From the IMG/VR virus record IMGVR_UViG_3300046454_001028, positions 1 to 43,196 of that record: 43,196 nt of DNA, one strand, 5' to 3'. This document shows, piece after piece, positions 1-43,196 of the stretch (its first letter is position 1; each line of letters begins with the position of its first letter). This DNA is from a virus. Made by a program: the position numbers and the translations under genes. The notes beneath the pieces are model-generated. The model did no database searches, had not been told where the DNA came from, and worked only from the letters and a program-made list of their open reading frames with translations.

Positions 1-1146
1 GATACCCACTGCGGACGCCATGTGCTCCTGGCTCTGCGCTTGGAGATGGTCGAGGCCGCCGAGAGGGGCAGATACATTTTTGAAGTCCTCCGTGGTTTTG
101 TCGAGGATCATCAGGTTGTTGTTGTCGCGCAGATAGTTGAACAGCGCGGCGCGCATCTTCAGCGAAGCTGCGCCGCCGGCGTTCATCACCGACCCCATGT
201 TGGTCATCATCACCGGGGTGGAGAACGAATGGATCAGGTCGCTGACCGATTGTCTCGTTCGCAACCAGTTGTCGACATAGGGCCGCGCCATCTGCGACAG
301 CGACAGGCCGGCGAACGAATAGGCCGGCTTCAGCATATCCGGCATCTCGCGACCGATGAACGGCAGGATGCGGCTGCGATGGATCTCCTTGCCCATCACC
401 CACCATGTCTGCGGCAGGTAGAAATCCGCCTTCAGCGGGTCATTGGCGTTGAACGCGTGCGGATAGGCCCACATCGGCTCGACCACGCGCAGGCCCTTCA
501 GCCCGCCCCGGATGACCACGCGCGGATCGATCGGCAGCGGCAGCCTGAGCAGATCCTGATCGTCGGTATCGCCGGTATCGATGTAGAGATGCGCGCGACC
601 GAAGAACCCGTCGAGCAACGCAAGCAGGGTGAATTTTTCCTGCAGCTTGTGGAACTTGATCAGTTCCTCAAGTGCCTGGATCTTGTCGGTCTTGTCGTCA
701 TTGCCGGTTGCTTGCAGACGAAACCATCTACGAGTCATGTCTTTCGCGATGGTCTCGGAAATGCGGCGATATTCGGTGCGCTGCGACAGCTCCGCCAAAT
801 AAGGGAAGCCCGGCCAATACATGCCCTCGGTGATGCGTGAGTAACCCGAGTAGTCCATCGGGTTGTTGAGGCTGTCCAGCGCGAACCCGTCCGGCACCAC
901 GCCCGGCAATGGCTTGGCCGGCGCGAACAGCCGGCGTGCATCCTCGGCAGTGGCCGGGCGCGTGGTGTAGAGCTGCAGCGGTATGGCGTCGGTCGGCGCG
1001 CCGCCGTTCATCCCCATCAGCGCGTCGTAGAGCGCGCGGGCATCCATCTGCGGCGGCCTGGGCTGGTCTGGTGGTGGCGCCGGCTGCGCGCTGTCGCGCG
1101 CCAGCAGCCCCATGAACAGCCCGGTGAGGGTGGTCAGCAGCGACAT
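1..1146 (-). CDS. Phage portal protein, DUF1073 type (C-terminus cut by window edge)
   Basis: The reading frame is open from ATG at 1146 down to base 1 (382 codons, no stop), so the C-terminus lies outside the window. The N-terminal third is a short hydrophobic/Pro-rich stretch. It is followed by a block with GMYWPGFPYLAELSQRTEYR and RISETIAKDMTRRW, and later DNNNLMILDKTTEDF followed by a GLDHL segment. These are hallmarks of the DUF1073 / HI1409-like portal family. By family knowledge, portals form the dodecameric ring at the capsid vertex through which DNA is packaged. The start is preceded by a GGGGG ribosome-binding run, 10 nt after the large terminase stop, giving the normal TerS-TerL-portal order. 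This translation was read directly from the sequence. Family assignment is from motif memory, not a search. Confidence 0.85.
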   Translation of the reverse strand, partial: MSLLTTLTGLFMGLLARDSAQPAPPPDQPRPPQMDARALYDALMGMNGGAPTDAIPLQLYTTRPATAEDARRLFAPAKPLPGVVPDGFALDSLNNPMDYSGYSRITEGMYWPGFPYLAELSQRTEYRRISETIAKDMTRRWFRLQATGNDDKTDKIQALEELIKFHKLQEKFTLLALLDGFFGRAHLYIDTGDTDDQDLLRLPLPIDPRVVIRGGLKGLRVVEPMWAYPHAFNANDPLKADFYLPQTWWVMGKEIHRSRILPFIGREMPDMLKPAYSFAGLSLSQMARPYVDNWLRTRQSVSDLIHSFSTPVMMTNMGSVMNAGGAASLKMRAALFNYLRDNNNLMILDKTTEDFKNVSAPLGGLDHLQAQSQEHMASAVGI

Positions 1147-1156
1147 GGCGACCCCC

Positions 1157-2587
1157 TCAATGGAAGGGTTGGGTATCCGGCGGCACGTGAACGCCGAGCC
1201 GGCGCAATTCGTCTGGGTCAAATCGCATCGGCGGCTGCTGGGCGATGCCGTTGAAGGCACGGCTCGTCGCGTCAGCGTCGTCGTCGTGCGCGCCGAGCGG
1301 GAAGTTTTCCAGCTCGGTGAACCAGCGCTCGTTCCAGCGCCCGCGCAGCACCAGGATGTTGCCGACCTCGGCCTGCGCCGAGAACGGCCCGAAGCGGGTG
1401 ATCTTGTCGCCGGACTCGGGTGAGCTGACGGCGGTGTAGCCGGCCAGCAGCCGCACCAGGGCGGCAACCTGGGCCTTACCCGCCTGTCCCGGGTCCTGCG
1501 GCAGGTCGATCGTGCAGTCGAAACCGTCGGCGCTGGCGTAGTTCAGGATGCGCCGCTCGACCTCGGCGGGGGTGCCGCGAAACGCGTCGGCGTGCAGCAC
1601 GATCCAGTGGCCTTCATGGGTGAAGCCGAGCTTCACGCACGTGGTCCAGTCGGGATCGGAGTAGTCTTCTTGCTCGCTGGCCGCGAGATCCCAGCCGCGC
1701 ACCAGCTTGGTGCAGACCGGCATGATGTCGACCACCTTGCACCACGAGCGGTTGAAATACAGGCCAGCCGACGGCACGATCTTCCAGTTGCCGTTGAGCA
1801 GCCGCTCGCGCTCGACCGCCGGCAGCATCATCAGGTTGCCGACATAGTTCGGATCGGCCCGCGTCAGCGCCGGGTTGTCGGCCAGCTTGGCCGAGATGAA
1901 CGTCAGGCTCTTGATGGTGTTCTCGTCCTGCCCGGTCGCCACCATCGCCGCGCGCTTGCTGTCGAACCACATCAGCTCGTCGGCGGCGCCGCGCACGAAA
2001 TACCGCACCACGCCGGAGCGCTCGGGCAGCGGGTAGCCGGTGTCGGGATTGATCCACCACTCGATCAACTTGGCGACCCAGGACGAGGCATCCGCGTTGC
2101 AGGTCGCGCGTATATACGGACGTATACCTGAGCGGGAGCGGTTGCGGGAGAACAGATACCAGAACTGGTACTGAGTGAACGTGGTCAGCTCATCGAAGCC
2201 GATGAACGCGCACTGCGCGCCGTGCCAGTCGAGCACGGTGGTCTCGTGCTCCAGATGCGCCATCTTGACCATGCCGTATTCCGGCCAGACCCATTCAAAG
2301 CGGTGGCTGATCGGGATGGCGTCAGAGAGCGGATAGAGCTTCATCGATTCCGCCCACAGCCCGCCAGGGCGGCGCAGGTCGACGGTCGAGCGGCGGAACA
2401 CCACGGCGTCGAACCCGGCGACCGTCGAGGCGTAGCGCATCGCCTCCAGCAGCAGCGCGAAGCTCTTGCCCGAGCCGGCGGCGCCGCCATAGATCACCAC
2501 GTCAGCCGACGCGGCCAGGAAGGTCTCCTGCGGCCCGGGCTGCGGGCGGATGTCGAGGTCGTCATCGTCGTCCAGGGCGGCGCTCAT
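1157..2587 (-). CDS. terL: Terminase large subunit (packaging ATPase-nuclease)
   Basis: A 476-aa protein, normal length for TerL. The Walker A loop GGAAGSGKS is at residues 34-42. The Walker B strand FIGFDEL is near 128-134, with D132-E133 as the acidic pair. A C-terminal RNase H-like nuclease domain opens with the VRGWDLAAS strand near 297-304, where D300 would be the first metal ligand. The protein would power DNA translocation into proheads and cut concatemers. It overlaps the small terminase stop by 4 nt (ATGA) and precedes the portal by 10 nt, so the three are translationally coupled. The N-terminus is unusually acidic (a run of Asp at residues 6-10). Confidence 0.95.
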   Translation of the reverse strand: MSAALDDDDDLDIRPQPGPQETFLAASADVVIYGGAAGSGKSFALLLEAMRYASTVAGFDAVVFRRSTVDLRRPGGLWAESMKLYPLSDAIPISHRFEWVWPEYGMVKMAHLEHETTVLDWHGAQCAFIGFDELTTFTQYQFWYLFSRNRSRSGIRPYIRATCNADASSWVAKLIEWWINPDTGYPLPERSGVVRYFVRGAADELMWFDSKRAAMVATGQDENTIKSLTFISAKLADNPALTRADPNYVGNLMMLPAVERERLLNGNWKIVPSAGLYFNRSWCKVVDIMPVCTKLVRGWDLAASEQEDYSDPDWTTCVKLGFTHEGHWIVLHADAFRGTPAEVERRILNYASADGFDCTIDLPQDPGQAGKAQVAALVRLLAGYTAVSSPESGDKITRFGPFSAQAEVGNILVLRGRWNERWFTELENFPLGAHDDDADATSRAFNGIAQQPPMRFDPDELRRLGVHVPPDTQPFH

Positions 2588-3096
2588 GCCACGTCGGCCT
2601 CGCCCTCGATCACCGGCGGCTCAGGCGTCTCTGGGCGGTCCCTGCCGTTCTCCGGCACGTAGAACCGCACCTTGCGCCCCGCCGTGTCGGACGAGGGGGT
2701 GGCGAAGGCGGCGGCCTCGGCGGTGGCGTCCTTGGTGTTCAGCCGCCACTCCGGCCCGCCATGCGTCATCAGCCAGTAGCGCGCGGCGTTCATGTTGCCC
2801 TTCATCGCCTTGCGCAGCACGGATAGCCCGACGCGGGCGACCATGTGCGCCCGGCCATGGGCGATCTCGGCGGCGTAGTGCCGATCGAGCGTGCGGGTGC
2901 CGATGTCGAGCGACAGCGCGATGATGTGGAACGGCACCTGATTGGCCACCAGCATCGCGACGACCTCGCGCTGGCGCGCGGTGGGCACGTATTTCACCTT
3001 ACGGCTCAGCGCCGGCCTCAGCACCACCGGTGGCGCGCCCGGCCCGTCGTCCGGTTCGTCGTCCGGTTCGTCGTCCGGCGCCAGATTTTCATCCAT
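2584..3096 (-). CDS. Putative terminase small subunit
   Basis: A 170-aa protein directly upstream of and overlapping terL (ATGA). The acidic N-terminus contains repeated D-E-P-D units. A helix-turn-helix-like segment follows (TARQREVVAMLVANQ, then a GTRTLDRHYAAEI stretch), which fits a small-terminase DNA-binding domain. Synteny is the main support. I chose ATG at 3096 because GAGG lies 5 nt upstream. The longer frame opens at 3126, but that start sits inside the divergent promoter dyad at 3116-3134. A minus-strand TTGACC-N17-TTTATG pair (3133 down to 3105) could be its promoter, but that would give an almost leaderless mRNA, so late read-through remains possible. I do not recognise a specific Pfam family. 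Confidence 0.7.
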   Translation of the reverse strand: MDENLAPDDEPDDEPDDGPGAPPVVLRPALSRKVKYVPTARQREVVAMLVANQVPFHIIALSLDIGTRTLDRHYAAEIAHGRAHMVARVGLSVLRKAMKGNMNAARYWLMTHGGPEWRLNTKDATAEAAAFATPSSDTAGRKVRFYVPENGRDRPETPEPPVIEGEADVA

Positions 3097-3115
3097 CGCG
3101 GCCTCATAAAATTGT

Positions 3116-3144
3116 CTTGACATCATCGGTCAAGAGCATTAAAT
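3116..3144 (+). promoter_or_regulatory. Promoter with operator dyad, copy 1
   Basis: A -35 TTGACA (3117-3122) and a -10-like TTAAAT (3139-3144) are 16 nt apart. The -35 lies in a perfect inverted repeat, CTTGAC-N7-GTCAAG (3116-3121 and 3129-3134). The right half-site read on the minus strand is TTGACC, so the dyad could hold -35 elements in both directions. A nearly identical unit occurs at 5417. It is a candidate repressor/activator site between the terminase and early genes. Confidence 0.6.
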
Positions 3145-3172
3145 GTTCCTTGCAACCCCAAGGAATATCCCC

Positions 3173-3805
3173 GTGACCTACCGTGACTCCCTCGACGCCC
3201 TCGCCGCCGCGCTGCCTAAGCTGGGCGCGAAGGACGCCGATTTCGCCAACTCGCTGCTGGCGCAGGCGCAGAACCACGCGACCATGCACGGCTACCCACC
3301 GCTGTCGGGCAAGCAGTGGTATTGGGTGCGGAAGCTGGCCGAGAAGGCCAACGCCACCGCGCCCGCCGCCACCAACGTGGGCGATTTCAGCGCCGTGATC
3401 GAGCTGTTCAAGACCGCCGGGGAGCACCTGAAATACCCCAAGGTCAGGCTGCAGCTTGAGGACGGCTCGCCCGTCGTGCTGTCGGTGGCCGGTCCCGCCG
3501 CGAGGCTGCCCGGCACGGTCAACCTGACCGACGGCAAGCCCTACGGCCAGAACACGTGGTTCGGCAGGGTGGACCCCGCCACCGGCGCCTGGGAGCCGTC
3601 CAGCAAGGTCGACGCCCAGACCACCACGGCGATCACCGCGCTCCTGGCGAACTTCGCCAAGGACCCCGCCAAGGTCGCCAGCCTCTACGGCCAGCTCACC
3701 GGCAACTGCTGCTTCTGCTCCAAGGAGCTGACCGACCAAAGATCCGTTACGGTCGGTTATGGACCTGTGTGCGCAAAGCACTACTCGCTGCCCTGGGGGG
3801 AGTGA
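3173..3805 (+). CDS. Zinc-binding phage protein, DUF6011-like C-terminus
   Basis: A 210-aa protein. The C-terminal 35 residues hold CCFC, SKELTDQRSVTVGYGPVC and AKH. This is a compact Zn knuckle typical of the DUF6011-like domain of phage and mobile-element proteins. An LSGKQWYWVRKLAEK segment lies near residue 50, and the middle is unassigned. The frame is open from ATG 3143, but that codon overlaps the -10 element. AAGGAA at 3160-3165 stands 7 nt before GTG 3173, so I take GTG as the start. It is the first gene of the plus-strand early set. Function is unknown; nucleic-acid binding is plausible from the Zn ligands only. Confidence 0.75.
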   Translation: MTYRDSLDALAAALPKLGAKDADFANSLLAQAQNHATMHGYPPLSGKQWYWVRKLAEKANATAPAATNVGDFSAVIELFKTAGEHLKYPKVRLQLEDGSPVVLSVAGPAARLPGTVNLTDGKPYGQNTWFGRVDPATGAWEPSSKVDAQTTTAITALLANFAKDPAKVASLYGQLTGNCCFCSKELTDQRSVTVGYGPVCAKHYSLPWGE

Positions 3806-3841
3806 TCCCCCCGCCTGCCCCCAACCCCACGGAGAACCCCG

Positions 3842-4240
3842 ATGACTGATTTCTACGTCGCCGAGTATCGCACCAACAACCGCATCAGCGGTTACGACGT
3901 GCGCCGCGTCGGCACCGGCGAATCGTTCGCGTATTTCGCAGTGTCCGACTGGGGCACCATCGCCGCCCGTGACGGCGCGGCGCGGCTGCGCGCGCTGTTG
4001 CTGACCGCCAAGCTGCCGGACGCGGACGAGACGCCGATGTTCACCCGCGACAACACCGAGGGGTTCAGCGCCGCCGAGCTGGCCGTGCTGAACGACCGCT
4101 ATCACCGCGTCCTGCGGCTTGCCCTGTGCGACCTGCCGGGTGGCGCTGAGGGCACCAGCGACGACCTGCTGGCACAGATCCGCCAGGGCGTCGCCGAGAC
4201 CGTCCTGGCCAACTACGTGCCCGTGGAGGAGGCGTCGTGA
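3842..4240 (+). CDS. Hypothetical phage protein
   Basis: A 132-aa protein starting at ATG 3842 with a GGAG-type site about 9 nt upstream. No recognised domain. The N-terminal half looks like a small alpha/beta fold (FYVAEYRTNNRISGYDV). The C-terminal half is helical and rich in Leu and Ala. Its stop overlaps the GTG start of the next gene (GTGA), so the pair is coupled. The deep, uninterrupted overlap architecture and ribosome-binding site support a real gene. Function is unknown. Confidence 0.7.
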   Translation: MTDFYVAEYRTNNRISGYDVRRVGTGESFAYFAVSDWGTIAARDGAARLRALLLTAKLPDADETPMFTRDNTEGFSAAELAVLNDRYHRVLRLALCDLPGGAEGTSDDLLAQIRQGVAETVLANYVPVEEAS

Positions 4241-5421
4241 CCGACAAGGCCGAGAAGCGGCGGCCTACCCTGGCCGATCGCTTCATCCACCGGAAGTTTT
4301 CCGACTGGGAGCGCGTCGTCCACCCGAAGACGATCGCCCAGCTCCAGCGCAGCGCGCGGGCCGCCAACCGCTTCGTGCTCACCGAGGCGGCGACCCTGCG
4401 CATCGCTCAGGTGATCGACTCGATCCCCGACCTGCTGATCCGCGAGCAGCGCTTCGCCCGCGCGCCCTACGACCTGACCTGGATCGAGTTCCCCTCGCAC
4501 GTGCTGTGGAACTACATGCGCGAGCAGAACCCCGAGGCCTACGAGCACCAGGGCCGGTTCGGCGATCTCGAAAGCTCGGACCACACGATCGGCTATCTGA
4601 TCGACCACGAGCGGGTCAACATCGTCGCCGGCGGCACCGTGGCGAACCCCGACAGGGCGCCCAACATCATGCCGATCCAATACCGCATGCACACCGAGTG
4701 GCGCCCCGAGGAGCGGGCCGAGTTCCGCCGGCTGACCGGCATGCGCCTGGACTGGCATGCCGACGCGTTCCTGTGCGGCAGCACCTATGACCGGCTGGCA
4801 CCGTCGGAGCGCGGCGAGCTGGCTGCGCGGCACGCGGTGGATTTCCTGCCGTTCAACCCGCAGCACCGGCTGTTCGATCGCTACAGCAGCGACGGCGAGT
4901 GGCGCGACGCGGCGCGCGGCTCGATCGGCGAGCTGCGCAATATCATCGCGATCATGCTGGTGATGAACCGCCCGAGCCTGACCAAATACGTCCAGAGCAA
5001 CCAGGGCGGGCGCGGTTTCCACAAGGGCAAGCTGATGCCCTATCTCAGCCACACCACGGTGACCATCGATCTCGACGCGCGCCCGACGCTGCGGCTGATC
5101 GGCACGCCGGAAGGCGAGGGGGTGCCGCGCCGGCGCCACGAGGTCGAGGGGCACTTCAAGCACGACGCGACCGCGCGCGAGTATTCGCGCATCGCCGGCT
5201 GCATCCACTCATTCCAGCCGACCCACGGGCCGAAAGACCAGTGGGCACCGTGGCCCGATCCACCGCTCGGCGTTCCCGGCGAACCCGGCGTGCCGCGCAA
5301 CTGGGTGTGCTCGGACTGCGGCGGCAAGCGCTGGTGGCAGCGCGAGAGCGAGCGCGGCGACGCCTCGATCGGCTACGTCATCAAGGACGGCTACGACGTC
5401 GACGTCGGTAAATCATCTTGA
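4237..5421 (+). CDS. Phage protein with C-terminal Zn-ribbon-like HEV-GH domain
   Basis: A 394-aa protein. GTG 4237 is preceded by GGAGGAGG, which fixes the start. The first 250 residues are unassigned. The C-terminal part contains RRHEVEGHFKHD, then a C-x-H patch, then WVCSDCGGKRWWQ and RGDASIGYV. This HEV(R/E)GH plus RGD pattern with Cys/His pairs recurs in uncharacterised proteins of alphaproteobacterial phages. Zn binding is inferred from C-H and CxxC pairs. The stop TGA (5419-5421) lies within the -35 of the next promoter, so this gene ends the first early transcript unit. Function is unknown. Confidence 0.75.
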   Translation: MTDKAEKRRPTLADRFIHRKFSDWERVVHPKTIAQLQRSARAANRFVLTEAATLRIAQVIDSIPDLLIREQRFARAPYDLTWIEFPSHVLWNYMREQNPEAYEHQGRFGDLESSDHTIGYLIDHERVNIVAGGTVANPDRAPNIMPIQYRMHTEWRPEERAEFRRLTGMRLDWHADAFLCGSTYDRLAPSERGELAARHAVDFLPFNPQHRLFDRYSSDGEWRDAARGSIGELRNIIAIMLVMNRPSLTKYVQSNQGGRGFHKGKLMPYLSHTTVTIDLDARPTLRLIGTPEGEGVPRRRHEVEGHFKHDATAREYSRIAGCIHSFQPTHGPKDQWAPWPDPPLGVPGEPGVPRNWVCSDCGGKRWWQRESERGDASIGYVIKDGYDVDVGKSS

Positions 5422-5447
5422 CATATTTGGTCAGGATGATTTATTCT
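5417..5447 (+). promoter_or_regulatory. Promoter with operator dyad, copy 2
   Basis: TTGACA (5418-5423) is followed after 18 nt by TATTCT (5442-5447). The -35 lies in a near-perfect dyad, CTTGAC-N7-GTCAGG (5417-5422, 5430-5435), one base off the perfect copy at 3116. The 39-nt offset to the shared AACCCCAAGGA leader is also conserved (38 nt in copy 1). It should drive the genes from 5474 to the terminator at 6164. Confidence 0.6.
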
Positions 5448-5473
5448 CTGGCGTCAACCCCAAGGAGACCCCA

Positions 5474-5710
5474 ATGAGTTTGCAACTGAGCCGGATCGAC
5501 GTGATCAACCTCGCGCTCGCGGCGTCCTACGCGGCGAGCGGCGCCTACGTCGAGAACCGGTTGGCCGTGGCCGCCGCCGACCATGAGCTGGCGGCCAGAC
5601 TGTGGGCTGAGGCCGGCTACGAGCTGAAGGCCAAGACCCACGCGTCGCTGGTCGAGGCGGTGACCGCCGAGATGATCGAGGCGGCGGAAAGCGACGAGGA
5701 GGTGGCGTGA
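5474..5710 (+). CDS. Small hypothetical Ala-rich helical protein
   Basis: A 78-aa protein with AAGGAG about 7 nt before ATG 5474. It sits directly behind the regulated promoter at 5417. The sequence is mostly amphipathic helix (Ala, Glu, Leu) with an acidic C-terminus (ESDEEVA). There is no Cys, no transmembrane segment and no recognised domain. Its stop overlaps the next start (TGATG). A small early phage effector or regulator is possible, but nothing in the sequence decides this. Confidence 0.7.
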   Translation: MSLQLSRIDVINLALAASYAASGAYVENRLAVAAADHELAARLWAEAGYELKAKTHASLVEAVTAEMIEAAESDEEVA

Positions 5711-6159
5711 TGTGCAAGATAATCGCGGGGGCCGCGCTGGCGGTTATGCTGTTCAGCGCCGCCGCGCAAGCGAATCAATACGACGACATTTACCTGGAGC
5801 AGGCGAACGCGGAAATAGAGAACGCAACCAAGGAGGCGATTTCCGAGACTGCGCTTGCCATGTTTGCTGAACACTGCCGCGTCATCACCGAAAAACAACT
5901 TTTTCGGGTAATCGACTCGGCCTCTGGCGACCTGCTCCATTTTTGGCGTGGGCGGCGAAGCTACGCGGCATGGCACGGTCTTCCTCTGCTACCGATGCCG
6001 AAATACGTGAACAAAGAACTGCTGTGGAGCGCTGGTCTGGATATGTATGGCGACATTAAAAATAGAGACGACTGCGCCTTCTTCAGCCGAGAGCACCAGA
6101 TCGTTTACGAGTTGCTGCAGCGAGCGGGTCCCCGGCGATTGGTCCCCTGGAAGCAATAA
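5710..6159 (+). CDS. Secreted/periplasmic hypothetical protein
   Basis: A 149-aa protein starting at ATG 5710 (TGATG overlap with the previous stop). The N-terminus is a classical Sec signal: MCKII, a hydrophobic core, and an AQA-like cleavage site near residue 22. The mature part has two Cys (one in the AEHCRV region, one in DDCAFF) that could form a disulfide. The codons are visibly more AT-rich than those of the neighbours (AAT, ATA, AAA runs), suggesting recent acquisition. It is followed at once by a strong terminator. Export to the periplasm or cell surface suggests an envelope-acting accessory role such as exclusion, but no family is recognised. Confidence 0.7.
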   Translation: MCKIIAGAALAVMLFSAAAQANQYDDIYLEQANAEIENATKEAISETALAMFAEHCRVITEKQLFRVIDSASGDLLHFWRGRRSYAAWHGLPLLPMPKYVNKELLWSAGLDMYGDIKNRDDCAFFSREHQIVYELLQRAGPRRLVPWKQ

Positions 6160-6163
6160 CCCG

Positions 6164-6187
6164 AGGGGGCGCGCGAGCGCCCCCTTT
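6164..6187 (+). terminator. Intrinsic terminator after 5474-6159 operon
   Basis: Perfect 8-bp stem GGGGGCGC (6165-6172) / GCGCCCCC (6177-6184) with loop GCGA, extended by an A-T pair and followed by TTT. It lies 5 nt after the stop of the secreted protein. Confidence 0.8.
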
Positions 6188-6226
6188 GCTATATACGGTG
6201 CCCTAAAACGATTCTGCGAGGACACC

Positions 6227-6607
6227 GTGCCGCAAAGCAACGCGATCGGAATGACCCCAACTCGCTATCGCGAGGCGCTCACCATCATGAGCATCTCGCA
6301 GCGCCAGCTCTCCCAGATCCTGCACTGCAACGTGCGGCTGACCTGCCACTGGGGCCTGGGCAAGGCCGCCGTGCCGGCGAAGATCGCCGCGTGGCTGGAG
6401 CAGTGCATCGAGCTGCGCAAGAAGTATCCCTGGCCGACGCCGCCGCGCGACTGGCGCCAGCGCGATCCGCGCTTCACCCGCAAGCGCCACCGCGAGCGCG
6501 CCGAGGCCGAGGCGCAGGCCAACCTGCTCGGCCAGGGCGCCGCTGCGGGAGCGCGCCCGAAGGCCAGGACGCGTGCTCAGACGCGCGACGCCTCCGCCAG
6601 CCGATGA
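6227..6607 (+). CDS. HTH DNA-binding protein with basic tail
   Basis: A 126-aa protein. GTG 6227 has GAGGA 5 nt upstream; ATG 6251 is an alternative. Residues 9-55 (MTPTRYREALTIM, SISQRQLSQIL, then VRLTCHWGLGKA) form a plausible XRE/Cro-like helix-turn-helix. The C-terminal half is highly basic and Ala/Arg-rich, likely disordered and nucleic-acid binding. It stands alone between the 6164 terminator and a convergent small gene, whose 3' end it overlaps by 31 nt. A TATATA-like -10 lies at about 6190. It may be a phage transcription regulator, but no operator is proven. Confidence 0.7.
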   Translation: MPQSNAIGMTPTRYREALTIMSISQRQLSQILHCNVRLTCHWGLGKAAVPAKIAAWLEQCIELRKKYPWPTPPRDWRQRDPRFTRKRHRERAEAEAQANLLGQGAAAGARPKARTRAQTRDASASR

Positions 6608-6771
6608 CCCTGATTGTCTTCCTCCAACGCCTTGACCAGCACCAGCGTGCGATACGTCGGCGGCAGATCGCGCACCGCGAGGCGCACCTGACGCAGCGCC
6701 AGCTCGGCACTGTCGGCGCGTTTACGCGCGGCGCGGCGCTCGCGCTCGGCGAGAAGCTCATCATTCTGCAT
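6577..6771 (-). CDS. Small charged hypothetical protein (minus strand)
   Basis: A 64-aa protein. The frame is open further upstream (to 6933), but ATG 6769-6771 has GGGGA 9-10 nt before it and the protein-like sequence starts there (MQNDELLAERERRAARKRAD). It is a helical, charged, coiled-coil-prone protein. Its 3' end overlaps the convergent HTH gene. The region upstream carries TGGCAA/TTGCCA half-sites that may control it. Function is unknown, and it could be a shadow of an untranslated region. Confidence 0.45.
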   Translation of the reverse strand: MQNDELLAERERRAARKRADSAELALRQVRLAVRDLPPTYRTLVLVKALEEDNQGHRLAEASRV

Positions 6772-6814
6772 GGTGCTGTTCCCCACAGGGGCAACGGCGC
6801 TATGCGCGCCATGA

Positions 6815-6956
6815 TGGCAAAAGTATTGCCACGGTGGATTGTGCTTTGGCAAGCACATCCACCACCACCGGTAGGGTGCGCCAAGCCGCGAAAGATCCTC
6901 AGACCGCAGGATTTTTTCTATCGTGCATTGCAACGGTGATACGTTTTATGTATATT
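6815..6956. promoter_or_regulatory. Divergent control region before the DUF932 gene
   Basis: The plus-strand promoter TTGCAA (6928-6933)-N17-TATATT (6951-6956) is good for the gene at 6994. Around it are ATAC-N7-GTAT and TGCAA...TTGCA inverted repeats. About 100 bp upstream lies a perfect dyad, TGGCAA-N5-TTGCCA (6815-6831), plus another TGGCAA half-site (6847-6852). These may be operators for the promoter and the small minus-strand gene at 6577-6771. The rest of 6772-6993 shows no gene. Confidence 0.5.
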
Positions 6957-6993
6957 GCACAGCACGCAAACACGGCAAACAGGGAGCAGAACC

Positions 6994-7854
6994 ATGCCGT
7001 TCGACACCGCAATACTCGGCGAGGATTTCACGCCGATGAACCACCGCACCGTGCAGCCGATCGGCGCCAAGGCGCTGAAGATCTTCAATGAGCGCGGCGA
7101 AGAGATCGTCGGCTACCATCAGATCGTGCGCGGCGACAACGATGAAACGATCCGCGTGGCACCGGCGACTTACACGCTGGTGCAGAATGAAGAGGCGGTC
7201 GAGAAGATCGAGGAGGCGCTGAAGAAGAGCCGGCTCGACCTGACCGACGCGCGCTTCGGCTGCGACTACAGCCAGGACGGTGCCAGGATGTTCGCGCAGT
7301 GGCTGCTGCCGGCGCACACCGCGTTCATCCGCCCCGGTGTCGAGGCCTCGCTCAGGGTGATCCTGCTGAACAGCTACGACGCCACCACGGCGTTGCAGGG
7401 GCGTATCGGCTCGTTCAACTGGGCCTGCGCCAATCAGGCGGTGTCGGGCAAAGAGTTCTCCAGCTTTCGTTTCACCCACAAGGGCGAGATCGACTTGGGC
7501 ACCGCGATCGGCAGGCTGACCCTGGCGGCGGAGGAACACGTCGAGGCGGTGCAGCGGCTGGAGCGCTGGCCGGCGATCCCGCTGTCGGACCAGCAGGCGC
7601 GCCGCATCATCGCCTCGCTGCCCAAGGCCACCGAGGCGCTGGTCGACAGCCTCGTCCACGCTTGGCTCAAAGCCCGCGACGAGGACCCGCTGCAGGGCGG
7701 GCCGAACCTGTTCTGTCTGTGGAACGTGCTCACCGCGTGGTCATCCAAGGAGCGCACGGGCGACAACGTCGCGGTGCGCAACTGGGACCGCCAGACCAAG
7801 GTCGCGGCGCTGGTGGAGAGCAAGCTGTGGCAGGACATCGAGGCAACCGGCTGA
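6994..7854 (+). CDS. DUF932-family phage/plasmid-like protein
   Basis: A 286-aa protein. ATG 6994 is preceded by GGGAGCAG; the longer frame from 6955 begins inside the -10 box and is rejected. The sequence fits DUF932: an ARMFAQWLLP strand, GIEASL-like RVILLNSYDATTALQ, then GSFNWACANQAV and the C-terminal LWQDIEATG. DUF932 proteins are frequent in phages and plasmids. Their biochemical role is not settled; links to recombination or methyl-modified DNA have been suggested for relatives. It has its own promoter and is followed by a 14-bp hairpin. It is likely an early, highly expressed gene. Confidence 0.85.
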   Translation: MPFDTAILGEDFTPMNHRTVQPIGAKALKIFNERGEEIVGYHQIVRGDNDETIRVAPATYTLVQNEEAVEKIEEALKKSRLDLTDARFGCDYSQDGARMFAQWLLPAHTAFIRPGVEASLRVILLNSYDATTALQGRIGSFNWACANQAVSGKEFSSFRFTHKGEIDLGTAIGRLTLAAEEHVEAVQRLERWPAIPLSDQQARRIIASLPKATEALVDSLVHAWLKARDEDPLQGGPNLFCLWNVLTAWSSKERTGDNVAVRNWDRQTKVAALVESKLWQDIEATG

Positions 7855-7862
7855 AATGAATA

Positions 7863-7895
7863 GCCGGTCGAGGGAGATCTGCTCCCTCGACCGGC
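7863..7895 (+). terminator. Strong hairpin after DUF932 gene (terminator-like, no U-tract)
   Basis: A perfect 14-bp stem (7863-7876 / 7882-7895, starting GCCGGTCGAGG) has a 5-nt loop ATCTG. It starts 8 nt after the DUF932 stop. No T-run follows, so it may be an attenuator, an mRNA-stabilising hairpin or a Rho-assisted terminator rather than a classic intrinsic terminator. Confidence 0.55.
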
Positions 7896-7929
7896 GCCGA
7901 CTCCATCAACCCCAATTGGAGGCTAGCCC

Positions 7930-8214
7930 ATGTGGCTTCCCAATTCAATAATTGCCGACGTCGCCCGCGTGGCGCGCGTGCATTACGTCGATCGTGCCGC
8001 CTGCGTGCGCTGGAACCAATACCGCGAGGCCGACGAGCTGCGCCTGCTGTCGGGCTGGTGCTGGACGGCGAAGAATCGTTCGACGTTCCGTCAGGGCTTC
8101 AAGTCCATGACCGTGGCCTACCGCGACGCGTGGTATACCCTGGTCAAGCGCGAGGCGGCGCCGCCGATCGCGCGGTCCAGGCTGCGCGTGGTGCAGCACG
8201 ATCGGGTGGCGTGA
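7930..8214 (+). CDS. Hypothetical phage protein
   Basis: A 94-aa protein starting at ATG 7930 with GGAGG 8 nt upstream. It is the first gene of a seven-gene run (7930-10502) in which each stop overlaps the next start. The sequence has a Trp-rich core (LLSGWCWTAK, later DAWYTLVKRE) and basic residues. No family is recognised. An Arg/Trp-rich helical fold might bind nucleic acid, but this is only composition. Confidence 0.65.
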   Translation: MWLPNSIIADVARVARVHYVDRAACVRWNQYREADELRLLSGWCWTAKNRSTFRQGFKSMTVAYRDAWYTLVKREAAPPIARSRLRVVQHDRVA

Positions 8215-8522
8215 TGGCCGGCGTCAGGTCCACCTCATGGATGCGCTGCGGCCAGGGCGACGTCACGGACGACGACGTGCTCGTGTGGTTATGCACCGGC
8301 GAAGGCCTCACCATACAGATCGCCGATAAAGGTCACCGGGGGCGCCGGCACATTATCACCGTGCCCTATGAGGTGCTCGACGGCATCGCCGAGCAGCGCC
8401 ACGGCATCAAGAAACTGCACCAACATCTGATCATACTCGGGCGAGTGCTGAAAGACATCGGCAGGATCTCCGAAGGTGCCAGCTACACAATCGAACCAGA
8501 AGCAACCGAGGAGGCTGCGTGA
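8214..8522 (+). CDS. Hypothetical phage protein
   Basis: A 102-aa protein. ATG 8214 overlaps the previous stop (TGATG). It begins MAGVRSTSWMRCGQGDVTDD. It has a central beta-like stretch (TIQIADKGHRGRRHIITVPYE) and a helical C-terminus. No domain is recognised and no membrane segment is seen. Coupling on both sides supports translation. Function is unknown. Confidence 0.6.
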   Translation: MAGVRSTSWMRCGQGDVTDDDVLVWLCTGEGLTIQIADKGHRGRRHIITVPYEVLDGIAEQRHGIKKLHQHLIILGRVLKDIGRISEGASYTIEPEATEEAA

Positions 8523-8728
8523 TGACTGACGAGGCGCTATTCGAAATCTGCCACGTCTACGCGGCCACGCTGTGCCTGCAGCGCGCGCTGCTGCACACCA
8601 CCGATGCCCAGTTGTTCGACGCGCTCGACGCGATCAAGCGGATCATGGAGATCGACACCGAGATCACCGACTCCGACGTCGTAATGGCGCGCGCCGGGAT
8701 CGTTCGCCCCGAGGAGTGTGCAAAATGA
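8522..8728 (+). CDS. Small hypothetical helical protein
   Basis: A 68-aa protein. ATG 8522 overlaps the preceding TGA (TGATG); the GTG at 8519 is a less likely start. It is almost entirely predicted helix with Leu/Ile heptads (LQRALLHTTDAQLFDALDAI). No recognised domain. It overlaps the next gene by 4 nt (ATGA). It could be a small protein-protein adaptor, but nothing specific supports this. Confidence 0.6.
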   Translation: MTDEALFEICHVYAATLCLQRALLHTTDAQLFDALDAIKRIMEIDTEITDSDVVMARAGIVRPEECAK

Positions 8729-8946
8729 AAACCAACCCGAAACATCTTGCCGATGCCTACCTGCTGGCGGCGATGGTCGACCACTATCTGGTCCGCGTCA
8801 CACCCGCCACGCGCGACGAGATCGCGACGGCGCAGCAGATCCTGATCACCATGGATAACGCGGTGAACAACGAGAACCGCGCCGTCAGCTGCGCGCTCGA
8901 CATGATCGAGCAGGATCTGCGCGAGCTGGAGAGGAGTGCGTCATGA
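8725..8946 (+). CDS. Small hypothetical helical protein
   Basis: A 73-aa protein starting at ATG 8725 (ATGA overlap with the previous gene) and ending at 8946, where it overlaps the next start. The N-terminus is basic (MKTNPKHLADAYLLAAM), followed by two helices and an acidic amphipathic end (IEQDLRELERSAS). It resembles its upstream neighbour in size and helix content, but I see no clear alignment. Function is unknown. Confidence 0.6.
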   Translation: MKTNPKHLADAYLLAAMVDHYLVRVTPATRDEIATAQQILITMDNAVNNENRAVSCALDMIEQDLRELERSAS

Positions 8947-9242
8947 ACATGCGGGACCGAATCGAAAACCTCGAAACCAAGGTCGATGCGTTCATCCGCC
9001 AACTGGAGAGATTGAACAAATTGCCTGACGCGATCACCGATGTCGCGAAGCAGATCGCGGCGGCGATACTGCCGAAAAACCAGAACGCCACCAACTTCCT
9101 CGCCATGGCGGTCGTCATGCGCGTTGTTGTGGAGGAGATGCCACCAACCCTACGGGTCATCGCCATGGCGGCGTTCTGCAAGCTGGTGCTGGAGATGGAC
9201 ACAAACGACAGCGAGTACGACGACGACGAGGACGCGGCATGA
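8943..9242 (+). CDS. Hypothetical protein, paralogue A of a tandem pair
   Basis: A 99-aa protein starting at ATG 8943. The N-terminal 35 residues form a short coiled coil (RIENLETKVDAFIRQLERL). The C-terminal half, with a LAMAVVMRVVVEEMPPTLRV segment and then AFCKLVLEMD, aligns with the end of the next gene's product (ATFCRLVLELD). The C-terminus is a poly-acidic tail (DDDEDAA). The two genes therefore look like a diverged tandem duplication. Function is unknown. Confidence 0.65.
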   Translation: MNMRDRIENLETKVDAFIRQLERLNKLPDAITDVAKQIAAAILPKNQNATNFLAMAVVMRVVVEEMPPTLRVIAMAAFCKLVLEMDTNDSEYDDDEDAA

Positions 9243-9502
9243 ACGACGAAACAGAAGCAGTATTTTCCGAGCAGGTTGACGGGATGCTGACGATCCTGAG
9301 CGACAGCTTAAGCGACGCGCATGCCGCAGAGGCCAGCCAGCTCACCGAGCAGATCACCGATCTGATGCACGAACGATACAACATCGTCGTCATGATGGCG
9401 CTCGCCTCGGCGTTGAGTGCGTTTCTCTCCGACGTGCCGGTCACGCAGCGCGGCGTCACCCTGGCGACGTTCTGCCGCCTCGTATTGGAGCTGGACATAT
9501 GA
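9239..9502 (+). CDS. Hypothetical protein, paralogue B of a tandem pair
   Basis: An 87-aa protein starting at ATG 9239 (ATGA overlap). Its last 40 residues (VVMMALASALSAFLSDVPV, then TLATFCRLVLELD) match the same region of the gene before it. It shares the pattern V-M-x-A, D/E-(V/M)-P, A-x-F-C-(K/R)-L-V-L-E-(L/M)-D but lacks the acidic tail. Its N-terminus is acidic and helical. Function is unknown. Confidence 0.65.
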   Translation: MNDETEAVFSEQVDGMLTILSDSLSDAHAAEASQLTEQITDLMHERYNIVVMMALASALSAFLSDVPVTQRGVTLATFCRLVLELDI

Positions 9503-10041
9503 CCGAACAAACCCCGCCACCGGGATCGTTCGACTGGATCGTCGGCGGCACCGCGCTGCACGCGGTCGACGTGCCGTTGGCGGAGGGATCGCAGGTCCGC
9601 ACGCTGCGCGTCGAGATCACCGCGCGCGCCCGGGTGGCGCCCAACCGGCCCTGGGGTTACATCCTGTTGGGCTGGGGCCTGATGGTGCTGGCATTGCTGG
9701 GGGTGATCGCCATCAACCCCGCCCACAGCCAACCGATCGACCTGTCCGGCCCGCCGCTGCCGAGGGAACCGGCCAGGGAACCGCCCAGGGAGGTGCCACG
9801 GGGCGTCTGGGTGCCGCCGGTGGATGGCGGCAGGGGGTGGGGCGAACCACGCCCTGCGCCGCGTCCCATGCCCGCCTGGGGGCCGCCGCCGCCCACCTGG
9901 GGCTGGCGGCCAGCGCCGGCCTGGGGCCAGCAGGAACCCGGTCGCACCACCAGCTACAGCTACTACACCCGCCCCGACGGCACGATGGGCCGCTGCGCGG
10001 TGTCGCAGTGGCGCAGCGAGCCGACCATGCGGTGCGAGTGA
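9499..10041 (+). CDS. Membrane-anchored Pro/Trp-rich protein
   Basis: A 180-aa protein starting at ATG 9499 (overlap with previous TGA). After about 50 soluble residues there is one transmembrane helix, YILLGWGLMVLALLGVIAI, near 55-73. A long Pro/Gly/Trp-rich region follows (PAWGPPPPTWGWRPAPAWG), then a short C-terminal domain with two Cys (RCAVSQWRSEPTMRCE). The anchor with a disordered Pro-rich domain suggests an envelope protein. The basic residues preceding the helix suggest the C-terminal part may lie in the periplasm. An accessory role such as exclusion or lysis accessory is possible but unproven. Confidence 0.65.
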   Translation: MTEQTPPPGSFDWIVGGTALHAVDVPLAEGSQVRTLRVEITARARVAPNRPWGYILLGWGLMVLALLGVIAINPAHSQPIDLSGPPLPREPAREPPREVPRGVWVPPVDGGRGWGEPRPAPRPMPAWGPPPPTWGWRPAPAWGQQEPGRTTSYSYYTRPDGTMGRCAVSQWRSEPTMRCE

Positions 10042-10502
10042 TGTCCCCAACACCCGCCGACATCGCCCGCTGCGGCCACATCATCGTCTTCCTGCGCGAA
10101 CAGCTGGAACGGCGCGGCTGGACGGTGCGCGATCTCTCGCTGGCGCTGGCGCTGGCGCCGGAAAGCACCACCGCTTACGCGTGGCTGCGCGGCACCAGCG
10201 CTCCCGGCCCCACCCTGCGGAACAAGCTGAGCGCGCTGTTCAACGTATCGCCCGAGATGTTCCTGCCAAAGGCGCGCGACGAACGGGTGCCGCCCGCCGA
10301 GGCCCCGGTAAAGATCAGCCGGACGCTGCCGGCAGCATCGGCGCGCCACGAGGTGCTGAGCTTCACCGTCGGCTCGGACGGCAATGCCAGGATCAGGCTG
10401 GACGCGACGATGCCGCTGGCGAGCGCCACGCCGTTGCTGCGCATGCTGCTCGACGCGGGTCTGGCGTTCAGTCCGGTGGAGCCGGAGGCGGTATCCGCAT
10501 GA
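10041..10502 (+). CDS. XRE-family HTH regulator
   Basis: A 153-aa protein starting at ATG 10041 (TGATG overlap). Residues 14-72 read as a helix-turn-helix of the XRE/Cro type (LREQLERRGWTVRDLSLALA, TTAYAWLRGTSAPGPTLRNK, LSALFNVSPEMFLP). This is the common arrangement of a five-helix repressor domain. The C-terminal 80 residues are unassigned and may form an oligomerisation domain (SFTVGSDGNARIRLDATMPL). It is the last gene of the coupled run and converges on the minus-strand gene at 10468, overlapping it by 35 nt. It is a candidate protein for one of the dyads found in this window. Confidence 0.75.
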   Translation: MSPTPADIARCGHIIVFLREQLERRGWTVRDLSLALALAPESTTAYAWLRGTSAPGPTLRNKLSALFNVSPEMFLPKARDERVPPAEAPVKISRTLPAASARHEVLSFTVGSDGNARIRLDATMPLASATPLLRMLLDAGLAFSPVEPEAVSA

Positions 10503-10701
10503 CGCGCGCGTCGAGGATGTCGAGGTAGTGCAGCATGGCGCTGAGCTGCTGGGTCAGCAGGGTGGCGTCTTCGCCCGGCAGGTTGGCCAGCTTACCGGGT
10601 TCCTGAACGAACGTCTGTAGCGCGATGACGCGCTCGCGCAGCCCGTCGCGCTCGGCCAGCAGGCGGTTCTGCCAGTCTTCAGTGTAGGATATGTCGCTCA
10701 T
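10468..10701 (-). CDS. crAss001_48-related small phage protein
   Basis: A 77-aa protein with the typical pattern of a widespread small phage family. An N-terminal helix (WQNRLLAERDGLRERVIALQ) is followed by TFVQEPGKLANLPGEDATLL and QQLSAMLHYLDILDARV. The relatives, often annotated crAss001_48-related protein, have no settled function. It is the last gene of the long replication transcript. GAGG lies before ATG 10701, and the start overlaps the preceding gene by 23 nt. No terminator is evident after it. Confidence 0.65.
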   Translation of the reverse strand: MSDISYTEDWQNRLLAERDGLRERVIALQTFVQEPGKLANLPGEDATLLTQQLSAMLHYLDILDARVMRIPPPAPPD

Positions 10702-10882
10702 CGTCGGCCTCCTCGACGCCTGCCTTCAGGTCTTCAATGGCATGCAGCAGCGACGCGGACAGCCGCAGCGCGAACATTGCCAGACAAGCGGGACAGCCGG
10801 CGACGTGCTTGTCGAGTGCGCCGAGCCGCACGGTGATCGCGTCGTCTTCCTCCACCACCGTCGCGCGCAGCAGCAGCCTCAT
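10679..10882 (-). CDS. Small hypothetical protein with CxxC
   Basis: A 67-aa protein. ATG 10882 overlaps the upstream stop (ATGA), so I prefer it over the open frame to 10930. The HVAGCPACLAMFALRLSASL segment has a CxxC embedded in a helix, possibly redox or metal related. The C-terminus is acidic. No family is recognised. Confidence 0.55.
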   Translation of the reverse strand: MRLLLRATVVEEDDAITVRLGALDKHVAGCPACLAMFALRLSASLLHAIEDLKAGVEEADDERHILH

Positions 10883-11133
10883 CGGTCGATCCCCCTGGCC
10901 AGCACGAGCATCCCCTCGTCGGTGAGACACAGTATCGGATCGCCCACCTCAAGGTCGTATTGGGCGCGTTTCACGTCAGCCTCGGTCGCGGTGCGCCATG
11001 TCGCCAGACCGCTGCGCTCGATGATCTTCTCCAGGTTGTAGGCTTCCAGCTCGCTGGACTCGATGAACGCCTCCCAGACCTGCGCGAACACGAACGCCAG
11101 CGGATCGCGCGGCGGCAGCGGTCGCCTCGCCAA
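10879..11133 (-). CDS. Hypothetical phage protein
   Basis: An 84-aa protein. TTG 11133 lies 2 nt after the previous stop, with GAGGCGGGA upstream. The longer frame to 11211 would overlap the neighbouring Zn protein by 75 nt. The core is VWEAFIESSELEAYNLEKII, then ATWRTATEADVKRAQYDLEV and a beta-like end (DPILCLTDEGMLVLARG). No domain is recognised. Function is unknown. Confidence 0.55.
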   Translation of the reverse strand: MARRPLPPRDPLAFVFAQVWEAFIESSELEAYNLEKIIERSGLATWRTATEADVKRAQYDLEVGDPILCLTDEGMLVLARGIDR

Positions 11134-11135
11134 GC

Positions 11136-11378
11136 TCAGTATCCCGCCTCGGTGGCCGCCTGCTCGCTCTCGATCTCGGCGCGCCAGAACAGGATCGCGC
11201 AACGCTGGCACAGCAGCGCGGTTCTGCCCGGATGATGGAAATTGCCCGGCAGCACCAGCGCCGATTCAAACGGCGCCAGCGGCGTATGGCAATGCGAGCA
11301 ATCGTAGACGTCTTCCGGCGAATAGCGCACGCGAGACTGATCGTATTTCAGCGGCTGGACGTTGAGGTTTTTTTTCAC
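11136..11378 (-). CDS. Small Zn-ribbon-like protein
   Basis: An 80-aa protein. GTG 11378 overlaps the upstream stop (GTGA). Two Cys knuckles, DCSHCHTPL and LLCQRCAILF about 35 residues apart, plus nearby His suggest a Zn ribbon. Such small phage Zn proteins often bind DNA or host transcription proteins, but no target can be named. It lies inside the coupled minus-strand run. Confidence 0.6.
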   Translation of the reverse strand: MKKNLNVQPLKYDQSRVRYSPEDVYDCSHCHTPLAPFESALVLPGNFHHPGRTALLCQRCAILFWRAEIESEQAATEAGY

Positions 11379-11944
11379 GGCGTCAGTCTCCTGCCTCGCG
11401 CGATGTCATCTTTTATTTCGCTTTTGTAGAACTCCACCAGCCGATCGAGGATCACCATCAGCTTCCGCTTTTCGGTTTCCGCGTGCAATGGCGGCATGAC
11501 GCGGCGCGTCCACTCGCGCAGGCTGGCGTTCTTCAGCAGGATGATCTCGATCATCACGAGCTGCGGCATGGAGAACAGCATCATCACCCGGCGCACCGCG
11601 CGCACGGCCCGCATCTGCTCGATCGCCGATTGGCCGAGGCCCCAGCGCGGCAGCGGGAACTGTGCCACGTAGATCAGCGGACGTTCGGCGGAGTAGCCGA
11701 GCACGGCGAGGTCGACCTGCTCGCGCAGCTTGTCCACCGCCATGATGTGGCGCTCGGTGATGCCGGAGGCCGGGTGGCCGCTCATGCGGCGCAAGGGGCA
11801 GTACGTTCGCCAGCCGTGGATCTTGCGCGGCGCCTTCGATGAATTGGGCCGGATATCGTCAGGGTCCGTCCAGTCGGCGCGCATGGCGTGGCGCGGCGGC
11901 GGGCCTTCCGAGTCGAGCGGCGGCAGGGTCTTGGCGCGCGCCAT
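11375..11944 (-). CDS. Hypothetical phage protein
   Basis: A 189-aa protein. ATG 11944 overlaps the stop of the small membrane-protein gene (TGATG), so the open frame to 12010 is not used. The N-terminal 50 residues are Pro/Arg-rich. The rest is helical with an LPRWGLGQSAIEQMRAVRAV stretch and a long amphipathic C-terminal helix (LVEFYKSEIKDDIARGRRL). No recognised family. Function is unknown. Confidence 0.6.
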   Translation of the reverse strand: MARAKTLPPLDSEGPPPRHAMRADWTDPDDIRPNSSKAPRKIHGWRTYCPLRRMSGHPASGITERHIMAVDKLREQVDLAVLGYSAERPLIYVAQFPLPRWGLGQSAIEQMRAVRAVRRVMMLFSMPQLVMIEIILLKNASLREWTRRVMPPLHAETEKRKLMVILDRLVEFYKSEIKDDIARGRRLTP

Positions 11945-12048
11945 CAACGCCGCAGCTTGTCGAACAGCCAGCAGACCAGCAGGCCGGCGGCAGCACCGCC
12001 GGTGATCCACAGCGAAATGGCTACAGTCACGTCGTCAGCTGGCGGCAT
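11944..12048 (-). CDS. 34-aa single-pass membrane protein
   Basis: A tiny frame from ATG 12048: MPPADD, then one hydrophobic helix VAISLWITGGAAAGLLVCWL, then FDKLRR. Arg/Lys after the helix predicts a cytoplasmic C-terminus. AGGAC lies 8 nt upstream, and the stop overlaps the next start (TGATG), which argues for real translation. It could act on the membrane or as a holin-like or inhibitor peptide, but size and topology are the only evidence. Confidence 0.6.
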   Translation of the reverse strand: MPPADDVTVAISLWITGGAAAGLLVCWLFDKLRR

Positions 12049-12056
12049 GGTTTGTC

Positions 12057-12485
12057 CTAATGCAGTGTGCTGAACGTGCGCGGATCGAAATCGAGCGGCT
12101 GCACCAGATTGATCGCGAGATCGCCGCTGCCGATGTTTTCGTCCCAGATCGTGCAGCAGCCCAGGCCACCGACGAAGCCCATTTCGCGCGCCAGCATCCA
12201 CACCGCCTCCGGTGTCGGCACGCGACCCCGGCGACGCGAGGAGACGCTGATGTGACGGCACGTGCCCACCGGGTGGCCGGTCTCGACGCTGAACGTCACG
12301 TAGAACATCGACGGGATCTTGGTGCTGTAGAGCTTCATGCGTTCCAGATGCGCCGCGTGGCCATCCTGGGTCTTGATCAGCTCGCGCACCTTCAGCACAT
12401 CGATCGGGTTGAGGGTGGCGAAGTCACGCAGCGCGTGCAGGATGATCTTCTGCTCCGCACCGATGATCAGCGCCGAGGCCGCCAT
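12057..12485 (-). CDS. Hypothetical phage protein
   Basis: A 142-aa protein. ATG 12485 overlaps the upstream TGA (TGATG). It begins with a hydrophobic helix (MAASALIIGAEQKIILHALR). A mixed alpha/beta segment follows with MFYVTFSVETGHPVGTCRHI, then LGCCTIWDENIGSGDLAINL. Four Cys are present but in no standard Zn spacing. No domain is recognised. Confidence 0.6.
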   Translation of the reverse strand: MAASALIIGAEQKIILHALRDFATLNPIDVLKVRELIKTQDGHAAHLERMKLYSTKIPSMFYVTFSVETGHPVGTCRHISVSSRRRGRVPTPEAVWMLAREMGFVGGLGCCTIWDENIGSGDLAINLVQPLDFDPRTFSTLH

Positions 12486-13132
12486 CACGGCGCGCCGATC
12501 TTGGCGAGCGCCATCATGCGGCGATAGCCGTCGATCGTGTAGGCGCGATCCTCATCCGACGTCTTCACAGTGCGGTTGCGATGCACCCCTAGGATGCGCT
12601 GCTTTTCGTCGCGCGACACCGGCTTGCCGTCGGCGTCCAGGCACAGATGATGCACATGCACCGGGGCGCCGTCGGCGTCGAAGGCGAATGTGGCCATGGC
12701 TTTGGTTTGCTCGTCCCAGCCGAAGCCCTTGTGCGGCGGGTCCAGAAAATTCGCCTTCAGCCCGCCCGGTATCAGCTTGATGGTGCCGTAAACCAGATAC
12801 AGCTTGCCGCCCTCCTCGTTCACGCTCTGCACGCCATCCCGCGCGATGTGGTCCACCGCGATCGTCATCAGGCCGCCGGTCTTGGTCACATCGCGCATCT
12901 GGCTGAGCGACTGCGCCTTGGTGGTGATCAGCGCCAGGGCGGTGAAATACTCATCGCCGTTCTCGGCGTGATCGTTGTCATCGACCCTGAACAGCCAGAA
13001 GCGCGAGCCGTCCTCGATCTGGTAGCGGCGCGGTGGCGAGCCGAGGAACATGATCGTCCCGCCGCGCAGATCGCCGCCATCGACGCGGATCTCGGCGGCC
13101 AGATCGATGATCTTCATGCCGGTCGGCGCCAT
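12485..13132 (-). CDS. Hypothetical phage protein
   Basis: A 215-aa protein. ATG 13132 abuts the upstream stop with GGGGG upstream. The sequence is mixed, with beta-rich N-terminal strands (GSRFWLFRVDDNDHAENGDE) and a C-terminal helix pair. A DADGAPVHVHHLCLDADGKP stretch looks like a beta hairpin with His clusters. There are no catalytic motifs I can name. Position between helicase and small genes suggests a DNA-metabolism accessory role, by context only. Confidence 0.6.
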   Translation of the reverse strand: MAPTGMKIIDLAAEIRVDGGDLRGGTIMFLGSPPRRYQIEDGSRFWLFRVDDNDHAENGDEYFTALALITTKAQSLSQMRDVTKTGGLMTIAVDHIARDGVQSVNEEGGKLYLVYGTIKLIPGGLKANFLDPPHKGFGWDEQTKAMATFAFDADGAPVHVHHLCLDADGKPVSRDEKQRILGVHRNRTVKTSDEDRAYTIDGYRRMMALAKIGAP

Positions 13133-13519
13133 TCATTCCCCCTTCTGCCAGCGCGCGAACGCGTCCATATCGCCCGGGTCAGCCGCCGGCCCATCGCCGT
13201 TCTGTATGACGGCGAGGAGTCGATGCACGTCTTCCGCTTCGATGATGCGCTGGCCGTCGTCCAGCACGTGGCAGCGCAGCGTCACGCCGAACACGGTGAA
13301 CGTGCCGGCCCAGATCGATTTGGGGATGCTCGCTTCCACGCCCGACTCCTCGGTCAGATGCGCCAGGATCTTCCGGCGCGCCAGCCGGCATTCTTCCTCC
13401 ACCGCGCGCCACCGCGACACCCGCATGCCGCCAATCGATACCGCGCTGCCGCCCAGGGCAAGGCGACAAACACGCTCCAGCTTGTCGGCCAGCTCTATCA
13501 GCAGCTCATAGTCGGTCAT
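13133..13519 (-). CDS. Hypothetical phage protein
   Basis: A 128-aa protein starting at ATG 13519 (ATGA overlap with the previous gene). The N-terminal half is helical (LLIELADKLERVCRLALGGS). The C-terminal half contains a TFTVFGVTLRCHVLDDGQRI beta section. No recognised family. It sits in the coupled helicase operon. Confidence 0.6.
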   Translation of the reverse strand: MTDYELLIELADKLERVCRLALGGSAVSIGGMRVSRWRAVEEECRLARRKILAHLTEESGVEASIPKSIWAGTFTVFGVTLRCHVLDDGQRIIEAEDVHRLLAVIQNGDGPAADPGDMDAFARWQKGE

Positions 13520-13689
13520 CGCGCCGGGGCTGGCGGCGGCATCGGCACGAAGCAGATCGCCGTGCTCAGGATCTTGCCGTCGTGGCTCGTGATCAGGTCG
13601 CGGTAGATCCAGCCGCCCGGCACGCGGATGCGCTGCAGCTCAGTCGTGGGCGTCTCATGCACGAATTGCCACGTCTCGCTGCTGCTCAT
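13516..13689 (-). CDS. Small hypothetical protein
   Basis: A 57-aa protein. ATG 13689 overlaps the helicase stop (ATGA); the longer frame to 13743 would lie inside the helicase. The sequence is beta-like, with WQFVHETPTTELQRIRVPGG and a WIYRDLITSHDGKIL turn, then a Pro-rich tail. Coupling to the helicase suggests a partner or modulator, by context only. Confidence 0.55.
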   Translation of the reverse strand: MSSSETWQFVHETPTTELQRIRVPGGWIYRDLITSHDGKILSTAICFVPMPPPAPAR

Positions 13690-15203
13690 GCCCCTGCCCC
13701 CGCAAACTGCTCCTGCTGCTCCTTGAGCCGCCAGTAGACCCATCCAGGCTTGTAACCGTGCGCCTTGGCGTAGGCCGTCAGCTCAGCCTCGCTGCGAGGC
13801 CGCGCCAGCAACTTACGATAGGGCAGCCGCGTGATGTAGTCGAAGCGGTCGGGGAGGTATTCCGCCATCTCGGCGTTGTCCGCCTGCAGGATGCGCCGGC
13901 GTGGCCGAGGAGCCTCGCAGGCCGAGCAGAACTCGGTGCGGCCCGAGTTCAGCGTGCGGCAGTCGCGATCGGCGCACAGCCAGGGCTTGGGCGCGCCGCA
14001 GACGGCGCAGTCCTGCCGGCCCGGCCCATTGAGCACGTTGCAGTCGAAGCACGCCCACGGCTCGGGGGGTTTTTTCGTGGTGTCCTTGTCGACACCGTCG
14101 AGCGACCACGCCACCGGCTCGGTGGGCAGGCCGTGGGTCAGGCAGTTCCTGGCGTGGTCGAGCACCACCAGCGCCGAGCCGTCGGCCTTGGGCCGCATGC
14201 CGCGCCCGATCTGCTGGAAACACATGGTCAGGCTCTGGGTTGGCCGCAGCAAAATCACGCAACCAACTGATGGCACGTCGAGGCCCTCGGAGATGATCTC
14301 GCACGAGGTCACCACCTGAACTTCGCCCGTGGCGAGGCCCTGGAGCGCCGCATCGCGCTCGGGCTTGGGCATATCGCCGTAGACCGCCTGCGCCGCGTAG
14401 CCTGCTGCAGCGAACGCGGCGGCCACGTTTTTCGCGTGCGCCACGGTGACGCAGAACACGATCGCCGTGGTGCCGGCGGGCAGCCGTTTGAACTCCTCGA
14501 CCGCGTCGCCGGTCACGCCCTCGGCGCGCTCGGCCAGCTCATCCTCGGCGTAGTCGCCGGCCACCTTGCGCACGCCGCGCACGTCGATCGCCGCCGCCGG
14601 CAGGTAAACCCGCAGCGGCGCGAGGTAGCCGCCATCCACCAGCGCCTGGGTCGCTGGACCGGTCACCAGGGCGTCGAACGGCCCGCCGGCATGCGTGCCC
14701 AGCCCCTTGCCGTCGAGCCGCTGTGGCGTGGCTGTGACGCCCAGGATTTTGGCCTTGGGCTGGCTGGCCAGCAGCGCCGCCCAGGTCTTGCTCACCGCGT
14801 GGTGCGCCTCGTCCGCCACGATCAGGCCGAACTGCGGCAGCTTGTCGAGACGCCGCACCACGGTCTGGATGCTGGCGACCTGCACCATGGCATCGTGGTC
14901 GCGATCGAGGCCGGCGGCGATGATGCCGTGTGGCACGCCGGTCCAGGTCAGGTTGGCCGAGGCCTGCGCCACCAGCTCACGCCGGTGCGCCAGGACGAGC
15001 GTGCGGATGTTCTTGGCTGCCGCGCCCTTCACGATGGCGCTGAATACGACGGTTTTGCCGCCGCCGGTGGCGAGCTGATAGAGCGGGGCCTTGGCACCCG
15101 AGCGGTAGGCGTCGCGGAGCTTGGCGAGATCCTCGCGCTGATAGTCGCGCAGCACGAGCGGCGGGGATGTTTCACGGGAAACGTCGGGGGTGGTGGCGTC
15201 CAT
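13686..15203 (-). CDS. SF2 DEAH-box helicase with C-terminal Zn ribbons
   Basis: A 505-aa protein. Walker A ATGGGKT is at 45-51, motif Ia LVLAHRRELVAQA near 69, DEAHH at 131-135, TATPQR at 157-162 and motif VI QQIGRGMRP at 330-338. Together these form a complete SF2 translocase core. After residue 384 come Cys pairs (CFDC, CAVC, C410, C415, CSAC), about two Zn ribbons. It would use ATP to unwind or remodel DNA or RNA during replication or recombination, in the style of RecG/Rad25-like phage helicases. The start ATG 15203 is less certain; a TGTCAA (-35 TTGACA on minus) lies at 15258-15263. The DVSRET codons contain a parS-like sequence. Confidence 0.9.
   Translation of the reverse strand: MDATTPDVSRETSPPLVLRDYQREDLAKLRDAYRSGAKAPLYQLATGGGKTVVFSAIVKGAAAKNIRTLVLAHRRELVAQASANLTWTGVPHGIIAAGLDRDHDAMVQVASIQTVVRRLDKLPQFGLIVADEAHHAVSKTWAALLASQPKAKILGVTATPQRLDGKGLGTHAGGPFDALVTGPATQALVDGGYLAPLRVYLPAAAIDVRGVRKVAGDYAEDELAERAEGVTGDAVEEFKRLPAGTTAIVFCVTVAHAKNVAAAFAAAGYAAQAVYGDMPKPERDAALQGLATGEVQVVTSCEIISEGLDVPSVGCVILLRPTQSLTMCFQQIGRGMRPKADGSALVVLDHARNCLTHGLPTEPVAWSLDGVDKDTTKKPPEPWACFDCNVLNGPGRQDCAVCGAPKPWLCADRDCRTLNSGRTEFCSACEAPRPRRRILQADNAEMAEYLPDRFDYITRLPYRKLLARPRSEAELTAYAKAHGYKPGWVYWRLKEQQEQFAGAGA
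15168..15183. promoter_or_regulatory. parS-like 16-mer inside helicase gene
   Basis: TGTTTCACGGGAAACG matches the chromosomal ParB-binding consensus TGTTTCACGTGAAACA at 14 of 16 positions. Both mismatches fall in the right half. It overlaps codons 7-12 of the helicase. A second partial half-site, GTTTCAC followed by AAAC, occurs at 15251-15264. No parA/parB gene is in the window. Confidence 0.35.
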
Positions 15204-15274
15204 GTCCTTGTCGATCTGGTTTCTAGCTCACCCTCCATAGCACACAGAGTGTTTCACTGTCAAACGGCAAAACC

Positions 15275-15313
15275 AGACATTCTGGCCTGACACTTTGGCC
15301 TGACATTCTGTCC
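15275..15313. repeat. Three tandem 13-bp repeats upstream of helicase
   Basis: Consecutive units AGACATTCTGGCC, TGACACTTTGGCC and TGACATTCTGTCC lie end to end without gaps. The first contains a small dyad CCAGA-cat-TCTGG (15273-15285). They lie about 70 bp upstream of the helicase start, on the 5' side of a TTGACA box for the minus strand. They look like iterons or a cooperative regulator site. Confidence 0.6.
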
Positions 15314-15322
15314 GGTCGTTCG

Positions 15323-15368
15323 CGATTCGTGCTGGTCCGCGAATCGTTATGCCGGCAAGTGCCGGCAT
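15323..15368. other. Two inverted repeats in the 15204-15376 gap
   Basis: CGATTCG (15323-15329) pairs with CGAATCG (15340-15346). ATGCCGGC (15349-15356) pairs with GCCGGCAT (15361-15368) around loop AAGT. No T-run follows on either strand, so these are regulatory or structural hairpins rather than proven terminators. No gene is seen in 15204-15376. Confidence 0.5.
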
Positions 15369-15376
15369 GCCGTGCT

Positions 15377-15577
15377 TCACCACCCGCTCTTGGTCATCGT
15401 CCGCGCGCCCATCGCCAGCGCACCAGCCATCATGCTCACGGCGACCAGCACCGCCAGCCACGGATGCTCAGGCATCAGCCAGCCGATCAGCAACCCGCTG
15501 CCGGCGGTGAACACCACGAACACCACCACCTTGCCCAGGCCGAGCGCCAGGGCGCGGTAAGCCTGCCAGAACGTCAC
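15377..15577 (-). CDS. Small two-helix membrane protein
   Basis: A 66-aa protein. GTG 15577 overlaps the upstream stop (GTGA); the open frame to 15658 would overlap its neighbour by 85 nt. Two hydrophobic segments are visible: LGKVVVFVVFTAGSGLLIGW near 15-34 and WLAVLVAVSMMAGALAMGA near 40-58. An N-terminal amphipathic helix precedes them. This size and topology is holin-like, but no lysis gene is adjacent, so a general membrane role is all I can say. Confidence 0.6.
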   Translation of the reverse strand: MTFWQAYRALALGLGKVVVFVVFTAGSGLLIGWLMPEHPWLAVLVAVSMMAGALAMGARTMTKSGW

Positions 15578-15792
15578 ACAAGCGTTCCGGATCGCACGCC
15601 GTGGATCTTCAGCGGTTGCACGCCATGAGGCGGTGGATCGCAAACGAGACAGCGCCAACCTCTACCACCAAGCCAGAGAAATACTGTCTGGCATTGACAT
15701 AATGGCCAAAGGTGACTCGCCACGATCCGATGCGGCAGCGCACGCAATCGCTCCACGCGTTCCATAAATGTAGAATCGTCGTCAGGGTCCAC
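15574..15792 (-). CDS. Small Cys-rich protein
   Basis: A 72-aa protein. GTG 15792 has AGGGAAA about 8 nt upstream; an internal ATG nine codons later is an alternative. The WPLCQCQTVFLWLGGRGWRC segment is followed by LVCDPPPHG. The four Cys (CQC, and C-x-x-C in RCLVC) suggest a Zn knuckle. Gap 15793-15802 separates it from the next gene. Function is unknown. Confidence 0.5.
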   Translation of the reverse strand: MDPDDDSTFMERVERLRALPHRIVASHLWPLCQCQTVFLWLGGRGWRCLVCDPPPHGVQPLKIHGVRSGTLV

Positions 15793-15802
15793 GGTTGTTT
15801 CC

Positions 15803-15994
15803 CTATCGCCTCGGGTTCTTCTTGGTCCTCGGCATCGGCACATAGGGCGCCGGCACCCACGTGGCAGCCACCAGGGCGCGGTGGGTGGCGCACGCCCACA
15901 TCGGCTTCTGTGGTGGCAGGCCGAAGCCAAAAGGGCTGTGGGGCCGTGCGCAGATGTGGCAGCGCTGGGGATCAGGCGATGAGGGCGCGGGCAT
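15803..15994 (-). CDS. Small Cys/His protein
   Basis: A 63-aa protein. ATG 15994 lies inside the ExoX-like gene's 3' end (23-nt overlap). CHICARPHSPFG near the N-terminus and MWACATH further on give a plausible Cys2-Cys/His metal site. The C-terminus is Pro/Arg/Lys-rich. The upstream part of the gene is short, so the exact start is not firm. Function is unknown. Confidence 0.5.
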   Translation of the reverse strand: MPAPSSPDPQRCHICARPHSPFGFGLPPQKPMWACATHRALVAATWVPAPYVPMPRTKKNPRR

Positions 15995-16796
15995 TGGCAA
16001 TCTCAGCCTCGATCTCGCGCACGGTGATCAGCTTGCGGCCATTGGCCTTGAACATGGCGCGGACGGTTTCCAACGGCACCACGGCGGCAAACCGATCGAT
16101 CACCAACACCCAGGCGCGGAGACGCTCCATCTGACGCATGACGGTCGGAAAATCATCGCCGAGCGACGGCTTGATCTCGATCTTCCAGTCACATCCCTGA
16201 AGCACGCGGAGGTAATGTCGGTCTGTGACGTCCAACTCTGGCAAAAAGAACCGCCAGTGTTCCGTGGCGGAGTCATAGGGAGCGGGCGCGGTGAAACGGA
16301 GCATCAGCAACACATCGACGCCACGCTGTTCAAATAGCACCCTGGCGTTGAAATGGGCCTGGATCGGGGTCGTCTCCAAAATCTGCCGACGCCGTTCCTC
16401 GCGCTCAGCATCGATCTTCGGAAGCGCCTCCCGGCTGGCGTAATTAGACTTCCGATCAAGCTCCATCATCGCCGGATCGTGCATTCGCTCGATCGCAACG
16501 TTGACCGCCGCCTCCCGGTAGCGATCCAGCTTGGTCCCTGTGCTCAGCACAAATGCCGCCTGAAACAACGGGTCGAGGAACCGTGCCTGGATCAGATTGT
16601 GCTCGGGCGTGTCATCGCTCGCGGCGCCCCTGGTCAGCAGAGCCGCGTGTAGCTCGGCGAACCGCTCGGCGAACCACGCTTGGCCCAGCATCCATTCGGC
16701 ATACTGCGGATCGCTCGACAGCACGTCCGCGACGGTGCGGCCTTTGTGCTTGCCGAACGGCAGGATCATCGCGCTTGGCTCGGGCTTAGCAACCAT
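15972..16796 (-). CDS. ExoX C-terminal-domain-like protein
   Basis: A 274-aa protein from ATG 16796 with GGAG 8 nt upstream. Residues 10-53 match the small C-terminal domain found in exodeoxyribonuclease X and many phage proteins (PFGKHKGRTVADV, DPQYAEWMLGQAWFAERF). No DEDD nuclease motif precedes it, so this is the isolated domain fused to about 220 unassigned residues, not an exonuclease. The remainder is helical and ends in a charged segment. Its promoter region would be the 126-bp palindrome at 16816-16941. By context it is a replication or repair accessory. Confidence 0.7.
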   Translation of the reverse strand: MVAKPEPSAMILPFGKHKGRTVADVLSSDPQYAEWMLGQAWFAERFAELHAALLTRGAASDDTPEHNLIQARFLDPLFQAAFVLSTGTKLDRYREAAVNVAIERMHDPAMMELDRKSNYASREALPKIDAEREERRRQILETTPIQAHFNARVLFEQRGVDVLLMLRFTAPAPYDSATEHWRFFLPELDVTDRHYLRVLQGCDWKIEIKPSLGDDFPTVMRQMERLRAWVLVIDRFAAVVPLETVRAMFKANGRKLITVREIEAEIANARALIA

Positions 16797-16815
16797 GGGT
16801 TGTTACTCCGGTTGG

Positions 16816-16941
16816 GTGAGGATGGTGAGGATAGTGACCATGCTGCGGCGATACTACCAGAACTGTCAGTATTTCGATATCGTTTCAGTGACAGTTTACC
16901 CCCTTACGCCGCAGCATGGTCACCATGGTCTCCATGGTCAC
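16816..16941. repeat. 126-bp concentric palindrome, candidate replication origin or resolution site
   Basis: Four symmetric layers share one axis at 16878.5. The centre is CGATATCG (16875-16882). The next layer is AACTGTCA / TGACAGTT (16861-16868, 16889-16896). The next is a perfect 17-bp arm (16834-16850 and 16907-16923, GTGACCATGCTGCGGCG and its complement). Outside lie 9-bp units: GTGAGGATG, GTGAGGATA, GTGACCATG (16816-16842) and CATGGTCAC, CATGGTCTC, CATGGTCAC (16915-16941). It lies between the primase stop and the ExoX-like start and is AT-richer than its surroundings. The function is not known from sequence. Confidence 0.75.
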
Positions 16942-16944
16942 TGA

Positions 16945-16960
16945 TTTGATTTTTATCAAA
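16945..16960. other. AT-rich hairpin next to the palindrome
   Basis: TTTGAT (16945-16950) pairs with ATCAAA (16955-16960) around TTTT, just left of the primase stop. On the minus strand it would be a short hairpin ending the primase message, and it could also serve as an AT-rich unwinding element for an origin. It is too weak to call a terminator. Confidence 0.4.
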
Positions 16961-16961
16961 C

Positions 16962-19409
16962 TTACTCAACTTTCTCGACATACCAACGGATTGCACCATG
17001 GGTGTTGCCGTCATCCTTTAAGAACCGCTTCTTCGCCGCGACCCTGCCGACGTACTTTCTGAGCCAATATTGCATGCGAGCGGTGTCAACTTCCGCGCCG
17101 CCACGGGCGGGAAATTGCTCCTTCATGATGGGGTAGAAGCCATCGATCTTGGAATCCTTGACCGCGTCAGCGATGGTCTTGGGGGTTCCCTGGAACTCCG
17201 CATACCAACCCTCAAGCATCGCAGCTAAACGTATGGTTGCAGGATCATCCTTCGCCGTGGTCTCCATCGTCTCTGCCGGATCGGTCTCGCCGAGCCACAC
17301 CAGCGGCTCGCGCACGAAGTGCGACCACGCGCCGTAAGAGCCGAGCGAGAAGATCCCGAGCTTGGTCTGGCTAACGTGGTAGGCCCGCGCGATGATCAGG
17401 ACGTCGGCGATGTAGCGACCACGGTCGCGGCGCGCGGTGATGATCGGGTCACCATCGAACGGGCGCCGCTCGGGATGCTCCTCGCCGGCGTCGAGGTCGC
17501 AGCGCATGGTGCGGCGGCCCTGTTCATCCACGATCGCGAGGTTGTTGCCGGTCATGTAGATGACCACGGCGTTCTCGATCTCCACGATCTCCAGCACGCC
17601 GAACAGGCGGATACTGATCAGTGGCCGCTCGGTCGCCATGTTCAGTGTGGGCGTGTCGATGTCGCGGCTGACATTGTCGATCGAGAACCCGGGCACACCG
17701 GCGATCAGCATGGCGTTGATGCCCTTCTCCGTCTCCTCGTCCTTCTTGCTGGTGCCCATGGCCGGGCATGGCCGACCGATTGCGACGGTACTGGCCAGAT
17801 CCACGAGATGCGACTTGCCGGTGCCGGGCGCCCTGGCGGATACGGCAAGCAACGGCGACACCGGCATGGCGCAGCGCAAGACCTGGGTCTTGAGCATGGT
17901 CAGCGCGACGCTGCGGGAGGCGCGATTGACGAACGGGTAGGAGTCCAGCAGACCATTGAGCCGCCCCAAGGATTCCCGCGCGTCGTGTTCGGTCGGCGCC
18001 TCGGGGATCTCTGGCATCACCAGATCACTGGGGAACATCAGGTAGTAGCGTGACACAGGGTCATAGCCCGGTGTCATCAATAGCGAACCGTCGGGCCGGA
18101 GTGTGGGCGATGTCAGCACACCACGCACATGCGGAAACGGCCAGTCGCTGCGGTTGTTCAACACGATCTGCACCAGCTTGTCGGGCGGATCACAGACCAC
18201 AAAAGCCCGACGCCTGCCGTCCCACTTCTGCCAGACCGCCACCTCGGACAGCATCTTCATCAGCGCTGGCGCGGTGATCGGCACCAGCGCCGCGCTATGC
18301 GTCACACCACCGTCGGCAGTGCGATATTCCTGTTCGGTCGGCTGCACGAGCATGCCGCGCTGATAGATCGGCGCGCCAGCCGCTAGCAGTGCCTCCTGGG
18401 CCTGCCGCACCATGCGCGGCAACTCGCCGGCCACGCAGACGATGACGCGCTGGCCGTCCGGCAGCGGATCGCCCCTGCCGTCGCCCTCCGGCGGTGGCGG
18501 CTCAGGCGGCTCACCACCCTCCTCCACCCCACCAGGGGGGTCGTCGGGTGGTACCTCACCGAGCGGCGGCGCCGCCGGCGGCACGTAGGGCGGCGCCTCG
18601 CGGGCGTGGTATTCCAGCCCCTCGACGGTGCCGCCGGCGTCCAGCCAGTCGGTGACGTCGCCCTTGGGCGGCAGGTTGGGTAGCAACAGCAGCTTGATCG
18701 AGGCGGCCACCGGGTAGAGCGAACGCGCCACAGTTGCGGCGTGTGCCTCACCCACTGCATCATTGTCGGCCAATACGACGACGTGCTTGCGCAAAAAATA
18801 GCGCTGCATTTCATCGCGCCACTTGCCAGAGCCGCCGATATTGCAGGTCGCGATTAATCCCAGCTTGGTGAGATTGTCGCAGTCCTTTTCGCCCTCGCAG
18901 ATCCAGATGGTCTGCTCGCCCGAGGCCAGCACGCCGGGCAGCCGGTAGACCAACAGGTCATGGCCGGGCAGATCTCTGACGTTCCACTTCCACTTCTGAT
19001 CGCCGCGCGCGGTGTAGCCATCGGGCCGGCGCTGGAAAAACCTGGGGTTGCCGTCGATCGTGCGGATGACGTCGAGGATCAGCGCGCCGTCGGCGTCGTG
19101 GTAGTGATAGACAACGCCGATGTTCTCCCACGGCTTCTGCCGCCCGGCGTGGCCGTTGGCGCCGTTGGCTTTGGGCCGCGCCGGCAAGGGACCGATCGCC
19201 ATCTGGTGGAGTTCGCGATAGCCACCACCTTCATTGGCCTCATTGTCGAACCACACCAATTCGTTAATTTTGATACTCTTCGACTGATGCGCGCCGAAGC
19301 GCACTTCGTTCTTGTTATGCGACCAGTCGGTCGGTAGTCCCCACAGCTTGATGGCCAGCTCTAAGATGCTCGGCCATGACGGATCAGGCCGGAATGGCTC
19401 GCCGGCCAT
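16962..19409 (-). CDS. TOPRIM primase - SF3-like ATPase fusion
   Basis: An 815-aa protein from ATG 19409 with GGAG 6 nt upstream. The N-terminal 75 residues match the primase-associated domain seen in mobile elements (LWGLPTDW, VRFGAHQSKS). TOPRIM follows: ICEGEKDCDN near 170, VLADNDAVGEAH near 214-225, and GDVTDWLDAGG near 250. A Pro/Gly-rich linker spans 274-318. The C-terminal ATPase has ARAPGTGKSHLVD near 527 (Walker A) and VPGFSIDNV near 573 (Walker B). It would prime and unwind at the phage origin. No Zn finger is seen. This is the main replication protein of the window. Confidence 0.85.
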   Translation of the reverse strand: MAGEPFRPDPSWPSILELAIKLWGLPTDWSHNKNEVRFGAHQSKSIKINELVWFDNEANEGGGYRELHQMAIGPLPARPKANGANGHAGRQKPWENIGVVYHYHDADGALILDVIRTIDGNPRFFQRRPDGYTARGDQKWKWNVRDLPGHDLLVYRLPGVLASGEQTIWICEGEKDCDNLTKLGLIATCNIGGSGKWRDEMQRYFLRKHVVVLADNDAVGEAHAATVARSLYPVAASIKLLLLPNLPPKGDVTDWLDAGGTVEGLEYHAREAPPYVPPAAPPLGEVPPDDPPGGVEEGGEPPEPPPPEGDGRGDPLPDGQRVIVCVAGELPRMVRQAQEALLAAGAPIYQRGMLVQPTEQEYRTADGGVTHSAALVPITAPALMKMLSEVAVWQKWDGRRRAFVVCDPPDKLVQIVLNNRSDWPFPHVRGVLTSPTLRPDGSLLMTPGYDPVSRYYLMFPSDLVMPEIPEAPTEHDARESLGRLNGLLDSYPFVNRASRSVALTMLKTQVLRCAMPVSPLLAVSARAPGTGKSHLVDLASTVAIGRPCPAMGTSKKDEETEKGINAMLIAGVPGFSIDNVSRDIDTPTLNMATERPLISIRLFGVLEIVEIENAVVIYMTGNNLAIVDEQGRRTMRCDLDAGEEHPERRPFDGDPIITARRDRGRYIADVLIIARAYHVSQTKLGIFSLGSYGAWSHFVREPLVWLGETDPAETMETTAKDDPATIRLAAMLEGWYAEFQGTPKTIADAVKDSKIDGFYPIMKEQFPARGGAEVDTARMQYWLRKYVGRVAAKKRFLKDDGNTHGAIRWYVEKVE

Positions 19410-19515
19410 CACACGCGCTCCGGTCGACAGCCTCCGCTACAACCCCGGTCGGCGCCGGTGAACGTGATTGAAATTAGCGATGAAACGGGCACCATTGATA
19501 GTTCGCTCCCACTTG

Positions 19516-19649
19516 CGTCGGTGCCATCTCCCGTTTACAGTCCGCCCCTGTGTGTGCTTGGTGGACTGTACGGGGAGATGGCTCCGACGGCACTTCTGGC
19601 ATTGCTCGACTGGCGCCCCCGGTACTTCCATACCGGGGGCGTTTCGTTT
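19516..19649 (+). ncRNA. Candidate structured small RNA with own terminator
   Basis: A long hairpin has a left arm 19516-19543 (CGTCGGTGCCATCTCCC and onward) and a right arm 19563-19589 (starting GGACTGTACGGGGAG). The arms pair almost perfectly over 27 bp with a loop of about 19 nt. It is followed at 19614-19649 by an intrinsic terminator on the plus strand. The direction is opposite to the flanking replication genes. A GTG-start frame (19458) and a minus-strand frame (19437-19631) overlap it, but neither has a convincing ribosome-binding site. No promoter could be fixed. Structure and terminator support a transcript; its function is unknown. Confidence 0.5.
19614..19649 (+). terminator. Intrinsic terminator of the 19.5-kb transcript
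   Basis: A perfect 11-bp stem CGCCCCCGGTA (19614-19624) / TACCGGGGGCG (19631-19641) with loop CTTCCA is followed by TTTCGTTT. Strong on the plus strand; the minus side has no T-run. Sequence 19650-19707 holds nothing further. Confidence 0.8.
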
Positions 19650-19707
19650 ATCCGACCTCGCAGCTTAGTCCTTCGGACCCTGTTGTGACCAGCGCGTTGC
19701 GGTTCTC

Positions 19708-19938
19708 TTACGCCACCGAACGATCCCCACAACCCGCAGGGTTATCCACCATCCAGGGCGCGCAGGGCACGCACCAATGAACATCGGGCGCGGTATCGGT
19801 GCCGATGCAGACGATGCAGGCCGGCGCACCACAGGCGCAGCGACGGCGCGCGAACGCCGCCGCCAGCTCGGCGTGATACGCCATCAGCGCGGCGCGGCTG
19901 GCATCAGTCGAGACACTGGGCCTGGGCATCCTCGTCAC
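19708..19938 (-). CDS. Small Cys-rich Zn-binding-like protein
   Basis: A 76-aa protein. GTG 19938 has AAGG 6-7 nt upstream; ATG 19929 is the alternative. CACGAPACIVCIG and WCVPCAPWM are two Cys clusters that could hold one or two Zn ions. The middle HAELAAAFARRR is helical. Last gene of the 22725-19708 minus-strand run. Function is unknown. Confidence 0.6.
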   Translation of the reverse strand: MTRMPRPSVSTDASRAALMAYHAELAAAFARRRCACGAPACIVCIGTDTAPDVHWCVPCAPWMVDNPAGCGDRSVA

Positions 19939-20086
19939 TTTGCACCTTGAAATGGGTCGGCGTCGCGGTGTTGAGCAGCTCGATGCTCAGGCCCTTGCCG
20001 TGCGACCAGTCCATCACGTCATCGACTATCAGACAGAGACGCAGCCGCTCATAGGTGCGTCGGTCAAGCCAGTAGCCGGCCACCAT
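19904..20086 (-). CDS. Small hypothetical protein
   Basis: A 60-aa protein. ATG 20086 is preceded by an excellent GGAGGA site inside a 31-nt leader (20086-20116) nearly copied at 21611. The longer frame to 20116 is rejected on this basis. Sequence: MVAGYWLDRRTYERLRLCLI, an acidic middle, and a polar end. No domain is recognised. The strong ribosome-binding site suggests high translation. Confidence 0.65.
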   Translation of the reverse strand: MVAGYWLDRRTYERLRLCLIVDDVMDWSHGKGLSIELLNTATPTHFKVQSDEDAQAQCLD

Positions 20087-20116
20087 TTTACTTCCTCCAC
20101 ATAAACCAACCGACAA
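20086..20116 (-). repeat. Duplicated translation leader, copy A
   Basis: 31 nt, 29 identical to 21611-21641 (TTTTACTTCCTCCACAT core on plus; minus reads GGAGGAAGTAAAA). It contains the Shine-Dalgarno of the downstream gene. In this copy the frame ending WFMWRK-stop has no start codon, so no leader peptide is made. Confidence 0.7.
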
Positions 20117-20121
20117 CTACG

Positions 20122-20658
20122 TCAGACGCCCCGGGCCAGCACTTCGATCAGGATCTCTTCATCCGCCCCGCCTAACCCTTCGGCACGCTCCAGCACGACC
20201 TGTCGTAGATCGGTTTCCTGCTGCAGGGCGGTGACCTGCGCTTGGTAGGCGCCAACGTGACGACGATAACTACCCAGATCGATGGTGTGACGCGGCCACC
20301 AGATCGTGCGACCGGATTTCTCATCGATCGGCTCGATCTTGTCTTCGACTACCTTTTCCGGCGGCACCGCGAAACGGAAGCCCAGCTTCAACTCCTCAAA
20401 TCCCGGCAACAACGGCACGTCATCACCATTGAGCCGGATGCCGCGTATCTTGTCCTTCATCACCGCCCGCGCGATCGGCGGGATCAGCTTCGCGGCGGTC
20501 CATTGGGGATACAGGCTAATAATGGCGATAAGCTCCTCAGAGCACCCCGCCACGATATCTGGCATCGCCAGATTTTCGTCGCGGTGATCGGTCAGACAGT
20601 ATCGCGCCACCATCCGCTCGATCTTCTTGCCGACCGTTTCCTCGTGTCGCGATGCCAT
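20122..20658 (-). CDS. Hypothetical phage protein
   Basis: A 178-aa protein. ATG 20658 overlaps the upstream TAA (TAATG) and has GGGGG upstream. N-terminus MASRHEETVGKKIERMVARY; middle DIVAGCSEELIAIISLYPQW; then a beta-rich stretch (GFEELKLGFRFAVPPEK). Charged C-terminal helix. No family is recognised. It lies between the coiled-coil protein and small genes of the replication cluster. Confidence 0.6.
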   Translation of the reverse strand: MASRHEETVGKKIERMVARYCLTDHRDENLAMPDIVAGCSEELIAIISLYPQWTAAKLIPPIARAVMKDKIRGIRLNGDDVPLLPGFEELKLGFRFAVPPEKVVEDKIEPIDEKSGRTIWWPRHTIDLGSYRRHVGAYQAQVTALQQETDLRQVVLERAEGLGGADEEILIEVLARGV

Positions 20659-21608
20659 TATGACCCCCTGTGTTTTTTCAGCCCCTCGTTAAATTCTGTG
20701 AGCCACGCCAGGGCAATCGGCACCGTTTGACCGAAGGTATTGGCGCGCCATTTATCGGTCTCCGCCAGCATCTCGTGGACTGGTGGCGCTTCCTGAAAAT
20801 ATGCCACCGCACGGGACAGCGCTTGGCCGCGAAAGATCTTTTGCTCAGCAGCATGCGTGGCGGCTGGATCGACCGGCGGATAGCCTTTGCCGTTGTAGAG
20901 GATTTCCTTGCCGATCTCCTTGGCCAGCGACTGGATCAGCAGCGGTGACAATGACCGCTTGCCGGTGTAACGCGAGATCACCCGTTCGATATCCTCCAGA
21001 TCAGGATTGCGCTTGCCGTTGACGATCTCATCGAGTTCCTTCAGCTTCTTGCGCAGCGCGCGTTTCTCGTCGGCATCCTCGGCGACCTTGCCCTGCAGTT
21101 CCTCGATCTCCGCCGCCGCCTTGGCGCGAGCCTCCCGCAGGATCGCCTTGCGTTGCTCGACCAGCGACTGCGCCGCCTGCTCCTCCACCTCGGCGCGAAC
21201 CTTCGCCACCATCTTCTCGGCCTCGGCCTTGGTGATCCGTTCGCCAGCCTTGGCACGCTCCACCGCTTCATCGGCCAACGCCTGCGGCACCGAAGGGGAG
21301 GCGAGCATGCGCGCGGCATGAAAGTCTATCTGTAACGGCTCCGAACTGGTATTAGATACCAATGCATTACTGAAACGATCAGCCACCCTGATCAGCGCGT
21401 CCGCCGTGATCCGTGCCACGTCGTGATCCATGCACCACGTGGTCCACGCGCCGCGCACATCCTCCTTGATCGCGGCGAACTGCTTGCCGGCCTCGATCCA
21501 GTGGTAGAAGCCCGCTGCCATGTGCGTGCGTGCTACCCGCAGCCGCTCGGCACATCGCGCCTCAGTCTCGGGATCGAGCGCAGCCTTGATGGGAACCACT
21601 TCAGACAT
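20658..21608 (-). CDS. Coiled-coil phage protein with DUF3102-like N-terminus
   Basis: A 316-aa protein starting at ATG 21608 with GGAGG in a duplicated leader 10 nt upstream. The first 80 residues (HMAAGFYHWIEAGKQFAAIK, then WTTWCMDHDVARITADALIR) resemble DUF3102-type proteins of phages and plasmids. Residues 125-215 form a long coiled coil (KAEAEKMVAKVRAEVEEQAA and onward). The C-terminus is helical. DUF3102-like and ParB-related proteins occur near phage replication genes. A DNA-bridging or scaffold role is possible, but only by composition and neighbourhood. Confidence 0.6.
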   Translation of the reverse strand: MSEVVPIKAALDPETEARCAERLRVARTHMAAGFYHWIEAGKQFAAIKEDVRGAWTTWCMDHDVARITADALIRVADRFSNALVSNTSSEPLQIDFHAARMLASPSVPQALADEAVERAKAGERITKAEAEKMVAKVRAEVEEQAAQSLVEQRKAILREARAKAAAEIEELQGKVAEDADEKRALRKKLKELDEIVNGKRNPDLEDIERVISRYTGKRSLSPLLIQSLAKEIGKEILYNGKGYPPVDPAATHAAEQKIFRGQALSRAVAYFQEAPPVHEMLAETDKWRANTFGQTVPIALAWLTEFNEGLKKHRGS

Positions 21609-21610
21609 CG

Positions 21611-21641
21611 TTTTACTTCCTCCACATCAACCAACCAACAA
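21611..21641 (-). repeat. Duplicated translation leader, copy B
   Basis: 31 nt matching 20086-20116 with two mismatches. It contains the GGAGGA site of the coiled-coil gene and, on the minus strand, the last codons (GWLMWRK) and stop of a 27-aa peptide. Stop and Shine-Dalgarno are overlaid, so translation of the peptide and the gene are likely linked. Confidence 0.7.
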
Positions 21642-21696
21642 TTATTATTACAACTATCGTCACCAGAGTATAGGGGATATACCAACTCCAAGGCAT
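21613..21696 (-). CDS. 27-aa membrane peptide, stop overlaps downstream RBS
   Basis: ATG 21696 opens MPWSWYIPY, then a Val/Ile-rich transmembrane helix (TLVTIVVIIIVG) and a WRK tail, with TAA at 21613-21615. It starts 2 nt after the previous gene's stop, so it could be read by coupling. The codons for W-R-K form the ribosome-binding site of the next gene. Positive C-terminus and short length match single-pass phage leader peptides. It is probably translated; its function is unknown. Confidence 0.5.
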   Translation of the reverse strand: MPWSWYIPYTLVTIVVIIIVGWLMWRK

Positions 21697-21698
21697 AA

Positions 21699-22058
21699 TC
21701 AGTTATTACCGACCCTGACATAGAGCTTATACTTGTGCGCGTGGTTATTCTTGGAGTGCGACTTGACGTAGCCGCCGTGCTCTTCAAACGTGGCGTCGCG
21801 AATGATCTTGTCCCTGACCAGATGATTCGCCAGCGCGCCCCAGCACTGCGGCACCCGTGGCACGCCGATGCCGGGGATCGCCTTGACGATCTCAAAGAGA
21901 AAGATCTCACCCCACGGCGCGTGGCGCACGATCAGCATATAGGCGTTGCCGTGCCACAGCGGGTCACGGGCGAGTGCCCTGGCCATGCCGGTTTCCTTGC
22001 GTCCCTCGGCGATCGGCAGGTTGAACTGCTTCGGGTCATCGATGGTGCGCCGTCTCAT
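21699..22058 (-). CDS. Small hypothetical phage protein
   Basis: A 119-aa protein. ATG 22058 overlaps the VRR-NUC stop (ATGA), so the long frame to 22589 is not used. It has a PKQFNLPIAEGRKETGMARA N-terminal part, then EIFLFEIVKAIPGIGVPRVP, and a His-rich, Lys-rich end. No family is recognised. Coupled to the nuclease gene, so it may be a partner. Confidence 0.6.
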   Translation of the reverse strand: MRRRTIDDPKQFNLPIAEGRKETGMARALARDPLWHGNAYMLIVRHAPWGEIFLFEIVKAIPGIGVPRVPQCWGALANHLVRDKIIRDATFEEHGGYVKSHSKNNHAHKYKLYVRVGNN

Positions 22059-22540
22059 ACCGGCAACGCCTCCTCCGAACGCAGCGGGAAGATCAGCCGG
22101 CGGTTGCGCGGTATCATCCAGAGATCGAGGTTCGCGAGACAGCTCTCGGTGTCCCAGCAGATCGCTGATTGTGCGCCGGCCAATCGCGCCGCTGCCATGA
22201 ACTCCGCCTGCATGTCGGAGAGCTGGCCCTGGCGCAGCCGCTTGATCTCCTGAAAATACACCTGACCGCGAAACAGGAACATCAGGTCGGGCACGCCGCC
22301 ACCGATGCCCTGGGCGAGCCGCGCGCCAGGGCGCGCCATCGCCGAGTTGCTGATATCGCTCGCCCACCACATCACCGCGAATTTGGAGATATGCCGCGCC
22401 GGGGCGATCTCGTGGGTCAGCCCCTCGGCGATCTGGCGGTGCAAGTCCAGCTCCTTCGGCTCGGTCATGCGCAGGTTGAGCTGCTCCGGTGCCGGTCGCC
22501 TCGCCAAGACTGCCTCCCATGCGCGTCGCATGGTGCTCAT
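22055..22540 (-). CDS. VRR-NUC domain nuclease
   Basis: A 161-aa protein. ATG 22540 overlaps the RHH stop (ATGA); ATG 22531 is a possible alternative. Residues 80-150 contain GGGVPDLMFLFRGQVYFQEI, then K-R-L-R and a SDMQAEFMAAARLAGAQSAI stretch. This is the P-D-x(n)-(D/E)-x-K plus Q pattern of VRR-NUC nucleases. By family knowledge these cut branched or flapped DNA, with D and E-x-K as metal ligands. It fits a phage resolvase/repair function beside the primase and ERF genes. Confidence 0.8.
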   Translation of the reverse strand: MSTMRRAWEAVLARRPAPEQLNLRMTEPKELDLHRQIAEGLTHEIAPARHISKFAVMWWASDISNSAMARPGARLAQGIGGGVPDLMFLFRGQVYFQEIKRLRQGQLSDMQAEFMAAARLAGAQSAICWDTESCLANLDLWMIPRNRRLIFPLRSEEALPV

Positions 22541-22725
22541 GCTGCACGACGCTCCAGGCGGTCGACAACCCGGCGCATATGCAGCTCAATCAATGCGCTG
22601 CGGGTGATCATGTCGCGCTCGGCGATCTCGCTGATCTGGCGGATCAGCGCGGGTGACATCGATACGGTGATCGACACCTTCTTTACCCCCAGCGGCAGCG
22701 GTCGCGGGCCACGTGGCATTGACAT
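22537..22725 (-). CDS. Ribbon-helix-helix regulator
   Basis: A 62-aa protein. ATG 22725 has AGGAGA 7 nt upstream; the frame extends to 22746 without a better site. The VKKVSITVSMSP strand is followed by helices IRQISEIAERDM and ITRSALIELHMRR, the CopG/MetJ-type RHH layout. It is the first gene of the minus-strand run. The divergent gap 22726-22792 holds the palindrome TTGACA-N14-TGTCAA (22757-22782), a plausible own operator. Confidence 0.75.
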   Translation of the reverse strand: MSMPRGPRPLPLGVKKVSITVSMSPALIRQISEIAERDMITRSALIELHMRRVVDRLERRAA

Positions 22726-22756
22726 TGATGGTCTCCTGTTTCTCATAAGCAGCTAG

Positions 22757-22782
22757 TTGACAGATCCGGCGCGAGATGTCAA
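22757..22782. promoter_or_regulatory. Divergent promoter palindrome between RHH and Gp157-like genes
   Basis: TTGACA (22757-22762) and TGTCAA (22777-22782), 14 nt apart, give -35-like boxes facing both directions in a 67-nt gap. Each could serve one side, and the symmetry suits binding of a dimeric RHH protein. The -10 boxes are weak (CAAATG on plus), so control by an activator or a factor may be needed. Confidence 0.5.
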
Positions 22783-22792
22783 ATGGTGAAAC

Positions 22793-23344
22793 ATGAAAGC
22801 CCCAAGCAAACCCACCACCCCGCCGACCGCTCTGCAACTGGAGCAGTCGATGTCATTATGGATGCAGCTCCAGCAGATGCCCGACGAGGAAGGGTTCCGG
22901 CTGGACGAGGAAGAGATCGAGCAGCGCATCCGCGAGGCCGGCCTGCGCCAGCCGCACGAGATGCTGGCCGCATTGATCGACGTGGCGTTCACCCTCGACC
23001 AGCGCGCCGACCACGCCGACAGCCTGCGCCGGCGCTACGCCGACAAGGCCGCACGCTACCGCGAGCGCGAGGAACGCACGCGCGCCACGGTCAACCGGAT
23101 GATGGAGATCTTAGAGGTGACCGCCTGCGAGGCCGAACTCGGCACCGCCTCTTTCGCCAAGCCGCGCAAGACCGTGGTCATCACCGATTTCGATGCCCTG
23201 GACGAGCGGTTCATCCGCCGCACCGACCCCGAGCCGCGCAAGCTCGACATCGCCGCCGCCATCAAGGCCGGTGAGACAGTCGCGGGCGCCGAGATGTCGG
23301 ACCCCGGCAACTCACCGCCGGTGCTGCGGCTGACTAAGTATTGA
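22793..23344 (+). CDS. Siphovirus Gp157-like protein
   Basis: A 183-aa protein. ATG 22793 follows the palindrome. A coiled coil (RRRYADKAARYREREERTRA) is followed by VNRMMEILEVTACEAELGTA, then SFAKPRKTVVITDFDALDER and IAAAIKAGETVAGAEM. This is the typical Sipho_Gp157 arrangement. Family members lie next to single-strand annealing proteins, as here beside ERF. Their function is probably in phage recombination or resistance, but is not settled. Confidence 0.8.
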   Translation: MKAPSKPTTPPTALQLEQSMSLWMQLQQMPDEEGFRLDEEEIEQRIREAGLRQPHEMLAALIDVAFTLDQRADHADSLRRRYADKAARYREREERTRATVNRMMEILEVTACEAELGTASFAKPRKTVVITDFDALDERFIRRTDPEPRKLDIAAAIKAGETVAGAEMSDPGNSPPVLRLTKY

Positions 23345-23369
23345 CGATCGTATATACAGGAGCAACCCC

Positions 23370-24449
23370 ATGCCCGATGACGCCCGTAAACTCCCCACCA
23401 TCACCGCAGCCGAGCGCCTCGGCCAGTTCATCGAGGAGGCCGCGCTCAATCCCACCTTCGACGCCGATAAATTCACCCAGGTCGTGAGGTTGCACATGGA
23501 CATCCAAGACCGTCAGGACAAAGGTGATTTCAACGAGGCGTTTGCTGCCGTGCAGGGCGATCTGGACCCGATCGTGCGCAATGCCGAGAACCGTCACCTT
23601 GGCAACAAATATGCCGGCCTCGACGCGGTCGACGCGGTGCTGCGACCGGTGTGCCGCAAGCATGGGCTGTCCAGCCGCTTCGGATCGATGGACGGCGCCC
23701 CCGAGGGTCACGTCCGCAAATGTCTGACGGTGTCCCTGGGGCGATATTCTGAAACGATCTTCCTCGACTTCCCCGCCAGGGTGGCCGGCTCGCGCGGCGG
23801 CACCACCCAGATGAACGAGCAGCAGCAGGTCGGCGCGGTGTCCACCTATGCGCGACGCTACCTGCTGCAGGAGTTTTTCAATCTGTCCACCATCGCCAAC
23901 AGGATCGATGACACTGACGGCGATACCGGCGGCGGTGGGACGGGTGGCACGCGCACGACCGGCACCAAGACCGAGACCAAGACTGACACCACCACGGACA
24001 CCAAGACCGAGACCAAGGTCACACCGCCCGATGGCGCGACGGTGTTCCCCTCAATAGCGAAAAACCTAGCGCGCGCGGTGACGCTGGCGAACCTCGACAG
24101 CCTGGAGCGCAACGGCACGATGGTGTCGTATCGCGGCCAGCAGACGCCGAACAATCAGGCGCTGATCGATGGCATGTTCGCCGCGCGTCGCGCCGAGCTG
24201 ACCACGAGCCAGCCTGCGGACCTGCCGGATGATCTTGACCTGGGGACTACCACCACGTCGCCCGGCGAACCATCCGAGTTGCTCACCCGGGTGCTGGCGC
24301 GCATCGCTAGCTGCCTGACCACGGTGGCGCTGGACTCGTGCGCGGTGGCGCCCGAGTTCACGACCGACGTCGCGCGGCTGAACACCGCCGAGGGCGAGCG
24401 GGCGACCGAGGCGATGAAAGCGCGCTATCGTGAGTTGGAGGCCAAATGA
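23370..24449 (+). CDS. erf: ERF-family single-strand annealing protein
   Basis: A 359-aa protein. ATG 23370 has AGGAG 9 nt upstream. The ERF core covers about 35-180: FAAVQGDLDPIVRNAENRHL, AVLRPVCRKHGLSSRFGSMD, then QQQVGAVSTYARRYLLQEFF. A Thr/Glu/Lys/Gly-rich linker (about 181-220) contains a 19-bp DNA repeat. The C-terminal part has a GMFAARRAELTTSQP helix. By family, ERF annealers form rings on ssDNA and drive recombination or circularisation of phage DNA. Two-gene context with Gp157-like supports the assignment. Confidence 0.85.
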   Translation: MPDDARKLPTITAAERLGQFIEEAALNPTFDADKFTQVVRLHMDIQDRQDKGDFNEAFAAVQGDLDPIVRNAENRHLGNKYAGLDAVDAVLRPVCRKHGLSSRFGSMDGAPEGHVRKCLTVSLGRYSETIFLDFPARVAGSRGGTTQMNEQQQVGAVSTYARRYLLQEFFNLSTIANRIDDTDGDTGGGGTGGTRTTGTKTETKTDTTTDTKTETKVTPPDGATVFPSIAKNLARAVTLANLDSLERNGTMVSYRGQQTPNNQALIDGMFAARRAELTTSQPADLPDDLDLGTTTTSPGEPSELLTRVLARIASCLTTVALDSCAVAPEFTTDVARLNTAEGERATEAMKARYRELEAK

Positions 24450-24784
24450 AGCGACCACCCAGCAGCGGAGAGGCTCCCAACGGCCCACAGGGGGTCGTGG
24501 GAGGCGCTAGCGGCGGCAACGTGCAACCCCTCCGCCGGCTCGACCCGGTGATGCAGGGAGCCTATCAGGAGGCGCTGGAGCGCCTCTTGGAGGCGATGTG
24601 CCTGACCGCCAGCATCAACCAGCCCGCCGCCGCCGCCTATGCGGTGCTGTTCCGGACCTGCGAGGTGACCGCGCCGTTCGGCGAGCACGGCGAGCACACG
24701 GCGAAGATCCTGCGCGGCCTCGACCGACGCCTGCGCGCGCATCTGGCCGGCGGCTCCCACAAGCCTGATCCGGACGCCGCGTGA
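24446..24784 (+). CDS. Hypothetical phage protein
   Basis: A 112-aa protein. ATG 24446 overlaps the ERF stop (ATGA). The N-terminal 25 residues are Gly/Pro-rich; then a helical part (YQEALERLLEAMCLTASINQ) and a C-terminal acidic/basic tail. One CxxC-free pair of Cys is present. No family recognised. Coupling suggests an ERF partner, by context only. Confidence 0.6.
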   Translation: MKRPPSSGEAPNGPQGVVGGASGGNVQPLRRLDPVMQGAYQEALERLLEAMCLTASINQPAAAAYAVLFRTCEVTAPFGEHGEHTAKILRGLDRRLRAHLAGGSHKPDPDAA

Positions 24785-24924
24785 TGCTGTTCGGCATCCT
24801 CATGGTGATCCTGGCACTCTGGGCGATCGTCGCCGCGACCAATGCCGACGCGGCCTGGGCGGTACTGATCGGGCTGTTCGGCACGGTCGGGCTGATCTTC
24901 TGGGCGCTGGCCACCGTGCTATAG
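24784..24924 (+). CDS. 46-aa two-helix membrane protein
   Basis: ATG 24784 overlaps the previous TGA (TGATG). The frame ends at TAG 24922-24924. Two hydrophobic segments (LFGILMVILALWAIVAAT; AVLIGLFGTVGLIFWALATV) are separated by a short polar ADAA turn, so this is a small bitopic hairpin protein. Holin-like topology is possible, but there is no lysozyme near, and the name is not earned. Confidence 0.6.
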   Translation: MLFGILMVILALWAIVAATNADAAWAVLIGLFGTVGLIFWALATVL

Positions 24925-24930
24925 GGGGTG

Positions 24931-25086
24931 ATGGAGACCGCCCTGGAGCGTGAGCTGCGGGCCGAGATCGCCGAGCTGCGGCGCCAGAACGCCGATCTGG
25001 AGCGGCAGAACCGTGAGCTGCGCGAGGCGGTCACGGCGCTGATGGCGGCGCCCAAACCACCCGACGAACCCGGATCGTTCTGGTAG
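24931..25086 (+). CDS. 51-aa leucine-zipper-like protein
   Basis: ATG 24931 follows GGGGG at the end of the previous gene. The sequence is nearly all coiled coil (ALERELRAEIAELRRQNADL and onward with L/N heptads) and ends PPDEPGSFW. Small zipper proteins can act as spanin-like or multimerising partners, but no lipobox or signal is present. Gap 25087-25190 has only a weak TTTACA (25125-25130) promoter-like box. Confidence 0.55.
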   Translation: METALERELRAEIAELRRQNADLERQNRELREAVTALMAAPKPPDEPGSFW

Positions 25087-25190
25087 GGTCGCGGCGCATC
25101 AATGGGTTAGCCCTGTCGGAACTCTTTACACATGCGTTGCGAGATACTGTGCTTCACTATGGCGGTTACCTTGCAAGGGAACCCACCACG

Positions 25191-25844
25191 ATGCGCAACC
25201 TCCTCCTCTCCACCATCGCCGCTGCCGGACTGGCCCTGGCCACGCCGGCAAGTGCCGCGCTGATCTCCTCGGCGTCCGCACCCGGCCAGCTCGCCGCCGG
25301 CGCCTGCTCGGCCAACGACGGCGGCACCGGCTCGCTGAACACCAATTGCTCCGGCGGGATCTACTCGTCCATCGCCATCTCGGCGGCGGCCCCACCGCTG
25401 CTGAACGCGCCAGACCTGAGCGCCACCACGCTGACGGTGAAGACCACCGGCCTGGGCGCGGGTAGCTCGACGCTGGACATCAACATCGACAGCAGCGGCT
25501 TCGCGTTCGCCGGTGGGCCGGTGACCGCGATCTTCACGGTGAACAACCTGATCGGCGGCGGCGCGGGACCCTTCGTGCTGATCGCCTCGTCACCGGCGGG
25601 CACGCTGTCGCATACGTTCACCGCGTCGGGCAGCGCGCAGGACGGCCCGACGGTGCTCGGGGCGTTCACCTCCGATCACGCCGAGTTCCAACTGACGTTC
25701 ACGGGGAACACGGTGCAGTCGCTCGATGCCACGATCGAGATCGTCGGTGCATCCGAGCCGGTGAGCATGGCGCTGCTGGGCGTCGGCCTGCTCGGCCTCG
25801 GCATGGTGCGCGGCAAGCGTCGCGATCCCGGTGCGGTCGCATGA
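25191..25844 (+). CDS. Secreted protein with PEP-CTERM-like anchor (SEP variant)
   Basis: A 217-aa protein. ATG 25191 has AAGGGAA about 9 nt upstream; the frame to 25137 lacks a site. N-terminal Sec signal (MRNLLLSTIAAAGLALATPA, cleavage near SAA). The mature part is Gly/Ser/Thr-rich beta-like with two Cys (GACSANDGG and NTNCSGG). The C-terminus (about 188-217) has SEPVSMALLGVGLLGLGMVR then GKRR: a SEP/PEP motif, a transmembrane helix and basic end, the exosortase sorting pattern. It is expected to be exported and processed by a host exosortase. PEP-CTERM proteins are rarely described in phages. Confidence 0.75.
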   Translation: MRNLLLSTIAAAGLALATPASAALISSASAPGQLAAGACSANDGGTGSLNTNCSGGIYSSIAISAAAPPLLNAPDLSATTLTVKTTGLGAGSSTLDINIDSSGFAFAGGPVTAIFTVNNLIGGGAGPFVLIASSPAGTLSHTFTASGSAQDGPTVLGAFTSDHAEFQLTFTGNTVQSLDATIEIVGASEPVSMALLGVGLLGLGMVRGKRRDPGAVA

Positions 25845-26539
25845 TGCGGCTGGCGGCAGCCGCTGGGATGGTGGGAGCGCTTGCTCTCACCACGCCCGCC
25901 ATGGCGGTGCCGGTGACGGACACGTTCTGCGGGCCAAGCTCCGGCCAGGGATGCGAGGTCGGTGGCGAGAAGATGGTGTTCCTCCAGGCCAAGACAAACA
26001 CCATGCATGGCCTGGGGAATATCGGTTCGCAGAACGGGTTGCCGCTGATGCACATCGATAGCGATGGCGGCAAGCTATCGTTGTTCATCGACCTGAAGAA
26101 CGGGTTCGCGACGATCAAACCGACGAACGGGATTTCGTTTAACGGTTTGGACATCACGGTGCCCGGCTTCGGTTTTACCGAGCTGGTGTTTGACGTGCAG
26201 CTCACGCCGGAGTCGAAGAAAGCCAAGACCGAGTCCTTCACCATCGAAGGTTTCAGTGGAAACCATATCAGTGACGGCCTCGGCACCGAGACCGACAAAC
26301 CGGACGCGGACACCGAGTTCTCGATCACCGCGCATGGCGGGGTGTTCGATGAGGTCAACATCGCCAGCCTCACCGGTTTCGATGAAATCAAACACATCGA
26401 AATCGGCGGGGTCTGCGCCATCCAGTCGAATGGTTCCTGCACGCCGGTGATCATCGAGACGCCGGAGCCGCTCACCCTGGCGCTGCTCGGCACCGGGCTG
26501 TTCGGCCTCGGGCTGGTGCGTCGGATACGTCGCGACTAA
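25841..26539 (+). CDS. Secreted PEP-CTERM protein
   Basis: A 232-aa protein. ATG 25841 overlaps the previous stop (ATGA). Signal peptide MMRLAAAAGMVGALALTTPA with AMA cleavage. Mature part with Cys pair (FCGPSSGQGC), beta-rich, and a VCAIQSNGSC patch near the end. The C-terminal TPEPLTLALLGTGLFGLGLV plus RRIRRD is a canonical PEP motif, helix and Arg tail. Tandem with the related gene, so they may be a pair of surface proteins made by the infected or lysogenic cell. It is the last gene before a terminator. Confidence 0.8.
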   Translation: MMRLAAAAGMVGALALTTPAMAVPVTDTFCGPSSGQGCEVGGEKMVFLQAKTNTMHGLGNIGSQNGLPLMHIDSDGGKLSLFIDLKNGFATIKPTNGISFNGLDITVPGFGFTELVFDVQLTPESKKAKTESFTIEGFSGNHISDGLGTETDKPDADTEFSITAHGGVFDEVNIASLTGFDEIKHIEIGGVCAIQSNGSCTPVIIETPEPLTLALLGTGLFGLGLVRRIRRD

Positions 26540-26603
26540 GCTCGCAGCACTCACGTCCCTATGGGGGTTCTGCCCCCGTGGGTGTTCAACCGAACCGGAC
26601 TAT

Positions 26604-26637
26604 GCCCCGCCCGCCCCCCAATGGGCGGGGCTTTTTT
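26604..26637 (+). terminator. Intrinsic terminator after the PEP-CTERM pair
   Basis: GCCCCGCCC (26604-26612) pairs with GGGCGGGGC (26623-26631), followed by TTTTTT (26632-26637). A weaker GGGGG-ttctg-CCCCC hairpin lies at 26563-26577. Together they end the 22793-26539 transcript. The FkbM start is only 15 nt further, so that gene may rely on read-through. Confidence 0.85.
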
Positions 26638-26652
26638 ATGCGGGGGTCGCCG

Positions 26653-27447
26653 ATGCCGCAGATCGCTTTCATCCTGGCCGCGACCGAGGCGGGGCCGATG
26701 ATCGTCAACCGCCTCGACGTCCACACCACCGAACACGGCTTCTTCGGCGTCGGCGCCGAGCTGCTACAGGCCGGGCACTACGCCGAGCAGGACATCCAGG
26801 GGCTGGCCGGCGTGCTGAGCCTGCGCCGTCAGCACTGCGGTGACGGCGTGGTGGCGCTTGATATCGGCGCCAATATCGGCACCCACACTGTCGCCTGGGC
26901 CAAGCTCATGACCGGGTGGGGCGAGGTGCTCGCGGTCGAACCGCAGGAGCGCGTCTACTACGCGCTGGCCGGCAACATCGCGATCAACAACCTGTTCAAC
27001 GCGCGGGCGCTGCAGGCGGTGATCGGTGAGCACGACGGCTGGATCGAGATCCCGGTGCTCGACCACACCAAGCCCGCTTCGTTCGGCTCGCTGGAGCTGC
27101 GGCCCTGCTCCGAGGAGGCGATCGGCCAGACGCCGGAGCGATCCGAGCGCGCCAGGATGGTCCGCATCGACACCATCCTCGACACCGGTCGCGTCGACCT
27201 GATCAAGCTCGACGTCGAGGGGATGGAACTGGCGGCGCTGGGGGGTGCCGAGATGACCATCGAGCACTGGCGCCCGGTGTTGTTCGTGGAGTGGGCCAAG
27301 TGTGGCGCCGAGCCGCTGCGGACGTGGCTGGCGGCGCGTGGCTATGACAGCCACGTGCTGGGCATCAACCTGCTGGCGATCCACCAGCAGGACCCGGTGG
27401 CGGCGCACGTACAAAAAAGCCCCCCTGGCGCGGGCCAGGGGGGATAA
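26653..27447 (+). CDS. FkbM-family methyltransferase
   Basis: A 264-aa protein. ATG 26653 has GGGGG 8 nt upstream; the frame to 26578 overlaps the terminator. SAM-binding motif I VALDIGANIGTHTVAWAK is followed by EVLAVEPQERVYYALAGNIA, then RIDTILDTGRVDLIKLDVEG with MELAALGGAEM. These are the FkbM (Methyltransf_21) motifs. FkbM enzymes methylate sugars or other small groups. In a phage this could modify host surface glycans or phage DNA precursors. The C-terminal ten codons coincide with a minus-strand terminator. Separate from the tail genes by orientation. Confidence 0.8.
   Translation: MPQIAFILAATEAGPMIVNRLDVHTTEHGFFGVGAELLQAGHYAEQDIQGLAGVLSLRRQHCGDGVVALDIGANIGTHTVAWAKLMTGWGEVLAVEPQERVYYALAGNIAINNLFNARALQAVIGEHDGWIEIPVLDHTKPASFGSLELRPCSEEAIGQTPERSERARMVRIDTILDTGRVDLIKLDVEGMELAALGGAEMTIEHWRPVLFVEWAKCGAEPLRTWLAARGYDSHVLGINLLAIHQQDPVAAHVQKSPPGAGQGG
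27413..27443 (-). terminator. Terminator of the late tail operon
   Basis: CCCCCCTGGC (27420-27429) / GCCAGGGGGG (27434-27443), loop GCGG; on the minus strand followed by TTTTTT (27418-27413). It would stop the late transcript that enters from the right edge. It overlaps the 3' end of the convergent FkbM gene. Confidence 0.9.
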
Positions 27448-27523
27448 GGCTGGAGTGCAAACGAGTAGGAAAACGAACGTCGCTGGCTATGTATGGCCGG
27501 ACGACGGCGCGGCAAGTGACGAT

Positions 27524-27787
27524 TCAGTCACCGCTCTCGCCGATATCCGTCAGGCTCACCCGCGACGGTGACAGCGTCGAGGCCACCGCCTGGGCGCGCT
27601 GCTCTTCCGCCCGCCGCTGCTGCGCCACCTGTTCCGCCGCTTGGTTGCGGAAGAAGAAGATCAGCTCGCTGATCTCTTCGAACGGCTGCTTGGCCAAGAT
27701 CCCTTGCATGCGGTTGAACACGTCGAGCGGCATGCTGAGCGTGATGGTCGGGTTGTTGGTGGGCTGCGGTGGTGGCTGCATGAGCAC
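27524..27787 (-). CDS. Small phage tail-region protein
   Basis: An 87-aa protein. GTG 27787 has AGGAGA 6 nt upstream; ATG 27781 is too far from it. N-terminus QPPPQPTNNPTITLSMPLDV, then FNRMQGILAKQPFEEISELI, helical to the end with QRRAEEQRAQAV. Last gene of the late operon, 81 nt from the late terminator. A similar protein family occurs at this position in related phages as far as I recall. Function is unknown. Confidence 0.65.
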   Translation of the reverse strand: MLMQPPPQPTNNPTITLSMPLDVFNRMQGILAKQPFEEISELIFFFRNQAAEQVAQQRRAEEQRAQAVASTLSPSRVSLTDIGESGD

Positions 27788-27802
27788 GGTGCGTCTCCTA
27801 GG

Positions 27803-28459
27803 CTAGACCGGCGTCGGCGTCGGCGGCGAGCCGCTGGGCGGCAGCGTGTTGTCCACCCCAGGCGGTGCCGACGGCAGGCCCTGGTCGGGGTGCAGCGAGG
27901 GATCGACGCAGACGTAGCGCCAGCCGATCCCGGGGATGCCGACGACCACCCAGTAGTATTGGCTACCCGGCAGTCCTTGATCGGGAGCGGTCGGCCCACC
28001 CGGCAGGCCCTGGTCGGGGTGCGGCGGTTCGCCGGTTGGCGGCACCGGCCCACCACCGACCACCGGCGGCGGCACGATGGGACCACCACCGACATGCGGC
28101 GGGCGTCCAGGCGCGGGACCGCCACCGACATGCGGCGGGCGTCCAGGCAGACCCTGGTCGGGACGCGGCGGACGGCCACCACCACCCCAGGACGGCGGGC
28201 GGCCCCCACCGATCGGCGGCCAGATGGCACCCGGAGGCGTCCCCGGCGGCGCCGGCTGGATCGGATGGGAGGGCGTCAGCGGCGGCCACACACCGGGCGG
28301 TGGGCGCGGCAGCGAGTTGTCGATGCCGGGCGGTATCCCGGGCAGCGAGTTGTCGATACCGGGCGGCAGTGTGTTGTCGGGGCCGGGCGGCACGCCGGGC
28401 AGCTCGTTGTCTACGGAGCCATGCGAGGTGACGCGCAGAAAGCCTTGAACAAAAGGCAT
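27803..28459 (-). CDS. Pro/Gly repeat protein (PDQGLPG type)
   Basis: A 218-aa protein. ATG 28459 has GGAGGGGAG upstream. It begins MPFVQGFLRV, then PVDNELPG/IDNSLPG repeats and PDQGLPG units with polyproline turns, and a YYWVVVGIPGIGWRYVCVDP strand pair near the end. Repeated DQGLPG/DNSLPG motifs appear about 9 times. Similar Pro-rich proteins occur beside tail fibres in alphaproteobacterial phages. Likely a virion or fibre-associated extended protein. No enzymatic motif. Confidence 0.65.
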   Translation of the reverse strand: MPFVQGFLRVTSHGSVDNELPGVPPGPDNTLPPGIDNSLPGIPPGIDNSLPRPPPGVWPPLTPSHPIQPAPPGTPPGAIWPPIGGGRPPSWGGGGRPPRPDQGLPGRPPHVGGGPAPGRPPHVGGGPIVPPPVVGGGPVPPTGEPPHPDQGLPGGPTAPDQGLPGSQYYWVVVGIPGIGWRYVCVDPSLHPDQGLPSAPPGVDNTLPPSGSPPTPTPV

Positions 28460-28548
28460 ATGATTCTCCCCTCCTCTTCTAGTGGGTGATGAACAGGCAC
28501 GTAATGGCAGCAGATGTAAAGGCCGCTGCAACCTGGGCGGGCTGAACG

Positions 28549-31500
28549 TCACACCATCATCACCACCCGCGCCTGTCCACTCGACGTGGCGTCTTGCAGC
28601 TCGGCGGTGGACAGCACGCGCGGCCAGTAGCGGATGCGCGACTTATAGCCGTTCTGCGCGGCTTGCCGAATGGCGCTTAGGTTCATCCGGGTGATGGTGA
28701 CCGGCGTGGTGCCGGTGGCGGTGGCTATCGGGCCGGCGTTCAGACAGCCGGTGAGAGTGCCACCGGCATAGGTGATCGCCGCTCTGAGTGGTGCGTTCGC
28801 GGTCGCGAGGTTGGTGGTGTTTCCTGGCGTCCCTCCGACGCCGGCGCTCGCCGCCACGATCTGCCACTGCGAGGTGCCGGCAGCAACGCGTCCGATGTAG
28901 CAGTTGTTGATGCTGGCATCATCGAGACCGATGACATCCTGATTACCCGACGCACCGACCTGCGGCATCGTCATGTCCACTGCCATGGTGCCCTGCGCCG
29001 GGTTGAGCCACGGCGCGATCGTCATCGGTATGAAGCAGACATCAGCCGCCCGCGTCAGGGACCCAGCCGGCGTCGGCAGATAACTGGTGGCGAACACCGT
29101 CGCCGCGATCGACGTCTCGACCTGCGGTCCCCAGACGAAGATACCGAGGCCGGTGCTGGCGGGCGTGTAACCCTGGCCGACCAGCGTGACGGTCGACGGA
29201 GCGGGGGTGATACCAAACACATAAGCCCCGCCGCCGGTGGCAACGCTGGTCGCGGTGACCGACACGCGATACCAACCGTTTGGGAACGCCGTGATGGTGC
29301 AGGTCGAACCACCCGACGTCGTCACGATGGTGCCGGTCGTCAGATCGAACAAGCCGCCCGTATTGCCGGCAGGAAACGCGGTATTGCTAAAAAACAGCGA
29401 CACGCGCGTATAGGTATTTGCCTTTACAAACGCACTGCCACAATAGTTGGTGCTTACCGCGCCGGTATATGGCCGGTATATAAGATGGGCATTACCCGCC
29501 ACATCATTGGTCACCACGCTCGACGCGTTGGTGGTGCCGTCCGGTGACACAGCCACATTGTCGGTCGCCAACACGCAGCCTGCCGGCGAGGTGGCCCAGG
29601 GCACCAGGGCGACACTGGAATTGAGCAAATTCGCCCGCGCCTCTTCGATCAGCAGGCCGAGCGGCGTGCGGGAGACCGGATCGTAACCGAACCTCGGCAC
29701 GTTGGCTGCCGCGTATTGGATCGTGGCGTTGGCGTCGATATAGGTCGCGGTCGAGTTGCGTGCGAACGAGAGCTGCGGATCGAGCGTCGGGCCGAGCAGA
29801 CTGATATCGATCGTCGGCGCGAGATCCGGTCCGGTGACCTGTTGCAACTCGGTGTCGGCCAGGATGCGCGGCCAGTAACGCGTGTGACGTATCCAGCCGC
29901 CCAGCGGCGAGGTGCGGCCAGAAGCAATCGCCAGCCGGTTCAGCACCGTCGGCGTCGCGGTGAAGGTGAACGGCGCGATGGTGCCGGCGTTCTGCACACA
30001 ACGCCCGGCCAGCCCGGTGCCGTCGAACGTCGAGGCCTGCTTCATCACGATGTTGGCCGAGAAATTACCGGAGGCGCCAGTGCCCACGGAGACGCCGGCT
30101 GAAAACACCGTCACCGAATTGGTATTCGTGGGGCTGGCATTGCGGATGTTGTAGAGGTTGTTGGTCGAGCCGTCGTCCAGCTCGATCGTGACGAGACCCG
30201 ACCCGGCGGGCAGCGTCGCGTAGGTGACCACGCTCTCGGACTCGATGGTGTTGCTCAGCAGGTTGACCCCTGGGACCGCGTTGGTGGCGGTGTAAGCCGC
30301 TTCACCGGCGCGCGTTGAGGCGCCGGGCGTGCCGGCGGGCGGCAGCACCAGCGAGGTTACCTGGGACCCCAGCTCGATCTGTATTCCGGCGAGGCGCACG
30401 GTGAAATCAAGCGCGCTTGCGGTGATCGGGATCTGCAGGAAGGGTTGCACAAACGCACAGTTCGACGCGGTGGTGAATGCGTAGTTCACTCGCGTCTTGG
30501 TGAGAGCGTCTCCGACGGACATGCCAATGGTGGACAGCACGAAATTGGTCGATGACAGCGTGGTAAGCGCGGTGCCGGTCGAGTCGTATTGGTTGAACCG
30601 CAGGTTGAAGTTGGTGAACCCGGTGAAACTGCCAGCTGGAAACGACAGATAGAGCGAGAATATATAGGCGGTGCTGGCGGTCACCGGGATCGACGCGGTC
30701 GAGGCTGCCGAGAATATGAAGTTGTTGTTGAACGTCGGCGCCGCAGCGTTCTGATTGCGATATTCCACATAAGGCAAACCGCGCTCGGTGCCGGTGGCAA
30801 TGGTGCGCGTGACGTTGACCGAGTTGGTGCTCCACCCGGTCGGGTCGGTGCCCGGCGACCCCACGACCGCGCCCTCGCCCCGTGGGTTGGGCACGAGGTT
30901 GGTGCGGGCGACTTCCATCAGCAGCCCGAGCGGCTGCAGCGAGACCGGATTGTAGTCGAGCCTCGGTATGTTCAAGCCGGCGGACTGCAGCGTGCCGTGA
31001 TTGTCAAAATAGGTGCCAGCCGAAGCACGCTGGAACGTCAGACCGCCGGGCAGCACGCCGGTGGTGAAGTCATGATCGAGCGTTGGCGCCAGAGTGGCGG
31101 CTTGCAGGTCGGCGTTGGCCAGATCGTAGGGCCAGTAGCGAGCGCGGTAGATCGTGCCACAGAGATATAGGCTGGTGTTCGCGGAGCCGATCCCCAGCGT
31201 GGTCAAGCCGCTCTGGATGTTTGCAAAAACGCCAGCACCCACCGTCCCGCCATTGAGGCTGCCGGCCTGCCTGCCGCCGCGAATCGCGCCGATCGCCTGA
31301 TAGATCGGGCCGTTGAACGACGTGCCCCCGGGCAGGTCCACAACCCCGGCAACCGCGTCGCTGATCGAGATGTTGCCCGAAGCGCGATGCAATAGGCCGG
31401 AACGGTTGGCACCGACATAGGCGCCAAAGGGCACGCAGGCGTTGATGTTAAGGAACGGTTCCGACGCCTGCACGTAGTAGGTGCTGGCCGCCGGATTGAA

Positions 31501-32052
31501 CCAACTGCCGACCGGCATGGTGCAAAGATCCGCCGCGCGCGTGACGAAGGTGCCGGTGGTCGGGATGTAGGATGTCGGGAATGAAACGCCGGACGTGGAG
31601 ACACCACGCTCCAGTTGAAATCGCGTCAATGATCCGCTGACAGTAACGACCATGGTGCCGGCAGTCGTCATGATGAAGGACGCCGGGGTGCCGGCGGTGG
31701 CGGTGACGGGGAGAGTGGTGGAGGACGCGCCGGTGCCGGCGGTCACTGTAGCGCTGCCGGTGCCGATCACCCAGAGGATATGCACGTTATTCGCCGGCGC
31801 CCCGAGCGTGACCGTGGTCTGTGTCGCCGGCGCATCGCTGTTCAGCAGGTAATTGGTGCGGAGTTCTTCGGTATAGAGGCCGCCACCGATGAAGCGCGGC
31901 GCATTGGCCGCGTAGGTCGTGTAGGTCGACCCCGCCGCATCGGTGTAGAAGCTGTTCGTCGCAACACTGGCGCGTGCGAAGGTCAAGCCGGCGGGCAGCA
32001 CGCCGGTGGTGAAATCGAGATCAAGCGCTGGAACCCTGAGCGTGCCGGACAT
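28549..32052 (-). CDS. Tail fibre/spike with three tandem carbohydrate-binding-like modules
   Basis: A 1167-aa protein. ATG 32052 overlaps the upstream stop (TAATG). Three modules of about 320-420 residues follow the same order. A start of LDFTTGVLPAGLTFARAS type is followed by a PRFIGGGLYTEELRTN/PLGLLIEEARANLL block, a jelly-roll-like middle, and an end in RYWPYDLANADLQ, RYWPRILADTELQ and RYWPRVLSTAELQ. These are tandem copies of a concanavalin-like fibre module. It probably forms a receptor-binding arm. GC-rich Thr/Ser/Ala-rich composition fits fibre proteins. It follows the 1867-aa fibre in the same operon. Confidence 0.8.
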   Translation of the reverse strand: MSGTLRVPALDLDFTTGVLPAGLTFARASVATNSFYTDAAGSTYTTYAANAPRFIGGGLYTEELRTNYLLNSDAPATQTTVTLGAPANNVHILWVIGTGSATVTAGTGASSTTLPVTATAGTPASFIMTTAGTMVVTVSGSLTRFQLERGVSTSGVSFPTSYIPTTGTFVTRAADLCTMPVGSWFNPAASTYYVQASEPFLNINACVPFGAYVGANRSGLLHRASGNISISDAVAGVVDLPGGTSFNGPIYQAIGAIRGGRQAGSLNGGTVGAGVFANIQSGLTTLGIGSANTSLYLCGTIYRARYWPYDLANADLQAATLAPTLDHDFTTGVLPGGLTFQRASAGTYFDNHGTLQSAGLNIPRLDYNPVSLQPLGLLMEVARTNLVPNPRGEGAVVGSPGTDPTGWSTNSVNVTRTIATGTERGLPYVEYRNQNAAAPTFNNNFIFSAASTASIPVTASTAYIFSLYLSFPAGSFTGFTNFNLRFNQYDSTGTALTTLSSTNFVLSTIGMSVGDALTKTRVNYAFTTASNCAFVQPFLQIPITASALDFTVRLAGIQIELGSQVTSLVLPPAGTPGASTRAGEAAYTATNAVPGVNLLSNTIESESVVTYATLPAGSGLVTIELDDGSTNNLYNIRNASPTNTNSVTVFSAGVSVGTGASGNFSANIVMKQASTFDGTGLAGRCVQNAGTIAPFTFTATPTVLNRLAIASGRTSPLGGWIRHTRYWPRILADTELQQVTGPDLAPTIDISLLGPTLDPQLSFARNSTATYIDANATIQYAAANVPRFGYDPVSRTPLGLLIEEARANLLNSSVALVPWATSPAGCVLATDNVAVSPDGTTNASSVVTNDVAGNAHLIYRPYTGAVSTNYCGSAFVKANTYTRVSLFFSNTAFPAGNTGGLFDLTTGTIVTTSGGSTCTITAFPNGWYRVSVTATSVATGGGAYVFGITPAPSTVTLVGQGYTPASTGLGIFVWGPQVETSIAATVFATSYLPTPAGSLTRAADVCFIPMTIAPWLNPAQGTMAVDMTMPQVGASGNQDVIGLDDASINNCYIGRVAAGTSQWQIVAASAGVGGTPGNTTNLATANAPLRAAITYAGGTLTGCLNAGPIATATGTTPVTITRMNLSAIRQAAQNGYKSRIRYWPRVLSTAELQDATSSGQARVVMMV

Positions 32053-35000
32053 TACACGCGCGACGCCAGGATCGTGATGCCGATATCGGCGAGCGTCGCA
32101 TCCTGCGTCGCGGGAGCGACCATCTGCATCACGTCGCCGATCGCCAGCGAGCCGCCGGCGCCGGCCAGGGTGGCGCTGGTGTTGGTGGCGCTGGTGATGG
32201 TGACGGTGCCCAGTGCCGTCGTGGTGCCGCCGGAGATCTTGTTCAGCGTGAACACCGCATTCCCGGTCGCCTTGGTGGTGTCATACGCCACCGCGCCCGC
32301 GAGCGCCGCCGGCACGGTGATCGCCATTGCCATCGGCACGTTGACCACACTGCTGCCCGGTGGCTTGCCGGCGAACGGGAAGCTGATCGGCAGTTGCTGC
32401 ACCTCGGTGGGCAACGCGCTATAGGGCAGCGGGCCGGTGGTCGAGGAGTCGGTGATCAGACCGAAGCCGGCCATCGCGGCCAGCAGGCTGGTGACTGCGG
32501 GGATGCCGCCCTGCACACCGGTCACGGTTTGCTTGGCGATCGGGGTGGCACCATTGAACCCCAAGCGCGCGGTGCTGCTCATATTGATCTGCAGACCGCC
32601 GTTGGTGCTGGACGAACCATAGATCGCGGCGGGGGATGTCGAGGTGGCGCCCGGCAGCAGCAGCAGGTTGTTGCCGCCAGGGGGTGCCGCGACATTGAAT
32701 CCGCCGCCATTAACCTGCACGACACCGGACCCGCTCGGCGCGAGCACGACGTTGTCGCCCGCTGTCGCACCCGGAGTGATCTGCAGCGCGTCGTTGGTGC
32801 CGACGGTGCCGAAGCTATGCGGGCCGACACCGGTCGCGGTCAGGTTGTCGGCGACGGTGAGGCCGCCGGTGCCGGTGGTTGCCAGCGTGACGTCGTTGGT
32901 TCCCGCTGCACCCGGCGTGACCGTCAGCGCGTTCTGCGCCCCGGCGCCGACCGACAACGTGCCGGTCTGGGTGGCATTGGTCACCGTCAGCGCGCCGATC
33001 TGCGCGTTGTTGGTCACCGTCAGCGCGGTGCCAGCAGCAGCGAACGTGGTCGCGTTCGGCACCGTGCCACCGGTGAAGCCGGTGGGGGGAACGCCGGAAA
33101 TCACCCCGGTGCCGTCGATGACGATCGTGGTGCCGTCGATCTTCACGCCACCCAGCACGGTGGTGCTGGCGATGGGCAGCACATAGTTGCCGCCGGCAAT
33201 CGAGGAGTTGGTGATCAGTCCGTAATTGGCCAGCGAGGTCAGCAGGCTGGCGAGCGCGGTGCCGTCACCCTGGTTGCCGCTGACGGTGGGCTTGGCGATA
33301 GGGGTGGTGCCCAAGAATCCCAAGGGCCGCGTGTTGGCGCCTACCATCAGGCCGCCAGTGCCGGATGGCGTGATGCCGGCATAGGCCGAGCTGCTGGCAC
33401 CGGACACCAGGGAGACGGTGTTGTTGGTGAGTGTGAGACCCACCGTCAGTGAGGTGGTGATCGGCGGCAGGATCAGGCCGCCGGTGCCGGTCTGCGCGAT
33501 CGATATCGCGCCGGCGGCGGTGGACCCCGGGGTGATCTGCAGCGCGTTGTTGGTGCCGCTCAGGCCGAACACGTGGCCCCCTGGCCCGGTGGCGACGACG
33601 TTGCCGGTGGCATTGACGTTGCCCTGCGACGTCAGGCTCGGGACGGTGACGGTGCCGGTGCCGCCGACGGTGAGGCCGCCGGTGCCGGACGGCGTGAGTG
33701 TGACCGGGTTGGTTCCCGCCGCGCCCGGCACGATCGTCAGGTTGTTGGTCGTGCCAGGAGTGTTGGTGATGACGAAATTGCCGGCGCGGGTGAAGCCGGT
33801 GCCGAGCGTGACGGTGACATCGCCGCCGATGCCGGAGGTCAGCGCATTGCCGGCGGTCAGCGTGATCGGGCCGCCGCCGAGCTTGGAGTTGCCGGCCTTC
33901 AACGCGATCGAAGCCGGATTGCCGCTGGTCTGGCCGGACGCGTCACCGGTGGTCAGGCTTATGCCGCCGGTGCCAGTTGTCGCGGTGGTGCTGGTAATGG
34001 TTGATATACTTACTCCGCCGGAAGACGTCGTGCCGGCGCCGGATTGTATAGTTATAGCTCCGGAAACTACCGCGTTCGTGGTTTGTAGAAAAACAGTACC
34101 GCTGGAACCGGTGGTGCTGCCGCCGCTTTTAAGGGTTACCGAACCACTATTAAATCCGGTGCCGCTGCCGCTCTGCACTAATAGGTTTGCGGTGTTGGTG
34201 GTGGCGCTGTCAGCCGTCTGGATGGAGAGCTGGCCACTCGCGCTGGTGACGATCGTCGCGCCCTGCGTCGCGGTGCCGCCGGGGGTGATGGTGACGCCGT
34301 TCACTGGCGCGGCGCCGACCTGCAACGTGCCGGTCTGCGTGGTGTTGGTGACGGTGACCGCCGTGCCGGTCGCGGTGAAGGTTGTGGCGTTGGGAACGGT
34401 GCCGCCGGTGAAGCCACCGCCGCTCGATGCCACGGCGGCGGTGACGTAGGCGGTGGTGGCCACCGTGGTGTCGTTGATGGTGGGCGCCGGTGTCGGCGTG
34501 AACACCGGCCCGGCAAACGAGAACCCGCCGGTGCCAAACTGCGCGAAGGTGATCGGGTTGGCCAGCGCCGGCCCAGGCGCCACCGTCAGGTAGTTGTTCG
34601 TGGTGCCGGGGGCTTTGACGACGAAATTGCCGCCCTTGCCGGTGCCGAAGCCGGTGCCGAGCGTGACGGTGAGGTCACCGCCATTGGCGTTGCTCGCGGT
34701 GGCCACACCGGTCAGGAGCTGGATGCCCGCTGCGTCCCGCCCGCCGGTGCTCTTGCCGACCGTCAGGACGATCGGGTTGCTGGCACCGAAGGTGCTGGAG
34801 GCGTCGCCGGTGCTGATGTTGACCGCGCTGCCGACCGTCCCGCCGCCGGTGCCGATGGTGACCGCACCGGTGACCGACGGATCTGTGCCGGTGCTGGTGC
34901 CGGTCTTCAGGGTGAGCGTGCCGGTTGCGGTGGTGGAGTCAGGCGTGGTGATGCTGATGGCGCCGCTGGTGGCACCGGCGGCGGTGCCGCCGGTCAGCGT

Positions 35001-37655
35001 GATCGCGCCACCCGGCCCGGTTGCGCCACCCGGCCCGCCCCTGATGGTAACAGCGCCGCCGGCGCCGGTGCCGAAGCCGCCGCCCGAGGTGACGGTGATA
35101 TCGCCGCCGGCGGCGTTGCCGGTGGTGGTGGCATTGCTACCGAGGAGCGAGAGGGGGCCACCGCGCTGGCCGCCCGAGGAAGAGCCAACCTGCAAGTAGA
35201 TGCCGTTGGAGCCGGTTGTGGCGGTGCTTGAATGCGTGCCCGTGGTAAGCTGGATGTTCTGCGCCAGCGACGCGTTGCCGGTGGTCAGCGAGATCGCACC
35301 GCTCATGCCAAAGCCGGTGGTGGGTCCTCCTCCGGTTTTCAGGACCACACCGCCGGCCTGCCCATTGGCGGCGCTCGCGGTTCCGGTTTGCAGCGTCAGG
35401 GTGCCGGTGACGGGGCCATCAGGCGAAGCCAAGGTCAGCGGGCCGGTGCCGGCGCTGCCCCCGGCGGCGGCGCCGCTGGTCATTGTAATGCCGCCGCCAT
35501 TTCCTGTCGCACCGCCGGCACCAGCATTGACGGTGACATTGCCGCCCTTGCCGGTGCCGAAGCCGCTGCCGATCGTCACCGTCAGGTCGCCGCCGAGGCC
35601 GTTGCCTGTCGTGGTGGCGCTGCCGGTGGTGAGCGTAATGGCACCGGCATTCTTGCCGCCGGTCGTGTTGCCAGTCCGCAAAGAAATCGGCCAAGTGTTG
35701 GCGGTAGTGTGTGAATGCGTGCCGGTGAACAGATTAATACCGTTCACATTACCTGAACCGGTAGATATATTTATTGTGCCACTAATACCAGTGCCGGTTC
35801 CATTACCGGTTGTCAGATTGATGTCACCGGTTTGCACGCCCGACGCGCCGGTTTTCAGCGTGATGCCGCCGGACGAACCGGTCACGCCATCCGGTGTTAG
35901 CAGCGTGAGCGCGCCCGAGTCGGTGGTTGACGCGATCGTCGCGGCGCTGACCGTCGTCGCCCCCGGCGTGATCGTCACGGCATTGTTGGCGCTGGTGCCC
36001 ACCGCGAGCGTGGTGAAGGCACCGGTGTTCGGCAGCGCGCTGCCGATCGGCGGCGGTGAGGAGAACGCCCCAGTCAGCCCAGCGCCGGAGATCTGCCCGG
36101 TGACCGCGAGCGTGCCGCCGAGGGTGGTGTTGCCGGTGGCGCTCAGCGTGCCGTTGATCGATACCCCGCTGGCACTGATCTGCGTCCAGTAGGCGCTACT
36201 GTTACCGACCGGCGCGCCGGTGGCATCCGCCGGATAGAACGAGATCTGCGAGCCGAGATTGGTGCCGTAGATTCCCGAGCCTGAGCCGGAGCGGAAGAAT
36301 GCGATCCCTGCCGCATCCGTCGGATCGGCGAGCGATGACCAGTTCAGCAGCAGCCGCGCCGAGCCTGACGTCGCCGCGTTGGCCAGCGTGGTGAGCGGGC
36401 CGAGCTTAGTGTTGTTGGTCACCGTCAGCGCGGTGCCGGTCGCGGTGAACGTCGTGGCGTTCGGGACGGTGCCGCCGGTGAAGCCCACGCCGGGGGCCGA
36501 GATCACGCCGGCATTGATGGTCACCGTGGTGCCGTCGATCTTCACGCCACCGAGCACCGTGGTGCTGGCGGTCGGCAGCACGTAGCCGCTGGTCCCGGCG
36601 GCGATCGCGGCGGTCACGTAGGCCGTGCTGGCGACCTGGGTGGTGTTGGTGCCGGGTGCCGCTGTCGGCGCCGTCAGCACACCCGTGACGGCCAGCGTGC
36701 CACTGACGGTGGCGTTGCCAGTGATCTGCACCACGCCGGCAGGCGTGCCGGTGCCGGGCTGCAGCACGATATTGCCGGAGGGTCCGCCGGTGTTTTGATT
36801 GCCGGTCGAAATGGTAACCGCGCCGGTCGCCCACGGCCCAGACGGCACGGTGCCGGTCGTGATGAGAACCGGACCAGACGAAGATGTGGCGTTGCCGGTG
36901 CCGGAATAGAGGGAAATCCGGCCACCCAGTCCTGCACTACTCGACCCGGCTACCATCATCACGCTAGGAGACACGGCACCGGTGGTGGCGGCCCCCTGGA
37001 ATACAAGCGTGCCGACGTAACTGACGGTCTGGTTGCTGGTCTGGGTGAGGTTGATCGTGTTGGCGAAGGTCGCGATGCCGCTGACGCTCAGCGCGCTGAA
37101 CGCGCCGGTCGACGGATTGACGAGGCCGATCGGCGTGCCGGTGAGGCCGTTGGCCACCGACAGGGTGTCCATCAGGAAGGCGGACCCCTGCACGACGAAC
37201 TGGCAGCCGACGGTGATCGTGCCGGTGCCGCCGGCGCCCTGGTCGATCGTGCCGCCGGGTAGATGCAGGTTGAGGCCGGTGATGTTGCCGGAGGCCTGCA
37301 CGGTGGCGCTGTAGACGCCGCCGCTGACGTGCAGGTCGCCGACCACGTTACCGGTCAGCAGCGTAGGCGCGGGGGTCCAGTCGTGGTTGAGCCGGCAATA
37401 AGGTGTGCCGTCCGATGGCGCGTCGGGGATGCCGCCGCCGGCGCCGCCGACGCGCGCGTCGACATAGGCCTTCGACGCGGCGTGCAGGTCGAGCGACGGC
37501 GATTGGCCGAGGGTGAGGTTGCCGACCACGCTCGGGTTGGTGAGCACACCGCTCTCGGCGTCGACCTTGCCGGCGAACAGCCGGTTCCAGTCGTCGGCCA
37601 GCGGCACGTAGTCGGGATAGAAGTTGGCGCTGCTGTTGGGAATGACATCGCTCAT
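32052..37655 (-). CDS. Giant Gly/Thr-rich repeat tail fibre (1867 aa)
   Basis: ATG 37655 overlaps the upstream stop (ATGA); the frame to 37754 lies inside it. The N-terminal 65 residues ([20 protein letters not shown] and onward) are a non-repetitive attachment-like region. Then come hundreds of short beta strands rich in G-T-G-S ([20 protein letters not shown] type). A recurring cassette [20 protein letters not shown] occurs at least four times. The C-terminus has a T-x-T-S-ATN stretch. This predicts a long beta-helical or collagen-like fibre, probably the main adhesin. Size is extreme for a fibre of a phage with a genome of this density. Confidence 0.75.
33015..36590 (-). repeat. Diverged DNA repeats inside the giant fibre gene
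   Basis: Segments near 33015-33085, 34355-34415 and 36420-36490 encode the same [14 protein letters not shown] cassette. 33115-33185 and 36525-36590 encode the same DGTTV-x-I-(D/N)-(A/G)-GVIS-type stretch followed by [11 protein letters not shown]. The copies differ at many third positions. Confidence 0.6.
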
Positions 37656-38062
37656 GGCGTTCTCCCCTGGCCGATGCCGATTGCCTGGATGATGAACGGC
37701 CCGGTCCCGGCGATCGGCCCCAGCACCATGAACGAACCCGCCACCGCCTCGCACTGCACCTGACCGGTGACCACGCGGTCGCGCGTCACCGCGATGAACG
37801 CGGTGGCATACTGCATCAGCGGCACCGACAGCGCCGCGCTGGTCAGCTCGGCCTTGAGCAGCGGCAGCGGCGGGGTCTTGCCGAGGATGTCCTCGAAATA
37901 GCGCACGCCCTTGGAGGTGTCATAGTATAGCTCACCGTTGAATAGACGGATCGCACTAGCAACGTCCTGCGCGATCGAGTAAGGCTCAGCCGCGACGGCG
38001 ATGTTGCCGAACGCGTCGAGCACGAGGTCCCATGTCAGTGTATCTAACAACAGAGTCTGCAT
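37652..38062 (-). CDS. gp25/W-like baseplate protein (putative)
   Basis: A 136-aa protein. ATG 38062 overlaps the S74 fibre stop (TGATG). Sequence: [40 protein letters not shown], then [20 protein letters not shown]. In contractile phages a small gp25-like protein of similar size lies near baseplate J and sits at the tail-baseplate joint; the DVASAIRLF motif and the [11 protein letters not shown] end are consistent. No lysozyme motif. Call is by size and synteny as well as motifs. Confidence 0.5.
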
Positions 38063-39969
38063 CAACCACCCCGTAACTTGGCCACCTCGGCATCCAGCTC
38101 CTTGATCGCGTTGAGCATGGCATAGATCAGCGGCGTCTGGTCGAGGCCGCGCATGTCGGTCAGCTGCAGGTCGCCGACCACCGCCTCGGGTATGACGTGC
38201 TCGACATCCTGCACGCTGACACCGACGAACGGGCGCTCTGGCACGGTGACGTCCGGCGGTGCCATCTCCTGGCGGTAGGTGTAATAGCGCGGCGTCAGTT
38301 GCCTGACTTCGGCCAGCCCACCGGTATAGACATCACCGATGGTCTTCATTCTCTCGTCGGAATAAGTATACCACTGCCCGCCGCCATACTTCCAGGCACC
38401 CTGGGTCCACAGAAACATATCGCCGTCTTCGGCGCTGTTGAGGCGCGGATAGGTCAGCTTCATCACCGGCTTGCCGTTGCGTATCCAGGTCAGGTCACCG
38501 GCGAAGTTTTGGCCATCGCCCGAGTCGCTGCTCAGCCAGTCGAAGTAATATCCGCTATTGGCACCGGAGAACTGCAGGCGGCGGACGTTGCCGCCGGTGG
38601 TCAGGTAGAAGTCTCCCAAATTGCCGATATAGACCGGGCCGCGCGAGAAGAGATCGCCGGCAGCGAGCTGGCCGGCGACATCGGCGTTGCGCCCGACGGT
38701 CAGATCCAGAGATACGCCAGCCGAGGCGCAAGTGACGTTGCCACTGACCGCGACCGCGCCGCCGGTAAACGCGCTGGTCGCGTTGATGTTGCCGGTCGAG
38801 TTGATGTAGCCACCGGTGATCGTGCCGGCGGCGGCGATGTTGCGCTGGGCGGTGAGGTCGAAATTGGCATTGAGCGAGCCGTTGACCTGCACGTTGCCGT
38901 CGATCTGCGCCGAGCCGGTGTCATGGATGTATGCGGTGGTGATGCTGCCGTTCACCACGAGGTTGACGTCGATCTGCGCCGAGCCGGTGCTGTGAATCCA
39001 TAAACCGACCAGCGCACCAAGTGCGGTGATGTTGCCGTTGGCGATGATCGAGCCGTCGATCTGCACGTTGCTGGTGCCGTGGATGGGGCCGACGGTGATG
39101 CTGCCGGCGCTGACCGATGCGGCGGTGACGGTGCCGTCGATAGTGGCCGCGCCATGCACGATGGCGCTGCCGTTGACCGTCAGGTTGCCGGTGCTCGCCG
39201 CGCCGTAGACCGTCAGCGTGCCGGCCTGCACGCCGAGGTTAATGGTGGCATCGCCGTGGCTGGTCAGCGAGCTGGCAGAGATCGCGCCGCCGGCGGTGAT
39301 GTCGTGGACATTGGTGATGTTGCCGGTGTTGTCCACCGAGAAGATCTCGGCGGTATAGGCATCGTTGATCAGCGCGAAGGTGCCATTGTAGACGCGCAAC
39401 CATTTCTTCGGACCCAGCACGGTGGTCCTGCCGTCGGCCTGGATCGTGTTGCCGGCGAACGCGATCTGCGCGCCCAGCGAGGTGTTGGTGGCCGGCGCGG
39501 CGGCGGTGACCGTCAGGCCCGGAACGATGCCCTTGCCGGAGGCGCTCACGTCGGGGAACACCGGCGTCTGCCAGCCGCCGCCCCCGGTGTCGGGGTTGGA
39601 CATATTGTTGTTGGCGGTCGACTGCCAGACCAGATAGGGCGTGACGTTGGAGCCGATGCGCGCCTCGGCGGGATAGCCGCCGATCTGGCTCTGGAACAGC
39701 GGATCGAGCCGCACCGGCCCGCCCGCCTGGAACCAGCGATCCCACTCGGTGATCTGCTTGATCACGCCGTTCAGGTCGGCGCCCGACGGTGGGATGCCGC
39801 CCGCCGAGACCGGGGTGAAGTTGAGCGGAACGAAGCCATCGACAAACGACGCGGCACCATTGACCGCGCCGATCTGCGAGGCATTGGGCACGGGGTGGAC
39901 GAACCCGGTCTTGGCGCCCGACGCCCAGGGCGTCGGGATCTTCAGCGGCAGGTTGGCGACGCGATCCAT
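38062..39969 (-). CDS. Tail fibre with S74 intramolecular chaperone
   Basis: A 635-aa protein. ATG 39969 has GGAGG 4 nt upstream; the frame to 40068 is not used. N-terminus PLKIPTPWASGAKTGFVHPV resembles fibre attachment regions. The middle has repeated N-G-S-x-x-A-N-G/G-S-A-Q-I-D units of a beta-prism. The C-terminal 115 residues carry YSDERMKTIGDV, VRQLTPRYYTYRQ and VQDVEHVIPEAVV, then LIYAMLNAIKELDAEV, the peptidase S74 auto-cleaving chaperone. By family, the chaperone trimerises the fibre and cuts itself off. Confidence 0.85.
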   Translation of the reverse strand: MDRVANLPLKIPTPWASGAKTGFVHPVPNASQIGAVNGAASFVDGFVPLNFTPVSAGGIPPSGADLNGVIKQITEWDRWFQAGGPVRLDPLFQSQIGGYPAEARIGSNVTPYLVWQSTANNNMSNPDTGGGGWQTPVFPDVSASGKGIVPGLTVTAAAPATNTSLGAQIAFAGNTIQADGRTTVLGPKKWLRVYNGTFALINDAYTAEIFSVDNTGNITNVHDITAGGAISASSLTSHGDATINLGVQAGTLTVYGAASTGNLTVNGSAIVHGAATIDGTVTAASVSAGSITVGPIHGTSNVQIDGSIIANGNITALGALVGLWIHSTGSAQIDVNLVVNGSITTAYIHDTGSAQIDGNVQVNGSLNANFDLTAQRNIAAAGTITGGYINSTGNINATSAFTGGAVAVSGNVTCASAGVSLDLTVGRNADVAGQLAAGDLFSRGPVYIGNLGDFYLTTGGNVRRLQFSGANSGYYFDWLSSDSGDGQNFAGDLTWIRNGKPVMKLTYPRLNSAEDGDMFLWTQGAWKYGGGQWYTYSDERMKTIGDVYTGGLAEVRQLTPRYYTYRQEMAPPDVTVPERPFVGVSVQDVEHVIPEAVVGDLQLTDMRGLDQTPLIYAMLNAIKELDAEVAKLRGG

Positions 39970-39979
39970 GCAGCCTCCA

Positions 39980-41026
39980 TCATTGGACGGTCCCGTTCGC
40001 GCGCACGCTGCCTGCGCCACGGATCGGCACGCTGAATCTGGTCGAGCTGCTGGCATGCACGCCGCCACGCCCGTCGATCATCGCGAAGGCCAGCACCCTG
40101 CGCTGGATCGAGGCGTTGGCGCTCAGGCTGCCCACGCCGCCGATGCCGGCGCGGACCTGCGGCGGACCCACGCCGCGCATGGTGCCGACGCCGTCGATGC
40201 GCGCCGCCGCCGCCAGCTTTTGGCCCAGCAGCGGCACCGCATTCGCCGCCACCCCGCCACGCCCCGCCATACCACTGCCGCGCGCGGCGACCTGGGTGGT
40301 GGCCGAGGCGCGCACCGTAGCGACCCCCCGGAGCGTCACCGGCAGGCCGACCACGTCGGCGGTGGCCTGCACGCCACCGATGCCGCCGATGACCGAGCCG
40401 ACATGGTAGGGCGCGGCGGTGCTGGGGTTGAACGAGTAGGTGACCGAGACGCCGGTCGGACGCGGGATGACGCCGGACTGCGAGATGATCGCCGCCGTGA
40501 CCGGGGTCGGTTGGAACTCAAAGATGTAGCTGATCGACATATCCTGGTTGTCGACCACGTAAGCCCGGCCCTGCGAGGCGAACAGGTTGATCAGGATCTG
40601 GTTGATCGACGGGATCGAGCCGTTGGTGATGTTGAACATCGCCTTGGCCAGGATCAGCGTGCGATAGCCCTCGTCGTTGAGCACGTAGTTCGCGGTGAGC
40701 GGCTGGTTGGAATAGAAGATGCCGCCGCCCTGCGCTGCGGTGGGCGCCACCCATGACGTGTTGAACGGCCACGCCGATTGCACGGTCGCCTCATTGAACC
40801 CCCAATAGGGGTCGGTGGTCTGGATCTTGAGCACCCGGCCCACCGCGACGATGCGGCCCCAGACGTCGAGGCCGTAGCCCCGCGCGGTGTCGACGTTCCA
40901 GATGAAATTATAGAAGTCCTCCAGATCCTGCTTCGGGTCGATCCACTGATTGATGGCGTAGAGCAATGTCTGGATGGTCGGCGACTGATTGTATTGACTG
41001 ATAACGGTGCCTTGCCAATTGATCAC
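39980..41026 (-). CDS. Baseplate wedge protein (DUF2612, Phage_Wedge1-like)
   Basis: A 348-aa protein. GTG 41026 overlaps the J stop (GTGA). N-terminal part QYNQSPTIQTLLYAINQWID, YNFIWNVDTARGYGLDVWGR and then LRILILAKAMFNITNGSI-like text typical of DUF2612. The last 150 residues are a Gly/Ala/Val-rich degenerate repeat (GVGxxRAx and similar), perhaps an added fibre-linked segment. It would sit between baseplate J and fibres. Start GTG is fixed by overlap. Confidence 0.75.
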   Translation of the reverse strand: MINWQGTVISQYNQSPTIQTLLYAINQWIDPKQDLEDFYNFIWNVDTARGYGLDVWGRIVAVGRVLKIQTTDPYWGFNEATVQSAWPFNTSWVAPTAAQGGGIFYSNQPLTANYVLNDEGYRTLILAKAMFNITNGSIPSINQILINLFASQGRAYVVDNQDMSISYIFEFQPTPVTAAIISQSGVIPRPTGVSVTYSFNPSTAAPYHVGSVIGGIGGVQATADVVGLPVTLRGVATVRASATTQVAARGSGMAGRGGVAANAVPLLGQKLAAAARIDGVGTMRGVGPPQVRAGIGGVGSLSANASIQRRVLAFAMIDGRGGVHASSSTRFSVPIRGAGSVRANGTVQ

Positions 41027-42489
41027 GGCGCCGAAACCAGTGCGATGGAGATGTTGGCCGCCGACAGGACTGGCGCGTGGGCAACGCCGACCGCCACGTC
41101 GTCCAGGGTCGGTATCATGGAGAACATCGCCTCAGAGGTAATCGCCGGGGTCGGCGCCATGTTGAGGTTGTAGGTGCCGACGCCGCCGGTGCCGGTGCCA
41201 AGCGAGACGATGCGGGTGCCGTCCATAACGACGTGAGCAGAGTCCACCGGGGCAGTAGCAGCCACGGTTTGCCCGATGGCGATGGCGCCGGTGGTCATGG
41301 CGGAGACGGTCATCACGGTGCCGCTGATCGCGGCGGTGAACTGCGCCGCCGGTGCCACGCTCGATCCCAGCTTGATCGACACGAGCTGCACCCACGGGCC
41401 AAGCCCGGCGACCGCCGCATAGTAGCGCGAGGCGAACACCGTCGAGCCGATCCTGGCGCGCGAGCCGCCGTCGGCACCGCTCCACGCGTTCAGCACTACG
41501 TTCTGCACCTGGATCAGCGCGTCCTGCGGGACCTGCACGCTGTTGATCAGCGTCACCAGCATGACGAAGGTCTGCGGCGCCGCGTTCTGATAGGTGATCG
41601 GGTAGCTGGGTGCGGGCGGCGAGTAGCCGCCGTTGGTGTCATACACCGTGATCGTGGTGTTGCCCGCCATGTTGCAGCCCGGCGCCTTGCGGGTGAAGAT
41701 CGCATTGGCGATGTCGGCGCCGATACCACCCGAGACGCACACATAGAGCGAGTGCGGCTGCAGCGTGACACCGTCCACGGTGACCGCCGAGCTGGTGAAG
41801 TTTTCCGTGACATAGGCGTCGAGCACGTCGTTGACGTTCAGCACGGCGCCCAGCACCGAGGCCAGCATGCCCGCCGAATTGCCGGCCACCGAATTGAAGC
41901 GCCGGCGTTCGAACTGCGCGCGCGTCTCGACGTCCTGGCCGACCACGCCATCGGCGTTGTTGATGATGGCGTCCCAGCCGGGAATGACGTTGTAGACCCT
42001 GTTCAACGAGCCGGTCGGACACGAGATCGGCCCCATCACGTTACATTCGAATGGCACCGTCGCGGTGCCGTCGGCGCCGATCACGCCCTGCGCGGTCGAG
42101 GTATAGAAATTGCCGTCCTTCGCCAGCGCCATCACGCCGACCGGGATGACCACGCCTTGCAGGCCGATGCAGGTCGCCTGCACCGTGGTCGGCAATGCCG
42201 GATAGCGGGTCAGGAAATAGATGCGACCGATGCCGTCCTGCATGCGGCCTTGCGAATAGGCCGGGTCGACGTTCTGCGTCAGCAGCAGGAACTGATCGTT
42301 CTTGTCCGAGATGATCGCCGCCTCGGTGGTGGCGAGCTGACCCTGCGGGGTCTCCAGTGCAGGGTTCAAGGCGCCGCCGAAGCAGGCGTTCAGATCGGCC
42401 CGCACACCCTTGAGGATGTCCTGTTCGGTCGGCAGGAGAAATCCGGTGTCAGTCCATCGTGGGCGCGGAACACTTGTTGTGCCACTCAC
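41023..42489 (-). CDS. Baseplate J-like protein
   Basis: A 488-aa protein. GTG 42489 has AGGGAGG 5 nt upstream. Early motif LLPTEQDILKGVRADLNACF, then TTEAAIISDKNDQFLLLTQN, GRIYFLTRYPALPTTVQATC, and DVETRAQFERRRFNSVAGNS: the usual baseplate J pattern. An inserted beta domain near 375-445 (FTAAISGTVMTVSAMTTGAI and TGTGGVGTYNLN) resembles the start of the next gene's product. Part of the wedge of a contractile tail. Confidence 0.8.
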   Translation of the reverse strand: MSGTTSVPRPRWTDTGFLLPTEQDILKGVRADLNACFGGALNPALETPQGQLATTEAAIISDKNDQFLLLTQNVDPAYSQGRMQDGIGRIYFLTRYPALPTTVQATCIGLQGVVIPVGVMALAKDGNFYTSTAQGVIGADGTATVPFECNVMGPISCPTGSLNRVYNVIPGWDAIINNADGVVGQDVETRAQFERRRFNSVAGNSAGMLASVLGAVLNVNDVLDAYVTENFTSSAVTVDGVTLQPHSLYVCVSGGIGADIANAIFTRKAPGCNMAGNTTITVYDTNGGYSPPAPSYPITYQNAAPQTFVMLVTLINSVQVPQDALIQVQNVVLNAWSGADGGSRARIGSTVFASRYYAAVAGLGPWVQLVSIKLGSSVAPAAQFTAAISGTVMTVSAMTTGAIAIGQTVAATAPVDSAHVVMDGTRIVSLGTGTGGVGTYNLNMAPTPAITSEAMFSMIPTLDDVAVGVAHAPVLSAANISIALVSAP

Positions 42490-42519
42490 ATGGACCTCCC
42501 TTACGCCATGTGGGCGTTG

Positions 42520-43080
42520 CTATGTGGGGGCAAAGTAACCGAGGAAATACCGCGTGTTGAGTTCGGTCCAGTTGGGGTCCTCGGTGCCCTGACTATCCCA
42601 GAACGCCAGATCGCCGGTGAACCCGAGATAGGCGTCGCGCACGATCTTGCAGCGATCCAGTGCCAGCACGCCACCGATGATCAGATTGCCGTCGCGCCCG
42701 AGATCGATGTAGAGGCCGGTGGTGCGCTGATAGACGTTGATGTTGCAGTTTATGCCGTTCAGGCTGATCGTCAGGGTCTGCGCCGGCACCGCCAGCAACG
42801 GCACGACATATCGCGTCGTCGCGGGCACCAGCAGCGAGGCCTGAGCCAGATCCTCCGCACCCGACGTCATCGGCGCGGTAGCGACGCCGAGCGGCAGGCG
42901 CCGGTTGAGCGCGTAGGTGCCCTGGGTCCCCTGGGCGGTGCCGAGTGCGGTGATGCGGACATCGGACGGCACGTGATCGCCGTTGATGGTATGGCCGACC
43001 GCCAGCGAGCCGGCCTGCACATCGCCGACCAGCAGCGTGTTGCCGTCGATGGAACCGGTGAAGCGCGACAGGATGATCAT
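42520..43080 (-). CDS. Baseplate plug-like protein with N-terminal beta domain
   Basis: A 186-aa protein. ATG 43080 overlaps the upstream stop (TGATG). The N-terminal 60 residues (RFTGSIDGNTLLVGDVQAGS and GTAQGTQGTYALNR) match the insert in baseplate J. The C-terminus (VPAQTLTISLNGINCNINVY; GLYIDLGRDGNLIIGGVLAL) fits the baseplate plug/DUF6983-like family. In contractile phages it would close the tube at the hub. Assignment of family is tentative. Confidence 0.6.
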   Translation of the reverse strand: MIILSRFTGSIDGNTLLVGDVQAGSLAVGHTINGDHVPSDVRITALGTAQGTQGTYALNRRLPLGVATAPMTSGAEDLAQASLLVPATTRYVVPLLAVPAQTLTISLNGINCNINVYQRTTGLYIDLGRDGNLIIGGVLALDRCKIVRDAYLGFTGDLAFWDSQGTEDPNWTELNTRYFLGYFAPT

Positions 43081-43196
43081 CAGAAGAAAAACGATGTCGG
43101 CGGCACCGTTGTGCCGTCCTGTGGTGGCACCGGCAGTGGTGGAGCGGTCTGAGTTGGTGCGTGCGGATGCGAAGCGTCTGGCATGTTGGCCGGCGG
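43080..43196 (-). CDS. C-terminus of an upstream tail gene (partial)
   Basis: The frame is open to the right window edge and ends at TGA 43080-43082, overlapping the next start (TGATG). The visible 38 residues are Pro/Thr/His-rich (MPDASHPHAPTQTAPPLPVP) and end TSFFF. Such tails occur on baseplate spike or hub proteins. An internal ATG could even make it a short peptide. No domain visible. Confidence 0.5.
   Translation of the reverse strand, partial: PPANMPDASHPHAPTQTAPPLPVPPQDGTTVPPTSFFF

Follow-up and report, generated by a model that had tools for sequence, protein, structure and literature searches.

Mirrored triplets of 9-bp repeats directly behind a primase-helicase gene form a candidate replication origin on a phage contig

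We analysed a stretch of 43,196 nt (hereafter, the window) from IMG/VR virus record IMGVR_UViG_3300046454_001028, which is classed as a virus and encodes its own terminase large subunit. A two-fold symmetric element without assigned strand (positions 16816..16941), marked out by symmetry, folding and an array detector and treated here as a candidate replication origin, fills the gap between two minus-strand genes. On one side, it starts 20 nt past the stop codon of a gene (16962..19412, minus strand) for a replication protein with a TOPRIM-type primase region, a predicted SF3/D5-type AAA+ helicase and a predicted C-terminal winged helix, which we propose as the initiator. On the other side, 20 bp away, lies the start (16796) of a minus-strand gene with an ExoX-like C-terminal domain (15972..16796), within which we also saw a perfect 12-bp tandem duplication, GCTCGGCGAACC (16652-16675). 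An AT-rich perfect hairpin, TTTGAT-TTTT-ATCAAA, occupies 16945-16960, past the primase stop codon but ahead of the first repeat array, confirming the position next to a primase-ATPase gene and such a hairpin that was described in an earlier note on this DNA; by eye, no such hairpin was seen in the close relatives L191 and L192.

The element is built in layers around one axis at 16878.5 (16878/16879). Its outermost layer consists of three tandem 9-mers per side that point inwards: a rep-proximal array on the minus strand, GTGACCATG GAGACCATG GTGACCATG (16915..16941), and a mirrored distal array on the plus strand, GTGAGGATG, GTGAGGATA, GTGACCATG (16816..16842), which on the minus strand, in the sense of the primase gene, reads CATGGTCAC TATCCTCAC CATCCTCAC (16842-16816). 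Adjacent to the innermost 9-mers, a second layer, CTGCGGCG, extends a perfect 17-bp arm inwards (16907..16914, minus strand; mirrored copy at 16843..16850, plus strand, with minus-strand letters CGCCGCAG). The third layer, AACTGTCA, lies 18 nt inside the array on either side (16889..16896, minus strand, and 16861..16868, plus strand, the latter with minus-strand letters TGACAGTT), and neither it nor its complement occurs anywhere else in the window. At the axis itself stands CGATATCG (16875..16882, no strand), which is probably incidental because it is absent from the centre of the close relatives L191-L193. A direct comparison and a window-wide axis scan thus recovered all four layers and the single shared axis that had been described. 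The layers are not fully independent, as had been thought, because the 17-bp arm takes in the 9-mer nearest the axis, and the "126-bp palindrome" is two-fold symmetric without being one continuous palindrome, because its symmetry is interrupted between the layers.

The symmetry is exceptional within the window. Direct comparison across the axis gave 43 of 63 symmetric positions, and the axis was the best of the whole window at radii of 40, 63, 70 and 80, the runner-up at radius 63 reaching 36. The inverted repeat extends over 35 nt at 83% identity, including the perfect 17-bp inner arm, and most positions next to its 8-bp centre lack symmetry. A detector that looks for three tandem 9-mers facing mirrored copies gave the element the highest score of the window (272, compared with 204-220 in whole-window shuffles). 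The core between the arrays has a G+C content of 50%, against 65% overall.

A second contig, IMGVR_UViG_3300047312_000343, is identical to the window over the shared stretch examined (window 6260-17525, with terminase-region sequence further left by inspection) and, judged by length, reaches ~9.6 kb past its left end; the window is hence an incomplete genome. This contig probably represents the same virus population, and its identical element is therefore no independent confirmation. We rejected the idea that the whole palindrome is a mobile or repeated element, since the 17-bp arms occur in IMG/VR, besides the window, only in this second contig. An integrase-linked attachment site was likewise rejected, no tyrosine integrase match being found in the window or in five related records. 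Elsewhere on the window, two consecutive genes (25137-25844 and 25841-26539) encode secreted-looking proteins, an unusual cargo for a phage; the second matches a PEP-CTERM sorting motif, and the first has a PEP-CTERM-like tail by eye. Two very long ORFs on the minus strand (1167 and 1900 aa; 28549-37754) with many degenerate internal repeats probably encode a tail fibre or adhesin.

The replication protein has 816 residues. Its TOPRIM-type primase region matches phrog_239 and phrog_6088, which are phage DNA primase/helicase families, and PRK07078, and its C-terminal half matches phrog_29234, to which no function is assigned. We modelled the C-terminal 502 residues from a 60-sequence alignment, with a mean pLDDT of 94.5. 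The modelled C-terminus runs helix-helix-helix-strand-strand, the order of a winged helix, and this predicted domain (16965..17177, minus strand) is our proposed reader of the 9-mers. Foldseek matched the C-terminal model to the D5/E5 poxvirus helicases, the African swine fever virus PrimPol and NrS-1, and also to PDB entry 7pds ("PriRep1 with dsDNA"). The model accordingly predicts a D5-type SF3 helicase for the C-terminal half, with a winged helix at its end. Because a PDB sequence search with the family profile gave no credible match, this assignment rests on the fold and on Walker-type motifs; Pfam helicase families gave no match at cut-off, and no Rep_3-family initiator domain was detected in the gene.

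Scans of genome and virus collections for homologues of this gene yielded 138 loci, in which the element proved to have many counterparts. A strong inverted repeat was found within 250 nt past the primase-helicase stop codon in 65 of 89 non-redundant loci, its arms beginning a median of 8 nt past the stop, whereas the same score was reached by 0 of 267 dinucleotide shuffles, by 1.4% of other windows and by 2.9% of windows past other long ORFs. In most cases, the repeat consists of two mirrored arrays, each with three tandem 9-mers, that enclose a core poorer in G+C (0.46, against 0.63 for the loci). Identity as a function of lag past the stop peaked at 9 (0.52) and 18 (0.43) over a level of about 0.26, and mirrored three-9-mer arrays passed the 99% null in 108 of 129 loci; about a quarter of the non-redundant loci had no strong array at the expected place. 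Array-bearing loci lie on virus contigs, in prophage regions and on plasmids, natural small plasmids among them, and are mostly alphaproteobacterial.

The letters of the arrays differ widely. Remote homologues on plasmids and prophages show similar anatomy right after the stop codon with quite different sequence, the 9-mer of the window being GTGACCATG and those of distant relatives AGTGGGTTT or AGGGGTTTG. An Azospirillum array, for example, reads AGTGGGTTT three times, AACTGTCA, TGACAtt and AAACCCACT three times, and Methylobacterium tardum plasmid pMt-1 carries AGGGGTTTC AGGGCTTTT AGGGGTTTG, then AACTGTCA, TGACAGTT and the mirrored array. On the 12.6-kb plasmid pMNOD06 of Methylobacterium nodulans, an array of GGGGGG-type 9-mers lies directly 3' of a Prim-Pol/helicase gene, and no other scanned protein of this plasmid has a Pfam replication-family match. 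A similar architecture was seen behind another helicase clade: on a 9.7-kb Roseomonas sp. plasmid, a TOPRIM primase with a helicase part that matches different families (phrog_1156 and phrog_1829) is followed by several arrays of GTGTCCAGG-type 9-mers, which occur in both orientations (L130:6122-6401).

The earlier note had named the absence of the layers from close relatives with a conserved neighbourhood as evidence against its reading; what we found is that L191, L192 and L193 keep the replication gene, a DEAD-type helicase and gene 11375, and keep the mirrored arrays with other 9-mers (GGGGGGGAT, AAGGGGGAT and TTGGGGACT). A further relative, L189, ends in the middle of the element, after a G-rich 9-mer array followed by AACTGTCA. 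The proposed search for the 9-mers and the palindrome in related phages thus returned a similar mirrored architecture after the homologous gene in many of them, with different letters.

The inner motif recurs at a fixed place. Over 50 non-redundant arrays, AACTGTCA was present in the core on the gene side at 7 or more of 8 positions in 24 arrays (1.35 in shuffled cores) and on both sides at 6 or more of 8 in 30 arrays (5 in shuffled cores). It mostly lies 17-20 nt from the array, at equal distances on the two sides, as with the 18 and 18 nt of the window. The inner pair alone was discarded as a search key, as it is unspecific (at least 119 stretches). Among the papers listed by a literature search for the motif, with thin coverage of subscription journals, only unrelated texts turned up.

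We compared the 9-mers with the domain that may read them. Loci with more similar 9-mers also share more identity in the winged helix, even when the AAA region is corrected for (partial r = 0.23, permutation p = 0.005; r = 0.14, p = 0.03 in a coarser version), and a control helix gave r = 0.03 (p = 0.37); the specificity of this covariation is modest, as some AAA stretches give partial correlations near the winged-helix value. The window protein has Gln at residue 467 (numbered in the 502-aa C-terminal part), in the predicted recognition helix, where nearly all relatives have Gly, and the 9-mer of the window phage is likewise the most divergent in the clade. A link between residue 467 and non-GGG iterons is suggestive only, the association across sequences not being significant (p = 0.11).

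The anatomy of the element, its recurrence behind homologous genes with differing 9-mers, the low G+C of its core and the predicted protein fold are observed, and by comparison they point to the element as very probably the phage's origin of DNA replication, firing bidirectionally. We infer that DNA binding, melting and the start of replication take place here. In the mechanism that we propose, the C-terminal winged helix of the adjoining primase-helicase would bind the three 9-mers on each side, and the mirror arrangement would set two helicase assemblies face to face across the lower-GC core. Once the core melts, SF3 rings would load on the single strands and travel in opposite directions, with the TOPRIM domain priming both forks. 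In many families, AACTGTCA sits at a constant 18-20 nt on the inner side of each array and may provide a second contact, more slowly evolving, for either the body of the helicase or a factor of the host. Cumulative GC skew showed no turn at the element, being lowest near 25-26 kb of the window, and GC skew of pMNOD06 gave no support for an origin. Among the roles suggested in the earlier note, a replication origin for a protein that binds 9-mers is the one strongly supported, by the mirrored 9-mers that many relatives carry just behind their homologous gene.

The most serious alternative is that pairing rather than binding is what matters, such that a hairpin or cruciform would be recognised by its structure, as an origin or by the primase, in the way proposed for pRN1. 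The strand folds well (DNA folding z = -6.5), the pRN1 stem-loop is needed for replication (PMC4234260), and mirror-partner 9-mers are slightly more alike than non-partners (7.34/9 versus 6.77/9; 35 loci versus 2). This likeness could, however, stem from pairing selection, from position-specific contacts or from template switching that homogenises the arms of a palindrome. The 9-bp periodicity and the similarity even of non-partners (6.8/9) are explained by a binding site and not by pairing, and variant copies remain uncompensated on the opposite arm in L126 and in the window. Because of the tandem periodicity and the uncompensated variants, we favour protein-binding repeats as the apparent main function of the 9-mers and regard the pairing explanation as unlikely. 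Less probable again is a super-operator, at which a dimeric repressor or the replication protein would sit on the arrays and control transcription of the downstream gene. Repeats with inverted symmetry are typical of operators, and the element lies just upstream of the next gene's start. This role, also put forward earlier, is weakened because the arrays keep their place 3' of the replication gene, while conservation does not extend to the gene downstream: tblastn found no match to the ExoX-like gene in L191, L192 and L193, which keep the array. Moreover, no sigma-70-like promoter was found at the element, and the annotated downstream gene of the Roseomonas plasmid is convergent. Autoregulation could nevertheless coexist with origin function.

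The strong RNA fold directly after a gene (z = -6.8) would also suit a transcription terminator or a processed RNA stem-loop. We consider this very improbable: no T-run terminator was called within the element, nor was the G+C-rich hairpin with T run of an intrinsic terminator found, no Rfam family reached its gathering score (a miRNA match fell below threshold), and a 9-bp tandem periodicity would be unusual for a terminator. A large palindrome near a replication gene likewise recalls the telomere-resolution site of a linear N15-type prophage, a role that the earlier note had listed and that now appears extremely improbable. The protelomerase family (PF16684), which might have lain in the missing part of the genome, went unmatched in both the window and the second contig, which extends it by ~9.6 kb, the genome still being incomplete. 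Unlike telRL, the element has no continuous palindrome around its centre, where the flanks of the central 8 bp are mostly asymmetric; two contigs pass through it unbroken, and the centres differ among relatives.

A replication origin of this build resembles several known systems without coinciding with any. SaPI/PICI origins (pri-rep-ori) lie directly 3' of rep and have two iteron sets around an AT-rich region, an arrangement that their authors called unique to PICIs (PMC6092414; summarised also in PMC7581432). The element shares with them its position directly 3' of an initiator helicase gene (20 nt here, family median 8 nt), the two iteron sets flanking a lower-GC core (50% against 65% in the window, 46% against 63% in the family), and a proposed initiator with helicase and primase functions whose predicted C-terminal fold matches 7pds, the model supporting an SF3/D5 helicase with a C-terminal winged helix as putative origin-binding domain. 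It differs in residing on a terminase-encoding phage contig and on small plasmids rather than a satellite island, in its mirrored 9-mer triplets with a fixed-offset AACTGTCA pair, in its TOPRIM-type primase, and in a protein for which neither PDB nor, at cut-off, the Pfam helicase families gave a sequence-level match. Replication of pRN1 requires a 100-bp stem-loop that lies right after a primase-SF3-winged-helix gene and for which the authors report no iterons (PMC4234260). The pRN1-family/BIP-1-type likeness covers this ~100-bp stem-loop directly 3' of the gene and a conserved architecture with poorly conserved sequence; the pRN1 primase, however, is archaeo-eukaryotic (Prim-Pol), whereas here the stem consists of tandem 9-mers and the primase is of TOPRIM type, although the pMNOD06 replication protein does have Prim-Pol. 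A Bordetella phage region was rejected as a direct relative, having a 16-bp stem after the gene and no 9-mer arrays, as was its replication protein, for which profile comparison was insignificant.

A further parallel is SCCmec Cch2, a D5-family helicase whose C-terminal domain binds the three iterons of the putative SCCmec origin just downstream of the operon (PMC7581432), but its direct repeats are one-sided and its polymerase/primase protein is separate. Phage P4 alpha, which binds repeats at its origin, is a single protein with a TOPRIM primase, a helicase and a C-terminal winged helix (PMC4234260). The window protein also joins a TOPRIM primase, a predicted helicase and a predicted C-terminal winged helix. 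Origin function in P4 depends on a second element at a distance (crr), whereas here a single compact element follows the gene. Classical Rep_3-type iteron plasmid origins are unlike it, since the gene has no Rep_3 domain and the arrays are mirrored rather than one-directional. The candidate origin family of the window combines traits of PICI, SCCmec Cch2 and pRN1 in a stem made of iterons, and it is not a PICI or pRN1 member, because the host element, the TOPRIM primase and the fixed-offset inner motif differ.

These comparisons suggest a two-tier origin module, a proposal that we think has about an even chance of being right. Its outer tier would be the fast-changing 9-mer triplets, read by the winged helix of the initiator, and its inner tier the widely shared, fixed-offset AACTGTCA pair, which a host factor or some conserved portion of the helicase would read, with the module staying behind the SF3 helicase while the primase modules (TOPRIM, PriCT-2, Prim-Pol) swap. 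If this is true, the 9-mers would let the initiator of each phage or plasmid recognise its own origin and would make these elements mutually incompatible, and the origins of SaPI/PICI, pRN1-type elements and phages would form one architectural class tied to SF3/D5 helicases. The ~50 matched initiator-origin pairs would offer a natural series for how a winged helix specifies its 9-mer, and the mirrored 9-mer array could serve as a simple marker for origins in uncultured phages.
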